Assembly: GCA_024195585.1 (NCBI GenBank) | Contig: SWBL01000057.1 | Location: forward strand, 62,001-126,000 | DNA: 64,000 nucleotides | Origin: Aureobasidium sp. EXF-3400 | Taxonomy: Eukaryota; Ascomycota; Dothideomycetes; Dothideales; Saccotheciaceae | Reading direction: 5' to 3' | In this document: positions 1 through 64,000 of the stretch, one piece after another | Numbering within the stretch: the first letter of the stretch is position 1 | Layout: each line of letters starts with the position of its first letter | The notes under the pieces: generated by a model | What the model saw: the letters and a program-made list of their open reading frames with translations, nothing else | Database searches by the model: none | Told to the model about the DNA's origin: nothing | Position numbers and translations under genes: made by a program

Positions 1-3000
1 TGCCGTCGCCCAATGTGGACGTGAGTATGAGTTCCCAAAAGTGTCGTTCAAACTTTGCTCACAGTCACTAGAGTATGCAGCTGTGGGACAACAGAACTGT
101 CCCCTGAACGTTTGCTGTTCTCAATTCGGATACTGCGGCACGACGTCCGATTTCTGCGGAACTGGCTGTCAGAATGGATGCTCTAAAGTGTCCGAACCGT
201 CTTGTGGTGGAAGCTCCAGCGACGCACGTAGGATTGGATACTACGAGTCTTGGAGTTATAGCCGCACATGTGATTCCTGGGTGCCGGAGAAGATTGACGC
301 ATCTCTTTGGACCCACCTCAACTATGCTTTTGCCTTGATTGATTCATCGGGCAAGATAGCCTCAATGAATGCTTACGACACACAGCTATATTCCCGGGTG
401 ACAGGTCTCAAGAAGTCGAATTCGGACCTGAAAGTCTTCATCTCTGTAGGAGGCTGGGCTGCTGGAGGTGCAGTCTTTTCGAAGATGGTAGCGACAACTT
501 CAACTCGAGCCACCTTCATCAACTCTGCTATTTCGTTCATGAACACATATGGATTTGATGGCCTGGACATTGATTGGGTAAACCGATCGACCAAATTTGT
601 CATCTTGTGCCACAGACTGACCATATCCAGGAATATCCTGTTGCTGGTGACCGTGGAGGTGCTAAGGCGGACTTCCAGAACTATGTTTCCTTCCTGAGAG
701 AATTGAGAGCAGCATGTGGAAGTAAATTTGGCATCACGCTTACTCTTCCATCTTCGTACTGTAAGTGACTGTTCTTTGTCGTGTGTATCTGGAGACTGCT
801 AACCATGAACAGGGTATCTGCAAGGCTTCGATGTTGTCAATCTAGAGCCATACGTGGATTGGGTACGTCAGGGTCGGATTATTCTTCGTGTCTGTGATTA
901 ACCCTTGTTAGTTCAATTTCATGTCCTATGACATCCATGGAACTTGGGATGGCACCAGTCCCTACACCAAGTCGATCGTGCAACCTCACACCAACCTCAC
1001 GGAGATCTCTCAAGGACTTGATCTCCTATGGCGTAACAACATCAAACCATCAAAGGTTGTCCTCGGATTGGGATTTTATGGACGTTCGTTCACTCTCAAG
1101 GATCCTTCTTGCAAGACTCCGGGTTGCGCCTTTAGTGGAGGAGGAAATCCAGGTAGCTGCACACAGACTTCTGGCATTCTCTCGAATGCAGAGATTCAAC
1201 GTATCATCACAGCAAAGAACTTGACGCCAATCTTGGATTCGCAAGCTGGGATCAAGTACATTACTTGGGACAATAACCAATGGTACGTGATATTTCGTGA
1301 TCAATGATTATCAATATGCATATCTCTAACCTTTTCTCAGGGTTTCCTACGACGACGAGCAGACTTTTACTCTCAAAAAGAACTTTGCCAATGGTCTGTG
1401 TCTGGGTGGCACGATGGTTTGGGCACTGGATCTCGACGACCCTAGTACACAGCAATCTGTCACCAATCTGAATGTAGATGGTCTTCGCTCCATTGGCGAC
1501 AATGTTGATCTCAATCCGGCCTTTGGTTCGCAAAAGATGCGAGCCATTCGGAAGCAGAACAACGTAAACTTGATTACCTTCTGGACGGATTGTATGAAAA
1601 GCCCCGTGTGCCCACCTGGCTTCAGGACTCTGACCACTGGACATGGTAAGGTAAGTTTTGCTTCTTACGAATCATACTATCGATTTATTGTCTGACAACC
1701 GGCCCACTTTCAGATATTCGATGCCGATCAGAGGACTGTCATGGCCGATGGATGTCATGGAGGCTGGAAAGGCTACAATCGCGCCCTTTGCGTCGAAAGC
1801 ACCGTTGAGATCCCCTCCAAGTCCTGCCATTGGGTTGGGAAAGCAGGTTCATGCAAGGAGCAATGTCCTCCCAACTCGATCCTAATCTCGCAGAACTCTC
1901 ATGTGGGGGATTATAGCTGTAACGAAGGAGCATACAAAAGCTATTGCTGCGACGCGATTTACTCTCGCAATATTCAAAACTGTCCAGGGACTAATGCTGG
2001 TAATGCACTCAGTGGAGGTCTTGCCCCTCGAGTAGCGGACGTCTCCAAGTTCCAGAACAAAGGAATCGGTAGCGGTAGCAATATCGGTACGGCGATGGAG
2101 TGTGCTGCAGAGGTGTTCCCTGGTGTCGCAGCGCTAGGCCTGACTGTGGCAGGGCTGTATAGTGAGTATCTGCATCTCTCATACAGCTTCCGAACTGACA
2201 CAACGCAGTCCTCAACTCGTTACCAGGCTACTGGCAATTAATCCAAGGCAGATATCAGTGGAGACCTCAACGTAACATTGTGTATCCGCAGCCGGCTCCA
2301 CAGACTTGCACCACCACGGTGACAAGCATTAGTGCGACTACTGTACTTGGCAATCTGATAACCAAGACATGCAGCGGGGACAAGTACCCAAATGCATGCG
2401 GCGCCTACAAATCCATCATCTCTCACGTCCAAGGAGCGGACACTTTGATTTGTCCCATATCAACCTACGCAGGCAACGATCGTCCCGCGCTAACACTCTG
2501 GAACAACCAGCACGCAGATGCGTGGCGTTTGTGGGTACCAAAGCTCCCGGGCTACAAATTCAATAAATGCGCAAGAGACGAATATCCTCCTTTTCGATTC
2601 CTCATTGGCGACATGAATTATGACTATCCACAATGGATTCGATTCCTGCCAGCTAGCGAGAATTCCGGAGCAGGACAAATCTGGAGGGGCGTGTGTAGCA
2701 GCAAGGCCAGAAGCTCGACGAATGTCCAAGGCGGACCCGCCAGCGATAAGACTTGCACCGAGATCAACCATATCACCTACACGGTGAATGCAATGACCAT
2801 GCTGTTTGCCAACATGCCTCCAACCAATGATGACGGTCTGGCCAATAACCCCTGTCTGCCAGTATGTGTGCAAGATCTGAAGCCTCGGAGAGAACAATGC
2901 TAACGATCGCAGATCATAACAGATGACGTAGGATTTGCGCTTTTCAACAATGATCCCTGGTATGGCTCTTCGCTCGGCAGAGGCAAAAACCAGTACGCAT

Positions 3001-3430
3001 ATAAGTATGATCCACTACCCGCCCTCACCAACGGCAGAACCGCACCGCGCAACTGGGGCAACATTGCGAAGCGCGAGCTGGATTTTGCCGACAACATGGG
3101 TCTGCCTGACGACATCGTCGTTGATGAGGGCAATATCACGCGTAAGGCAACTGATGAAGAGCTTCTCGAGGACTTTGGACTGTATAGATGCACCTCGGAG
3201 CATTGTGAGAAGGAGCGTGAAGCTTTGCAGATCCTTGGCGCGCGTCAACTGCCAGACAGCGTTCCTAGAACCAGAGTCCCTTCTGCCTTTGCAACAGTAT
3301 CGACTATGATGGTTTCCGCTCTCGACGTTGATGTGCACCGGCCGGCGGTGCAGACAGGTAAGGCTACTATGCCTTTAGAGTCTTCTGCTCTCCTAGGAGC
3401 GACTACACGTGCACAGCGTCACCTTCATAG
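1..3430 (+). CDS. GH18 chitinase with chitin-binding domain (5' end outside window)
   Basis: Secreted-type chitinase that hydrolyses chitin. The first visible exon (1-20) splices at 21-71 into a ChtBD1 hevein-like domain (CPLNVCCSQFGYCG, about 74-190). A GH18 barrel follows; its catalytic DGLDIDWE motif is completed only by removing intron 578-630. Further introns: 761-812, 863-911, 1283-1340, 1651-1713, 2162-2208 and 2862-2912; all keep frame. Barrel landmarks include MSYDIHG at 921 and the strand ending in MVWALDLDD near 1414-1440. After the barrel come two long Cys-rich segments (about 1714-3350), as in large subgroup C (killer-toxin-like) fungal chitinases, which often carry LysM domains upstream; that part would lie off the left edge. 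The last intron (3358-3416, stop at 3430) is my preferred model; without it the frame runs to 3455. Cell-wall remodelling or attack on other fungi are possible roles. Confidence 0.88.
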
Positions 3431-3991
3431 TCACATCCATAGGAGAGGACATTAAGGAGGGTTGGATCTACAGCGGAGACATGGCTTTGGAGTGATAGAC
3501 AAATACAAACACCCTCTTGTGCATTGAGGCTGTGAATAGTACTTACACTATTACCTTTCGTCGATCAAGCATTGATTTCTGGAAGAAGGTCCGCTTCAAA
3601 ACATTGTATTCACATGATCGTCGTTTTATAAGGCCTTGAGGATCTGAGGGTTATTATATGAAGGGCCAGAAAAGCGCGGGCTATACGTACTTGATTGACT
3701 TATTTATTCAATTACCCGTATCCAGTAGCTTCTGCCACACAAGCGGGATAGCTATGGTCTAAAAGGTTCTACCGTTCGCCCAACATTGACCGAGTTATGG
3801 CTAAAAATTATGGGCCATACGTAGAGTTTTGGCACGGTACTGTATATGCCAAGCCGCTAATCCAATTCACCGTGTGGGCGACGACGTGGCCACTGGCATC
3901 TGTCCTCTACGTCTTTTGTTTCGTGTCGGCTACCATCTCTATAGTACCGACATCCCATACATCATTACGCTCGTGCAGTTGGTCCCTTACA
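3431..3991. other. intergenic, nothing recognised
   Basis: Between the chitinase stop and the next gene I see no coding signal or RNA gene, apart from an in-frame extension of the downstream ORF to 3797 that looks unlike the conserved part of that protein. Confidence 0.4.
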
Positions 3992-4857
3992 ATGTCTACC
4001 CAGCTCTACGACGAAGCGCAAATAGTCGCTCTGGTTACGGAATATTACCAGCTTCTTGATTCATTATGTTACTTGAGCGTTGGCGAGATCGAATTCCCTC
4101 CATCTGAAGGTCGGAGTGTTGACGAGTCACTCTGTCATGAGTTAAATCTCAGTGCTGCGGTCGTTTCGCTTATGCGCCACTTGCCATGTCCCTGTGCAGA
4201 AGGCATCATGCTCGAGCACGAACTGTTCCTTCCCAGAAGCCACGCGAACAGCTTCGTCGACGACAACCTCATCAAACTTGGCCGCGATCCTGAATTGGGT
4301 GAGAACTTGTGGTTCCTGGCTCCCGCGCACATTGCTCTGTCCATCATGGGCGACGAGGGCAGATATCTGGTTCTGGACACGGCGAAAAGTTGGACACCCC
4401 ATCCTTTTATCACACTAGATTGGCACATAGAAGAGCTAACGAGAGGGGACAGATACGTTGCGCGTTTGCGAGTGGGAACCTCCAGCCACTCCACAAGACA
4501 ACGAAGACCAAAGTGCACGATACGACTTTGACTCGGCCTCTCCATCAGACCATTACACGCGCTTCCCCATCCACGAACCAATTGAATTCCTGCAATCGAT
4601 TATCAAAAAGGTGCGCAACTTGGAATGGCTACCGAGGCGCCTGTACAATGTAGGCACCATCTCAAATGACGGTCCAGGAGTAAGTCTTCCTTGTCACATC
4701 TTCAAATCACTCCGATAGCCGTTCTAATTCGTCCGTCTTCACGCAAAAGTATACAAGGACAAAAAGTATTTTAATCAACGAGTACGGGTGGCCCGACAAC
4801 TTCAAAAGCGACGAGTGGAAACGCGATTGTAAAAGGGTTCTACATGAGAATGTTTAG
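3992..4857 (+). pseudogene. conserved fungal hypothetical protein, one frameshift
   Basis: Start chosen at 3992 (MSTQLYDEAQ), where family-like sequence begins; the frame is open further upstream but looks non-coding. The first part reads to about 4440 in one frame (LWFLAPAHIALSIMGDEG, then LDWHIEEL). The protein-like sequence then continues in the next frame (CEWEPPATPQD, DHYTRFPIHEPIEFLQ, VRNLEWLPRRLYNVG) without a plausible intron, so one base is gained or lost near 4438-4446. Intron 4680-4749 then joins in phase to a last exon with NEYGWPDNF, a C-terminal motif I associate with a family of uncharacterised Pezizomycotina proteins. No function is known to me. It could be a recent pseudogene or an assembly error, since the rest of the frame is intact. 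Confidence 0.55.
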
Positions 4858-5066
4858 CGTTTTAGGCTTCGTATAGGAAATGAGCAGCGATGGCAGTGAA
4901 TGGATATCCAACTGGACGAAAACCCGTCAATGATAGGAATGCCTAGAACGGAAGCTGGATCTTGGGCATATCATGGCGTCAGAGGTGGCGCTTAACGATA
5001 ACAAGGTAGCCGCAGAGCTAATAAATGATTCTGACAAGGCAATCTCTATGTACGACAATTCGATGA
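4858..5066. other. short intergenic spacer between convergent genes
   Basis: Convergent 3' ends of the hypothetical gene at 3992 and the membrane protein at 5067. No feature seen. Confidence 0.4.
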
Positions 5067-5771
5067 TCAGTTTCGGACCCAGCAACCAGCTTGTCCAACA
5101 AATGTCTTGATAGCCATGTTTCTATAGTCTGGGCCTCTATCAGACATATCGATCAGAAACTGCGAACAATGCATAGTGTGATTGAAGCTTCCAATGATCG
5201 TATCTAGATGGGTCCGCTCCTCATAGAACGCGCGAAATTGTTTCCTCCAAAGCATGGCGCAGTGTACAATGTGGTCTCTCTCGGAAGTGTAATAGTAGTC
5301 CATCTCGGACATGGCGTTGATGTCTATCGTCTCTGTACGCTTCTCGTCCGCGAAGCCAAACCAGGATCCATCGCTCTGGTATTCCTCGACTGCCTTTCGG
5401 TCCATGCAAGGTGATGGTACCCAATGGTTGCTTAGGATATCATAGCGGCAACCCAGGCTTTTTGCTTCTGATATCGAATGGCCGCAGGTCAGAAGCTCCG
5501 CGTTCGAGGTAAAGTTACTTGACAGATCGAGAGTGTGGCTATAGGCCATTCGGTGATTCACTGCAGATTCGGAAGAGTTGATGACAGCCAGGGATCCCCA
5601 AAGGAGCGAAGTTGCGACGAAGACGGTGAAGTGAGAAAGCAGGAGCCAGGTTGAGAGACCGTCGAATGGCTTTTTATAGTAGACCCATCGTCCACTGAGA
5701 TTGAAACGATTTTTAGGAGTGATTTCAGCTGTATCATCCAAGAAGAGGTCATGCTCGTCGTCGGACAACAT
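5067..5771 (-). CDS. UstYa-like membrane protein with two HxxHC motifs (family B, copy 1)
   Basis: Single-exon protein of 234 residues. A cytosolic N-terminal tail of about 40 residues is followed by one transmembrane segment (about residues 42-66), N-glycosylation sequons (NFTS, NHTM), then the block CGHSISEAKSLGCRYD with two conserved cysteines and HWVPSPC. Near the C-terminus are HIVHCAMLWRK and HTMHC. Two HxxHC motifs behind a single TM segment is the layout of UstYa (DUF3328) oxidases of dikaritin clusters, but the CG..EA...GC block and the W(R/K)K after the first motif mark a separate family shared with the genes at 7789 and 14977. Inferred role: lumenal oxidative tailoring of the precursor peptide. 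It is the left-most gene I assign to the cluster. Confidence 0.7.
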   Translation of the reverse strand: MLSDDEHDLFLDDTAEITPKNRFNLSGRWVYYKKPFDGLSTWLLLSHFTVFVATSLLWGSLAVINSSESAVNHRMAYSHTLDLSSNFTSNAELLTCGHSISEAKSLGCRYDILSNHWVPSPCMDRKAVEEYQSDGSWFGFADEKRTETIDINAMSEMDYYYTSERDHIVHCAMLWRKQFRAFYEERTHLDTIIGSFNHTMHCSQFLIDMSDRGPDYRNMAIKTFVGQAGCWVRN

Positions 5772-6478
5772 GATGCAAGTCTCAACGGATGAGAGACCTG
5801 TCTCTGTTCTGAGAGTGGTATCGCGAAGAGCGATGTACTGAGATGGGGAGCTAAACTAGCTACTGAACTGGCAAAGTTGATCGTAAGAGGTTGCGACTCT
5901 TGTAATACGTAGATAGTCTCATGCAACTTGACACATCTTGTAAGAACTCACGTAAGCCATGACTTGTTGGATTCGTAAAGCGCATCGCTATTAGCTGGCC
6001 GATTTATCATTGCATCGATCACCGCACGTGCTAACGTGACATAATGCTTCTTTTGAGCACGACACCATTTTTCCAGAAGTGTTCCTGGAGCGAGATAGAG
6101 TGGCCTTATGGCTTTATCTGAGGTCCATGGAACTCGCATGCTTACCTGTGCTCTTCTACTCTTATGAGACATGGATCGTCCTTCAGATCTCCGATATGAA
6201 CATTAATTACTTCTAAAGGCTTTAACTTGATTGTCTGGACAGAGTCCTGCACTCGAGCATTGCTTGTTTCATCTGCTGGTAACAAAGTACGAAAGACGAT
6301 TTGGGATCATATGCAGCTCTCGGGCTCTCAAACAAGACTGGCTGTGAAGCAAGGGATCCTGATGTTGTTTGTTCCAAAATGAAGCCCGTCTCGACGAACT
6401 CAATCAGTCGAAAAGACGGACAGGGCGAAAGCGCATCGTCATGACGTCCATAAAGACTCTGCAAGACTGAAACCTTCC
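5772..6478. other. intergenic region, promoter of the 5067 gene
   Basis: Two minus-strand ORFs (5948-6172 and 6222-6464) are open but show no recognisable domain or splice continuity. I treat the stretch as promoter plus the 3' flank of the UstYa gene. It contains one copy of the CACGTAA-type motif. Confidence 0.4.
5947..5957 (+). promoter_or_regulatory. CACGTAA-type motif, copy 1
   Basis: Sequence CTCACGTAAGC about 176 bp upstream of the start codon of the minus-strand gene at 5067-5771. It matches motifs in the other cluster promoters (7604, 11849, 14751, 15965). Resembles fungal bZIP sites; function is inferred. Confidence 0.4.
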
Positions 6479-7477
6479 CTAGTCTACCACAAAAAGGCTA
6501 CCATTGTGGACTGCAGCGTGGTCATGGAAATGTGTACGCCTTGCTCTTGCCCAATCGTGAATCTTCTGAAAGTTTCTGCACGTATGCGGAGAAGACGGAC
6601 CCAGAATTACACGGTCGTTGACCTGCATCCACTTCATTGGAGTCAGGTCTGCGTGACACTGCAATGCTTGACGTATGTGGTTGATATAGTGACCTGAATT
6701 CGAAGTTAGCGGGTCTGGAAATCTCGGATGAATGAGTTGTTTCACCTATGTGGTCCTGCCGAGAAGGGTCTCCTGAGATATTGAAGATGGGATAGTACTC
6801 CGGGTATAGCGCCTGGCGAAGTCGATTCTGCGATTGTCAGTGATAATGGAGAAGGTTGATTGTGTTTGCGACTGACAAGGCAATGAAGAGAATGGAACAC
6901 ATCTAGACCTGTGAAGTAGGCACCTGAGTCTGGCCACTGGAATGATCCATCGAGTATGTCTGATCCTGGGTCTTCGAGATCCACATTGAGACCTGGTCTT
7001 CAGCTCAGTATAGATGACCATACTCTCGATATGCCAAAGCGACTCACCATTTAGGAGAGAACCCCAGGCGTAGTCGACAGATTTAGATGGCGGCCCCACG
7101 TATTCACTTCCTCTGAGGTCAGTTACGAATTCGTCATTCTCACTCAAGGTGATGCCTCCAGTGAAAGTGCAGTCTGTGAGTTCAATGGAGGGTCGAGCAG
7201 CGCCTAATTCAAGTCAGTCTGGAAGGTCATGGTAGATATGATCGTGTCTCGTCTCACTCAGATCCGTTTTGAAGCCGTTTTCATACGAATTCTGCTGCGG
7301 AACAGCCAGAGTCACTCGATCAAGAGCATACCATATGAGGAGGGTAAGGTTCAAGATCAGAGAAGCGTAACTCAGACAATGCAAAGGACTGAAGAAGCGT
7401 TCTCGTGGTGAGCGTCTCTTGGCTGACTGACCGAGTAGGGTCTCAGCTTCAACCTTCTCTATCTCTTTGGTCAACAT
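6479..7477 (-). CDS. UstYa family (DUF3328) oxidase 1
   Basis: Five exons on the minus strand (7477-7258, 7203-7048, 6992-6877, 6827-6746, 6693-6479) encode 262 residues. A basic N-terminus is followed by one TM segment (around SLILNLTLLIWYAL), then the DUF3328 body: VGPPSKSVDYAWGSLLNG, FHSLHCLNRLRQALYPEYY, then RQDHI and HYINHIRQALQC. The first HxxHC motif (HSLHC) is intact. The second, spanning the last intron, reads His-Ile-Gly-His-Tyr, so its Cys is replaced by Tyr, although the downstream RQAL.C is kept. UstYa proteins catalyse oxidative macrocyclisation and hydroxylation in dikaritin RiPP pathways and are thought to be anchored in the secretory pathway. Divergent from the gene at 7789 over about 310 bp, suggesting shared control. 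Confidence 0.85.
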
Positions 7478-7603
7478 GATTCCTCAATCGCAAAAAGCAG
7501 CACGCCACGAAAACGAGAGGCCAAGATTCTTTCCAGGAGTGTTTGACGAAAACTGCCACAGAACGTTGACAGGCGCTTGGAGAATGCTGACTCACTTGTA
7601 AAC

Positions 7604-7614
7604 ATGACGTAAGG
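7604..7614 (+). promoter_or_regulatory. CACGTAA-type motif, copy 2 (variant)
   Basis: Sequence ATGACGTAAGG in the divergent promoter between the UstYa gene (start 7477, minus) and the family B gene (start 7789, plus). TGACGTAA is a bZIP-like core. Confidence 0.35.
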
Positions 7615-7788
7615 CCATTAGCATAGTCAGGACAATATACATTGGGCGGAGTGATGTCCTTCGCCCAGGTCACCGAGCCTAACGTAATACCTCAGATCCT
7701 TGACGAGTATACTACCATATCCAACACGCAAAAGCTAGTAGTTGATATGTATACTCGTATTTCTGCGAAAGCAGCAACAGAACCAACG

Positions 7789-8539
7789 ATGGGCTCGTTC
7801 GCCTCGAAAACTGTCAACACGTTTACTCTATTGCCCTCAACTGATGCTTCACGCGACCTAAGCAGTAAAGAACAACTCATCCAGTCCGAACACAATGACG
7901 CAACCTCACTATCAAAGTCGACAGACCCAATACGAGCCTCAAGGTCTAGAATGCTGCTCTTGGGCGTGTTGATGAATGCAGGAATACTCCTCGCGGGATT
8001 TGTCACAATCTGGGTCTTGAACACCAGTCCATCGACCAACATTCGAGAAATGACCTTGACTGAGGATGGCAAATCATTTCCCGTCGATTGGTTGACTTGG
8101 TCACCACACCCATCAGCCTCTACCATGTGGCAAAACTCCAACTGAAGCGCTAGCTCGAGGCTGTCATTTCGATGTTATAGCCACAGCCTGGCTACCTTCT
8201 CGTTGTATCGACGATAACTTGATCGCCGAGTTTGAGTTATTTCACCCCTGGCAGTACTTCCACGACCAGAACGGAACGCAGCCCATATCCAACACACCAG
8301 ATGAGCTGGGTACGACGACGGGACTCATCTGGACGACACATAGATGGCACGCAGCGCATTGCTTGTTCATGTGGAAGAAGTTGAACCGGGCTTTGCTACA
8401 AGGGCGTTGGACCGATGGTGAAACAATAAAGCAGAGTCACACTGATCATTGTTCAGTGAGTATCATGGATTCGATCGCGAAGGGCGAGAATCCGGACGAG
8501 ATTGGTGCCCTGTTGGAGGTCATATATCCGCCATGTTGA
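7789..8539 (+). pseudogene. UstYa-like membrane protein (family B, copy 2), apparent frameshift
   Basis: The N-terminal part (start chosen at 7789, MGSFASK; ATGs at 7642 and 7747 are in frame) has a TM segment (MLLLGVLMNAGILLAGFVTI) and reads to a stop at 8143-8145. The conserved part continues one frame over from about 8117-8126: CGKTPTEALARGCHFD, WLPSRC, HAAHCLFMWKK and HTDHC, to the stop at 8537-8539. These are the same blocks, in the same order, as in the genes at 5067 and 14977. I find no intron of credible size that joins the two frames (the nearest donor and acceptor would give about 34 bp). Thus it is either frameshifted or contains a sequence error near 8115-8130. If intact it would be about 250 residues. 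Confidence 0.6.
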
Positions 8540-8985
8540 TTCCTAAGCAAGCATATCTGATTTAGAAAACAAGTCATGAAAAATTCAAGTGTTGGACATG
8601 TCCGCTCATGATCGTGTGGTCCTTTGACTATGGAATGAGTCTGACCTTAGAGATAACCAGTCACAGTGTCGATGATGTTTGACCATCGGCTCACAACTTG
8701 CTTTGTGTGCTCCCTTCATGATTATGCTTAGTGCAGTGATCTAATCAGCTTACAGATGCATTAGACATGTACATCAGTCAGTCTTCGACTCACCTCATGT
8801 ACTGACTCGTCCAGACATATTTGTTTTGCACTGCGCTGTGTGCCATGACAGCGATATTGGCGTCCTCGAGGTCAATATCGATATGCGTCCAGCGCCACAT
8901 GTTGGCACAGTAATGCAAGCGCCACTTGCATACAACATAACGTCTGTCATATCGCTGTTCTGAGTCAAGCTCGATATCTGACGTA
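8540..8985. other. intergenic, nothing recognised
   Basis: No coding signal that I can defend; the stretch leads into an ankyrin-like remnant. A faint ankyrin-like reading may begin near 8815. Confidence 0.35.
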
Positions 8986-9342
8986 TTGGAGCCTGTGAGA
9001 CTGAAGATTTACAGATTGTCGGTCTGTTTGTACGCATATTTCTTTGGGTATCGCTATCATGCAGTGTCCTTGGCTTATATACCGAGATGGAAGTTCCGAT
9101 GTTGTGTGTCCCTAGAAGCTCTCCCTGTCGAGCGTGATGCAACCAACTACATGGGCTGTACGGCACTTTTTCTAGCCGTTGAGGCCAAGCACGAGGGGAC
9201 AGTGCAAGAGCTTCTCAAGTCCTCTGCAAGCCTGAATCTCAAAGATCTGCTGGGTAACTCTCCACTGCATCTAGCGGTCGAAAGCGGATTGGAGTCAATG
9301 ACACTTCTTCTTTTGGCACACGGTGCAGACATCAATGAGTGA
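8986..9342 (+). pseudogene. ankyrin-repeat remnant
   Basis: About 65 residues near the end of this ORF form two ankyrin repeats (GCTALFLAVEAKHEGTVQEL and GNSPLHLAVESGLESMTLLL, then HGADINE), ending in a stop at 9340-9342. There is no matching upstream protein of normal size and no TM or NACHT partner nearby. It looks like a fragment of a large ankyrin protein stranded between the RiPP genes, overlapping nothing but lying only about 80 bp from the end of the M3 peptidase gene. It may be transcribed, but I infer no function. Confidence 0.45.
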
Positions 9343-9423
9343 GATGGTTTTGCCAGGAAGAGATCAGAAGGAAATTTGCGGTGGCCAAACTCGACTCCAG
9401 TGGTCCGGTTTTCGACAAATATG

Positions 9424-11707
9424 TCAAATTGTTATCCCAAGCTCGTCATGGAAAGCATGCGCATTAGGTTTTCGCCCAAGAAACTCGGTCAACAGAGACA
9501 TCTCATCCACACTACCACCCTTTTCCAGAACACTCCGACGGTATCTTATTCCCACTTCACGGCTCATGGGGTCTGCACTGAACGCAGTTGAGAACATGTC
9601 TGATGCGTATACTCTCGAACTATCCTGTGTGATCAGCAGTGTACCGGGTGGGGGAGCTGAGTGGCCTTGAGTAGACTTACTAGAGATAGCCGTAGTAACT
9701 CGCATCATACCCTCCAATCAGATGTGAGAAATGCGCTTGCCCATGACCCCATTCTTCATCCTCAGGCTGATCAAGTCCAACAATCTGTCCTTGTAATCTG
9801 TTGAACTCACACGTGATGTTCATGTTCTCTAACGTCATTCTGTCCGGTGGGTTGTGGACCTTCATATCAAAGACACTTCGCCACAAGGCGCGCATGTTAG
9901 TCAGAGACGCATTCACGTTTTCGCTTCGGATCAATCCTTCGAGTAGCTCGGTCGAGATCTCCCTCGGCGGATCTGGGTCTGCTGTGCATCCATGAGTTCT
10001 CCAATAATCATGGTACTCTGGCGTCAGCGTTGAGTAGTGGTGGCTCAAAGCCTTGAGCTGAGGTTCTCTCCAGCACCATCTCTCGAGCATTTGGCTCGGG
10101 GCCTCACAGAAATCGTCCGCCGTGGCAGTGCCGTGGAAACGAGAGTACTTGGTCTTGGCCACGAGATCATGAATGCCATGACCAAGCTCATGGAAAATGA
10201 GACTCACGTCGCTATGTTGGAGTAGACTAGGTTTGTCGAGGGTCGGTTTCTCAAAGTTGCAGATTAGGGCTGTACTTGGGAAGTGGCGTGAACCGTCGGG
10301 CTTAATATATCCCTGTACTTGATCAGCAGTTGTTCCGCGGTCCAGCATGTTGAGATTGCATACCGGTTGTAAGTTGAAGTTAGCAGCGCTGCCATATTTT
10401 CCCTCGCGATCGTACAGATCTAGGTACAAGAAGCCCAGGAAGCTTCCACCTATATCATCGCTGTCCCAAACATCAAATACCCGTACGTCCTCGTGCCAAA
10501 TCTGGTTCAGGACTTTGAGGTTGCTTGTATCGCCTGAGACTTCTCGAAATACTAGACCAAAGACCTTCTCGAAGTTATTCAACATTGCTGGTACGACCGT
10601 CTGAATCGGAAAGTATTCTGCGATTCTCTTTTGGTCCACCGCGTATTGCGTTTCGAGCATCAGTCGATGATAGAAAGAGATGTCCCAGACATAGAACTTT
10701 CCGTCAAAGTCGATTCCCTGGCCTGCCAGATGATCCGATTTGAGCTGCTTCAGAGCATTGAGGTCGGACTGTAGACCTGACTGAAGTTGAGATCTCAGAT
10801 CGCCCAGGAATATATTCACATGCTCTGGGGTCCCCGCCATCAGTCCCTCAGTACGCCACTCAGCATGACTAGCGTAATCAAGCATACGAGCGGCTTCGTC
10901 ACGAAGAAGCACCATCTCTCGAAACAAGGGCACATTGTTTGCGCACCGGTTCTCGAACCCGGTCATATAGCGCTTCCGAGCCTCGGCTGACTGTGCGTAC
11001 CTCATAGTTGGGTAGAAATGACTTGGTTGGAATGTGAGACGGAAGACTTCTTCGTTTTCATCGGAGCCATGATCAGGCATAGCACTTTGCAGAACGTGTG
11101 AAGGCGCCCCAACCAGGTCTTGCGCTGTGAAGTCGACATATTCGTTCTCTTCATTCATGTTCCTACGGAATTCGCTTGTGATTGTGTTGATCCGAGTCTT
11201 GATCTCGTTAAACCTGTCGCGAGCAGCCGCCGGAAGACCAAGTCCGTTGTCGTAGAAAGTGCGATGCTCTTTGCGGAGCAATCGCTCGGACTCACTATCC
11301 AAAGCCTCGTTTCTTTTGACCACGGAATCGATGATCACAAACAAGTCTTCTCGCATGGCAATTTCGGAATTGAAGTTGTCAAGGAGCAGGTTGGATTTGC
11401 TCGACTCATCTCGTAGACTGATATCGCTCGAGACCTCTTTGTAGAAACTCAAAAGTCCAGCTTCAGCGGCGATGTTGTTTCGGCAATGGGCCAGTGGTAA
11501 AAGCACATTTTCGAAGTTGGCTGATTCCAGAGATGTTTGCGCGACAATCTGGTCAAGCGCCTGGCGTGATGTTTCGATGAGCTGCGTCGTACGGTCCGCA
11601 ATAGACTTCGCTGTGGTCACGAAGAGTGCCCTTGCTTGAGGCGGCGATTTTGTCTTTGAAGCTTTCGTTCCAGACATACTTCGTCCCAGGTTCTTTTTCT
11701 CGTACAT
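9424..11707 (-). CDS. M3 family zinc oligopeptidase
   Basis: Two exons (11707-9681 and 9619-9424) encode 740 residues; MSGTKASKTK at 11677 is an equally good start (730 residues). It has the length and architecture of thimet-oligopeptidase-like M3A enzymes, with zinc motif HELGH (FHELGHGIHDL) and the downstream Glu ligand in FCEAPSQMLE. The typical GGYDASYYGYL segment runs across the intron into YASDMFSTAF, EKGGS and FLGRKPN at the C-terminus. No signal peptide is visible, so it is probably cytosolic or mitochondrial. M3 enzymes cut short unfolded peptides; within this cluster it is a candidate for trimming precursor fragments. From memory an oligopeptidase of this kind is annotated in the phomopsin cluster. 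It is divergent from the tyrosinase gene across about 360 bp. A housekeeping role is also possible. Confidence 0.88.
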
Positions 11708-11805
11708 CGCTGATGCGCGGGTTCTTGGCTCTTGTTGTATCCATCACCAGATAGCACAGACGCCCGTGCCGATGATACGCTACGTAGAGTGATTGATAAT
11801 AGCAC

Positions 11806-11858
11806 ATCACGTGATCAAGGACTCTTCTGCGGCATCAAGTATTCTGCATCACGTAATG
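11806..11858. promoter_or_regulatory. divergent promoter with E-box palindrome and CACGTAA-type motif
   Basis: Between the M3 peptidase (start 11707, minus) and the tyrosinase (start 12067, plus). ATCACGTGAT at 11806-11815 is a perfect 10-bp palindrome, and TCACGTAATG at 11849-11858 is identical to the copy upstream of the precursor gene at 15965. Such a pair could bind bZIP or bHLH regulators and coordinate both genes. Confidence 0.4.
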
Positions 11859-12066
11859 AACTTCGCGTCAGTCATCATAGCACCAGATTTGCTGACTACG
11901 ACTCCAGGAAGTCTGAGTAGATGATCGTCTGCATCACTAATGTCCACCAACGCGATAGACGGAACAGACGGGCACACAACCATGGCCTCGTCATGATCAC
12001 TATCCTTTGTTGCTTCGATCGTCCAAGAAATTCCGCAGACATTGTTCAATCTTCTCATTTGATGAT

Positions 12067-13331
12067 ATGGGAGTAATACAGAGCTCTCCGGTCTACGAAC
12101 AGGTTGACATCGATGAGGACCTCGATCGTGATAACAACAAAAAGCAGAGGCAGGCGTTGGGCAAGCTCCGCATGTCAATCATCCCGATACTCGTGGTCAT
12201 CCTCTGTTTAGCGGCCGGTTGGATGGCTGGTATGTTCAGTAAGACGTTAACAGCGTATCCAAGGTGCAAAAATCTACACGTCTGTCGAGAATGGCGAAGT
12301 CTGAGTACTCCAGAGAAAGATCATTACATCCAGGCAGTAAGATGTCTGCTATCGAAGTCATCTATCACGAGGCCAAATGGAGTGCTCTATGATGATTATC
12401 CATACACTCATGCACGCGTTGGTGGATATTGTAAGAACTTTTATCAGCGCCCAAAGATATCGCCGGACTATTGGTACAAGCTCATAACGCCGCTCCTTTC
12501 CTGCCATGGCATCGTTACTTTCTTCACATCTACGAGACAAATCTTCGAACTTATTGTGATTACAAGGGAACTCTGCCGTAAGAAACCCAGATGATAATCA
12601 TTCATTGTTCTCTTGTTGACACGAGCAACAGTTATTGGGATTGGGCACTTGATTGGTAAGATCTGTTGAAGTTACAACCAGAATCTTGTCTGACGAATTG
12701 CAGGGAATCTCTGCGTGACTCCCCTGTGTTCTCCAATACAACTGGCTTTGGTGGTGATGGGAACATGGAAGGTCCAGAATCTGTTGGTGACGGTCACTGC
12801 GTCACTGACGGTCCCTTCGCCGATCTCATGTTGCCGTTCTACAACTCAGACGATCATGACCACTGCCTCTCGCGAGCCTTTGCTGATGGAAAAACGCGAG
12901 GCATATTACCTGGTGACCAAGTCAGACCTGCCGTGATTGAGGAGATCCTATCACAAACCGACTACAAAGGTTTCTTCTTGCAGCTCGAGAAAGGCCCACA
13001 CAACCAGATCCCAAACGGTATTGGAAGCGAATTTCTGAAGTTTACTGCTCCTAACGATCCCCTCTTCTTCTTACATCACGGGTAACTCTCATCATGCTGA
13101 ATTACAAGAATTGGACTAATCTTTCTTGTTAGACAACTAGACCGTCTTTGGTGGATGTGGCAGAGGGCCAACCCTGAGGCTCGAAAACGCGATTATGGAG
13201 GAATCTCAAGGCATGCCTCCAAAGTCCCGGCATCTCTGCAAGACGCTATTCCAATGGGCAATCTATCTTCTGCTATACGAGTGATCGACATGATGGACAC
13301 TGAGACAGGATTGCTTTGTTATACCTATTGA
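12067..13331 (+). CDS. UstQ-like tyrosinase
   Basis: Five exons (12067-12430, 12481-12577, 12632-12655, 12704-13081, 13133-13331) give 353 residues. An N-terminal anchor (IIPILVVILCLAAGWMAGMF) precedes the catalytic domain: CREWRSLSTPEKDHYIQAV, a CuA region with His residues in THARVGGY and SHNAAPFLPWHRYFLH, PYWDWALDW, and a CuB region with GPHNQIPNGIG, FTAPNDPLFFLHH and QLDRLWWMWQ. The C-terminus ends GLLCYTY, as in this fungal subfamily. The membrane anchor and short size match UstQ-type enzymes of dikaritin clusters, which oxidise Tyr or cooperate with UstYa proteins in cyclisation. In CuB the His expected four residues after the first is Pro (HNQIP), which deserves a check. It lies between the M3 peptidase and the second UstYa gene. 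Confidence 0.87.
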
Positions 13332-13541
13332 GCAGCTATGTACAGTGAGTAGGAACGCTGAAGATACTCTTATTTCTATTCTGCTTGCCAGAACCATAAG
13401 TTGATGACATCTGCAGATCATACAGCCTATTTATGAGGCTGATGGTATAACTAGTGCTGTAACAATGATAGATCCTATACTAGTGTACAACTCTGTCCAG
13501 TACAGCAACTCCAAAGTCCTTGCGCATGTTTCCGGACTTCT

Positions 13542-14638
13542 TTAGTGGCCAGTTGCCCGAAGCCGCTCTGCGTTTCCATAGAGGGTATCTGGATCAGCGG
13601 CATCTCGATCCCTCGACCATGATCTCAGACTGTCATAGTCACGACACGTGTGAACGGTCTCAAATTCAGGAACAATCCAGCCGCGGTTAATCGACCATTT
13701 GATCGGGATCAGTGTCATATCACCATTGCACATGAGACTCAGCCGAAGTGCATCGAGACAGTGTTCTGGAAGTATTGTCAGCTTCTGGAGGATACTTTCT
13801 GATACCCAGACGCTTGCAAGTCATACCGACGTGGGACGGTAGTGTCCAGTCCTGAAGCTTTGGGTAGTATTCTGGGTACATGGACTTTCGGATGAGGTTC
13901 TATGGGGATGAAGGTAAGTGCTTGCGAGCAGTTGTCAAGTACGCGTCTACTCACGATACAATGAAGGTTGTGGAACACAGATACCCTGGCAAGAATACTG
14001 GTGAGTATGATTATTCGGCTCAATCATAGGAGTGTCGCTCACTGTGCCATGTGCAAGCCTGTCTCCGGGTCGAGCCAAAGATCATTACCAAGCAGATGTT
14101 CCTCTTTCGGGGTCACGAACACATTCACGGCTGTCCTCAGGTCAGCAAAGGATCTGAGATAGGCTTACAAGAACTTACCTCCCAGCAGTCCTTTCCATGC
14201 TGCGTCGATATCCGGAGTAGGTAGTCCAACATAAGCTGGAGTAGTGATAGGACGGTACACCTGATGACTCTCGTTGTACTTCAGTGTTGCGTCGAAACGA
14301 ATTTGCTTGGACACTGCAGGAATTTCGTCGGTGGCACTCTCTGGAAAGTTATAGATGTCTTAGCGTTTCTCACTCATGAAGTTCTCCAGACAATCTCACG
14401 CACTAAATTCACTGGCTCTCCAATATCCATCGATGCACCTTTCCGTAGCAGACATCGTAACCGTTATCCCGAGCGCAATTGCCAACACCAAGCATAGAAG
14501 CCACGGCAAGATCAGTAGCCAGGCCCTTCGCATCCGGCCAGTCCCTCGATCGCGACGGATTGGAGCCGCAAGGGGCTGACTATCTTCAAGGAGTGCTTGC
14601 TCGGATTCGAGCCCATCGTCAATAGTTTCGTCTTTCAT
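13542..14638 (-). CDS. UstYa family (DUF3328) oxidase 2
   Basis: Six exons (14638-14404, 14340-14179, 14130-14043, 13985-13955, 13899-13827, 13765-13542) encode 270 residues. The N-terminus has a TM segment (WLLILPWLLCLVLAIALGIT), then the DUF3328 body: AYVGLPTPDIDAAWKGLLG, VFHNLHCI with the first HxxHC, NLIRKSMYPEYYPKL, then HVEHCLDALRLSLMC with the second HxxHC, and DMTLIPIKW. Both catalytic-type motifs are intact, unlike in the UstYa gene at 6479. It faces the tyrosinase tail to tail (210 bp) and is divergent from the family B gene at 14977 (338 bp). Predicted role: oxidative cross-linking of the Tyr-containing core peptides in the secretory pathway. The large number of small exons is usual for the family. 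Confidence 0.87.
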
Positions 14639-14750
14639 CCGGTCTCATACGTGTAGCTGACCAAAATCAGAAACATGTCGAATAACAAATGCGATATCCA
14701 TCAGGACTTGGCAGAAAATTGAACTCATGGTTGGGGAACGTTACGAATGG

Positions 14751-14761
14751 TCCACGTAAGT
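14751..14761 (+). promoter_or_regulatory. CACGTAA-type motif, copy 4
   Basis: Sequence TCCACGTAAGT in the divergent promoter between the second UstYa gene (start 14638, minus) and the family B gene (start 14977, plus). Confidence 0.38.
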
Positions 14762-14976
14762 CGCACAACTCCAAGTCGGATTACCACATGCCTTGGCAAA
14801 CACACAGTAATGAAATACTCCTTCTCTTTTCAACAAGAAATGTATGCAGTCAGCCGAGTCATTGACTAATTTCACGAGATTGATATCATGATTAACGCTT
14901 GACTTACTAACCAGTTCAGAAATCTCAGAGTTTGCACCAGGACCTCATCCGCGAAAACCTCCTATCAATTACAATC

Positions 14977-15681
14977 ATGGCCTTCATGCAGTTCCCAATC
15001 CGCTGGACCTGGTCTTACACTAAAGTCCCGACCGATACTGAGGTCCGCGACCATCCTGACCCTCAGGACGAATGTACCAAGAACGACTTCAGTGCTCTCG
15101 ACCAACCGCCAAAGCAACGCACTATTCGCGCAAACAGATCTCTCAGTGTTGTGGTCCTCAGTATCATCGTCACGTCAGGGCTAGCTTTTGTCATCTTCAT
15201 ATCTGTGCTTGCATCCAAGAAGGCACAGCGGAACACTGTGGCTCAAGAAAGCACAGTGTTGTGTGGAAATTCGTCGGCGGAGGCTCTTTCTCGAGGATGT
15301 ACCTGGGACCAGTTGACTTGGGCCTGGCTGCCTCCAAACTGTTTACACTATGCGAACGACGAGTTCGTACGAGCAGGAAACTGGAAATTCTATACTGATC
15401 CGCTCGGCAAGCAAGAGGCTGTTGGGACTGCCTGGACAGAGGGATTGGATAACAAGGTTGCACTATGGGGGCAACGAGGAGAACATCTCACACATTGCAT
15501 CTACATGTTTCTCAGTCTGGGTCAGATAATCAGGGATGGAACGCCATACCACCAGAAGCTTACTAGCTACCAACATGTCCATCACTGTTCTGAGATACTC
15601 TTGGAGGCGTTGCGGCAAGATCTCAATTGGGACAAGGTGGAGACTTCCACAGGAAAGGTGTCGTACAACGAGCATTGTTAA
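14977..15681 (+). CDS. UstYa-like membrane protein with two HxxHC motifs (family B, copy 3)
   Basis: Single exon, 234 residues from the first ATG at 14977 (MAFMQFPIRW). A polar N-terminal tail of about 55 residues is followed by a TM segment (LSVVVLSIIVTSGLAFVIFI), then CGNSSAEALSRGCTWD, WLPPNC, HLTHCIYMF and HVHHCSEILL. These are the conserved blocks of the genes at 5067 and 7789, with both HxxHC motifs present. This copy lacks the W(R/K)K that follows the first motif in the other two (here MFLSL). Predicted type II orientation puts the His/Cys motifs in the secretory lumen, where the precursor would be. It is the gene immediately upstream of the precursor, same strand, 354 bp apart. Confidence 0.72.
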   Translation: MAFMQFPIRWTWSYTKVPTDTEVRDHPDPQDECTKNDFSALDQPPKQRTIRANRSLSVVVLSIIVTSGLAFVIFISVLASKKAQRNTVAQESTVLCGNSSAEALSRGCTWDQLTWAWLPPNCLHYANDEFVRAGNWKFYTDPLGKQEAVGTAWTEGLDNKVALWGQRGEHLTHCIYMFLSLGQIIRDGTPYHQKLTSYQHVHHCSEILLEALRQDLNWDKVETSTGKVSYNEHC

Positions 15682-15964
15682 GCCTGGGGTCAAGCGTCGA
15701 GTGTTGGTCCTCAGTCTTGGCCAGATATAGAGAGATCACCCGTATACCATGTTGTTCCACTTTCTGCATGAGCCAAAAAGAAAGATCAGTTCGTTGTGTT
15801 ACCACGGTGTGGGTTTTAGTAAGACCTGAGTCCGGACTAGCCACTTTACAGTGACCCATGACAATTACATGGAGCTATGTGCTCATTATTCCCAGTATTC
15901 TCATAGAGAGTAATCAGCACATGTGACTGGTCCATCACCTCACTTACATACTGCATGGAATGAC

Positions 15965-15974
15965 TCACGTAATG
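15965..15974 (+). promoter_or_regulatory. CACGTAA-type motif, copy 5 (precursor promoter)
   Basis: TCACGTAATG about 60-70 bp before the precursor start codon at 16035; identical over 10 bp to the copy at 11849-11858 in the M3 peptidase/tyrosinase promoter. Confidence 0.42.
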
Positions 15975-16034
15975 TCGGTATCCTCATCAGACGTGGGCTA
16001 GGATGTGTCAGCTACAAGTAGATTATCCACGATC

Positions 16035-16373
16035 ATGCGTTCACCTTTCACCGTTCTAGCTCTGGCCAGCATGGCTGTAGCTGCTTTACCCATAATCGAG
16101 CCCGTCGAGAGTCAGTATCGCTTTACTCTGCTTCATATAACGATTACTCTAACTTCATGTCTAGACATTGCCGTACGCAGCCCTGAGCCTCAACGTAATG
16201 CTCAAGCCGACTACTACGTCAAACGCGAGCCTCAGCGCAACGCTCAAGCCGATTACTACAAGCGCGATCCCCAGCGCAACGCTCAAGCCGATTACTACAA
16301 GCGTGATCTCCAGCGTAATGCTCAGGCCGATTACTACAAGCGCGAGTCTGAGAGCGATGCTCAAGCCGAGTGA
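16035..16373 (+). CDS. RiPP precursor peptide, dikaritin (UstA-like) type
   Basis: Two exons (16035-16110, 16165-16373) encode 94 residues; the 54-bp intron is a multiple of three and free of stops, so the unspliced frame also stays open. The first residues form a clear signal peptide (FTVLALASMAVAAL). After a short spacer come four repeats of 13-14 residues, each ending in Lys-Arg, the Kex2 cleavage signal; the last residues of each repeat are ADYY-KR (ADYYV-KR in the first). The tail ESESDAQAE keeps the acidic stem but has lost the Tyr pair and the Lys-Arg. UstA-type precursors have this plan: signal peptide, tandem repeats, core just before KR. The core is therefore probably centred on Asp-Tyr-Tyr, four copies per precursor. 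The Tyr pair is suited to the ether or C-C links made in dikaritins. No known product with this core is familiar to me. The UstYa, tyrosinase and peptidase genes within 10 kb support the call. Confidence 0.85.
   Translation: MRSPFTVLALASMAVAALPIIEPVESQYRFTLLHITITLTSCLDIAVRSPEPQRNAQADYYVKREPQRNAQADYYKRDPQRNAQADYYKRDLQRNAQADYYKRESESDAQAE
16185..16343 (+). repeat. four tandem core repeats in the RiPP precursor
   Basis: Units at 16185-16226 (42 bp, extra Val codon), 16227-16265, 16266-16304 and 16305-16343 (39 bp each). All end in a Lys/Arg pair and contain RNAQADYY. Units 2 and 3 are nearly identical in DNA; units 1 and 4 differ at several synonymous third positions, so the array is not a very recent expansion. 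Confidence 0.9.
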
Positions 16374-16641
16374 TTCTCACCGGTATCTCAGAGAAGTCCA
16401 GTAGGGGAAGGCAACAGAAGCAGTGATGAATGATGATGAAGTAGAAAATTTGTAGCACTTGTATCGAGACTCGATCGTCTGCTACCCAAGGTGTTCACCC
16501 CAAAAATCAAGAGAGGTCATCATCTGGACTCGTCACCTGACGATAATGTGAGCCTTTATCCTTCCAAGCAAGACAACAGCTCTGCCATCGTCTCGCTCTA
16601 GTCGCACCCCTGAGCGAGTCTGGAAGCTAGAGAGAAGATTG
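16374..16641. other. 3' flank of precursor gene
   Basis: No coding signal; expected to hold the 3' UTR of the precursor transcript and, on the other strand, that of the ORF pair at 16642. Confidence 0.35.
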
Positions 16642-17370
16642 TCAGGTTGACAAAGCACTAGATATGTCAAGTACATTCATACCAACCTCGGTGCTAGAGG
16701 AAGCGCGAGCGAGGTTCTGCACTCCGAGATCATCCATCTCGACATCGTCCTTTTCAATCATTCGAGGATAACCTCGCTGCCAACCATCCTGTTCACGTCC
16801 TTTCTCCTGCTTATTGATACTTTGCAAACGGAAAATGCTGTCGCTACGGCTGATATAGTCCGGTCCACCAGGCGCATAGAGATGAGCGCGTTCGGGACGA
16901 AAATCATACGGTCTTGGAGGCATTCGTAAGAGCAAGTCATCGATGACACGCCGTGAGTTTCAGAAACTAAATCCGAGGCGATCGAATACACGACCATCAG
17001 GACTTTGTAGCGGGCTCTCTGGACCATTCGTCATTGCCCGGACGTAGTGAGCTGCAACATTTTCCTTCAACAGTCTAGTCTCGTTGACTCCCCACATGTT
17101 AGGGTCGGGCGCTGGAGCTGGCTTCGCTGCTGGTGACCAGCGATAACTTGGTGAGGTTGGTATCGTTGCTGAAGAGGGCGAGCTGACGGTCATGTAGGGA
17201 GGACGAGATATCTTATAAGGACGCAAGATTTCCAGGTCGTCGGCTCTCTTCTCTCGAACTTCGAAGACCTGTGGACTAGTCGGGGGTTGTAGTGTGGTGC
17301 CGCTGAGTAGACAACTGATAGTCTCAGCCATGACTGCATCTGCCCAATGATTATACTTTAGGACCTGCAT
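16642..17370 (-). pseudogene. unrecognised ORF split by one in-frame TGA
   Basis: Two minus-strand ORFs in the same frame (17370-16963, ending GRVFDRLGFSF, and the continuation MPPRPYDFRPERAHLYAPGG to 16642) are separated by a single TGA at 16962-16960; the bases between also read as acceptable protein (VIDDLLLR). The composition is Pro/Ser-rich in the first half (SSATIPTSPSYRWSPAA) and charged in the second (KDDVEMDD), as in cytoplasmic tails of fungal membrane proteins. I do not recognise the family. Either the stop is a nonsense mutation, or an intron whose sites I cannot see removes it. It neighbours the precursor gene tail to tail and may or may not belong to the cluster. Confidence 0.4.
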
Positions 17371-17628
17371 CTAAATGATATCGACTAGCGCTGCATGATA
17401 GGAATAGGTTGCCAATCGACGAGATGCTAGTCTCGCGAGGCTTAGCATCCATAACGCCCACGCCATGCGACTCTCCTTAGCCTAACTCGGTCCTTATAGA
17501 CTCGTAGGCATACTTAATTCAGTACCATGAGGACGTTGTTCCATCCTCGCCTCGCGATGTTATCTAACACTAGGATCTAATAGCTGTTGTGGCCGCAGCG
17601 TGACAAGGTAGTCAAGCTTAGACGCAAG

Positions 17629-17860
17629 TATATAAAACCCGATGTCATGGATGCGGACGGCCTAAGCAAGTAGATGGAGCAAACTCGTAGCAGAAGCCTT
17701 AACAGAAGAACATTTCGTTTGGCCTTAAAGAGCTCTTGCTGCCTAAAGTCGATCTTGCAGAGTCTGTTGCGTATCTATTCCAGACTCCTCGTAGAGATGT
17801 TCTTCTAGGTAGATATACGTTTGAATTGCAGTGACAAAGCAAATGACCAGGTTTGTGAAG
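17629..17860 (+). repeat. TATA-dyad unit, weak copy
   Basis: TATATAAAA at 17629-17637 and, about 210 bp on, ATGACCAGGTTTGTGAAGC at 17843-17861, preceded by a purine-rich stretch. The right half of the dyad is lost. Confidence 0.25.
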
Positions 17861-18422
17861 CTTCTCTATCTCTCTCGTCTGCCCTCTCAGTTTCAAAAAT
17901 GTAGGAGCGCAAGACTTGCGAAGAAGGTTCACAAACCTATGCATATCCTCTTATACCTTCTCTCTCCTTTGCATCCAGTATCTTGATGCTATACAGCGTT
18001 TGCAAAAAGAGTATTTCGTACACTCTTTGCACTCCGAATTGCGAAGGTGAAACATGCTCTATCGTAAGATAGTCCATAACCTCATGTAGACGCAGCTTTT
18101 GTAAAAGATGCTTTTGCATCCGTGAACTATCTCCGTCCAAGTAGTTGCTGATGATTCCATCTTGATGAGCCTGAGAATCTCTAAACATTTTTCAATTTCG
18201 GAATAGTCTGACAGGGACCAAAAGGACCATCCGCGGCGCTAGAAACTCTTCCATCAACGATATGCATCCAGCAGTAGCCTTCGTGCAAATCAGATATAAC
18301 ATGCCACCACGCATGGCGTCCATGCAGCGAAGCATCAGCTCAGCTACCATAGCATGTATCCTGCGAGTGAACCACAGCTAATCGAGTCAATTCAGATAAC
18401 ACTTGTCGACCTGGTGTTAACG

Positions 18423-18612
18423 ATATATAAACTCACATCGAACCATCAGTCTAGACGACACGACCAAAGAAGTGCAGAAAAGATTTAGTTTGCCACCCAA
18501 CAAACTACACACCATCTCGTATAGCCGAAGGCATCCAAAAGAAATCATGAGATTGTCGAACCAGAAGTCAGAAAGAGGCGATAGATAAAGCGACCAGGTC
18601 CATAACCCCTGA
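18423..18612 (+). repeat. TATA-dyad unit
   Basis: TATATAAA at about 18424 and, some 170 bp downstream, CGACCAGGTCCATAACCCC at 18591-18609. GA-rich sequence precedes the dyad and CT-rich sequence follows. The second shared stretch (ATCACAGACCTG) is about 80 bp further on. Confidence 0.4.
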
Positions 18613-19318
18613 TCGTGTTCTCCTGTCACCTCTCAATGGAATGCGGATCGTTGGAGTCAGGTAACTTATGAGAGTATCACAGACCTGAGAACTTTCCCTT
18701 CGCCCCTGCTCTCCTGCCCTTGTGCGTCCACCAGAACACCAACAAAAGATGTCACCGGTGAAAAGCGAAGTACCATCTAAGGACGCAATGACGTGAGGTT
18801 GCTTGAGGCTCGATCAGTTATGATAGTGTATTGGCGATCGTCTGCTATCCAATGTGCGCACGGTTTTATGTGCAATGTAGTGCTATCTCCATACGGAGTT
18901 GTATGACTCGCAGCAGCTCATGACTAGTTCGAGGCTCGAGAGAGATGGCACCTAGATAGTCGCTGAATCGAACGTATCGGGCGACGCTGCTCATCGCAAC
19001 ATAGTTGGGATGTATCATGTTCGAGCGGCAATACCACCTCAAAACCATATCCCAGCCAGCCATGTCCATGATGTTTCATGATGAACAGAAGCAACTCTAC
19101 ACGCATCTCCGAGCCTCTGAGGGATCCGGAGAAAGCTGTAACACCCGATTCTGTTACAACCAAGCTTAAATACACCGGTATGCATGGTGTTAGCAGAGGT
19201 AAGCGCCAATCTGGGCATTCAGTCAAGCCATTTACAAGAAAAGCATCAGAGGGCCACGTCAAAACCTTGACAGAGTCAACCTACTCAGATTGTGCTCCAT
19301 CAAAAGAGGTCGAGAAGA

Positions 19319-19338
19319 CGATCAGGTCCATGTTCCCC
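19319..19338 (+). repeat. dyad motif, partial copy
   Basis: ACGATCAGGTCCATGTTCCC; left half intact, right half changed. The TATA position is occupied only by TTAAATA near 19167. ATCACAGACCTG follows at 19399. Confidence 0.35.
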
Positions 19339-19892
19339 AATTATATCTCTTACATTTCACAACAAGATCAGCTAACGAGAACAACAACTTAAGCGAGCAT
19401 CACAGACCTGGAAACCTATCTCCTTGCCTTCGCTTCCTTGCTCCTAGTATGCATCCACCAAAATAGGAGAAATGGGAAGCCGATAATGTTTGTGATGAAA
19501 TCTTTGATGATAGTAAAGACAATGAGGCCTTCTGTCGCGGAAGTGGTATAGAAAGCTGGGATGGTGGTTTATGCTAGGCGAGTCTAACGTATCTAGGTTC
19601 TTGAACGCCTCTCTGGGTGTTACTTATTTGCTAGGACGAACATCTTGGAGTGTTTTTAGATTTTGCCTCATCGTTAATATCCTTCTCAATCAACATAACC
19701 AACTCTGCACTAATACTTCAACCTCAGAGACCTAGAAAGAGGCGGCAACAATCTTTAGCAGCGACACAGGCTTGAAAATCACTCTTGGTATACGTCGATG
19801 AGCATCGGACAGTGTATCGAGGCTCGTCAGCTGAGGATCGTGACGTAGCCGTTGACTGCATCCTCACCCTCAAGATGCACAAGAGATAAGAA

Positions 19893-19914
19893 AAGCGATC
19901 AGGTTCACAAACAG
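19893..19914 (+). repeat. dyad motif, partial copy
   Basis: GCGATCAGGTTCACAAACAG after an AAGAGATAAGAAAA purine tract; followed by ATCACAGACCTG about 80 bp later. No good TATA box found upstream. Confidence 0.3.
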
Positions 19915-20760
19915 TGATCATCTCTATCATCTCTCGATACAAGACGAATCAGCAGGGACAAGCGAATTGTATGTATCACAGACCTGATAGCTTCTCTCAT
20001 CGTCTCTCTTGCTTTCTATATCCGTCATAAAGTCCGGTGAATAGATGCGGCAGCGCGCTCCATATTGCAAGCACTTCCAGTCCTTTGCCATTCAAAGCTA
20101 GGACCCATTGTGGTATAAGGAAAAGGGTTTGGTTCTACGATAGTGAGACATATAACAAGGGCTGCTACGTCTCAATCGTAAGGATGCGATTGTCAAAAAT
20201 TGCAGAAATAATCTACGACCATGAGTAGATACGGAGAGTCATGAGTTAGTTCATACGCATAGCTATCGTGGACATACCGTCGGTCCCTGGAAGCGGTTGT
20301 TGGCATTAACGAGCAGTATGTAGCCACGGGTGAGTGCCGGTGCAGTATGAAGGCAGTCAAGATCTCACGAAATTATACCTCCTTAACACGTATCCTACAT
20401 CGAAAGTGTAGACCTCCAAAGTTAGAATCAAGTCCCAGTAGCAATAAAGATCCCTCAGCACTCCCCAAATTAACGAAGGGGATTCTCCATATCAGATAAG
20501 CACACCGAGATTGTGAAACAAACCACAGCAAATCCATTCAACCAGCGTCTTGTCAATCGTACTTATCACACAAAAAACATTATCAGTTTCCAAGTTCGCT
20601 GTGAGCAGGTATGTCACCTTTGAAGTCATGGTTTTTCATCCCTACTGCGGTTGAGTATCGCGAAGAGGGAAGGGAGAGCGAGTAATTAGGTCCCTGGCTC
20701 CTACTTCCTGATCCACCTTCCCCAAGATCTAGGAACCCCAGGAGACTAGACTTAAGAAAC

Positions 20761-20800
20761 TGTGGTCCACTGACCTGAGCATTTCTCTTTCTCTCCTCAC
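20761..20800 (-). repeat. TATA-dyad unit, minus strand
   Basis: On the minus strand: a GAGAGAAAGAGAA tract, then ATGCTCAGGTCAGTGGACC, giving GGTC and GACC arms with a 4-base loop. An A/T-rich TATA-like stretch lies about 130-150 bp upstream on that strand (near 20912-20931). Confidence 0.3.
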
Positions 20801-21175
20801 TCCTTATTTCTGGAGATATATACCCAACCGCTTCTAGGGCGATGAGCACACGCCACGTTCTCGGAAGGCATGGCGGCAGATGCATCCTGGCGGCATGACT
20901 CGATCGAGCTTCAAATATTTCGTATATTGACGATTCTCAAATACTTGCTTGGGTTTTCATGATTGTCCAGCAGTAGACGGAGCCATGTCCCCATCTAGAT
21001 TCGCATTCATAGATGACTGTAGAGTGGCGGTGTACCTTACTATAGTCCCATCATCTATTGCTCAGATCAAAGCTCATACTCACCCTCAAACAATTGAGAG
21101 TGCAATTAGCTAGCATGCGCAGCAGATCAGCAGAAAATCTTGCAACGATAGACTTGACATGACCTACAGCAAAAC

Positions 21176-21355
21176 TATATAAAAAAGTGCCTCGTCAACT
21201 CGACCAGCCCCAGCATCCAACCAGCATCCAATCAGCAATTATGCTCAAGCATCAAGCATCAGCCATATGGACTCCTGCGCTTCTCATTACCTTCATTCGC
21301 TACAGACCCACCTCCCAGTCAGCACGTAGAGTGAATGACCAGGTCCATGACCCCT
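21176..21355 (+). repeat. TATA-dyad unit
   Basis: TATATAAAA at 21176-21184; ATGACCAGGTCCATGACCCC at 21335-21354, 160 bp downstream, with perfect GGTC and GACC arms. A CT-rich minisatellite follows directly. Confidence 0.45.
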
Positions 21356-21372
21356 ACTTTTTTATGTACCTT

Positions 21373-21410
21373 CTCCATCCTCCTCTCCATCCTCCTCTCC
21401 ATCCTCCTCT
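21373..21410 (+). repeat. 12-bp minisatellite, three units
   Basis: CTCCATCCTCCT repeated three times head to tail (21373-21408), ending in CTTTATATCC. Pyrimidine-rich strand. Confidence 0.85.
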
Positions 21411-21873
21411 TTATATCCCCATCCAATGTGGAGACCAGACTTGTATAACAGAATTCACTGACCCTCTCCTCTTCCTTTCTGCATCCTCGATTCCTTCAAG
21501 ACCTCATGCCTTCTTTTAGCCTTCCCAGGATCCGTGCGCAATACACCACGCGAGGCAGTACTAGCTCTTCTAAGAACCGCTGTGCTGATGTCACGAAGAA
21601 GTTCTGAACATCGATGTTTACTTCTTTTATACTGGGATCAAGCTGTGAGTTGAGGTCGTGGTCACATGTTCCAGAGCCGCAGGTGGAAACACTCGCAGCA
21701 AGTTGCCAAAAGAAGTTTGTAATGTGTAAATAGTGAAGTTCTGAATTTTGGTGGCTCATCGCAACAAAAAGAAAGACGGAGAGAAGGGGAGAAAGAAAAC
21801 CCGCTAATCCTACAAGAAGAAAAGCAGACACGAACATCTGCGCTCTACATAACATCCCTTTGGCTCAAACAAT

Positions 21874-24296
21874 CTACTTAGCAAAGTGCAAATCGTAGTT
21901 CAACCACTTCCTCGCCTGCACCTGCTCAATACTCAACCCAGGCTGCCCATAAGTCAAAGGAGCAAAGTACAAGAAACTCCACACCACAACAGCAAGAATA
22001 CCTCCAGTAGCAGCCCACATACCCAGCAAATTAGACTGCAGAGTTCTCTCACGAACAGGCTTGTTTTGCTGCACAGCAGTCTTTTTGTTCTTGGTGATGG
22101 TGGCATTGCCAGAGGCCACGTCGTCGAGGTCGACGGGGTCGATGTTGAAGACGAATTCGACGAGGGCGCCGGTCACGAGGGCGGAGGCGAGGTGGGCGGG
22201 GAGGTAGTGGTGGAGGAAGAGTTGGCGGCCCATGATGTAGAAGGGGATGTAATGGGCGGCCCAGGTGAGGAAGAAGAAACCGGTTGAGTTGTAGAGACGA
22301 TTGCGGGCGCCTGAGATGTGTTAGTCTGGGGTGAGTAGTGGAAGAAGGATTGAACATACGCTTGTCAAGGGCATCCACACCACGACGCTGGGAGAGCTGG
22401 TCGGCGAGAAGGACACCGGCAAAGACAGCGAGCAAACTGCTGGCCAACCACCAACCTACGGGGTTACCGAGGAAGTAGATCTGCTGGCGAGTCTCGTTCT
22501 CGGTCCAGAAGCTGACACCACGAAGGAGGAAAGGCCACTGAATGGGAACACTGGCGTAAGGGTGGCTGCTGGTGAGGGCGTTGTTGTGGTAGAACATGGC
22601 GCGCTGGAGCTCAAAGTATTTCTTGAGGAAAGGCACGTGCTTGACCTTGCGAGGCTCCTTCTTTGCGCGCTCCGAGTCCTTGGGAAGAGCGGGAATGTCC
22701 TCGGCGTACCAGATGTTGCTGGTCTGGAGGGCATTCTTGTTTCCGTTGATCTCAGCTTGCTTGTAAGCCCATTCAGGCAGAGGAGTGGTGTGAGTCCACA
22801 TGGCGACCTTTGTGGGAACGTGGACAAGCTTAAATTGAACAGACATGGTCTTGAGGTCCATGCCAGCCTTTGCGCCATCCACTCTGATTTCGAAGAGGGT
22901 GTCGTTGAAGCGCTCGCCATTGGCATCGTCGTGGGGAACAGTGGTGAACTCCTGGTTGGTGGGGTAGTAAGGGGAGGCAACATCGTGGGTGAGGAGCCAA
23001 GTGTCGGTCACGAGATGGCGAAGACGAACAATATCACCGACGTGGACGCGGTGGCCGGTCTCTTCGGGGATGGCACCAGTGCCGGGAATAATCTGCCAGA
23101 GGTTGTTGGTGTCGTTGTGAGGGTAACCAGTGACCTGCTGACCCTGAGAAGAGACACGGCCGTCGTCGTAACGCAGAGGGTATCTGTCGGGGTGACTGTG
23201 GAGGTAGACCTTGGTGTCCTTGTGGCGGATGTTGATAGCATCATAGTAGTCGATGCTGACGGCTTGCTGGGTCATGATGTTGTCGCTGAGAGTCTCTTGG
23301 AACTCGGGGCTCATGAAGTCGTCACCAGGGCCGGAACGGTTAAGAATGGCAAAGTGGACCTGGAACCAGAAGAGGTAGAGCATGAAGGGGATGACAATTA
23401 GACCAGTGACGCGAGCAGCCAAGTGCTTGCCGAACTCGGGCAGACTGAGGGCGCCCTGTCTGCGGTTGATGTCGAGAAGAGACCAGAGGTCAATGGCGAC
23501 TGGGACACCGATGGAGAAGAAGGTGAAGGCACCGACATACTTGGTCGAGATAACACAGCTGAGGCAGACACCAGTCAAGAGCAGCCACTTCCACCACTTG
23601 CGGCTGAAGGGGACGTGACGGAGCTTGTAGAAGCGGACGTAGCTCCAGACTGAGAGAGCCATGAACAGGATGAGAGTGGCGTCGAGGAGGATGAGTCTGG
23701 TTTGGCCAATGTGGGCGTTGTCGAAAAGAACGAGACCGGCAGCCAGAACACAGGCAGGCAGAGAGTAGCCAGACTCCCACATGATCATGAAGACGACCGA
23801 GACGGTCAAGGCGCCCATCGAGGCAGGCATTGCGCGGTATGCCACGTAGGGCACCTTGTTTGTAATGTACGAGTCGCCAATGTTCTCAAACAGAAACTCG
23901 CCATTGTAGCCAACCAGCCAGCCTGCGAAAGCGAACAGGAGCTTGCCGAACGGAGGGTGCACATCGAAGAAGTAGGTACGTTGGAGGTAGTAGGATGCGA
24001 ACTGGCCCCTGTTAGCGATTGGCACTTGATCGTGGATGGTGTACAAATCTCACCTTGCCGAAGTGGACTTCATCAAAGACGACCTGGTTGGGGTGTGTGA
24101 TGGCGTAGAAACGGGTCGCAAAAGCGAGGAGGGTGATGACAGCGAGAGCAAGCTTGTAGTCCCAGTCATTCGAGGCGGCCTGCTTGGTCTGACCCTTGAG
24201 CTGAGAGAGGTATTCGCTGGTCTGGTCAACAGCACCATCGACCTTCTTTTTGGTGCTGGCCGCTGGCCCCTTCTTGGAGCTCGGCGTCAAAGACAT
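21874..24296 (-). CDS. pmt4: dolichyl-phosphate-mannose protein O-mannosyltransferase, PMT4-like
   Basis: Three exons (24296-24054, 24001-22360, 22310-21874) encode 773 residues. PMT catalytic landmarks: VVFDEVHFGK at the first lumenal loop, FDVHPPFGKLL, then alternating TM segments. The central lumenal MIR region contains KVYLHSHPDRYPLRYDDG, QQVTGYPHNDTNN and VRLRHLVTDTWLLTHD. The C-terminal TM half includes YNSTGFFFLTWAAHYIPFY. It transfers mannose from dolichyl phosphate to Ser/Thr of secretory proteins in the ER. Assignment to the PMT4 rather than PMT1 branch rests on my memory of the loop-1 and MIR sequences. A highly unbroken antisense frame exists over this gene and is a codon-usage shadow. 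The gene is divergent from the oxygenase at 24974. Confidence 0.9.
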
Positions 24297-24973
24297 GATG
24301 CAAGTTTAATGAGAGTCGAGAAAAGTGCTTGTAGATCAGAAACAAAGCATCACCCACACACAAGGCTGATGAACAGAGATGTCGAGGGATGAAGAAGAAA
24401 TCCAGCCAGACAATGGACAGCTGTCGCAACGACTCTCGACCGAGCTGCTACGAATTCACGACGCAATTGTTCCTGAGCTTGGGCCATTGCAGCTTCACAG
24501 GTACCTTTGACCCCTTTTCCTCATGCCTCCTCGAGCCCCTTTCCTGTGTCCAGCTCCCTTCAGCTAAATTTCGCCACGCTATATACATCTGCAGTTCAAC
24601 GCCATGGTACGAAAATCATGTCCGTCATGAGCACAAAAATAGAGCTCCCACAAGGTTGGTCCAAATTGCCCACGAGGGTGCCCAAGCTCTTCCCCGCATC
24701 CACTTCGTCTGTCGCCTGTTAATCATACCATTGACTAACCCGCCCTCTACCTGATTGATACTGGCTGTTTCTTGCAGACTTTGTGCCCGCTGTTTGTCTG
24801 TCTGTCACGCTTCCACTTTCCATATCTGTCTGCGACTCGTTGTGCCCGAGTCATCAGATAGGTCCCGCCCGTCGGCTTCGTTGGATGTTATCGTTATCCA
24901 CTGCCGAGAGCAAAATATATATACTTCTACCATACCTCACCAACCATATTCCATACTTATTGGGTTATACAAC
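24297..24973. promoter_or_regulatory. divergent promoter, PMT4 / 2OG oxygenase
   Basis: 677 bp between two start codons pointing away from each other. It contains a pyrimidine-rich stretch (about 24480-24560) and AAAATATATATAC at about 24910 before the oxygenase start. No coding signal that I accept. Confidence 0.5.
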
Positions 24974-26134
24974 ATGACATCTAACAACACCACCTCCGAC
25001 GAGGCTCGTCGCGCAGCTCAAAGCTACCTCAACAACCGCCTCACCACAAAAACAGACGGCCCAGCTCGCCCCTTCAACGTCCCCGTCATCGACATATCCT
25101 CAACCTTCACCAGCGACCTCTCCTCCAAACAAGCTGTAGCTTCCCAGATTCGTGATGCTTGCACAAACTCCGGTTTCTTCCAAATCACCGGCCACAACGT
25201 CCCCGAGTCTGTTCGTCAAGGCGTACTTTCCCAAGCTTCTCGCTTTTTCAAAACACTTCCTCCTGCTCAAAAGGACGAGTTGCACGTTAAACATTCTTCC
25301 CTCATGCGCGGCTGGGAACCTTCAGACTACACCTACGTAAATCCCGACGACTGGGCCACCGCAGCCGTGCCCGAGACCAAGGAAGGATTTAATTGGGGTT
25401 ATGAAAGCTCCCTCGATCCCAGCGGTGGTGATGGCAAATACATCGATCTCGACGGCGTTACAAAAAACGGAAACGTCTGGCCTTCTTCCTCCGCACTTCC
25501 AGGTTTCAAAGAGGAAATAGCAGAATACTACGGTCAAGTACTGCAACTTGCTCGCCATTTATTCCGACTATTTGCTTTGAGTTTGGAGTTGCCAGAACAT
25601 CATTTCGACGATATGATGACACATCCCGGTGGCATCTCTCGGCTGCTATACTACCCTCCCAGCAAAGATCCCAAACCATTGAATCCGAATGAGGCAGATA
25701 AAGAAGTTGGACTAGGCTCACATACCGACTACGAATGCTTTACTCTGCTCCTCTCCTCCACAACCCACGGTCTAGAAATCCTCACACCGGAAAATCAATG
25801 GCACGCCACAGAAGCCGTGCCAGGTTCCTTCATCGTCAATGTTGCTGACTTCTTGATGAGATGGACTAATGGAGTTTATAAAAGCACTATTCATCGAGTT
25901 GTAAACAGAACTACTCAGGAGAGATACTCAGTGCCGTTTTTCTTTTCTATCAATTATGATCAGGAGGTTGAGGTAAGTTTTGCTGCTTGAAGATGAGAGA
26001 TGAGGGGATAAATGCTGATAATTGAATAGACGTTGCAGAGTTGTGTGTCAGATGAGAATCCGTCAAAGTACCCTCCTATCCGTGCTGGGGAGTATATTTT
26101 GGAGAGGCTGAAGGCTACTGTTAAGGATGGTTAG
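24974..26134 (+). CDS. 2-oxoglutarate/Fe(II)-dependent dioxygenase (isopenicillin N synthase fold)
   Basis: Two exons (24974-25972, 26030-26134) encode 367 residues. The N-terminal DIOX_N domain (VPVIDISSTF, DACTNSGFFQITGHNVPE) is followed by the 2OG-FeII domain with iron ligands HTD (GLGSHTDYECFTLLL) and STIHRV and the 2-oxoglutarate-binding Arg in ERYSVPFF. Start at 24974 is the ATG just before the conserved region; the frame is open upstream to 24755 but only through promoter-like sequence. The family covers oxidations in secondary metabolism and other pathways; the substrate cannot be read from sequence. It is 8 kb from the RiPP genes with a mannosyltransferase and a gene-poor block between, so I do not count it as part of that cluster. 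Confidence 0.9.
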
Positions 26135-26212
26135 AGTACTCACTGCTTCTGCTGGAGATGTTGAGAGGAGAAAATGTATATAAGACTTTCAAAATCAGAC
26201 ATTTTTTCCAGG

Positions 26213-26390
26213 TATAAAATCATGTTCTCCCAACCTTTGCTTCAGACCTCCAACACCACTACTCGTTGCCACCATGGAAGATCGACGATTCTCTCTATCC
26301 TACCGGGGGCTGCTCTCTGCCTGGCAAACAAGCCAATGTCCAGTGCATAAAGGCCATCAGGGAGAGAAGAGAAACAGGTCCACGACCCCC
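26213..26390 (+). repeat. TATA-dyad unit
   Basis: TATAAAA at 26213-26219 and AAACAGGTCCACGACCCCC at 26372-26390, about 160 bp apart, with intact GGTC and GACC arms; AGAGAAGAG purine tract precedes. Confidence 0.42.
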
Positions 26391-26531
26391 AGAACCTGCC
26401 TACACTGCCAGCAAAGCACTCACCAGAAACTTCACCGTCCCAATCATGCTCAGAGACACAGATCGCAAATCCATCATCATGCACCTCTTCACCTCCTCTC
26501 ATCCTTGCGCATAGTACAGTATACCTTATAA
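26274..26531 (+). CDS. possible small ORF within a TATA-dyad unit
   Basis: 85-codon ORF whose ATG sits in a strong context (GCCACCATGG) about 55 bp after a TATA box, which fits a real short transcript. The protein is basic and His-rich toward its C-terminus (PNHAQRHRSQIHHHAP) with a CLHC pair, and matches no family I know. It includes the dyad motif. The opposite strand is also open here, so coding is uncertain. Confidence 0.22.
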   Translation: MEDRRFSLSYRGLLSAWQTSQCPVHKGHQGEKRNRSTTPRTCLHCQQSTHQKLHRPNHAQRHRSQIHHHAPLHLLSSLRIVQYTL

Positions 26532-26906
26532 GAGGTGAATCTCCACCCTACATTTTGTTGCGACTGCTGTTGTTCAAGTTTGGCACGGAGTAATGGACTG
26601 ATACCGATCTGATATACTAGCCGACATGGAGACAACCGAAAGGTGTATGCATATTCTCTAGGACTCACGCGAAACGATGGCACGCGCTGTCTCTCGGTTT
26701 AACAAATTTAGATGCAGTCCGTTCCTCCACTTTACGCACAGGGAGCATGCCTTAGTCACTTGCTGAGCAAAATGGAGGGGATGGAACGAGAACTTCTTTC
26801 ATGCAATGTATAAAATCATGTCCAACCGGAAAAGAACGCTCGCTGTCAACAAGGTTGGGGAACAAAGAACAATGACAAAGTCAGACACAGATCTCGGTCG
26901 CGACAC
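26532..26906. other. intergenic, nothing recognised
   Basis: 3' flank of the minus-strand GAT-domain gene. No coding signal. Confidence 0.35.
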
Positions 26907-28442
26907 TCAATACCTGTATCTAACCTCTCTTTGAGTATGTGTCTGCTCAACCGGACTCACTTCCTCGGTAGTGGTTGTATCAACACCGCCGTGCATGGTA
27001 AGACCATTAGCAGCACTATACTGGCGGCCCATGTAACTCTCAGTCACCCCACCATATGCCGGGCGTGGATTTGTGTCCACATTAGGGCCGTAATTGCGTG
27101 GCTCATGAGCGTAGTTTGTGTAGTCTAGATCGTGATTGTGACCCGACTCTGCTGAATCAGCAAAGGGATTGGTCGGAGCCAGCGTGGGGGCTGAAGTATG
27201 GCCTGGAGGTGGCCCCGGTGGAGGAGGAAAGTTATCGTGGATAGGAGAGACGGGCGACTGTGTGGTGTGATGGTCTGACGGATTCAGATGCGAGGTCGGT
27301 TGTGGGGCGGGATATTGAGACGCAGGTTGAGGCTGAGATGGAGGCGATGCGAAGGGGTTGTTGGGACCAAGGGCAGGAGAGGCGGATTGACCGAGAGCTC
27401 GTCGAGCTTGGAGAACCGCACGCTGGTGTCTACTAACAGCCAAGCTCAATTGTTCATTTGTCTCGATCAGCGTCAGCAATGTATCGTCGTCAGGCGGAGG
27501 CGAAGTGCAATTGATGTATTCTTGCATGCTGCGCTGAGCCGATTGACAGCGATCCGAGAACTCCCTGATCAACTCCTGGTCCATGACCTGTTCCGGCGGG
27601 GTGCTCTGAAGCAGCTGGAGCAAGATCTTAGCTGTATTCCTGGCTTCTTCGACGCGCGATGCGAGCTCTTGTGGTGTGGGTAGCGAATTCGGCTGGTGGT
27701 GTTGTGTAGTTGGATGCTGTGGTATCGGCGGAGCAACCTGACGGTATGCACCTTGTGGGAGGATGCGAGCCTGGTGTCCCTTAACATGGCGCCACATGGC
27801 CAGCAGATCGTACAGTCCATTGTCATAGCTCTTTTCTGCCTCGAGCGAGTCCAGTGTCTCTCTCATCATCTGTTGTACGCTTGGGTCCTTCCCGTGCTTG
27901 ACCAGCTCTTTCACCGTGGAGACAAATTTGGCATCGAAGTTGCGGGTGAAGGATGGGCCTGGGTTGTCGGCCAGGATGCGGATCAGCATGATGGCATTGT
28001 ACTGTACTCGCGACTTGTTGTCCTTGGTCAGGCATTTGCGGATCTGGTAGGCTGCGGCGGCTGCTGCTTGTGGTGACGATTCGGCGGCTTCGACGATGAC
28101 GGGTAGGTGTAGTACTTCTTCGCCCTGGCCTGTGTTCAGCGAGTGCGACTAAGAAGACAGGCTGAGGGTCTTGAGCTTACGCTATTGTCGCTGGGGGATT
28201 CGCAGAATAGTCGCTGTATACTGCGTCAGTGGCTTGCTAGTTGGTACTAATAACTTCGAGGCTCACAATGGCATTGGTAGCGTTTGCCTCGGGAGAATCG
28301 ACGGGTTGGCGTGTGCTGTGGGTTTGGGCGGCATCGCTGCCTGGCCATTCATGTCAGTAAACATTGCGTCATAATGTCTTTGTCGCAGTCGGGCTCGCTC
28401 ACTGTGTGTTCTCTTGAGTAGACCTGCGCGTAGCTTCTTCAT
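26907..28442 (-). CDS. VHS/GAT domain protein, Lsb5-like
   Basis: Four exons (28442-28403, 28340-28267, 28213-28181, 28124-26907), three of them very short, encode 454 residues. The N-terminal half is a VHS-type helical superhelix (LPVIVEAAESSPQAAAAAAY, NKSRVQYNAIMLIRILADNP, LVKHGKDPSVQQMMRETLDS). It is followed by a GAT three-helix domain (about residues 200-290; SDRCQSAQRSMQEYI, LSLAVSRHQRAVLQARRAL) and a long Pro/Gln/Asn-rich disordered tail with NPFA motifs. This is the plan of yeast Lsb5, an adaptor linking actin patches, Arf and ubiquitin to endocytosis. Divergent from the ABC transporter gene. Confidence 0.82.
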
Positions 28443-29459
28443 GTTTATGTGTGTATATCTTGATCCTTGAATGTGTCTAGGAAGGAGCGGAATGTTAGGA
28501 TTAATGTACAATGTCAGGTTGGCCTAAGGGAAGCCGCATGTGATTGCTGCCATTCTTGGCGCCGCGAATTGCGCCTCGTTGACCAGGCAAGAGCGACCAA
28601 TTGTCCACGAATACCAACCTCTACTTTGCCACTGCCCAGACAATCTTTTGCTGTAGACGCGCTTCAGTTGCGCATACACTTGTGGCGATTGCGTGTGTAC
28701 ATTTCTGCTACACGTCGCAGAACGACACCGTCTCTTTCAAAAAAGTGCCATTGAACTCATCTTCCGCTGCAAACCATCACCTTGGCATCTTTACAATCAG
28801 GCCTGATGCCACTTCGAGGACATCCAAACTCTTTTGCATAAAGGTAAATACTCTGAAAGGTTCATCCTATCACAGATGCGACAATTTCACGTCACGACGA
28901 TATGGTCGTCTGGCCGAAGCGGTCCCTCGGACCATCCGTTTTCCGGAGTGAGAATGTCGCAACGCCGAGTCTTCTCGACATCAGAAACTGCGATTATCAA
29001 GCACGTCTTCTCTTGCTGATACATTCGGATAGATTTTGAAGAGCAACCGGGTTGAATCATCATGCTTATCATGTAGATAAGTATATGTAAGTGCGTGGGC
29101 AGTGAATGCTCCGACCGAGCCCTGCAATCTTATCGAGACTTTGTCGGGACGTGTTACTCAGACCCTCGTCGGGGAGGCGTTACTCATACCTCAATCATTA
29201 CTCGCCATGAGGAACGGCCAGACTTCAAGACTCCAATTTCCAGGGTCGATCGGGGCAATTCTGCTTTCGGAGCGCTTGAGTAGGGCATCTTTGATGATTA
29301 TGTCTACTCGAATAGACTTTGACAGGCCGCAACGTCTGTCACTATGCCTTCCTATAACCTGAGCTTGAGACGCATCAACTGCTACTCGTTTTCCACATCT
29401 TCCTTTGAGTCACTAACATCTACGACTGGCTGTCACTAATATTAATCTTCCACACAACA
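28443..29459. promoter_or_regulatory. divergent promoter, GAT protein / ABC transporter
   Basis: About 1 kb between two start codons pointing outward. Small ORFs on both strands (28601-28951, 29102-29362 and others) lack any recognisable feature. The length suits a regulated drug-transporter promoter, but I cannot name a binding site. Confidence 0.4.
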
Positions 29460-32400
29460 ATGTCGGTCAACGACTCAAATCCCTGGGATTTTGCTCAGAC
29501 ATTAGTTTCCACTCCAGCTAGCTCGGAATCAGACGACAACATGCAGAAACACCATGCCGACGAGAAACGCCTCAACGAGTGGGAGGAGATGCCAGAAGTA
29601 CAAGCCGTCCGACACGGAGATGGATCTACCCCTGTACACAGAAAGCTTGGAGTCACATGGACGAACCTCACCGTCAAGGGTGTCGGTGCCGACGCTTGCT
29701 TCAATGAAAATGTCCTCTCACAATTCGTTCCTGGACGCCTGAAGGGCAGAATGAATGCTGATCAGGCTTCGTTGAGAACCATCATCGATTCAAGTTCGGG
29801 ACACGTCAAGCCTGGAGAAATGCTGTTGGTCTTGGGGAGGCCAGGCGCAGGATGTACTTCCCTTCTGAAGCTACTCGCTAATCGACGCTCTGGATTTGCC
29901 GAAATTGAGGGCGAGATTCACTACGGATCGCTCCGACACGATGAGGCGAAGAAATACCAGGGCCAGATCGTCATGAATACAGAAGATGAGATCTTCTTTC
30001 CCACTCTGACTGTTGGCCAAACCATCGACTTCGCCACTCGCATGAAGGTGCCGAATCACATCACTGCTGGATACTCATCCAAGGAAGAGGCTCGAGAAGC
30101 ATCAAGAGACTTTGTGCTCAAGCAGCTGTCGATATCGCACACAAAGTCAACGAAAGTTGGCGACGCCTTCGTCAGAGGAGTTAGTGGTGGTGAGCGTAAA
30201 CGTGTCAGCATCATCGAAACAATGGCGACTCGCGGATCTGTGTACGCTTGGGATAACAGCACGAGAGGTCTCGATGCGTCCACTGCCCTTCAATATATCA
30301 AGGCTGTCAGATCGATGACTGATATCTTCGGACTGGCTTCCATCGTTACCCTTTACCAAGCTGGCAACGGAATCTTTGAACAGTTTGACAAAGTTCTCGT
30401 GCTTGATGAAGGAAAGCAGATTTACTATGGACCGGCCAAAATGGCAAAGCAGTTCATGGAAAACATTGGCTTCTTTTGTCCTGATGGTGCCAACGTGGCC
30501 GACTTCCTTACTGGTACGTTGAATCCGAAAGATTATGCTGGTAGCCTTCAACTGACTTCAACCAGGTGTGACTGTACCAACCGAGCGTCAGATCCAACCG
30601 GGCTTCGAGAATAAGTTCCCCAGGACAGCCGGACACATCGTCGATATTTACGAGTCTTCCGATATCAAGAAGAGCATGGAATCCGAGTACGACTATCCCC
30701 GCTCGAACGAAGCAAAAGAACACACACGCGAATTTGAGCAGACAATTGCACAAGAGAAATCAACAGATGCGCTCACCAAACGCGCACCCACCACCGTCAG
30801 TTTCGGTGCTCAACTCAAGGCTGCCGTACAACGGCAATATCAAATTCTTCGTGGTGATAAATCTTCTCTTATCATCAAACAGGTATCGAACATCGTTCAA
30901 GCACTGTCATCAGGCTCATTGTTTTACAACGCACCAAACACGTCCATCGGTCTCTTTATCAAGTCAGGAGCACTTTTCGTCTCTCTTTTGTTCAACGTCC
31001 TACTCACCCAATCCGAAGTCACCGATTCGTTCACTGGACGCCCTGTTCTTGCCAAACACAGATCTTTCGCACTTTACAATCCCATCGCTTGGTGTATGGC
31101 ACAGATCATCGTCGACATTCCCATCTTGACTTTCCAGATCTCTGCATTCTCGCTCATTGTCTACTTCATGGTTGGTCTCACAATGGAGGCTTCTCGGTTC
31201 TTCATCTTTTGGTTCATCGTCTTCTCGGCCACCACGTGCATGACTGCATTATTCAGGGCGGTTGGTGCTGGATCGAAAAACTTCGACGATGCGGCTAAGA
31301 TAGCTGGTGTTCTTGTACTCGGTCTACTGTTGTATGTCGGATACATGATACCAAAGCCAGAGATGCACCCGTGGTTTGTTTGGTACGTTCTGACCATCAT
31401 GAAGCGCGAGATCTCATCACTGACATATGACTAGGATCTACTGGATCAACCCTCTCGCATATGCTTACAATGCGCTGTTGTCGAATGAGTTTGCTGGAAA
31501 GATCATCCCTTGTGTTGGACCCAACCTTGTCCCTAATGGAGCTGGCTATGGTTCTGCCATCAATCAAGCTTGCACAGGTGTGCGTGGTGCCTCCGTCGGC
31601 GCTACTTTTGTTACAGGTGAACAATATCTCGCCAGCTTGAGCTACAGTCGTTCGCACCTTTGGAGAAACGTCGGTATTGTTTGGTGAGTGCATATCATGA
31701 TTAATGTGTCCTCGGCATATCGCTAACATAAAAGCAGGGTCTGGTGGGTGCTTTACGTCGGACTCACCTTCTTATTCACTTCCTTGTGGAAGGAGAGCAA
31801 TGAACAGAAGGGTTTGCTCCTTGTTCCATCTGAGCTTGCCAAACAAGCACGACCAGTCTCGCAAGATGAAGAGGCACAGCAGAACGAGAAATCAAGCCAC
31901 TCTTCCTCCCGCGAGACCTCGGCCGAAGAGTCCGACACGAATCTAGAAAGGCAACTGACCAAGAACACCTCGGTCTTCTCCTGGAAAAATCTGACGTATA
32001 CTGTTCAAACGTCAGATGGACCTCGAGTACTTCTCAACAGTGTGGATGGCTTCGTGAAGCCTGGTTCCCTAGGTGCGTTGATGGGTGCTTCTGGCGCCGG
32101 TAAGACGACGCTGTTGGATGTCTTGGCCCAACGCAAGACAGACGGTACAATTCATGGATCCGTACTTGTCGATGGACGCCCTCTATCTATCAGTTTCCAG
32201 AGATCGACTGGTTACTGCGAGCAGCTCGATGTACACGAGCCGTTGACGTAAGATTTTGCGACCGAATCTCAGATAATCAAATGCTAACGTTATCGCAGCA
32301 CTGTCAGAGAAGCTCTGGAATTCTCTGCCCTCCTCCGCCAGTCTAGAAACACTCCCAAACAAGAAAAGCTAAAGTATGTTGACGTTATTCTTGATCTCCT

Positions 32401-34035
32401 CGAGATGCACGATATCGCGGACTGTCTCGTCGGTACATCAGGCGGTGCAGGACTTTCCATCGAACAGCGCAAGCGTTTGACAATCGGTGTCGAGCTTGTT
32501 GCTAAGCCCAGTGTCATTCTCTTCTTGGACGAACCAACCTCGGGACTTGATGGACAAGCAGCGTTCAACACTGTGCGCTTCTTGAAGAAACTTGCTGCAG
32601 CAGGCCAAGCCATCTTGGTTACAATCCATCAACCCAGCTCACAATTGTTCGCCCAATTCGACAACCTTCTCCTTCTCGCAAAAGGAGGCAACACAGCTTA
32701 CTTCGGTGAAATCGGCGAAAACGCATCTGTAATCCGTGAATACTTTGGAAAACATGGTGCAGGCTGTCCTGAAGGCAAAAATCCCGCAGAACATATGATC
32801 GACGTGATTTCGGACACCTCGAAAAACTGGAACGAGATCTGGCTCGAGTCTCCTGAACGTGCAGCAATGCTCGAAGAACTGGATCAACTTCAAGACCCTG
32901 CCAATCATACTCCCAAGCAAGATGCTGATGAGAGTCTTGAATTTGCAATGCCGCTTTGGGAGCAGATCAAGATTGTGTCGACCAGAGCTAACAGGACCAT
33001 GTATCGCAATGTTGAGTACCTCAACAACAAGTTCGCCTTCCATATCATCGTTGGCTTGTTTACTGGATTTTCGTTCTGGCAGGTCGGTACCAATGTCAGC
33101 GATCTGCAGAAGCGCTTGTTTGCAGTGTTCAACTTCATCTTCGTCGCTCCTGGAGTTATCGGTAAGTCTTCCTTCCCAGTGACCCTCGTCATAGAGCGAT
33201 AACTGACCATTCTCTGTGACACAGCACAACTCCAACCCCTCTTCATCCAAAAACGCGACATCTACGACACCCGCGAAAAGAAGTCCAAAATGTACTCTTG
33301 GATTGCCTTTGTGACTTCCCTCATCGTATCCGAGTTCCCATACTTGGTCATCTGCGCAGTCCAGTTTTTCTTCTGCTTCTACTACACCGTCGGTTTCCCT
33401 ACCGCTGCTTCCTCGGCTGGCAGTGTGTTTTTCGTCATGCTCATGTATGAGTTCATCTATACGGGTATTGGACAGTTTGTTGCTGCTTACTCGCCTAATG
33501 CTATGGCTGCTGCACTGATTAACCCGCTTGTGCTTTTTACCCTGGTGGGATTCTGTGGTGCTGTGGTGCCTTATGGACAGATTCCCGAGTTTTGGAGATA
33601 TTGGTGAGTTTGATGCTTCTTTTGTTTTGATTGTGTGCAGAAGCTAATGATGATCACAGGCTTTACTACCTCAACCCATTCAACTACCTCATTGGCTCCC
33701 TCCTCGTCTTCACCACCTGGGATATCGCAGTCACTTGCTCAACATCCGAACTCGCTATCTTCAATCCTCCCTCTGCGCAAACTTGTGCTGAATACCTTAC
33801 GCCTTATATGCAAGGAATGGGTGCTAGAACTAACCTTTTGAATCCTCAAGCGATGGAAGGGTGTCAGGTTTGTCAGTATCGCACTGGAGCTGATTATTTG
33901 GCTACTTTGAATTTGCCCGAGAAGTATTATGGATGGAGGGATGCGGGTATTGTGTGTATTTTTGTGTTGAGTGGGTATGGGTTGGTTTTCTTACTGATGA
34001 AGTTGAGGACGAAGAAGAGTAAGAAGGCTGAGTGA
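29460..34035 (+). CDS. PDR-type (ABCG full-size) multidrug ABC transporter
   Basis: Seven exons (29460-30513, 30566-31382, 31435-31683, 31738-32247, 32299-33161, 33225-33603, 33660-34035) encode 1415 residues in the order NBD1-TMD1-NBD2-TMD2. NBD1 has the fungal PDR deviations: Walker [13 protein letters not shown] (Cys for Lys), signature [10 protein letters not shown] and Walker B followed by Asn ([11 protein letters not shown]). NBD2 has a regular Walker A ([12 protein letters not shown]), a degenerate signature ([12 protein letters not shown]) and Walker [13 protein letters not shown]. This asymmetry is normal for Cdr1/Pdr5-type pumps and gives one active ATP site. TMD1 begins after a conserved [13 protein letters not shown] and TMD2 after [10 protein letters not shown]. 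Function: export of xenobiotics, azoles or self-made metabolites across the plasma membrane. It could protect against the RiPP product but lies 13 kb away. Confidence 0.95.
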
Positions 34036-34766
34036 GAAGAGATTTGATGGACTAGAGGGTTCGGGTGGGAGGTGAATAGAGGGTTTTGATTGGAGTTAGG
34101 AGATAGAGGTTTTGTTTGTTACCTACTGTTTAGATTGTGTTTTATACTTTAGTAATTCCCTCTCTTTGTTCTACGAGATCTTTTCATCTCCTATGTTGCG
34201 AAGGATCATCAAGATCTGGCACACCGTTCTATCAGACCGAAACTTGAGATGGTGACGTTCGTGATCATAAAATGCGCAACGAGCACTGAATGATGTAGAT
34301 AAATATGTGATCGTTGGGTCTACCACCCTGGCCAAATTTGCCCGCCATAAGTCGACCTCTGACGATATGACAACCGTAAGATATTGTCGTCAAAAAGGAC
34401 GGATGATACGAATTTACTATGGTAATGGGTCTGGACAAACATGGGTTCAAGCATTGCAGATAATGCTGGAGATTGTGATTGAGAACACAGGCGTTGAACG
34501 TCATGTCAGCAATAAGACTTGAGTCAAACAACGCATCCGTGGAGATAGGATGAAAGGGTCGAATGCCGAGAGAAGCATATAAGAAATGTGACTGCATATG
34601 ATAAAGAAGACCAAAACTTGACTTCTGGAGCAGACACCAAAGTTGTATGCAGATGATAATAAGCCAGGGCATGCTCAACAAGTCAGCGAACAAACGATCG
34701 CGCTTTGTATCCGAGTAACCGGTCTTTTACACGCTCTTCACAAATCTTCGACGATCCCATCGTAGC
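34036..34766. other. intergenic, convergent 3' flanks
   Basis: Between the ABC transporter and the Hsp70-like gene. The minus-strand ORF 34265-34693 looks like random 3' UTR sequence. Confidence 0.4.
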
Positions 34767-36888
34767 TCAGATACGGTACATCTCAGAAGTGTCCTGCACA
34801 GTAATCTTAGCCATATCCGTCTTCTCAGTCGGCGTATACCACACAACCCCAATATCCTCATGATCCTTACTCAATTTCTCCCCTTTACTCCAAAGCTGGA
34901 ACTTCAAATCCGCAGATCCCAACATGACTTTGAGATTGAAGTCTGCACGATTGTATTTTGGCTTGAAGTTATACCTGGAGGATGTTAGTCATGTCTTGTG
35001 AGTTTGGGTTTGCAGGCGTACCAGTGTCTGTTTTTCAGTTTCATGTCAAGAGGATTGAGCACGGATTCGATGTGACAGACTGACTTTACGGAACTGTGTT
35101 TGGTGCTCTTTGGGAGTTGTTCTGAGGGGAGTCCGCACATGACGACTTGAGTTCTCCAGGGTATAGCTTCTTGACCGAGGTTGATCTTCAGTCGATAGGC
35201 TTCGCTTATACCTTTTTCGACGGAGATCTTCTCGCCCTGCAAAGCGGTGGTCAGTGATAGGATATAGAGGGGCGAGGCTAGCATACCTGGCGGATGAACC
35301 AATGGACTTGCTTCTCTGCCCACTTCTTCCCATCTCGAGGATCTACTGATACATCTTCTCCAATATGCTGTTTGGGGTCGTAGAGGCTGCGGACTACTAG
35401 TCCGTAGCTGTTTCGGCAGCACTTTTCGGGATAGATGCCTCCGCTGCCTTGTAGCCTCTGTACACGGTCCATGACAAGTCCGTGGGTCACAACCAATTGT
35501 CTGAATCAAGTTAGCAAGCGAGTCTGCAATGCACGCTGTTCAACTTACGGTTCAGGCGCGACAAGAACTTTCAAGTCGCGTGCGTTGTATAGATCTGTGT
35601 TTGCGTCTTGCTCGTAATGCTTGCGCATGCGTTGTTTCAGATATGGCGAGCTTCCAAGACCTCCGGAGAGGATCAGCCAGTTCTGGACCAGGTTAGAGAT
35701 ATGGAAAAGAGTATCTCGTGACGGTAATGGGCTTACTATAGTCTCACGTGCATGAGTGTTCTGAAGCTGCTTGATTTGAGAATCGACTAGTTGAAAGATC
35801 TTGTCGACGCGTTCGTCAAACACTTGCTGAAACTCTTCCCTGTTTTGAGTGAGAAGATGTCTTTTAATCTGCAGCGCATAACAACTCTTACCTCGTGATT
35901 CTCATCTTGGTATCTTGTATGTTGCTCTCTGGAAAGTCAAGGCCAGTTGGAAGATCGGGTACGGTAAGGAAAAGATCAAGGCCTTGCTGTGCATCTAGAC
36001 CGAAGCTGCACTTGAATGTCTGAAAGCTTAGTGACTCTATCATCTTCTCAGCCAGCTGATCAGCAGGAGCACGGAGGTGATTCTCAATGCGCTCCAGTCG
36101 TTCCAAGATCAACTCCTCGATCTTGAAATCAATCATTGTCGACCCGACGGCAGTTCCTTCTACCCAACTGAGTGGTTCGATTTCGTGTTGTCCAGGTTCG
36201 GTATTCTTGATTTTGAGGATGTTGATGTCAGTTGTTCCGCCGCCTGCATCGCAGACCACGAATACATCACCCTTTTCGTATCCTTGCTTCGACACACAGA
36301 CTGCTGCAGCCTCTGCCTCGGTCAATGAGATCTTCACAGTGTGGTTCTTCATACTTCCAAAGCCAGCTTGCTTGATCAATGCTTCGACCTCTGCAACCAT
36401 AGCGGGATTCTTCCATGTGGTAGGGACACTGAACAGGAATTCGACCCTTCTCGTACGCCATCTTGCATAGCTGTCATCGAAGTGCTGGACGATTGCATCA
36501 AACAGGCAGCTCATGTAATCCATGAACCACTTGCAAGCCTCTTGGATATCAGGTTTGTGTCGCGACTGCGGTTCATGCATGGGGTCCAAGCATAGTTTGA
36601 AGAGAGACTGGACGACCAGCTCATGCGAAAGCTCTTTATCGATTGTGAAGCCCCAGGCCACAGCTTCTTCTTGTCCAGATTGGTAGGCGACCATGGTGTC
36701 GACTTTGTTGAGGTTTTGACTTGGTCGGCCTGGCCAATGCTGTATTGTTGTGGGTGCTCCCCAGTCTGGTGCCATCGAGTAGGCAACTCCAGTACACTGT
36801 TATATAATCAGTGGTCGTTCGTGGGACGTTATGTTGTTATACTGACGGTCATGCCAAAGTCGATGCCAATCGCGATTTCAGGATCCAT
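34767..36888 (-). CDS. HSPA12-like Hsp70 family ATPase
   Basis: Seven exons (36888-36847, 36796-35892, 35839-35737, 35682-35549, 35500-35287, 35236-35022, 34974-34767) encode 606 residues. The actin-like ATPase fold is shown by phosphate-1 motif IAIGIDFGMTCTGVAYS (across the first intron), phosphate-2 motif VVCDAGGGTTDINI and adenosine motif LILSGGLGSSPYL. The substrate-binding half typical of DnaK is replaced by a shorter C-terminal domain, as in the HSPA12-like branch that is expanded in moulds. Cytosolic; no signal peptide. Function in fungi is largely unknown; a link to non-self or stress responses has been suggested in general but is not shown by sequence. Confidence 0.9.
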
Positions 36889-37854
36889 GGTGATGTGTTT
36901 CCAACGCGAACAAGCGGAGCGGAGGGATGATGATAGATATTCCAGCGGAGACCAGATTCATATCCTATATCGGCTTCTGGCAAAAAGTATCGTGCTAGGT
37001 CGGTCGGCTCCGCACGAGGGCGTGTTGGTGTAAGCTGGAAGCCGTGAAGCCAAATGAATTGTCCGCTCATGCAGGTTAGTTGGCACCTCGACTCCCAGCC
37101 TGGGCCAGTCAGATGGATCTACGCCGAGCATATGCAAATATGGGCGAGCTATTGGGAGGGGAGATGCATGAATGCTATGATTCGGTGTCGATAACGATTC
37201 AGCTGTAAGCCACATTCATGCTGTGACATGGTACCATATTCTGCAGGTTGTCTTCGGGTTTGGCCACTACGTGGTACTGGTTCCAGTGCTGAGGGAAGGT
37301 ACTACTCTACACACACGTGGGACTTCAAGTCGTTCAAAATAGGAAGCAGGTCTTCTCGAGCCGATGCGGCGCTCGGCCGAAGTTGCTGGACTGGAAGGAG
37401 AAGGAGTGGAAGGCGTGCTTACCTGAGGCACACACCGTTTGTATTGGATGCAAGCCATCAAATACTCGAGAGTTGGTCAGCTATAGACCATATCAATGCA
37501 TGATATCTCAGACCATACTCTCAAGTTCTACGCTATGGCCAATATGCAAGTTTGGCTAGGACCTGCAGCCTCGCTTAGCATCACCGGCAACCTGCAGTTC
37601 AGGCCACAAGATATATCACAGCCTCATGCAAGCCAAAGCCTCCAACGATTTTGATATGCATGTGCGCTCCATATGTGATCCAATGCAGCTGAGCTATTCT
37701 GGGCGCGTCTCGCCCAGCTGAAGGAGCCTGGAGATGCTCAGCCTCCCACTCGATTCAATCTTGGGAGACTTGCTATTCCCATGATATATCCTGTACACAG
37801 CACCTATGTGAAGGAACTTTACCAAGACATCAAGATATAGCTTTTCAGTCCACG
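36889..37854. other. divergent intergenic region
   Basis: Between the Hsp70-like start (minus) and the mucin-like gene start (plus). ORFs here (37228-37503, 37267-37461) overlap in opposite strands without domain signal. Confidence 0.4.
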
Positions 37855-39304
37855 ATGGCATCACCCGAGAATACTACAAAGACTGACACTACGGCACTTC
37901 CAGCTGCTGGAGCTACAGGAGCTTCGTCTGCTGTAGTTTCAGGAACTTCATCTACTGGAGTCGCAGGACCTCCATCTACTGGAGTTGCGGGACCTCCATC
38001 TACTGGAGTTGCAGGACCTCCGTCTACTGGAATTGCGAGACCTCCGTCTACTGAGGTTGCGGGACCTCCATCTGCCGGAGTTCCAGGAACGTCGCCTGTT
38101 GAAACTTCGGGATCCTTTATCACTGGAACCACAGCATCTTCGCCGGGAGTAGCTCCGTCTGTAACATCTGATCATGTGGTGGCTACTATGTCCTCAACAT
38201 CTGGACCATCATCAAACAGCACGTTATCAGGCTCGACAATTCCTACCCTTACAAAACATGCCCATGCACCAGGCTTAGCTCCTGGAGCAGTTGCTGGTGC
38301 TGCCATTGGATCAGCCGTGGGAGCGGCAATTCTTGCAGCGATTGTAACGTATCTCTTGATGCGCTCCCGTCTTTCCGCGAAGAGAAGGAATGAATACACC
38401 GGAAGCTCTTCACCTGAGCACTCGAGTTTTGCCATGGGTAAGAGCTATCTCTCAGGCTCGGTGGTACAGAGCGTCGAAACCGGAGACTGGACAAGACATC
38501 TTCCACAACCTGCTGATGACTCTTTCATCACCAAAACCATCGAAACCATCTACCAGCAAATTGAGCTCCATGTCGATAACTTCTACAGTAACGCTTCGCC
38601 GTCGATGGACCGTATCTCGGAGAATGCTCGTGCCTTACTAACTGAGATGGACACTAGTCTTGTCCGTCCTTCCTTGTCAGAAGCGATGATGAGGCGTAGA
38701 CACAAGAAGACGCTGGTCAAACAGACACTTGCTCGTTTGATCCTGTCGAACATGACCATCGAGGACGGTTCCCCAGGCTCTCTCCTGCCTCGAGACGTAG
38801 CGGAGCTGCAGAGATCTCTACAAACCGCCGTTAAACATCAGACAAAGCCTGGTAAGCAAAAAACTCGATGTAGGACTCCGAGACATACTGACCTTAGTCG
38901 CAGCAAGTTCAAGCGCTCTTGCCTACACTCGCGTGCTGGCAAGTTACCTACGACCCGCGCCCTTTGAAGACCAAGCTCTGCTCGCCAGACGTGACAGTAC
39001 AATCAAAACCATGGCAAACACATTCTGCGTCGCATTCGAGCCCTGGGCGTTGAAAGAGACAAGCTCCAAAACTCGGTACTCCAGTCTGGTCGAAATCATG
39101 CGAGGAGCAGCCACTGGTGGATTCTTGCTATTCTCCCAACGTGCCACCTACAAATTTGATTGGGACTTGAAGGAAAAGAAAGACAAGAAGGTTGGCAATG
39201 GTGTAGTGGTTTTGCCTGGGTTTGCAAAGATCACTGATGACGAAGCACGCCCTCTGCATAGGGCATTTGTGTACAGGCCGCAGGTCGTTGAGGAGTTGAG
39301 ATGA
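37855..39304 (+). CDS. mucin-like single-pass membrane protein, function unknown
   Basis: Two exons (37855-38851, 38904-39304) encode 465 residues. The first 130 are Ser/Thr/Pro-rich with a tandem repeat around VAGPPSTG, probably O-mannosylated and outside the cell, although no N-terminal signal peptide is obvious. A TM segment follows (AVAGAAIGSAVGAAILAAIV), then a basic stop-transfer (RSRLSAKRR) and a 300-residue cytosolic part. The cytosolic part is helical and conserved-looking (FITKTIETIYQQIELHVDNF, ARALLTEMD, TFCVAFEPWALKE, LLFSQRATYKFDW). This layout is frequent among uncharacterised mould membrane proteins; some resemble wall-stress sensors in plan, but I see no WSC domain. Gene name unknown. 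Confidence 0.75.
37933..38100 (+). repeat. 24-bp coding tandem repeat, about seven units
   Basis: Units of 24 bp (8 codons, consensus GVAGPPST) run head to tail inside the ectodomain of the mucin-like gene. The central units (37957-38052) are nearly identical in DNA; the outer ones have diverged. Copy number is likely polymorphic. Confidence 0.85.
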
Positions 39305-39661
39305 CGATCAGGGTCTGGTAGACTTCGAGGCACAGTCATGACTCCAGGTTTTGCGTGTCGGAAATCTTGCCAGGCCTTTCGGAGACCGCGCTGGAGTTTT
39401 GTAGGGTCGACTTTATGATTATGTTCTTGTCAACTTGCAACCACAGTCTTTCCGTGGGTTTGAATATTGCTTGGGAAAAGACGCTCCATGAATCACTCAA
39501 ATGTCTTCCAAAACTACTGACGAAGGTAGACCAATGTACGATTGCCCGTTAAACAGCTGTGAGAAAGCGTGAGGTGCAAAAATTAGAACTCCGTGATCAA
39601 ACAGCCGTCAAAACCCGGAAGACAAATAAAAGCTCAACCGCTTGAACCAACTTGCGAGACA
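39305..39661. other. intergenic between convergent genes
   Basis: No coding signal beyond a short ORF at 39355-39552. Confidence 0.35.
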
Positions 39662-40909
39662 TCACGATGCGGTACTAGTGTACCACTGTTTCCTCCTTTC
39701 CCTTGTGGTCAACGGTCGTTGTGGTATAGATTTTTCGAGAGGCCGAAAGTCGTCAAGAGCTTCGTACACTCGCAATTGATCTAATTGAAGGCAAATAGAC
39801 GACTTCGTGTGTGTTAGACGCAATGCCGGGACCTCGATTTCTTCGCAAGGCAGCTCAACAAGACGAGGTTGTTGAATTTGATGCAGATAATTTTGTTGAG
39901 CTGAACTCTGGACGTCAGACTCAGAGATAGGATACGGTGGACCTTGAGAGGCTATCCCCACCTGAGGATACGATACAGAGGCAGTGTGATATCCATGGTG
40001 ATTGTGCTCCGGCATCTTCAAGCGGAGTGGATCCTGAGTTTCTACAGAAGGATATGGGGGATCCTGAGGAGCGACAGAGAGTAGATACTGATCCGATGGT
40101 CCACGAGTGTCGCTCATCGAAAACGGAACCGAGAGATCGAAGACTTCACCGAGGATGTGCCCTTGGTTCTGCCTATGCGAATCATATCTGCAATCTGATG
40201 GCTTCTCATGGACTTCAATACTGGGAATGAGACTGTGGGAAGGCTCAGGAAGCGATGCCAAAACTGGTTCAAGGGTTGTAGGTTTGGGATCCACCAAAGA
40301 CACCCTTGACGTAGAGTTCCCGCGTAGGCTCCTAGACGACCTATTGGATCTTTGTAGTCGTTTACGGTCCAGATACTCGCTCTCCTGATATGAAGGTGGT
40401 AGTTGCAAGGTATCCAGTGCTGGGGGGACCTTCGCCGAAAGCAACAGCTCGCGCTGATGATGTCGAATAGCTCCTGAATGAGTGCCTTCCCTCGAGCTCA
40501 GCATGGTAAGAGCTGTGTTGAGGCTCTGGCTGGTCAAGGTGAGTCTGGCGAAATTTGTCGCGATCTTGGGTGAGTCACGAAACACAAAGAGTGCTCGGTT
40601 GACAAGCCCGATCTTGCCATCATTTGTTTGCATATCCACTCGCGCTGGCTCTACGAGGGAAGCGACGTTGTTCAATGTTTTTTCCGTGTCGTTGATGACT
40701 CGATCGACCCATTTCTTCTCATCGACTCCAAGGAGACCAGATTTCTGACGCCGCAACGACCGAACTGTTTCCACTGATGCTGTGACATGGCAGGCAGAGT
40801 CAAGTAGATCATGCGCCTGCTCGGTCACAGCAATCATCGCATAGACCGTTTGACCGATTCTGAAGATGCCATTTATGGCTGGGCCGACGCAGGAGACCCC
40901 CTCGATCAT
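39662..40909 (-). CDS. helical fungal hypothetical protein
   Basis: Single ORF of 415 codons. The first 140 residues are alpha-helical and resemble the N-terminal helical modules found in fungal signalling proteins (GPAINGIFRIGQTVYAMIAV, DRVINDTEKTLNNVASLVE, LTLTSQSLNTALTMLSS). The rest is low-complexity, rich in Pro, Ser, Gln, His and Tyr (LDTLQLPPSYQESEY, PPYPSVETQD), ending in a short basic block (RERRKQWY). No catalytic motif. I do not recognise a named family. Confidence 0.65.
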   Translation of the reverse strand: MIEGVSCVGPAINGIFRIGQTVYAMIAVTEQAHDLLDSACHVTASVETVRSLRRQKSGLLGVDEKKWVDRVINDTEKTLNNVASLVEPARVDMQTNDGKIGLVNRALFVFRDSPKIATNFARLTLTSQSLNTALTMLSSREGTHSGAIRHHQRELLLSAKVPPALDTLQLPPSYQESEYLDRKRLQRSNRSSRSLRGNSTSRVSLVDPKPTTLEPVLASLPEPSHSLIPSIEVHEKPSDCRYDSHRQNQGHILGEVFDLSVPFSMSDTRGPSDQYLLSVAPQDPPYPSVETQDPLRLKMPEHNHHGYHTASVSYPQVGIASQGPPYPISESDVQSSAQQNYLHQIQQPRLVELPCEEIEVPALRLTHTKSSICLQLDQLRVYEALDDFRPLEKSIPQRPLTTRERRKQWYTSTAS

Positions 40910-43118
40910 TGTTGTTACAAGGACTAATACCAGGCTGAAGAATTGCGACCGAGCAGATCGAAGTATTGATGTGGTCCATCGCGGCTGTATTGAATTACAC
41001 CGTCACACATCGCTTGGCCGAATCTGGATTCCAACGCTGTGACTGCACTAATTTATGCATGGCGTTCAATTGCAGCCTAGGGCGTTGCATGTGTGATCTG
41101 TTGGTTGGGTTACAGAGATAAGCAGTCAGCACTAGGATCTGTATGTATATCACATATCATGATATATGTACAATCATGCTCAGGTCGTCGTTCGCTAACC
41201 GCGCTTCAAGCCAGTACTGCGTTCTGGCTGCGTCAAGTCCGCAGCGCGCCAGACTCAAAGAAGATTAAATCATACCATGCATGGCTGAGACATGCATTGC
41301 AAGAGCTGCCGTGATAGTGTCTGATGGGCTCGCAGAAGGGTTGGTGAACGACAATCAGGGCGTCAGTTGTGCAGCAAATTTGGCTAGCGTTCGAGTACGC
41401 TGTATGCAACCTGCTGCAGCGCTGCAGTGCTGCTCGGGCCGGCACGACGAGATCTGCGTAGCTCCCGCTCAGGTCGGGTTTACTAAATATCTCCTCTGTG
41501 ATATCAGCATCGTGGGGCTTTAGCTGGCTCCCCAGTCTCCTCGAGCCAGGTTTTTGACCAGCTCTCGATCCCAAAGCTCATAACAATTCGCCAGTGCGTA
41601 TCCACTCCGCACACATCACCTTGGCACCAAGCAAAAGAAGAGACAAATGCCGACGAAAGCATTAATAGCAAGCGTATACTTACGACTCGCATCAAGATCC
41701 AGATCTATTCGATCTCTGTAAAGCTTGACACGGGTGTTAACAAGCGTGTAGCCCTTCTTAGTGGAGACAAAAGCCGCAGCTGTCGACTTCGCGAATGGTT
41801 TCTCATGGTCAGAGCAAGCACCATAATTTGGCGCCACGTCGTGGTATGGTGACAGCAGTTCTCTTGTCAATCAGAGTCTCTGCAATAACGTTCATCCTGT
41901 CAGGGACCTTAAGTGAGTTGTGCGACTGCGACAATACGACAATACGACCTGGTTGCCGACGGAACTACGGATTATACGAGGGCAGCCAAGAAACACGCGT
42001 GAATCCTCAGATTCAGGCTGTGCAACTATTTCCCTTCCTTTCCTGCTTTGGAAATTCACATCAGTGAGTCGGCGGGCAGACCGTGGACTTCGTCGCTTGG
42101 GAATGTGATTGTCCGAGGAAAGGAAGTAGCCACAAGAGGAAGTGTCATGAGCGGAAGTTCCCATACCTTTTCAAGATAAGGCAGCTGACCCTGATAGCAT
42201 AGATACAGGTCAAGATAGGTGATTGTACTTTTTATGTCATGGCCTTTTACTCATAGGTCAGCGCGAGCGGCTGTTCGTCGCTGCTGCCGCCTTTCCTTGC
42301 CGTCTCTCCTTAGGTAAACCCTGCAGATAAATCATACTGCACCCCTATCCTGCCCTGGAAAGACGTCTCTGATCCTACCCAGTCGATTCGCGGTGCCGCC
42401 TTCTGCTTGGCGGGGGTGGCAACTCTATAGAGTAACACCTAGGCTTCTTATGGACTCACGCTAACGTTGCCCGGCAGTAGGTCCCCGGAATACGGTACAG
42501 TATGGAGCATCTCCGCACGAGGGGCAGGGTTCCCGTCTGTGTCTTGCAATACGAATTCCACGTGTGGTGAGACGTACGACTGTCCATCGTCCCAAGTCAC
42601 CGTCGAACCTATATCGCAACTTATCTGCTGTCTACAAGAATCGAAATCAAAACATCAACAGCATCGTAATTGCAGACTTCATACGCTGTCGGCTGTTTAC
42701 AGCCGCTTCAGAGTGGGGATTAAACTACCGTGTGCAGTAGCAAGGTCGGTCGGTATTGCCTGTTTCGCTTTCCTAGAGGATCCTGCCAAAATCTAGCGCC
42801 GAACTATAAGAACTCAGGGTCTGAAACACATTCCTTTCTGCCTTTTGCATCATTCTGACAAGGTATTCGATGTCGCCGCAGTCACAGTAATTATCTCTTC
42901 CCTCTCTACTCTGCGTATTCTCACCTTGCGCTCGCCCCGCCACTCACCGACGCTTGCTCCCACGAGGGGACGAATTCCAAACTTGTCGACGAGAACGATC
43001 TTATGACGCGTGAAGAGACTTGGGCGTTGTGAACTGTCGCAAGCCACTGGAAGTACAGGCAAAGCTCAGTTGGTCTGCCACACACCAGCAGGCACACCGG
43101 GTACCTGAACCTTTCGTC
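40910..43118. other. long intergenic region
   Basis: About 2.2 kb. Many short ORFs overlap on both strands. The best is a 63-codon minus-strand ORF at 41504-41695 with a hydrophobic start (RLLLMLSSAFVSSF) that could be a signal peptide, but splice and family support are absent. The minus-strand ORF at 41616-41870 and plus ORF at 42467-42796 are no better. I call no gene. Confidence 0.35.
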
Positions 43119-44666
43119 ATGCTACAAACGTATGCGTCTGGTTCCAGGACTTCGAAGCGTGAGAAAAATGCAAAGCCCATTGTGATCCGATCTATTGCGC
43201 CTGTGAAACAGGAGCAAGTGATGGACTCGCGACCTTCGCTGAGTCAAATGAAGTTCCTGATCAACGGCAAGCTCTATCCCTACAGCGAAGTGGCGCGACG
43301 TATGCGCAAAGCAAAACAACCAGGAATCTTTTGGTCAGATAAGTCGCATAAGCCCCTAACACAGCCTAGTCATGTTCAAATCGTCTCTTCTCCAGCGTCG
43401 GAAGGGGATCAATCTGGTCTCATACCATTCGCTGGTCATAACACGGACGACTCGGATGAGTCTCTGCCAAAACGGCGCTCAAGTTCGCCCGAAATTTACG
43501 CTCGCTGGGCAGAAATGATTGATTGCTCAATCCGGGATTGCTTCATAGATTTGGTCTCCTCCGAAGAGAACGCGACAATTGTTCCCACCTTATCTTACCC
43601 TGAAGAGCACCTGGTACCGGCGAAGTTCTTCTTCAACATCATGAAATACTTCAGGGGAGCCCACGACAACGGACATTTCGTCAGGAACGAAGTGGGGGAG
43701 CTGGTCAGCCATGTCTCTGCCAGAAGCGTTACCAATGTCAACAATTTTTACAAATGCTGCATCACTGCATTCGATCTACTCGAACGAGGCTACCCTGCCC
43801 AAGGATTCGCTCTGCTCTCTAACGCCCTGTCACTCCTCGACGAATTACTGGAAGAGCGAGACCTCAAGCTCATAGATACCATCTGCGATGTGTCTGTACT
43901 CCTCCTTGCCAAAGGTTGGGACCAGCTGTATAATATCTTGAACTCCCGGATCTGCGGTATGATCGAGATTCGAGCCTTGTCCAAAAATGAAGAGCTTCAA
44001 CCATGGGCGCAGATGTTTGCCTGCTTACGTAAATTGACTCCTACGCAAGCCTTGGAGTGCATGCGGCGAGGATGGCATTGTGGTTACAACGCACTCGAGG
44101 ACATACACCCTGGACACGCATGGGAAGGTCTCAATATGTCTTGCTCTTCAGACTATCCATTGCGGATGGGAGAACATCTCGCGCCACTCCATCAGGATAT
44201 AATGTCCGCCTGGTTCTCTGTGCCGGACCCAACTGCGTTGAGCAGCATGCGACAGCAATTTGCCTGTGGCAACGTTCTCTACTATCAGAAGGACTACCGC
44301 GAAGCCCTTGGAACCATGCAGTCCATCACATCAAGATGTGTAACAGCACGAGAGCAAGGCGATCAGACATGGGTAGCATTGGAGATTGAGGCGCTCGAGG
44401 TATCGGCGAGATGCAGTTACGCTATCAGTATACGGCATCCATATAACCCAGATATCTCTGCGGCAGTAGATTTGCTTGGATCTGCCATCGCGCGAAGTGA
44501 GAGTGTTTGGGGCGTCACGTCCGCTACGACAATAGCCCTTCAACATACCTTGTGGTTGTGGCTCTTGAACCATGGCCGACACAGCGAAGCTGAATCGTTG
44601 CGCAATACCATCGACGCAGTCTTGATCAAGCCTGAGCCTGAGGTGTCTGATCTCCAGACGGGATGA
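43119..44666 (+). CDS. Clr5-type C-terminal domain protein
   Basis: Start at the first ATG (43119); 515 residues in one exon. A basic N-terminal part with KFLINGKLYPYSEVARRMRK is followed by a long helical region (LVPAKFFFNIMKYFRGAHDN, KCCITAFDLLERGYPAQGFA, SNALSLLDELLEERDLKLID, WAQMFACLRKLTPTQALECM). This matches, by my recollection, the C-terminal TPR-like region of fungal proteins that begin with a Clr5 DNA-binding domain. The Clr5 domain itself is not seen in this ORF; it may be missing or sit in an unrecognised upstream exon. Function unknown; large families of these occur in moulds. Confidence 0.65.
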   Translation: MLQTYASGSRTSKREKNAKPIVIRSIAPVKQEQVMDSRPSLSQMKFLINGKLYPYSEVARRMRKAKQPGIFWSDKSHKPLTQPSHVQIVSSPASEGDQSGLIPFAGHNTDDSDESLPKRRSSSPEIYARWAEMIDCSIRDCFIDLVSSEENATIVPTLSYPEEHLVPAKFFFNIMKYFRGAHDNGHFVRNEVGELVSHVSARSVTNVNNFYKCCITAFDLLERGYPAQGFALLSNALSLLDELLEERDLKLIDTICDVSVLLLAKGWDQLYNILNSRICGMIEIRALSKNEELQPWAQMFACLRKLTPTQALECMRRGWHCGYNALEDIHPGHAWEGLNMSCSSDYPLRMGEHLAPLHQDIMSAWFSVPDPTALSSMRQQFACGNVLYYQKDYREALGTMQSITSRCVTAREQGDQTWVALEIEALEVSARCSYAISIRHPYNPDISAAVDLLGSAIARSESVWGVTSATTIALQHTLWLWLLNHGRHSEAESLRNTIDAVLIKPEPEVSDLQTG

Positions 44667-46787
44667 AGTTGGCTTTAGAAGAGTGCCATTTATCACAAGC
44701 CCGACCAAAGAAAACTTCATCAGATGTGTCTTGCATATCAATGCATGAACACACAACACCATCGAGAGGTTTGCCAAATGTTCTCGCGCATTGCTTGCGT
44801 GTCGCAACTTTGCTGTACAAGCTCAGAATCTGCAGCGTAATATCCGACGAGACACAATTACCCAGAAAGGCACGCGTGATTCAATCGAGTGGGGCAGGCA
44901 CTTAGGTCTCGAACATCCACACAGAACGCTCGCATTCGAAGGCGGACTCCAGTTAGATGCAACAGATATCATCAGGAGTTTTGGATATGATCTGAAGTTG
45001 CATTCGCTACCCGACTTGAAGAGTTTTGATCCATCAGCGTCGCACTTTTGTTGCATCTAGCTTTGGCTAGGTCCGATCTTTGTCTCGATCTCGGACACTC
45101 CGCCAGTCTTGGAAGCCCGACGTCGAGCAATGCAAGCCCAGCAACGCATGAGGCAATGCCAATGATAATACCTCAGTCTACTGACTCGCGTCTTACTGGA
45201 AAAGCTTAGTATCATTCTAGTATCCTGTCCTATAGCTGCAACATGTGCGAAGCACAGGCGGAAAGACAGGGCAACGAATCAACAGACTCAGATTTGATTT
45301 CCAAATCCATCTCTCATCCCTGACGTTCAAGGAAGTGGGAGGTGTGCAGGAGCGGGATCACAGACCCGATCACTCTTCCTATCCTCGTTCTCTACTCTCT
45401 CATCATCTCGGTATTAGTGTGCTCCATCGATGAGTTGCATCTACGGTTTCGGTACAGAATGGAGAGGAGACTGAATGAAAGACTTGTGGAAGAGACGGTT
45501 GAGATTCTTGTGCTATCGAATCCCATCTTCTCACTGAGGGTCGACGAATCTATAGGACTGGCTTAGGGAAGTTGTGACATCATCCGCATAGCACGCTCGT
45601 TTTTGACGGCTACTACCTCTTTTGGCCCCAGGAACTCATTGAGATTGGAGTGGGGACAGAGCAATAGCCCAATATGGTGATTCCCTCAGTTCTCCAATAC
45701 GTATATAAAGAGCAAAAAGCAACGAATTCGCGTTCTTGTTTATTAGCCGCTACCCTTCTGGCAGAGAAGGCTTCTCCGCTGACTCGGGTCAGTCATCTCG
45801 TCCTGCGGCGGCCTCCTCACACGAAGTTTTGCTTGCCTTCTGTCTGAAAGAGTAGGTAATAGAGGTGACGGGGTCAGTGATCCCGGACTCCGAGACGCAT
45901 GCCCCTGATCTATGATCGTGTCCTGGTGGTATACTCGCTTTGCTGCAGGATGTTCATGGTTTAAGGACCTGATCTTCGACTCGAAATTGCACATCTCTGA
46001 ATCCAAAAGGCGACGCTTTTCGACTCGGCACAGTTGGAACCAAAAGATGATAAGGTCTTGGATCGATGTTTGGACAGAAGATCACACTGTACGGCTTGTC
46101 AGACATTGTACTGACTTCTTCGAGACCTCCATGTATGATCCATCTCTGTATTTGCTTGAGAGCCGAGTTGATGTGTCGACAAGAATAAAACAGGGGGGTA
46201 AACGCTCCATTTGCTGTCGGGTACCATCCTTGCAAGTTTTGCCCACCAATTTGACCACCTCTAGACATTATACCTGGGTGTGTAGCTAATATTATGTTTG
46301 CTATGCTCGCTCGGGAGACTGTGGAATATTCTGCTCTTTACTCTGTGGAAAGCCAAGTCGTTACTCTCCACTTATAACCGCGCAGCGCAACAAAGTGATA
46401 CTTGCTTGGTGCTGATATGTCTTCCAACTATGATGGTATCTTGGTATCTCGAAGCGTGTACACTACAAAAGCAACCATGGCATTCGAGAGGAAAGCAAGC
46501 AGTTGGTGACCAGTCACGAGTGCCCTGTCCCACTAAGCTAGGCGTAGATGTTTGCGGTGTAGGTTCCTATGACAGCATGTCGAGAAAGGCGAAACGTGTG
46601 GCCATCGGCGAATGGAATTGAAGATCGATGGACACTAGGGCAAACAGTGATCTGCTGACTGGTCGTGCCTCTCCACGTGCTAGTGACTCGATAAGACGCT
46701 GCAGGATCCTTCTGTGCTCGTTCAAAATTGGTGTTCATATGAAGCGATCGTTCTACCCGCACGTCGTACTTGATGGGAGTGTCCAGA
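44667..46787. other. long intergenic region
   Basis: About 2.1 kb. The minus-strand ORF at 45954-46268 reads somewhat like protein (QGWYPTANGAFTPLFYSC) but has no recognised family; other ORFs overlap in both directions. One TATA-dyad unit lies at 45702-45886. Confidence 0.35.
45702..45886 (+). repeat. TATA-dyad unit, diverged copy
   Basis: TATATAAAG at 45702-45710 and GGTGACGGGGTCAGTGATCC at 45864-45883, 164 bp apart. Bases differ from the consensus on both arms, yet GGTC and GATC still face each other around a short loop. Confidence 0.35.
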
Positions 46788-48224
46788 TTAGGGCTTTTCG
46801 ATGCTTTCTTGCCCAGCTTCTTCGTCGAAACCACTACGGCTATACTTTGGCGTCGAACCTTCAAGCTGCTTGTACCTTGCGTTCAGCTCTCTAACATTAG
46901 CGCAGTCTTTGTAAGCTTCTGGAAGACCTCCGTCTTCACTCTTCATGTAACAAGTGTGACAGAGATACATATCCGCGTCAGACTTTGACCTCCAACAAAG
47001 CTTGAGCCCACCGCTTTTGACATACCCGCATCCCTGACAGCGATGTTCAACCCGCTCGGAAGAAAGGATGGGCCGGTATGAGCTCCAGGCCAGCATCTCC
47101 CGGACCAGTGGGTAACTCCAAACCCAATCGTAAACTACACCCCTCAATTTGAAAAATGGGTCGTTGGCTCTCTGTGATCGTAGATGAGAAGCATTTCTCG
47201 CGCGATTCTTGGGAAGCTGCCTGAAGCGATGCATGAACTCGCGTCTCGCAGGCGTTTCCCTATGGACCTGTTGGTAACGCCGTATTCTTGCCGCGTATTC
47301 GGAATCATTAGCCTGCCTCCAGGCATGTGTTTTGCGATTCCATGCAAGATTGGCTTCGCGCATGTCAGCTGCTCTTTTTTCCAGAGCTTGTAGGTCGACG
47401 TCTCGAGCAAGCTTCCAAGCGTCTTTAGCGACATCGTATTGACGCTTTGCCTCGAGCACATCGGCCTCACTCGGTATCGAAGATTGACTTTGCGAAGCCT
47501 GATCAGGGCTTTCCTTAATGTTCATTTTTTTGTTCAAGGTTGTCCAAGCAGCGCGGAAGGTGGAGAATGAGCGAGAGTTGGGCGATGATGTCCTAGGTGG
47601 CTTCCATGACTGGCCAGTCGATCTTCGGGCCGTCAAGCCCTGCAACGGCTGGCTGTCGAGGGCTTTCTGTCTATCCGCAAGTTCTTCGAGCGTCGTGCAT
47701 CCTTCATAGCCTTTGGGTAGACCGCCATCTGGGTGTTTCATGTAGCAGCTGTGGCAAGTGAATTCTTGTGATTCCTCCAATTTCCACCTATGAGCACAGT
47801 CAGCATGTTTCCCTCCTGGAAGTGGTTGTGCTACCCTAAGGAAGTCACATTAACAGCACCCTACCAGAGTCTTGAGCCCCGATGTCTTTCAGCACCGCAT
47901 CCTTGACACCGGTGTTGCACCTTCGTTGGGTAAAATATAGGCCTCCACGGTGTCCAGTCCAGGCCTTCCCGAATCCATTCGTATCGAGCAATCCATATGC
48001 GAATATAACGTTTCAATTTGTACAATGGGTCCTCGGCTGTGCGCAATTGGTGATACTGCCTGCTATATTCTTTGACAGCCTCGTGGTTTTTCGTAGTATC
48101 TTGCTAGGCAATTTTGTCGATAAGCCATAGCCCATTCCGAGTCAGTCGCGCGTTTATGAGCCTGCCGCTCTCTTTTGATTTGTGCATCCTTCGCACGATA
48201 CTCAGGGTCGTGCGAGCTATCCAT
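46788..48224 (-). pseudogene. internally duplicated zinc-binding protein, one frameshift
   Basis: The minus strand reads two copies of the same module. Copy 1 (about 48224-47690) has DPLYKLKRYIRIWIARY, WTPWRPIFYPTKVQHRCQGC and, after an intron at about 47876-47796, FTCHSCYMKHPDGGLPKGYE. Copy 2 (about 47470-46810) has DPFFKLRGVVYDWVW, YRPILSSERVEHRCQGCG and YLCHTCYMKSEDGGLPEAYK. Each holds C-x2-C plus C-x2-C pairs as in ZZ-type fingers. Between copies is a charged helical stretch (AKDAWKLARDVDLQALEKRA). The start at 48224 (MDSSHDPEYR) is tentative. Reading is broken near 48086-48091, where a run of A residues (on the coding strand) needs a one-base change to join RATDSEWAMAYRQ with the frame of EAVKEYSRQYHQ. 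Function unknown. Confidence 0.55.
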
Positions 48225-48976
48225 TGCCTCTGATACGCAGCTCGACGTTTGAGTTCATCCTTCTTCTTAGAAACACTGTCAGATGAAGTGGTGTCCTTTG
48301 ATGCCACGTGATCCGCACGCTGGGTCGAGTAGAATCGCAAGTCAGATGCTGGGCACCGGAGCGAATCGCAAAGCCGTAGGGGGGCCCTTGCCAGTATTCG
48401 AAGTGCCATTTGCAAAGAGACCCAAAGGCAGCGATAGGCTCTGAGTTATGAGGCTTGCGCGACTTCGAGTGCGCGATGTCTGCAGCGTGTATCGGTATCG
48501 ATGAAAGACGGCGGGAACAGCGTTGGCTAAATTGCGGGACAGACGCGCAAGCCTCGATCGCTCTTGAATGATACTGCACTCTACGATGCAGAACTTCCGA
48601 CACCAAGTATTCTGTAAAGCCCTCTTGTACTGACTGTGAGAATACTAAAAGAGCCAAGTCGTTGGTGATGCGCAGAAAGGACTCGGAATATGGCGCGACG
48701 CAACACAGGCGAAGGCGATATTCAACAACTAGTGGCAACTATTAGCGAGAAGACAATTAATAATAATTAGCCCAGATTTTGTCCTACGCAACTTTCGGTC
48801 AGCAAGAAACGTCGGCTTTGTCAGAGCTGCGCACCCCTCGGTCATGCAACATAGCAATGTAATGAAGACAAATACAGACTAAGTCGTTTCCTCTCTCTTC
48901 CAAATACAAAGTGTTCCATGTTCCATCGTCGCTTCCTTGCCCTTCTCACTCCATATAAAAAGCGTGCGTCGCCTTC
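48225..48976. other. divergent intergenic region
   Basis: Lies between the zinc-binding gene and the pirin gene. A 173-codon minus-strand ORF (48217-48738) overlaps it but shows no domain and ends inside the zinc-binding gene in another frame; I do not accept it as a gene. Confidence 0.35.
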
Positions 48977-50213
48977 ATGAGACTGCTCATCTCCATCTTA
49001 ATCTGCATTGCAGCTGTCGCATACCATCAACGACAATATATCCTACCCTACCTGAGTTCAAGCAGTATTGCCACGACCGCTACAACCAACACCACTTACC
49101 AAGCATCAACAAACATTACAATGGCACCTGCACAGTCGACCTTCAAGGGCCTTCCTGTCATCCCTCCTAATGACCCCTCCTTGACTGCTACTACAACGAC
49201 ACCCCGCAAGATCCGCAAAGTATTCGAGGCAATCGACCAAGCCGAAGGAGCAGGTGCAAGAGTCAGAAGATCAGTGGGCACAAGAGAATTGAAGAACTTC
49301 ACACCCTTCCTCATGCTCGTACGTTGCCTCCTAGCTACCACCCGCAAAGCGACTAGAGACCTAACATGACCCAATAGGACCACTTCACCATCGCTCCCGG
49401 CGCAGGCTTCCCAGACCACCCCCACCGCGGTCAAGAAACAATCACATACCTCCTCAGCGGCGCCGTCGACCACGAAGACTTTGCTGGCAACAAGGGCACG
49501 ATCCACGCTGGTGACCTCCAATTCATGACCGCAGGACGAGGCATCGTACACGCCGAGATGCCCGCCCAGAATCCCGATGGTAGTGCCAATATCGGTATGC
49601 AACTATGGGTCGACCTCCCCGCACAACTCAAAGACTGCGAACCCCGTTACCGCGATTTGCGCGCCGCCGAGATCCCCGTCGCAAAGTCCGAGGACGGAAA
49701 GGTTGAGGTCAAGGTTATCTCAGGCCGCGCATATGGAGTAGATTCGTTGCAAGAGTTGGCTTATACGCCTGTTTGGTTGTTGGATGTCAGAGTGCAGCCT
49801 GGTGGCACTTTCAACACTCCTTTGCCGCATAAGTGGAATGCTTTCATTTACACACTCAGCAACAGCATCAACCTCTCTTTTGGATCGACCTCGCGAACGA
49901 TCCCTCAATATCACAATGCTGTGCTTGAGCAGGAGGGTGATGCTATTGTTGCTAGTGTTCCTGAGTCAGCGGACAAGGAGAGCAGATTTATCTTGGTCGC
50001 TGGCATGCCTTTGAACCAACCAGTAAGTTTTCGTACACTTTTTTCAACCTCGAATCGTGCTGACATTATCCCTAGATCATCCAATATGGTCCTTTCGTTC
50101 AAACCAGCACAGAGGGTATTTACAAGGCGATGGCCGATTATCAAGGCTACACCAATGGCTTCGAGCGCGCCGAAAACTGGGAGTCTGAGATTGGCAAGAG
50201 CATGGTTCACTAG
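48977..50213 (+). CDS. pirin family protein with N-terminal hydrophobic extension
   Basis: Three exons (48977-49318, 49378-50022, 50076-50213) encode 374 residues. The cupin metal site of pirins is present: DHFTIAPGAGFPDHPHRGQE, VDHEDFAGNKG and GRGIVHAEMP, giving the His/His/His/Glu set. The C-terminal cupin follows (LLDVRVQPGGTFNTPLPHKW). Pirins are iron proteins acting as redox-sensitive transcription cofactors or quercetinases. Two starts are possible: 48977, giving a hydrophobic leader (LLISILICIAAVAY) that could target a membrane or organelle, and 49121 (MAPAQSTFKG), giving the usual cytosolic-nuclear size of 326. No stop separates them. Confidence 0.92.
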
Positions 50214-51368
50214 AAACATGTTATATAGCAAGTCATTCCGTAAGCGCATTCTTGATTGCTCAAGCTAGCACCTTTGCATTGCCGTATCTCTAGTGGTCCA
50301 TTGTGGCGAAAAATCTTCACAGATCATAAAGATCTCGAGAACTCGCATACATAAGTCCTCGCTCGCAATTCCTAGCCTCAATCAGTGGTGGGAGATCAGA
50401 CCTGATTGGCGAGTAGTACGAGAGAATCATGGAGATCAATTTCCGGTCTGACGAAAGCGGTAACCTCGACAGCCCAAGACAGAAGACAGCTAGGTTTGTG
50501 ACTTCTTTCCATATCTCATATCTCCTGGTATGTTCCCTGAAACTTCTCGGGCTTGCAAAAAGTCTCATCTCCGTCATTGTTTTGAAGCCTGCGCCCGAAA
50601 TATTACTTACCGTGTTGTGTATTGTTGACCCCTTCAAGCTCGCTATCTTGCTTGATTGCTATGAAATACTAGGCTGCCACTGAGAATCCTCGATGGCTTG
50701 ATGTGTGGTATTGGCTGATCTCAAGGCCTATCACTGTGCGTGACACCTGCGTACTCTACCAGAGCACCGGACTATACATGTACCACTTTATCACATGTAT
50801 GGGTTCCCGAACTTGGCGCAAACATAGATACTCAAACTACTGCTTACTGACTTTGCTGCGTCGATTGATCATCCCCAAAATTATTCATCGAGTAGTCTTG
50901 GTGCTGTGGTGATGTTGAGTGAAATAAGCACTACTTTTCGCGCGGCAACGACTTGTGTCCTGCCTTGGGCCTTCGTCGTAGGCCTTGGCATTTATGACGC
51001 GCTTTCAACCGAAGACGCGATTGATGTCCTCGATGATTATCTGCTTAATTAGCTACACAAACCAGTACGAGAACGCTTCTGCGTCAAGTCATCGAATAAA
51101 TTCTGTATACACTGGACAACAAGCACTGCTGCATTCTCGTCACGTCAACAGTGATTGTTCAAGCCGAGCCTTTCCTGGGCAACAATGGGCCCGAGCCGAG
51201 ACCGCTTCGTCAATGTGCTGGTACGCATGCTCATAAGACGAGGTGCATGATAGGGCTGCAGGATTGGGACGAAATTCTTCCGCCCAATAATGAAAGATAA
51301 GCCCCTCGGTTCCAGCGTCCTAGGGAATGGTTTCCAGGACATTTCTTCCACAGGGCCTCGGAGAATCC
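50214..51368. other. intergenic, nothing firm
   Basis: About 1.15 kb between pirin and the NLR gene. Small ORFs only (50317-50637 minus, 50429-50683 plus). A dyad-like sequence resembling the TATA-dyad family (AATCAGGTCTGATCTCCC on the minus strand, about 50393-50410) is present without a clear TATA box. Confidence 0.35.
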
Positions 51369-54300
51369 ATGTCGAAACCAAGTGATTACACCGTCCTCTG
51401 GATCTGCGCGCTCACAACGGAGTATGTAGCTGCTCAGACTTTCCTCGACGAAGAAGATTCGAAGCCTGAGGCGGGTACGATTCCGATCAACGATACCAAC
51501 GCATATACCTTGGGCCGAATCGCTGGTCACAAGGTGGTACTTGCAGTACTTCCCAAAGGCGAATATGGCGTAGGTTCTGCCGCGAGTGTCATTACTCATA
51601 TTCTCCGATCATTTCCCAACATCAGAATTGGCCTGATGGTTGGTATCGGCGGTGGTGCGCCTACCAACGCCAACGACATTCGCTTGGGGGACATTGTCGT
51701 CAGCTCACCCAAGGACGGCCATGGAGGAGTCTATCACTACGATCTAGGCAAAGAAGTTCAGGATTCTGGATTCGAGCAGACAGGCTTCCTAGACCAGCCG
51801 CCGACTGTGGTTCGGACTGCGGTGTCTGCGCTCGAAGCGAACCATATACTGAAAGGACACCACATCAATCAGAACATCGAACACGCACTAGAACGGAATC
51901 CTCGGCTCCGAAGGAAGGGATATGCCTGTCCGGCTCTTGAAAGCGACCGGCTGTACAAAGTTGACATAGTACACCCCGCATCTGAGGAAAGCTGTGAGAA
52001 TATTTGTGGGACAGAGTCTCATAAGCTGGTGGCGCGCCACCCAAGGCACGCAGAAGACGATAATCCTGCGATTCACTATGGTCTAATAGGCTCAGGAAAC
52101 AAGGTCATAAAGAATGCAAGCTTGAGAGACAAGCTTGCCCGAGAAAAGGGTATCCTGTGTTTTGAGATGGAGGCGGCAGGAGTTATGAACCGGATGCCTT
52201 GCCTGGTAGTTCGTGGTATCTGCGACTACTGTGATAGTCACAAGAATAAAGACTGGCAGGAATATGCAGCGATGACTGCAGCCGCATATACGAAGGAGCT
52301 CCTGTCGGGAATACCACGTAGGGAGATCGAACAAGAAGAACGACTTGCAGTAATCGTTGGAAAAAGTGAGTGATTCTCCACTTTCAACGCCATAGCGCTT
52401 CTCTGACAACAACAAAGTATCAAAAGATGTTGAAACCGTAGTTGCATCATTGGCAGAGATAAAAAGTTCGGATAAGACCCGCGCAATCATTCTATGGCTC
52501 AAAGCTACGGATCCTTCTGCCAACTTCAACAGAGCAATTCAGGTCCATCATCCAGGCACAGGTCAATGGTTTCTTGGCAGCTCTCTGTTTCAGGAATGGA
52601 AAGAACGACACAGCTCTTTTCTTTGGCTCCACGGATTGTCCGGGTGTGGTAAAACAATTCTTAGCGCGGCCATCATCCAGCAACTTCGCGATGAGAAAAC
52701 CTCTTCCACGATATATTTCTACTTCGATTTCAGCGACCCAAACAAGCAGCATTTCGAAGATATGCTGAGATCGTTGTTGTTACAGCTCTACCACGAGTCC
52801 CCTATAGCTCGCACCATCGTCAACGCACTCTTCGATTCGTATAGTAACGGAACACAACAACTGGGCACGAAACAAATGGAAGATACATTGAAGTCTGTAT
52901 TGGAGCGATCAGAGAGCACTACGATCATAATCGATGCACTTGACGAAGCGAAATTGCCGAGCGAGCTTGTGCAGTGGTGTCAAGTCGTGTACAGCTCTGA
53001 AACCCTGAAAGTGCGTCTCCTCGTTACCTCTCGCTCACAAATCGTAGATTGGCCCAACAAACTGCATCTGGTTTCCCTTCGTCCCGAGAGTGTCAGCGGA
53101 GATATCAAGTACTATACCCGACGCAGACTGCATAGTAGAGAGTTCGCAAAATGGACAAACCAACAAGCACTCCGGGACGAGGTTGAGACAACGATAGGCG
53201 AGAAAGCTGGAGGAATGTAAGTGACTTTCTCTGATGTTTACTGCACACTGACACATCAGCCAGGTTTCGTTGGGCAGCGCTGCAACTAGATACCTTACGT
53301 CAATGTCGCAATAAACCCGCCATCGAAAGAGCTCTCCAGGACCTGCCCAAAACATTGAACGAAACCTATGCGCGCATGTTGACTTCGATCCAAGCGCGCC
53401 ATGATCATGGAGATGTCACGCTGGTACTACAGATGTTGTTGTGGAGTGATCGGCGTCTTACAGTTGAAGCCTGTAACGATGCGGTTATCGTACGACCAGA
53501 GAAAAAGCCTGCGTTCTCCGCACACAATCAGTTCTTTGATCGTTGGGACATTGTGAACATATGTTCTGGTTTAGTGACAACGGTCTGGTCCAACACTGGC
53601 TATGCCGACTCACAATATCTTCAGCTTGCACATGCTTCCGTCCGAGAGTACTTGTCGTCCCAAGAGATTATCCAGCCTTTCAGATCTCAACTCAAAGAGG
53701 CATATACGAGGGCATGTCTCTTACGCATGTGTCATGCATACCTCGGTTGTATTGACTGGAGCACCATGGGTGACAACCCTGATGGAATCGACCAAACATT
53801 CCCTCTCGCCGACTGGGCTGCCTCCACATGGCCGGAGCATGCCAGATACCTGGAAGCGGTCGATGAGGATGTACCCGCCTCTGTACTCGGTTTTCTCCAG
53901 AGAGTTTGCGTGCTTTCCAAGCATTTTTTCAGATACAGTATTGCTCCTTTTTATTGGGCTGACAGAACACAATGTTATCCACTATACTTCGCGGCTTTTA
54001 TGGGACTCCGACGTTCATGTAGACGATTGATACAGTCAGACAGGGCTCATACACCCAAGAGTTCTGATGATGAATTCTCAGGATCTGCTCAGACAAATGT
54101 AGAGTCCGTTCTACAGATTCGCCTTGACGCTTCGCTGTCGGCAGCCGCAACCAGAGGCTACGTTGGTATTGTTCAAGACCTTCTCCGCCATGGTGCTCGT
54201 CCTGATGCGTTCCGTTTCTCACGCTATACCCAGGAATACACTGCTTTGCACCTAGCCTCAAAATCGGGCCATACAGAAGTCGTCCGACTCTTGATTAAGG

Positions 54301-56462
54301 GTGGAGCTTCTATAAACTATAACGCACAGCCTTCTTGTCGAACTGCACTGTACGAAGCCTCGAGGTCCGGACATGTAGATGTCGTCAAAGTCATCCTTGC
54401 TCATAAGGCTGACCCTGATATCCACTCCCATAGTTGGTCGCCGCTCAGGGTCGCTAGATTCTACGGTCATGTGGCTGTTGCACAAGCTTTGGTTTCCGCT
54501 GGTGCTAAAGAGGACATCTATTCTCTTCAATATACTGCTGGGCAAGGGGATCTTCGAAAAGGGGGAGACGAATCCAGGCCTGTGAACATTGCCCGCTTTG
54601 GGGTAGCGGTAAGCCGAGAGGATGAGAGTAAGGCCCATTCCTTGCTGGAACACTTTACTGGTCTGAAAGACAAGGGCGACCACAACCGAACAGCTACTAG
54701 GCGACCATCGGAGCGTGGTGCACTTGCGGATACTCCAGAGACTAATGATACTGCTTTGATGTTGGCTGCCCGCTCAGGCAACTGCCATGCTGTGCAAACT
54801 CTACTCGACTGTGGAGCGGACCTAAGTGATTGTAAATGGCATAATCCGATACTCGCTGCTGCTCACCAAGGACATTTTGAGATCGTAGAGCAGATTTTAC
54901 TCCACGGCGTACACATCAATGAGTCGGGTCCGCTTGGCACTGCTCTATATCAAGCAGCCTGGAACAATCTCGAGACACTCGTCAAGATTCTGTTGAGAAA
55001 TGGAGCTGTAGCCAATGAGCGTGAAGAGGGAATACGAACTTCACTGCAGATTGCCACCGCCAAACGCCATCTAGGAGTAATGAGGCTCTTGATTGCAAGC
55101 GGCGCAGACGTAGATCGAGACGGATGGCCTCAATATCCTTCTTATCATCACCCATCAATGCCGTCCTTGAGAGCAACGCCTGACAAGGCTTGGCTTCGAT
55201 GGTTACAGATATATCCAGGATCCACTTTGAAACGGGCTGGCGACTCAAGTCCCATTGATCCCGCTGAGCTTCTCTCCAGGGCACTGACTCCACTGCAGAT
55301 CGCTGTGATAGCGTCCTCGATAGAAGCTGTAGGACTACTAGTCGATAGCGGCGCCGATGTCAATAAAGGTCAATGGTGCACACCACTCCAGATTGCGGTC
55401 AGTATGGGTCATACAGATATCGCGGAAAAGCTTCTCGGTAATGGTGCGTACGTGAACATTTCAGATCCCGATGAGACTCTCCTAGATCTGGCTACCAGAC
55501 ACAATCATGGGATGACAGTCAGATTGCTCATCGTACATGGAGCAGCCGTCCATGGAAATCATGAAACGGGCAACGATCCGCTGCAGCTTGCTGCCTTACA
55601 CGGGCGTGTACAAACTGCTCAGATGCTGCTAGCCGCTGGATACAAACGTACCATCGAGGCGCCCGTTATACAGGGGGCACACGACGTTACCAGACGCCGG
55701 CTGTGCTCTGCTCTGAACATCGCTGTACGTGCTGGAACATCCATTTATGACCATTCCGAAGGTTACGATCACTTCGGAGTCGTACGTCTGCTCCTAAACC
55801 ACGGCTGCCTCAACAAAAGTGACTGGATTCCCGCGTTACACTATATTGTCCAACAAGGCCATAGAAGATATCTCCATCTGTTTCTTGAGCACGGTGTTGA
55901 TGTGAACGAATCATACGTTTATCGCTGGAGGACTAGCATCACCAATGCATCGCGAACCACGAGCTGGAAACTTTTGCGAGTAGCTTCTTTCTATGGGCAC
56001 GAAGGTCTAGTACGTCTACTTCTGCACTGTGGAGCTGAAATAAACGACAACAGCCAAGGTAATTGTGCTTTGGCTTCCGCAGCTGCTGGCAGACAGGAAT
56101 CCATGATGCGATTACTTACCAGGAGAGGAGCCAGTATTGAAGTCGCACTACAAGTAGCTTGGCGCTGGACCAATTCTAGAAAGATCACTCGCCGGTTGCG
56201 CCGCCTTCACGCCTCAATTGTCTCGCCGCCCGATCGGTTCCCAGAGTGGGAAGAGCATGACTCGTTGTCGTTACTTGATGAAAGCTATCCACAACCACCA
56301 GCAGAACGAATAGTACTGGCACCACAACAAAACCCATTGCTATTAGTGGAAGAGTATAGCAGTGACTCTTCTCAATCAACCCTAGACGGTGCTTCATCGC
56401 GCCGTCGCTCCGGATTTTCATCAGCAGAATCTCGGCTTCGCTCCAGGCTGTCTAAGACATGA
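51369..56462 (+). CDS. NOD-like receptor: PNP_UDP-NACHT-ankyrin
   Basis: Three exons (51369-52365, 52418-53216, 53264-56462) encode 1664 residues. Residues about 8-310 are a purine-nucleoside-phosphorylase-like domain (YTVLWICALTTEYVAAQTFL, GLMVGIGGGAP, GILCFEMEAAGVMN, VVRGICDYCDSHKN). Then comes a NACHT NTPase with Walker A HGLSGCGKTILSA, Walker B TIIIDALDEA and MFRWAALQLDTLRQC just after the second intron, followed by a winged-helix-like region. From about residue 880 come roughly a dozen ankyrin repeats (YTALHLASKSGHTEVVRLLI, TALMLAARSGNCHAVQTLL, PLQIAVSMGHTDIAEKLLG). A low-complexity tail closes it. Fungal NLRs of this architecture are thought to act in non-self recognition and heterokaryon incompatibility; the ankyrin part is the presumed sensor and the PNP part the effector. 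All three domains look intact. Confidence 0.93.
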
Positions 56463-56670
56463 ACAGAGCTTATGCACGTTCTGACGGATCACACACACCT
56501 CCTAATGATGTTCACTTGGCATGTTCACTGCATCAGATGCCAGAAGAATCGAAGCTACTCTTTCTGACAAACATCTGATCGAAGAATTTAGTGGTTATTA
56601 CTGCAAATAGTGTAGATATAGGAGCGATTGCATATATACCGGTGTGGACAACGTAGAGCAGATGGGGATT

Positions 56671-57484
56671 TTAGCGTTCGTCGGGCTTTTGTATCTGCCG
56701 CTCACTCGTCTCGATGGATCTGAGTATGTCCTGGATAGAGGCGCAACCTCTCCAACAAGACTGCATCACCTCATCGAAAGGAAGGCCACTAGTGTCCGGA
56801 AAGTCTGCCGATGAGAAACGGGCTTCGACTTCATCACTCTCTAACTCCCCAAACGGCTCATGCCCAGTCAGTATCGTATATATCGTGGATCCAAGCCCGA
56901 AGATGTCGTCCTGAGCATCACATGGAGTTTTGGGCAACGCCGGACGCCAGAAACGTGTCGAGCTAGAGACAAGAGCCTTCGAACCTTGCAACGAAGAGCC
57001 GGCGAAATCACATATCTTGAGATCCAGGTTCTCGTCCAGCAGGAGATTGTCCGGCTTGATGTCGCAGTGTATCACTCCTCGGCTATGTAAGGACTGCGCA
57101 CGGCTCAGCTCCAAACATGATCTTTCGTTTTGTGGTGTCAGGTACCTGAATCGCATCTACTGCTTGTTTGACCCAGCGGATCTTTTCTCCAGTAGAGCAT
57201 TGGTTTGAATCGATGTATGATTTCAAATTGCCGTTTTGCATGTATCTGGTCCTGAGTATGGACAGTTCGGGGTTCCATGATAAGAATGGCACTACTCTGG
57301 GGTGCGAACCGAGATGTTGGTAGATGCGTGCTTCGATCTCGAGCTCTTGAAGTGAAGAGTCGTTGTTTGGCCATGGTTGTTTGGTAACTACTTCTCCTTG
57401 TCGCTCGACAATCCCGCTTGCTCCATGTGCGATGTATGTGCCTAAAGCGTGTATAGCTTGAGCCATATCATTGTGGGAAGTCAA
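56671..57484 (-). CDS. small protein kinase-like protein
   Basis: Two exons (57484-57146, 57108-56671), 258 residues. Kinase landmarks: glycine loop GTYIAHGASGIV, Lys in VVTKQPW, EIEARIYQHLG with the helix-C Glu, catalytic loop HCDIKPDNLLL (HCD for HRD), Asp in ICDFAGSSL (DFA for DFG), then DIFGLGSTIYTILTGHEPFG in lobe C. It ends soon after, so the C-lobe is short. The intron would be 37 bp, below usual fungal size, and leaves an extra LSRAQ before SLHSRGVIHCD; a frameshift there is an alternative reading. It is tail to tail with the NLR gene (208 bp). Such kinases are common in mould NLR and het neighbourhoods; a functional link is inference. Confidence 0.72.
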
Positions 57485-59041
57485 GACGCGGTCAGACGAA
57501 TACCAGCGGTTGTGAGAGGGGATCCTTGAGGCTTGGCAGGTTCATAACAATCGGTCTTTCCCTGCAACTTCATGCTGCGCTATATTGTTACGCAGAAATG
57601 ATGCGGCTTTGTGTATGTATGGTTCACATAATGCTGTATGTAGAAAGCATCAGCCACAAACTCAGCATCCAGATATCGAGGTGTATAAAAGTGACCTCAC
57701 GCTCGGATAGTTCATCAAACACCTCGACTCGCAACAAGATAGCTGAGATCTGCAACTCAAGCACTGTCCACAACAGCAGAATATTAATCTTCTGTTCGCA
57801 CTTACAGCTTCACTCTATACCTCTCATCTTCTGCCTTAGACAGCAGGAGACACAAGAGAGAAGAATGATCAGGTCCATGATCCTGACATTGTCGTTTCTG
57901 TCTCTTGATATTCCCAGACTTCTAGTATCGAATATTGTGAGAGCTTGACTGGGGACTCGCGGACCCGATTGAGCTTTGTACTTGCCGATCTTGCTTCGTA
58001 GTCATCCGATGGGCCGTCTTCAAGCAACTCAAGAGGCTTCTTCGCTTCGTGTATCTTCTTCGTCGTCTGCTCCCCATACTTAAAGGATTCTTCTACGGCA
58101 TCGCTGTTACTATGGTACTTGGCATCGCCTTTTCGATTATTAATGATAAACGAGAGGGTTGGATTAGAGTATTCGTCATCGTCATCCCCAACCTAAGTTA
58201 TCGTTAACATATCGACGCTGTACTACAGCGAGTTATCGAATTTACTGTTGCATACTTCGAAGCCTCGGATCTAGCGGTTCTCAACTGGACAATCGAGTTC
58301 TGCGATCAGTACCGTCAGTGCATCCTCTGACCGTGCATTTTTCTAACATTTTTCTAGCATTCATGTGTGCGGCCCGTCTTAGTTTACTATCAAGCATTGA
58401 TGAAATGCCTTCAAGATGGCCTATAGAGCTACAAGTCAACACTTCCATTCCTTTTGGATCTCTTACCTGTGCTTATATGAAAGTTCAGGTGCGTGAGAGA
58501 CTGCCCTGCTAGTAGTACGAATATCCTATGCCAGTAGTCAATCGGTATTAGCGAATCATATCAGTCGGCTCCGTTCATGCCAGACCATAGGGGTACTAAG
58601 TTGATGCGACTTAGACACTCCTACTTCAACTTCTCGGACTCTTACATGTTCGAAGACATACTACGTTTCTCTTGTGCTATATGGTCAGATATTGGCTAGA
58701 ACTTGGACAGAATTCGTCAATAATACCACCGTTCAAATCTCGCCGTGTACTGGTCTTGAACATGCTGAATGGCAGCCTAATCTCCGCCGTTGGGTGACTT
58801 TGATCAAGGGATAAGGATGGCAGTTTTCCCAAAGAAGCTTCGGCTGCTGGTTTTTTGCTAGTTTGGTTGTGAGAGGTGAGATTATTGTGGTTGTCTTTTG
58901 CGTGTTTGGTGTATCCAGGGAGATATTAAGATTGAGATGGGAACTTGATTACGATGTGACGATGTGTTTTTTTGATACCATCCTCCTACTTTTACTCGCC
59001 TCCCAACCCCCCACCAAACCCACCAAACAAAGTCAAGACCC
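57485..59041. other. intergenic region with a membrane-protein-like relic
   Basis: About 1.56 kb. It contains the TATA-dyad unit at 57684. Around 57975-58205 on the plus strand an open stretch reads like a basic/hydrophobic protein fragment (VYLLRRLLPILKGFFYGIAV, SIINDKREGWIRVFVIVI), without a start codon of its own or a recognisable family. ORF 58318-58512 is not supported. Confidence 0.35.
57684..57884 (+). repeat. TATA-dyad unit, best copy
   Basis: TATAAAA at 57684-57690 and ATGATCAGGTCCATGATCC at 57865-57883, about 180 bp apart. GATC arms surround the core; AGAGAGAAGA precedes and a T/C-rich run follows. No ATG lies between the TATA box and the dyad on the likely transcript, apart from the one in the motif itself. 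Confidence 0.45.
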
Positions 59042-60652
59042 TCAAACAAACCCACCACCATAATAAACACCAGCACTTCTCTTCCCCACATCACTCTCAT
59101 CCCTTCTATCCCTCCAGCCCACACCCACACCCCCAGACGCAACAACAGCCTCTCCAATCTCCTTCCCCCACCCACTCATCCGTCTAGCACCAGCTTCCCA
59201 ACCCTGCTGCAAAGTTCTCGATCCAGAAAGCCTGCGCACTCTCTCCTTAACACCAATCTGACTAGCTTTGACCGCACCAGTAGAGATAGCCGCATCCAGT
59301 TTTTGATTCAGCGAACGGTGGAAAGAGGAAATATCACCGGGGTCGTGGAGTTTGGTGTAGAGTTTTGGTTGTGGAGGCGCTGCGTTGGGGCCGGTGGAGA
59401 GTTCGGTTAGGAGTGGTGGAGTGTGGGCGTATGAGATTCCCTTTGGCATGGGTTGGGTTTCTCTGGGTGCGCTGGTGATGGAAGAGATGTGAGGGGGGTA
59501 TGAGGGCAGTCGGGGTCTAGGTTCTATGGTTGTTTGGTGGCGTTTCGTTCTTATGTCTGTGGTGGGTGGAGGTTGAGTTGGCTTTATGGTGCTGCGGCGT
59601 CGGTGGGAAGGTACTTCCATCTTCATACTCTCGCCACTTGACTCGCTCGAGTCGGAGAACCAAGAGTTTGGTTGTGGATGATGGATAGAAGCCTCATGAG
59701 TTGGTCCCGCGGCCTCCGTCGCGGTCTTCAGAGTGGCAGTCGCTTCCTCGTGCAGTTGCAAGGAACTGTGCGGTGGCGCTGATATGCCTGAATGCCTGAT
59801 TAATGGTCTGGCATCAAGACGTACACCATCGACTGTTCTCATGACCGGCACGTCTCTTTCTCTTCCACTATCCTCTTCTGTCTCATTCTCTTTCATCAAC
59901 ACTGTATCTTTGACAATCTCATCCAAAGAAGCATAAGTGCTCTGTACCAACGTCTGCTCTTGAGTTTGTGGCTCCGTCTGCACCTGCGTCGTCCACTCTC
60001 GCTGCAAAGCTCCTTTTGCAGCAGTCCTCTGCAGTGGCACACCAACTTCGAAATCCAGTGTGGAGCCCGAATTATCCGAATGCAGTAGGTGCGTCAATGA
60101 ACTCGCAGAGGCGGCATACGCGTTCGCACCTCCCGTACTCGCACTTTCGGTGGGACTGATTTGTTCCTCTTGCCGATCCTTACCATGCTTGCGTTGATGT
60201 GACAGAGAAAAGTAGCGTCCAAAGTCTTCGGGCTCGGTGACTTCGGCGCTGAAGTCGCCGAGAGCGGAAAGCAACCTTTCATCTTCATCTGGACTTGTAA
60301 GGTTCGATTGTTCAGCTGCAAGTTCAAGGTCTCCAAAGCCATCATCATCGAAGATGAATTGCGGTAACTTGCTGTCACAGCGACTCTGCTCATCCTCTTC
60401 TTTTTCCTTTTTGCCTTCATCTTCGACTCTCTTCTCTACTTGTCCAGGGCTCTGGTCAGAAGAACCAGTAGTCAGAGGCACACCTTCACTACCAGAAGGA
60501 GAAAAATCTTCTTCCTCCTCGTTCGAGGTACCAGAGTCCAGTTTCGGAGGTGAGAGAAGACTATCGATGCGTGTCTTGCGGCATTTCTTACGAAAGTGAT
60601 CGAAAGCGGCGGAGAGGGAGGAGCGGCGTCTGCCTTTTGATGATGAAGACAT
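59042..60652 (-). CDS. disordered fungal hypothetical protein
   Basis: Single exon, 536 codons, start at 60652 (MSSSSKGRRRSSL). It begins with a basic block (FDHFRKKCRKTRIDSLLSPP), then acidic/Ser-rich sequence (EEEEDFSPSGSEG, LPQFIFDDDGFGDLEL) and Pro/Thr-rich linkers (HRRRSTIKPTQPPPTTDIRT). The one ordered-looking part is C-terminal: KLHDPGDISSFHRSLNQKLD, ASQIGVKERVRRLSGSR and MSGWGKEIGEAVV. No domain I know. The whole reading frame is uninterrupted and has protein-like composition, so I believe it is real. Confidence 0.65.
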   Translation of the reverse strand: MSSSSKGRRRSSLSAAFDHFRKKCRKTRIDSLLSPPKLDSGTSNEEEEDFSPSGSEGVPLTTGSSDQSPGQVEKRVEDEGKKEKEEDEQSRCDSKLPQFIFDDDGFGDLELAAEQSNLTSPDEDERLLSALGDFSAEVTEPEDFGRYFSLSHQRKHGKDRQEEQISPTESASTGGANAYAASASSLTHLLHSDNSGSTLDFEVGVPLQRTAAKGALQREWTTQVQTEPQTQEQTLVQSTYASLDEIVKDTVLMKENETEEDSGRERDVPVMRTVDGVRLDARPLIRHSGISAPPHSSLQLHEEATATLKTATEAAGPTHEASIHHPQPNSWFSDSSESSGESMKMEVPSHRRRSTIKPTQPPPTTDIRTKRHQTTIEPRPRLPSYPPHISSITSAPRETQPMPKGISYAHTPPLLTELSTGPNAAPPQPKLYTKLHDPGDISSFHRSLNQKLDAAISTGAVKASQIGVKERVRRLSGSRTLQQGWEAGARRMSGWGKEIGEAVVASGGVGVGWRDRRDESDVGKRSAGVYYGGGFV

Positions 60653-61574
60653 ATTATAAGCGGATAATCAAACGGTTCGAAGAAGCTTGCTCATCGGAAT
60701 GGCGAGGAATAGAGATTGGAAGCCGAAATCGAGTTGAGTAGAGAATATGGATGATTGGTAGGAGATGTGGTCAGAAGGATGCTAGAAGGATGTGGGAGAA
60801 ACGGACGGTCGCATCTGCTCGAGGCGTCCTGTTATATGCTTGATCCATGGCTACGCTGTAGTCAATTAATGGTCGGTAGCTGTTATCAGCACGTCAGTTT
60901 GGGTTGACAGAACGAAACATCATCTTTCTCTTATCAGTAGATCTGGAAGGTCATATGTGCTTGGCCAATTCTTTGCTCAAGACCACGCATGTCTAAAAGT
61001 CAAGATGTAGGCAGCTGATAGGCTTGATCTTGCCCTGCCAAGATGAGCAACGTTACCAGACACTCTCGACGGTGAAACAACAAACTCATGCGTATGTTGA
61101 ACGTGCACTTGACTTTGAGGGGCATGTATTGTATCAGGTGAGTGGGCTTGGATTGGTCTATATACCTCCACAGTGGAGTATAAGCAGAGAAAGTCAATTT
61201 GGGTGGAGAGAGAGAAACGGGCGAACCTTGAGTGCTGTCTCAAACTGTGACAACCTTCTTTCATGATCCGTCCGACGCCTTGATAACGTAAAGAAAACTG
61301 AGCAAAGCGTGTAGCAGAAGCAACCTCCTCTTTTTTGTCTTCTCTTTTCTTCAGTGTGAACATCCTGTTTTATCCTCCGTAGGGACCATCCATCCAACCA
61401 TATTAGGTGTCGTCGTAACCATCGTGAAAGCACAACCGTGTGCAGCTATATGAAGAAGAAAAAAAGAAGAAAAAAGATAAAGAAAACTCGACACGACGAA
61501 AGCGTGGAGTAGGGATGATAAGAGAAAGCAAAATCGTGGCAATGGTGTATTTCAATGATGTAAGTGACAGCTCA
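60653..61574. other. intergenic region
   Basis: Promoter of the 59042 gene and 3' flank of the zinc-finger gene. A purine-rich strand (GAAGAAGAAAAAAAGAAG, about 61450-61490) lies just beyond the zinc-finger stop and may mark its 3' UTR. No gene seen. Confidence 0.4.
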
Positions 61575-64000
61575 CTACTGGAGCTCGGGGAAGAATTTCG
61601 CATAGGGGTTTTCCTTGGCCTTGGTAGCGGTGTTGATGTTGTTCAAGGGGAACAGCGATTGCTCGTCAAATTGAGCGCCGAGACCATAATCGTTGTTGGC
61701 GGGGAACAGAGTGTCGTTGTTGTTGTCGTAGTCGGAAGGCAGGTATTGGGACATGTCAAAGTCGTCGTCACCCATGTTCATGTCTGTAGAAGCATTGCCA
61801 CCAAAGACCTGGTTTGCCAGAGGTTGAGGAGCAGTAAGCACAGGATCAGAACCGTTGACCAGGAACTGAGGTGGTGAGAACAGCAGACTCTGATCACTGA
61901 TGTAATTGCTTGGGCCTGCTTGGAGAGTTTGTTCCATCTTGAAGTCACCGTTGATGACGAAGTGTGGGCTGTCCTCTGGAGTAGGAGGGTTGAATGCGTC
62001 ATCGAAAGATGTCTCACCTTGAAGCAGCGCCGAGTTGGGTGCGGTGTTGACAGCCGACGAGTCGTGCGACAAACGACGATCATCAACGAGGGAAGGGGTG
62101 TACACCAGAGGGTTGTTGACACTTGGGGTGAAAGCACCAGCCCAGTCAAAGTTGAAGTGGTCAACAAACTCTGGCTGGAAGTCCATAGTCATGCTGAACT
62201 CAGGACTCTCGAAGGGGGTCATGATACCTTGGTCCATAGAGGGCACCGAGAACTCTTGAGGAGAAGTCAGGTTACCAGACAGATCACTCACTGGAGGGTA
62301 CTGCATTGTCTGCATATAAGGAGTTGTGGACGTAGACGCAGAGGCCGACGAAGTTGATGGAGTGGATGCACTGGCAGCGACACCTCCAATCAGCTTGATA
62401 GGCTGCTGGACGGGCTCCTTTTGATCGGGCTTCAACTTGGTCTTGCCGTTCTTGACAGTTGTCTTGGAGCGAATGTATACCCAACCATGTGCTTTCTCCA
62501 TGTGGGACTTGCAATTGCTCAGACGCTTTGACTGATAGGGGCAGTTGTTTACCGTGGACCAATAGCAAGCATACATGATGGGAGACTCGGCATGCTTGTC
62601 GTTGACGTGGCGCTCGCACTCTTTCTCGGTGGGCCAGCCATCCTCGTGATACTTGCAGTCAGTGTGAGGACACTTCCAGGGACGTTCATGACTCTTCATG
62701 TGTTTTGTACGGTCGCAAGGACGGCGGAAGATCTTGTCACAACCGTCAAAGCCACAGTCGTACGTCTTGATAGGCTCGCCCTTTCTGCGACGTGCCATGG
62801 ACCTCTCCACGTCATCATTGAAAGAGTCGGCCATGACGGGACGCTTCAATGAGGACACGGAGTGGTCTGCACGAGAAGAAAGGACAGAACCATCGAGAAG
62901 AGAGATTTCCTGACCATCTTTATGGCGGACGAGTTGGAGAGGCGTGTTGTGAGTCACATCGCCACAACCTCCCCGCAGGTGAAGGCGTTCGGTACTGAGT
63001 CATTTGTTAGCGTAAAGTCTAAATTTGGGTACATGAGGAAAACTTACGGAGTAACATCCATCTCGTTGAGTTCTTCTCCGCGTTCTTTCTTTGAACGAGT
63101 AGAAGCTACGATCTGAGCGTATCTGCGGATCTGACCGACCAAGTCGACAAAGTAGTTGCTGGTGTAGGGGCGATCTGAAGGTGAGCAGTGGTCCGACTCG
63201 TGGACGATGTCGACGGTAGCGTGAAGACAGTCGATGTAGGTTTCGCAAAAGTTGAGATAAGAAGAAGGAGTACGAGAGTAGTCCTGAGAAATAGCACGAA
63301 AATAAGCAACTGAGCGGGCAGAAAGGCCGCAGCGAATACTTACAGGTGCCAAGAAGACCAGCGTCTTCTCGAGGTCGCGAAGGGTGGTGATCTGGCGAGA
63401 GGCGATGCGTCGAGGAACACCTCTAACAAGAGGATGGAAGTCCTTGAGAGACTGTTCTCGGAGGATAGGCTTGACGATGAAGTTGTGGATCTGCTCACAG
63501 GCGAACTCGCTGAGGTGTTCGTCGGCGTAAGAGCTGGAGGTTGAAGAAGGAGATCTCTTCAATGTGGAGCCTGACAATAAACAATAGTTAGCGCTGCCTA
63601 AACTCTCGACAATAGGAGCTGAGTGAACGATACCTTTGGTCGTAGCCTTGGTTTTCTTGATGTCGAATTCGTCAGAATCGGCAATGCTGGAACCCAAACC
63701 ACTGTCATAAGCATTGTTGGGAGTATCACGACGTTCTTCGGCGATGCCTTCGAGACCAGAGTTGTCAAGAACACAGCGAGGGTGAGGCAAGGCTTCAGGC
63801 TCAGAAAGAAGCTTGCCAAGAGCAGCAGCAGAGTTATTGTCAGCGATGACTTGGTCGACTTTGGCAAGGAGGTCGGCAGCTCTTCTTTCTCCAGCACCGA
63901 TGAGCAAATCTTCAAGAGCTTTGGGACTTGTAACGGAACGAGTCGTCATAGACCGAGCGACGGCGTCGAGTGGGTTGAAGAGCTCTGACTTGTTGGAAGA
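61575..64000 (-). CDS. C2H2 zinc-finger transcription factor (5' end outside window)
   Basis: Exons 64000-63634, 63570-63344, 63283-63048 and 62994-61575 join in frame; the coding frame is still open at the right edge (NKSELFNPLDAVARSM), so the start may lie outside, though ATG 63949 is possible. The N-terminal half is helical (DEHLSEFACEQIHNFIVKPI, SRQITTLRDLEKTLVF, YLNFCETYIDCLHATVDIV). The centre has a basic block (ARRRKGE) and C2H2-type fingers: YDCGFDGCDKIFRRPCDRTK, WKCPHTDCKYHEDGWPTEKE and a third Cys/His unit ending CKSHMEKAHGWVY. The C-terminus is acidic and Gln/Asn/Ser-rich with FDMSQYLPSDYDNNN, a likely activation region. Nuclear regulator of unknown targets; I recall close relatives in most moulds but will not name it. 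Confidence 0.85.

What the first reader, a model, noticed from the sequence alone, without database searches (positions are those of the whole stretch)
5067..16373. Probable undescribed dikaritin-type RiPP cluster
Seen: a secreted precursor with four KR-bounded repeats, two DUF3328 (UstYa) proteins with HxxHC motifs, a membrane-anchored tyrosinase, an M3 peptidase and three members of a second membrane family with two HxxHC motifs, all within 11.3 kb. Known: UstA-type precursor plus UstYa plus tyrosinase is the signature of ustiloxin, asperipin and phomopsin-like pathways. Inferred: this cluster makes a Tyr-Tyr-containing cyclic peptide that I cannot match to a known product. Differences from ustiloxin: no S41 peptidase, P450, flavin monooxygenase or methyltransferase was seen here.
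Basis: partly seen in the sequence, partly recalled or inferred. Interest (0 to 1): 0.92.

Follow-up and report, generated by a model that had tools for sequence, protein, structure and literature searches.

The report
Fungal copper-oxidase peptide (RiPP) gene cluster
This stretch of a fungal genome looks like a gene cluster that makes a small, chemically cross-linked peptide, and it carries an unannotated family of membrane proteins with the same metal-binding motif as the known peptide-cyclising copper enzymes.

Summary
Between 5067 and 16373 lie a secreted Kex2-repeat precursor (four xxQRNAQADYY units), two UstYa (DUF3328, PF11807) proteins, a tyrosinase, an M3 peptidase and three members of a second membrane family with two HxxHC motifs each. 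"Dikaritin-like RiPP cluster" is well supported, but such clusters are not rare: one survey counts 1758 precursors beside DUF3328 genes.

The more interesting part is the second family. All six copies found in the 53-Mb genome (query F5) lie within 1.8 kb of a UstYa match, at three loci that each hold a different repeat precursor. F5- and F14-types are spread over many filamentous ascomycetes: of 120 listed homologues 119 keep both motifs and none has a Pfam domain; the two types share a contig in eight cases. DUF3328 uses HxxHC(x)nHxxHC to bind two coppers (CctR paper), so these are best read as further luminal copper oxidases or UstYa partners.

Cautions: Y6 lacks the second-motif Cys, F7 needs an unusual intron or is frameshifted, the tyrosinase lacks one CuB His, homology of the second family to UstYa is unproven, and expression and product are unknown.

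The parts
16035..16373 (+). PRE, secreted Kex2-repeat precursor, 94 aa if the 54-nt intron 16111-16164 is spliced (112 aa, same frame, if not)
   Evidence: three homologues in unnamed environmental sequence
13542..14638 (-). Y13, UstYa (DUF3328) protein, 5 introns, HNLHC and HVEHC
   Evidence: PF11807 6.9e-40; relatives
6479..7477 (-). Y6, UstYa (DUF3328) protein, 4 introns, HSLHC and HIGHY (second-motif Cys absent)
   Evidence: PF11807 4.2e-35; relatives
5067..5771 (-). F5, second-family membrane protein, HIVHC and HTMHC
   Evidence: AF2 model
7789..8539 (+). F7, second-family membrane protein, HAAHC and HTDHC; needs an unusual intron (34 nt, 8083-8116, used here) or is frameshifted
   Evidence: PF11807 1.1e-5, 25.8 bits against cut-off 25
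14977..15681 (+). F14, second-family membrane protein, HLTHC and HVHHC
   Evidence: no Pfam match
12067..13331 (+). TYR, membrane-anchored tyrosinase-like protein, 353 aa, 4 introns; His 115, 123, 132 and 261, 286/287 present, Pro265 in place of the second CuB His
9424..11707 (-). M3, peptidase family M3, 740 aa, 1 intron (9620-9680)
   Evidence: PF01432 5.7e-120; matches on seven other contigs of the genome, best 49% identity

Best explanation
A dikaritin-like fungal RiPP cluster. Shown from sequence: the precursor has a signal-like N-terminus and four KR-bounded units; the UstYa proteins, the tyrosinase and the second-family proteins each have one N-terminal hydrophobic segment (weakest in F5). 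Inferred: the precursor enters the ER/Golgi, Kex2 cuts after KR, and trimming leaves peptides such as EPQRNAQADYY. Inferred: Y13 (perhaps with Y6), together with the tyrosinase, oxidises and probably cross-links the conserved R-N-x-x-A-[D/N]-Y-Y end with O2 and a binuclear copper site, as UstYa enzymes do. Inferred, the new part: F5 and F14 (and F7 if intact) are further copper oxidases, or obligate partners of UstYa, acting on the same peptide through their own HxxHC(x)nHxxHC site. M3 would act only on peptide in the cytosol; its role is weak.
For: Gene set and motifs. Six of six second-family matches of the genome lie 768-1,710 bp from a UstYa match and 0.4-10.3 kb from a repeat precursor, at three loci. 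Of 120 listed homologues 119 have both motifs. F5- and F14-types share a contig in eight cases, in four with locus tags two apart; Y6- or Y13-types share contigs with F5- or F14-types in eight named fungi. In a relative, precursor P0123 and F14-type P0001 come from contigs of the same length, 4,845 bases. F5 model: both HxxHC at the N-ends of two adjacent helices, as in a UstYa model. HxxHC(x)nHxxHC binds two coppers in CctR (PMC12435403).
Against: Homology of the second family to UstYa is not shown by profiles. Y6, F7 and TYR each show a change that may impair them. No transporter or transcription factor was found in the cluster itself. TYR and M3 were not tested for conservation in the other fungi. 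The three second-family genes outnumber what known clusters need. No expression or product data.
Confidence: 0.62

Rival explanations
1. It is a RiPP cluster, but the second family is not catalytic: it is a scaffold, copper chaperone or electron-transfer partner for UstYa.
For: Always near UstYa in this genome. The CctR authors suggest an unknown accessory protein that delivers electrons or Cu(I) (PMC12435403).
Against: The complete double motif is kept in 119 of 120 listed homologues, which suits an active site. At least two distinct types are conserved side by side.
Confidence: 0.15
2. The cluster is decaying in this genome and makes no finished product.
For: Y6 HIGHY and F7 frame problem, tyrosinase without one CuB His, an ankyrin fragment inside the cluster. 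An environmental F14-type relative, P0001, also has only one HxxHC.
Against: PRE repeats differ mainly by synonymous changes; F5, F14, Y13 and M3 are intact and conserved. The tyrosinase change may be usual in its subfamily (not tested).
Confidence: 0.15
3. PRE is an unmodified Kex2-processed secreted peptide (pheromone or repellent-like) beside unrelated oxidase genes.
For: Most surveyed KEPs have no DUF3328 neighbour: 1758 of 7878 do (PMC7329392 section 7).
Against: Two UstYa, three second-family genes and a tyrosinase within 11.3 kb. Mating-factor and pheromone KEPs lack DUF3328 neighbours with three exceptions. Three other precursor loci of this genome also sit beside UstYa, though that scan looked only near UstYa.
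Confidence: 0.05

Closest known systems
Ustiloxin B cluster (ustA, ustQ, ustYa, ustYb) and phomopsin cluster (phomA, phomQ, DUF3328 genes)
   Same: Signal peptide plus KR-bounded repeat precursor, two UstYa-type proteins, a tyrosinase.
   Different: Core ADYY/NAQADYY instead of YAIG or YVIPID; no methyltransferase, S41 peptidase, P450 or flavin monooxygenase among the eight cluster genes; an M3 peptidase and three second-family genes instead. Cluster contents of the known systems from passages of PMC6514808.
Asperipin-2a cluster (aprA, aprY)
   Same: Repeat precursor with a Tyr-rich core and a UstYa-type cyclase.
   Different: Asperipin needs one UstYa and no tyrosinase is listed for its cluster (passages of PMC6514808); here two UstYa, a tyrosinase and the second family.
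CctR, ApnU and AprY, binuclear copper DUF3328 enzymes
   Same: Single membrane anchor, luminal domain, HxxHC(x)nHxxHC (PMC12435403, whole main text; ApnU and AprY only as reported there).
   Different: F5/F14 types are not recognised by PF11807 at its cut-off (best F5-type 4.4e-4; E<=0.1 in 8 of 34 and 3 of 30 members) and carry a CG..A...GC..W.P..C module of their own.

Membership tests
Kex2-processed repeat protein (KEP) | signal peptide and highly repeated core sequences with Kex2 sites | tested here: met
   (signal peptide by hydrophobicity only)
Dikaritin cluster | DUF3328 (UstYa) genes beside the precursor | tested here: met
   PF11807 in Y13 and Y6
Dikaritin cluster | tyrosinase (UstQ/PhomQ-like) | tested here: inconclusive
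   PF00264 7.2e-40 but Pro265 at the second CuB His; no UstQ sequence was at hand to compare
Dikaritin cluster | PhomM-like methyltransferase, S41 peptidase, PhomR-like regulator | tested here: not met
   absent from Pfam results of the eight cluster genes; the stretch 16.4-22 kb was not scanned with Pfam
Dikaritin cluster | side-chain macrocycle on Tyr | not testable with these tools
   no product data
UstYa family PF11807 (F7) | Pfam cut-off of 25 bits | tested here: met
   25.8 bits, 1.1e-5, with a gene model that is itself uncertain
UstYa family PF11807 (F5, F14) | Pfam cut-off of 25 bits | tested here: not met
   F5 12 bits, F14 no match
UstYa superfamily (second family as a whole) | remote homology by profile or fold | tested here: inconclusive
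   hhalign 7.7%, 3.1% and 10%, no separation from reversed decoys; similar order of predicted elements, models not superposed
Binuclear copper enzyme (second family) | HxxHC(x)nHxxHC in a membrane-anchored luminal domain | tested here: met
   motif in 119 of 120 homologues; anchors (F5 hydrophobicity peak 1.59, just under the 1.6 cut, but an AF2 helix at 39-67); topology inferred
Binuclear copper enzyme (second family) | binds two coppers and uses O2 | not testable with these tools
   needs protein

The most novel reading that the evidence does not exclude
F5- and F14-type proteins are a second, Pfam-invisible family of membrane-anchored binuclear copper oxidases, convergent with or extremely diverged from UstYa, that work as a conserved pair with UstYa in a RiPP pathway spread over many filamentous ascomycetes.
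Probability: 0.45. Interest if true: 0.78.

Novelty: new variant of a known kind. Interest (0 to 1): 0.6.

Why it matters
DUF3328 proteins were shown to be copper enzymes only in 2025. A second conserved family with the same motif, next to UstYa in every copy found here and often paired in other fungi, would enlarge the set of enzymes that modify unactivated bonds in peptides. It would give genome mining a new handle, since these proteins carry no Pfam domain, and offers a testable answer to how UstYa obtains a partner, copper or electrons.

Tried and rejected
Homology of the second family to UstYa by profiles: A3-A6 and A4-A6 and profiles of 126 and 122 sequences with reversed decoys gave no separation from the decoys. 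Hints only: F7 1.1e-5 and 8 of 34 F5-type members at E<=0.1, best 4.4e-4. F14-type: 3 of 30, best 0.032. The three C111/C331 members gave no UstYa match.

DNA of orthologous clusters: genome contigs (F5-type) and viral contigs (F5- and F14-type) gave no relative, so the precursors of the other fungi could not be read. The F14-type was not scanned in genome contigs.

Repeat-precursor scan: six segments passed; reported are C342, C111, C331 and the window. Dropped: an arginine-rich C159 segment (two pairs) and a C342 segment antisense to the reported one. The scan covered only the fetched stretches round the UstYa matches, the window and 20 kb to its left, not the whole genome.

M3 as the housekeeping copy: matches on seven other contigs, so this is an extra copy, but a cytosolic protein is hard to place in a luminal pathway. 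Tyrosinase matches on eight other contigs, none on C111, C331 or C342.

Literature: the core letters occur only in unrelated papers (8 of 8 listed). Searches showed no title or abstract naming the second family; only some of the listed papers were opened. The victorin and phomopsin cluster papers and the ApnU paper are not held and supplements could not be opened, so a description there is possible. I have an unverified recollection, from no call, that InterPro/PANTHER hold an entry for such proteins under a phomopsin-biosynthesis name.

One search failed by a script error; one search failed by a frame error (rerun with corrected coordinates as 101).
Full report
WHAT IS THERE. The window is C57:62001-126000 of a 53.4-Mb genome of 717 contigs, fungal by its genes. 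Gene models were built by hand from open frames and introns. In order: F5 (minus, 5067-5771), Y6 (minus, 6479-7477), F7 (plus, 7789-8539), M3 (minus, 9424-11707), TYR (plus, 12067-13331), Y13 (minus, 13542-14638), F14 (plus, 14977-15681), PRE (plus, 16035-16373). Pfam: Y13 and Y6 are UstYa (6.9e-40, 4.2e-35), TYR is a tyrosinase (7.2e-40), M3 a peptidase M3 (5.7e-120). F14 has no match, F5 12 bits and F7 25.8 bits to UstYa (cut-off 25).

BORDERS. To the left lies a GH18 chitinase with a chitin-binding domain, to the right a protein O-mannosyltransferase at 22052-24049. An ankyrin fragment lies between F7 and M3. The stretch 16.4-22 kb was not scanned with Pfam.

THE PRECURSOR. PRE has a hydrophobic N-terminus and four units, EPQRNAQADYYVKR, EPQRNAQADYYKR, DPQRNAQADYYKR and DLQRNAQADYYKR, with a short tail. 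The array scores 217 in TRF, its like does not arise in 20 Markov-1 resamples, and over ten codons the six pairs of copies differ by 1-5 synonymous and 0-2 non-synonymous bases. Three homologues among 35 candidates, all from unnamed environmental sequence, keep R-N-x-x-A-[D/N]-Y-Y. One of them, P0123, and P0001, 86% identical to F14, come from contigs of the same length, 4,845 bases, and the same source, which suggests the F14-PRE adjacency seen here.

THE SECOND FAMILY IN THIS GENOME. F5, F7, F14 and three further proteins of the genome share CG, GC, W.P..C, W, two HxxHC and a late C. A genome search with F5 scored seven candidates and gave six matches: three here, one on C111, two on C331. 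They lie 768-1,710 bp from a UstYa match and 0.4-10.3 kb from a repeat precursor. The C111 precursor has (D/N)(P/L)KVEYAENYDIKL units, the C331 one GDDEEGVNWIKR units. A fourth precursor, on C342 (SSADEATAYVVDKR), has UstYa matches but no second-family match. UstYa matches (21, exon by exon) occur on 11 contigs, so most UstYa loci lack the family. Only F5 was used as query; distant members may be missed.

THE FAMILY ELSEWHERE. A profile of the six found 143 proteins at E<=0.001 among 1650 candidates; 120 are listed. Of these 78 are nearest to F5, 42 to F14, none to F7 or the C111/C331 members; 119 have two HxxHC (P0001 has one), and none has a precomputed Pfam domain. Named sources include Aspergillus, Colletotrichum, Hirsutella, Metarhizium, Trichoderma, Lepraria, Hypoxylon, Coleophoma and Zymoseptoria; one is labelled an archaeon (P0064), probably a contaminant. 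In four the locus tags are two apart (A. tanneri, C. camelliae, C. destructivum, H. rhossiliensis); three are on contigs of at most 35.1 kb. The gene between was not identified. The UstYa search (220 hits, 120 listed, only the 7996 best candidates scored) split into 68 Y6-type, 19 Y13-type and 33 ambiguous. Y6- or Y13-types share contigs with F5- or F14-types in A. tamarii, Echria (all four types), Hypoxylon sp. EC38, H. rhossiliensis, Coleophoma (tags 08130 and 08132), Massarina, Cercophora and Sphaceloma. On the large contigs the distance is unknown. Conservation of TYR and M3 was not tested.

RELATION TO UstYa. F5- and F14-types are homologous to each other (hhalign 98.3%). A relation to UstYa is not shown by profiles. 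The F5 model (mean pLDDT 80.5; block means 85-97 from residue 91) has a membrane helix at 39-67 and both HxxHC at the N-ends of helices 164-183 and 196-212. A Y13-type UstYa, P0127 (pLDDT 75.3), has them at the N-ends of helices 131-146 and 159-175, with a similar order of elements. This is suggestive only: the coordinates could not be superposed.

MECHANISM. CctR binds two coppers, with HxxHC(x)nHxxHC as the site, is a membrane-anchored dimer and needs O2 and electrons; its His and Cys alanine mutants are inactive (PMC12435403, whole main text). In ustiloxin, UstQ, UstYa and UstYb are all needed for the first cyclic intermediate (PMC6514808 passages). By analogy, Y13 and TYR would oxidise the ADYY end in the secretory lumen; the second family would be further copper oxidases or partners. 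Every chemical step here is inferred.

WEAK POINTS. Y6 reads HIGHY where 65 of 68 Y6-type relatives align Cys; two align Tyr and one Ser. A halogenase paper notes that the two Cys probably form a disulfide and do not bind metal (PMC12871659 passages), so the loss need not abolish copper binding, while CctR Cys mutants were inactive. F7 needs one of six unusual introns or is frameshifted. TYR has HNQIP where hemocyanins have HNxxH; of four paralogue stretches fetched, two show HxxxH and two do not cover the place. Whether UstQ and PhomQ share the change was not tested. The cluster may therefore be partly degraded, or may depend on Y13, F5 and F14.

KNOWN OR NEW. Umemura found 7878 KEPs, 1758 with DUF3328 neighbours, and a tyrosinase peak near those (PMC7329392, outline and sections 6 and 7). 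So the cluster is a member of a populous kind. The lichen survey reports HxxHC in signature genes found by antiSMASH (PMC12048977, outline and sections 11 and 22). Searching for two HxxHC motifs has been proposed to flag copper enzymes (PMC12871659 passages) and would catch F5 and F14 without setting them apart. The listings of searches showed no paper on the second family, but key papers are not held.

VERDICT. Observation confirmed with corrections, interpretation partly supported, new variant of a known kind. The second family is the part worth following.

Noticed in passing
L015 6328-8908 and L016 1811-2584 (C111:10327-16583): A second UstYa/repeat-precursor cluster with (D/N)(P/L)KVEYAENYDIKL units, one second-family gene, a serine carboxypeptidase (S10), an ABC transporter and a Tri3-like acyltransferase nearby.
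   Followed up: partly
L017-L018 (C331:36460-46227): A third cluster with GDDEEGVNWIKR units (Trp, no Tyr), a UstYa gene between two second-family genes, and an ABC transporter.
   Followed up: partly
L021 8808-9341 (C342): A repeat precursor with SSADEATAYVVDKR units near UstYa matches, reminiscent (from recall) of phomopsin-type cores; no second-family match.
   Followed up: no
window 1-3455: GH18 chitinase-like gene with a chitin-binding domain, spliced, cut by the window start.
   Followed up: no
window 24755-25987 and 30556-31431: A 2OG-Fe(II) oxygenase and an ABC-2 transporter segment to the right of the mannosyltransferase; probably not part of the cluster.
   Followed up: no
window 8986-9342: Ankyrin-repeat fragment inside the cluster, probably a remnant gene.
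   Followed up: no
P0001 (environmental F14-type protein): The only one of 120 listed second-family homologues without two HxxHC (second motif HVDLC), in a close relative; with Y6 this may point to relaxed constraint in this lineage.
   Followed up: no
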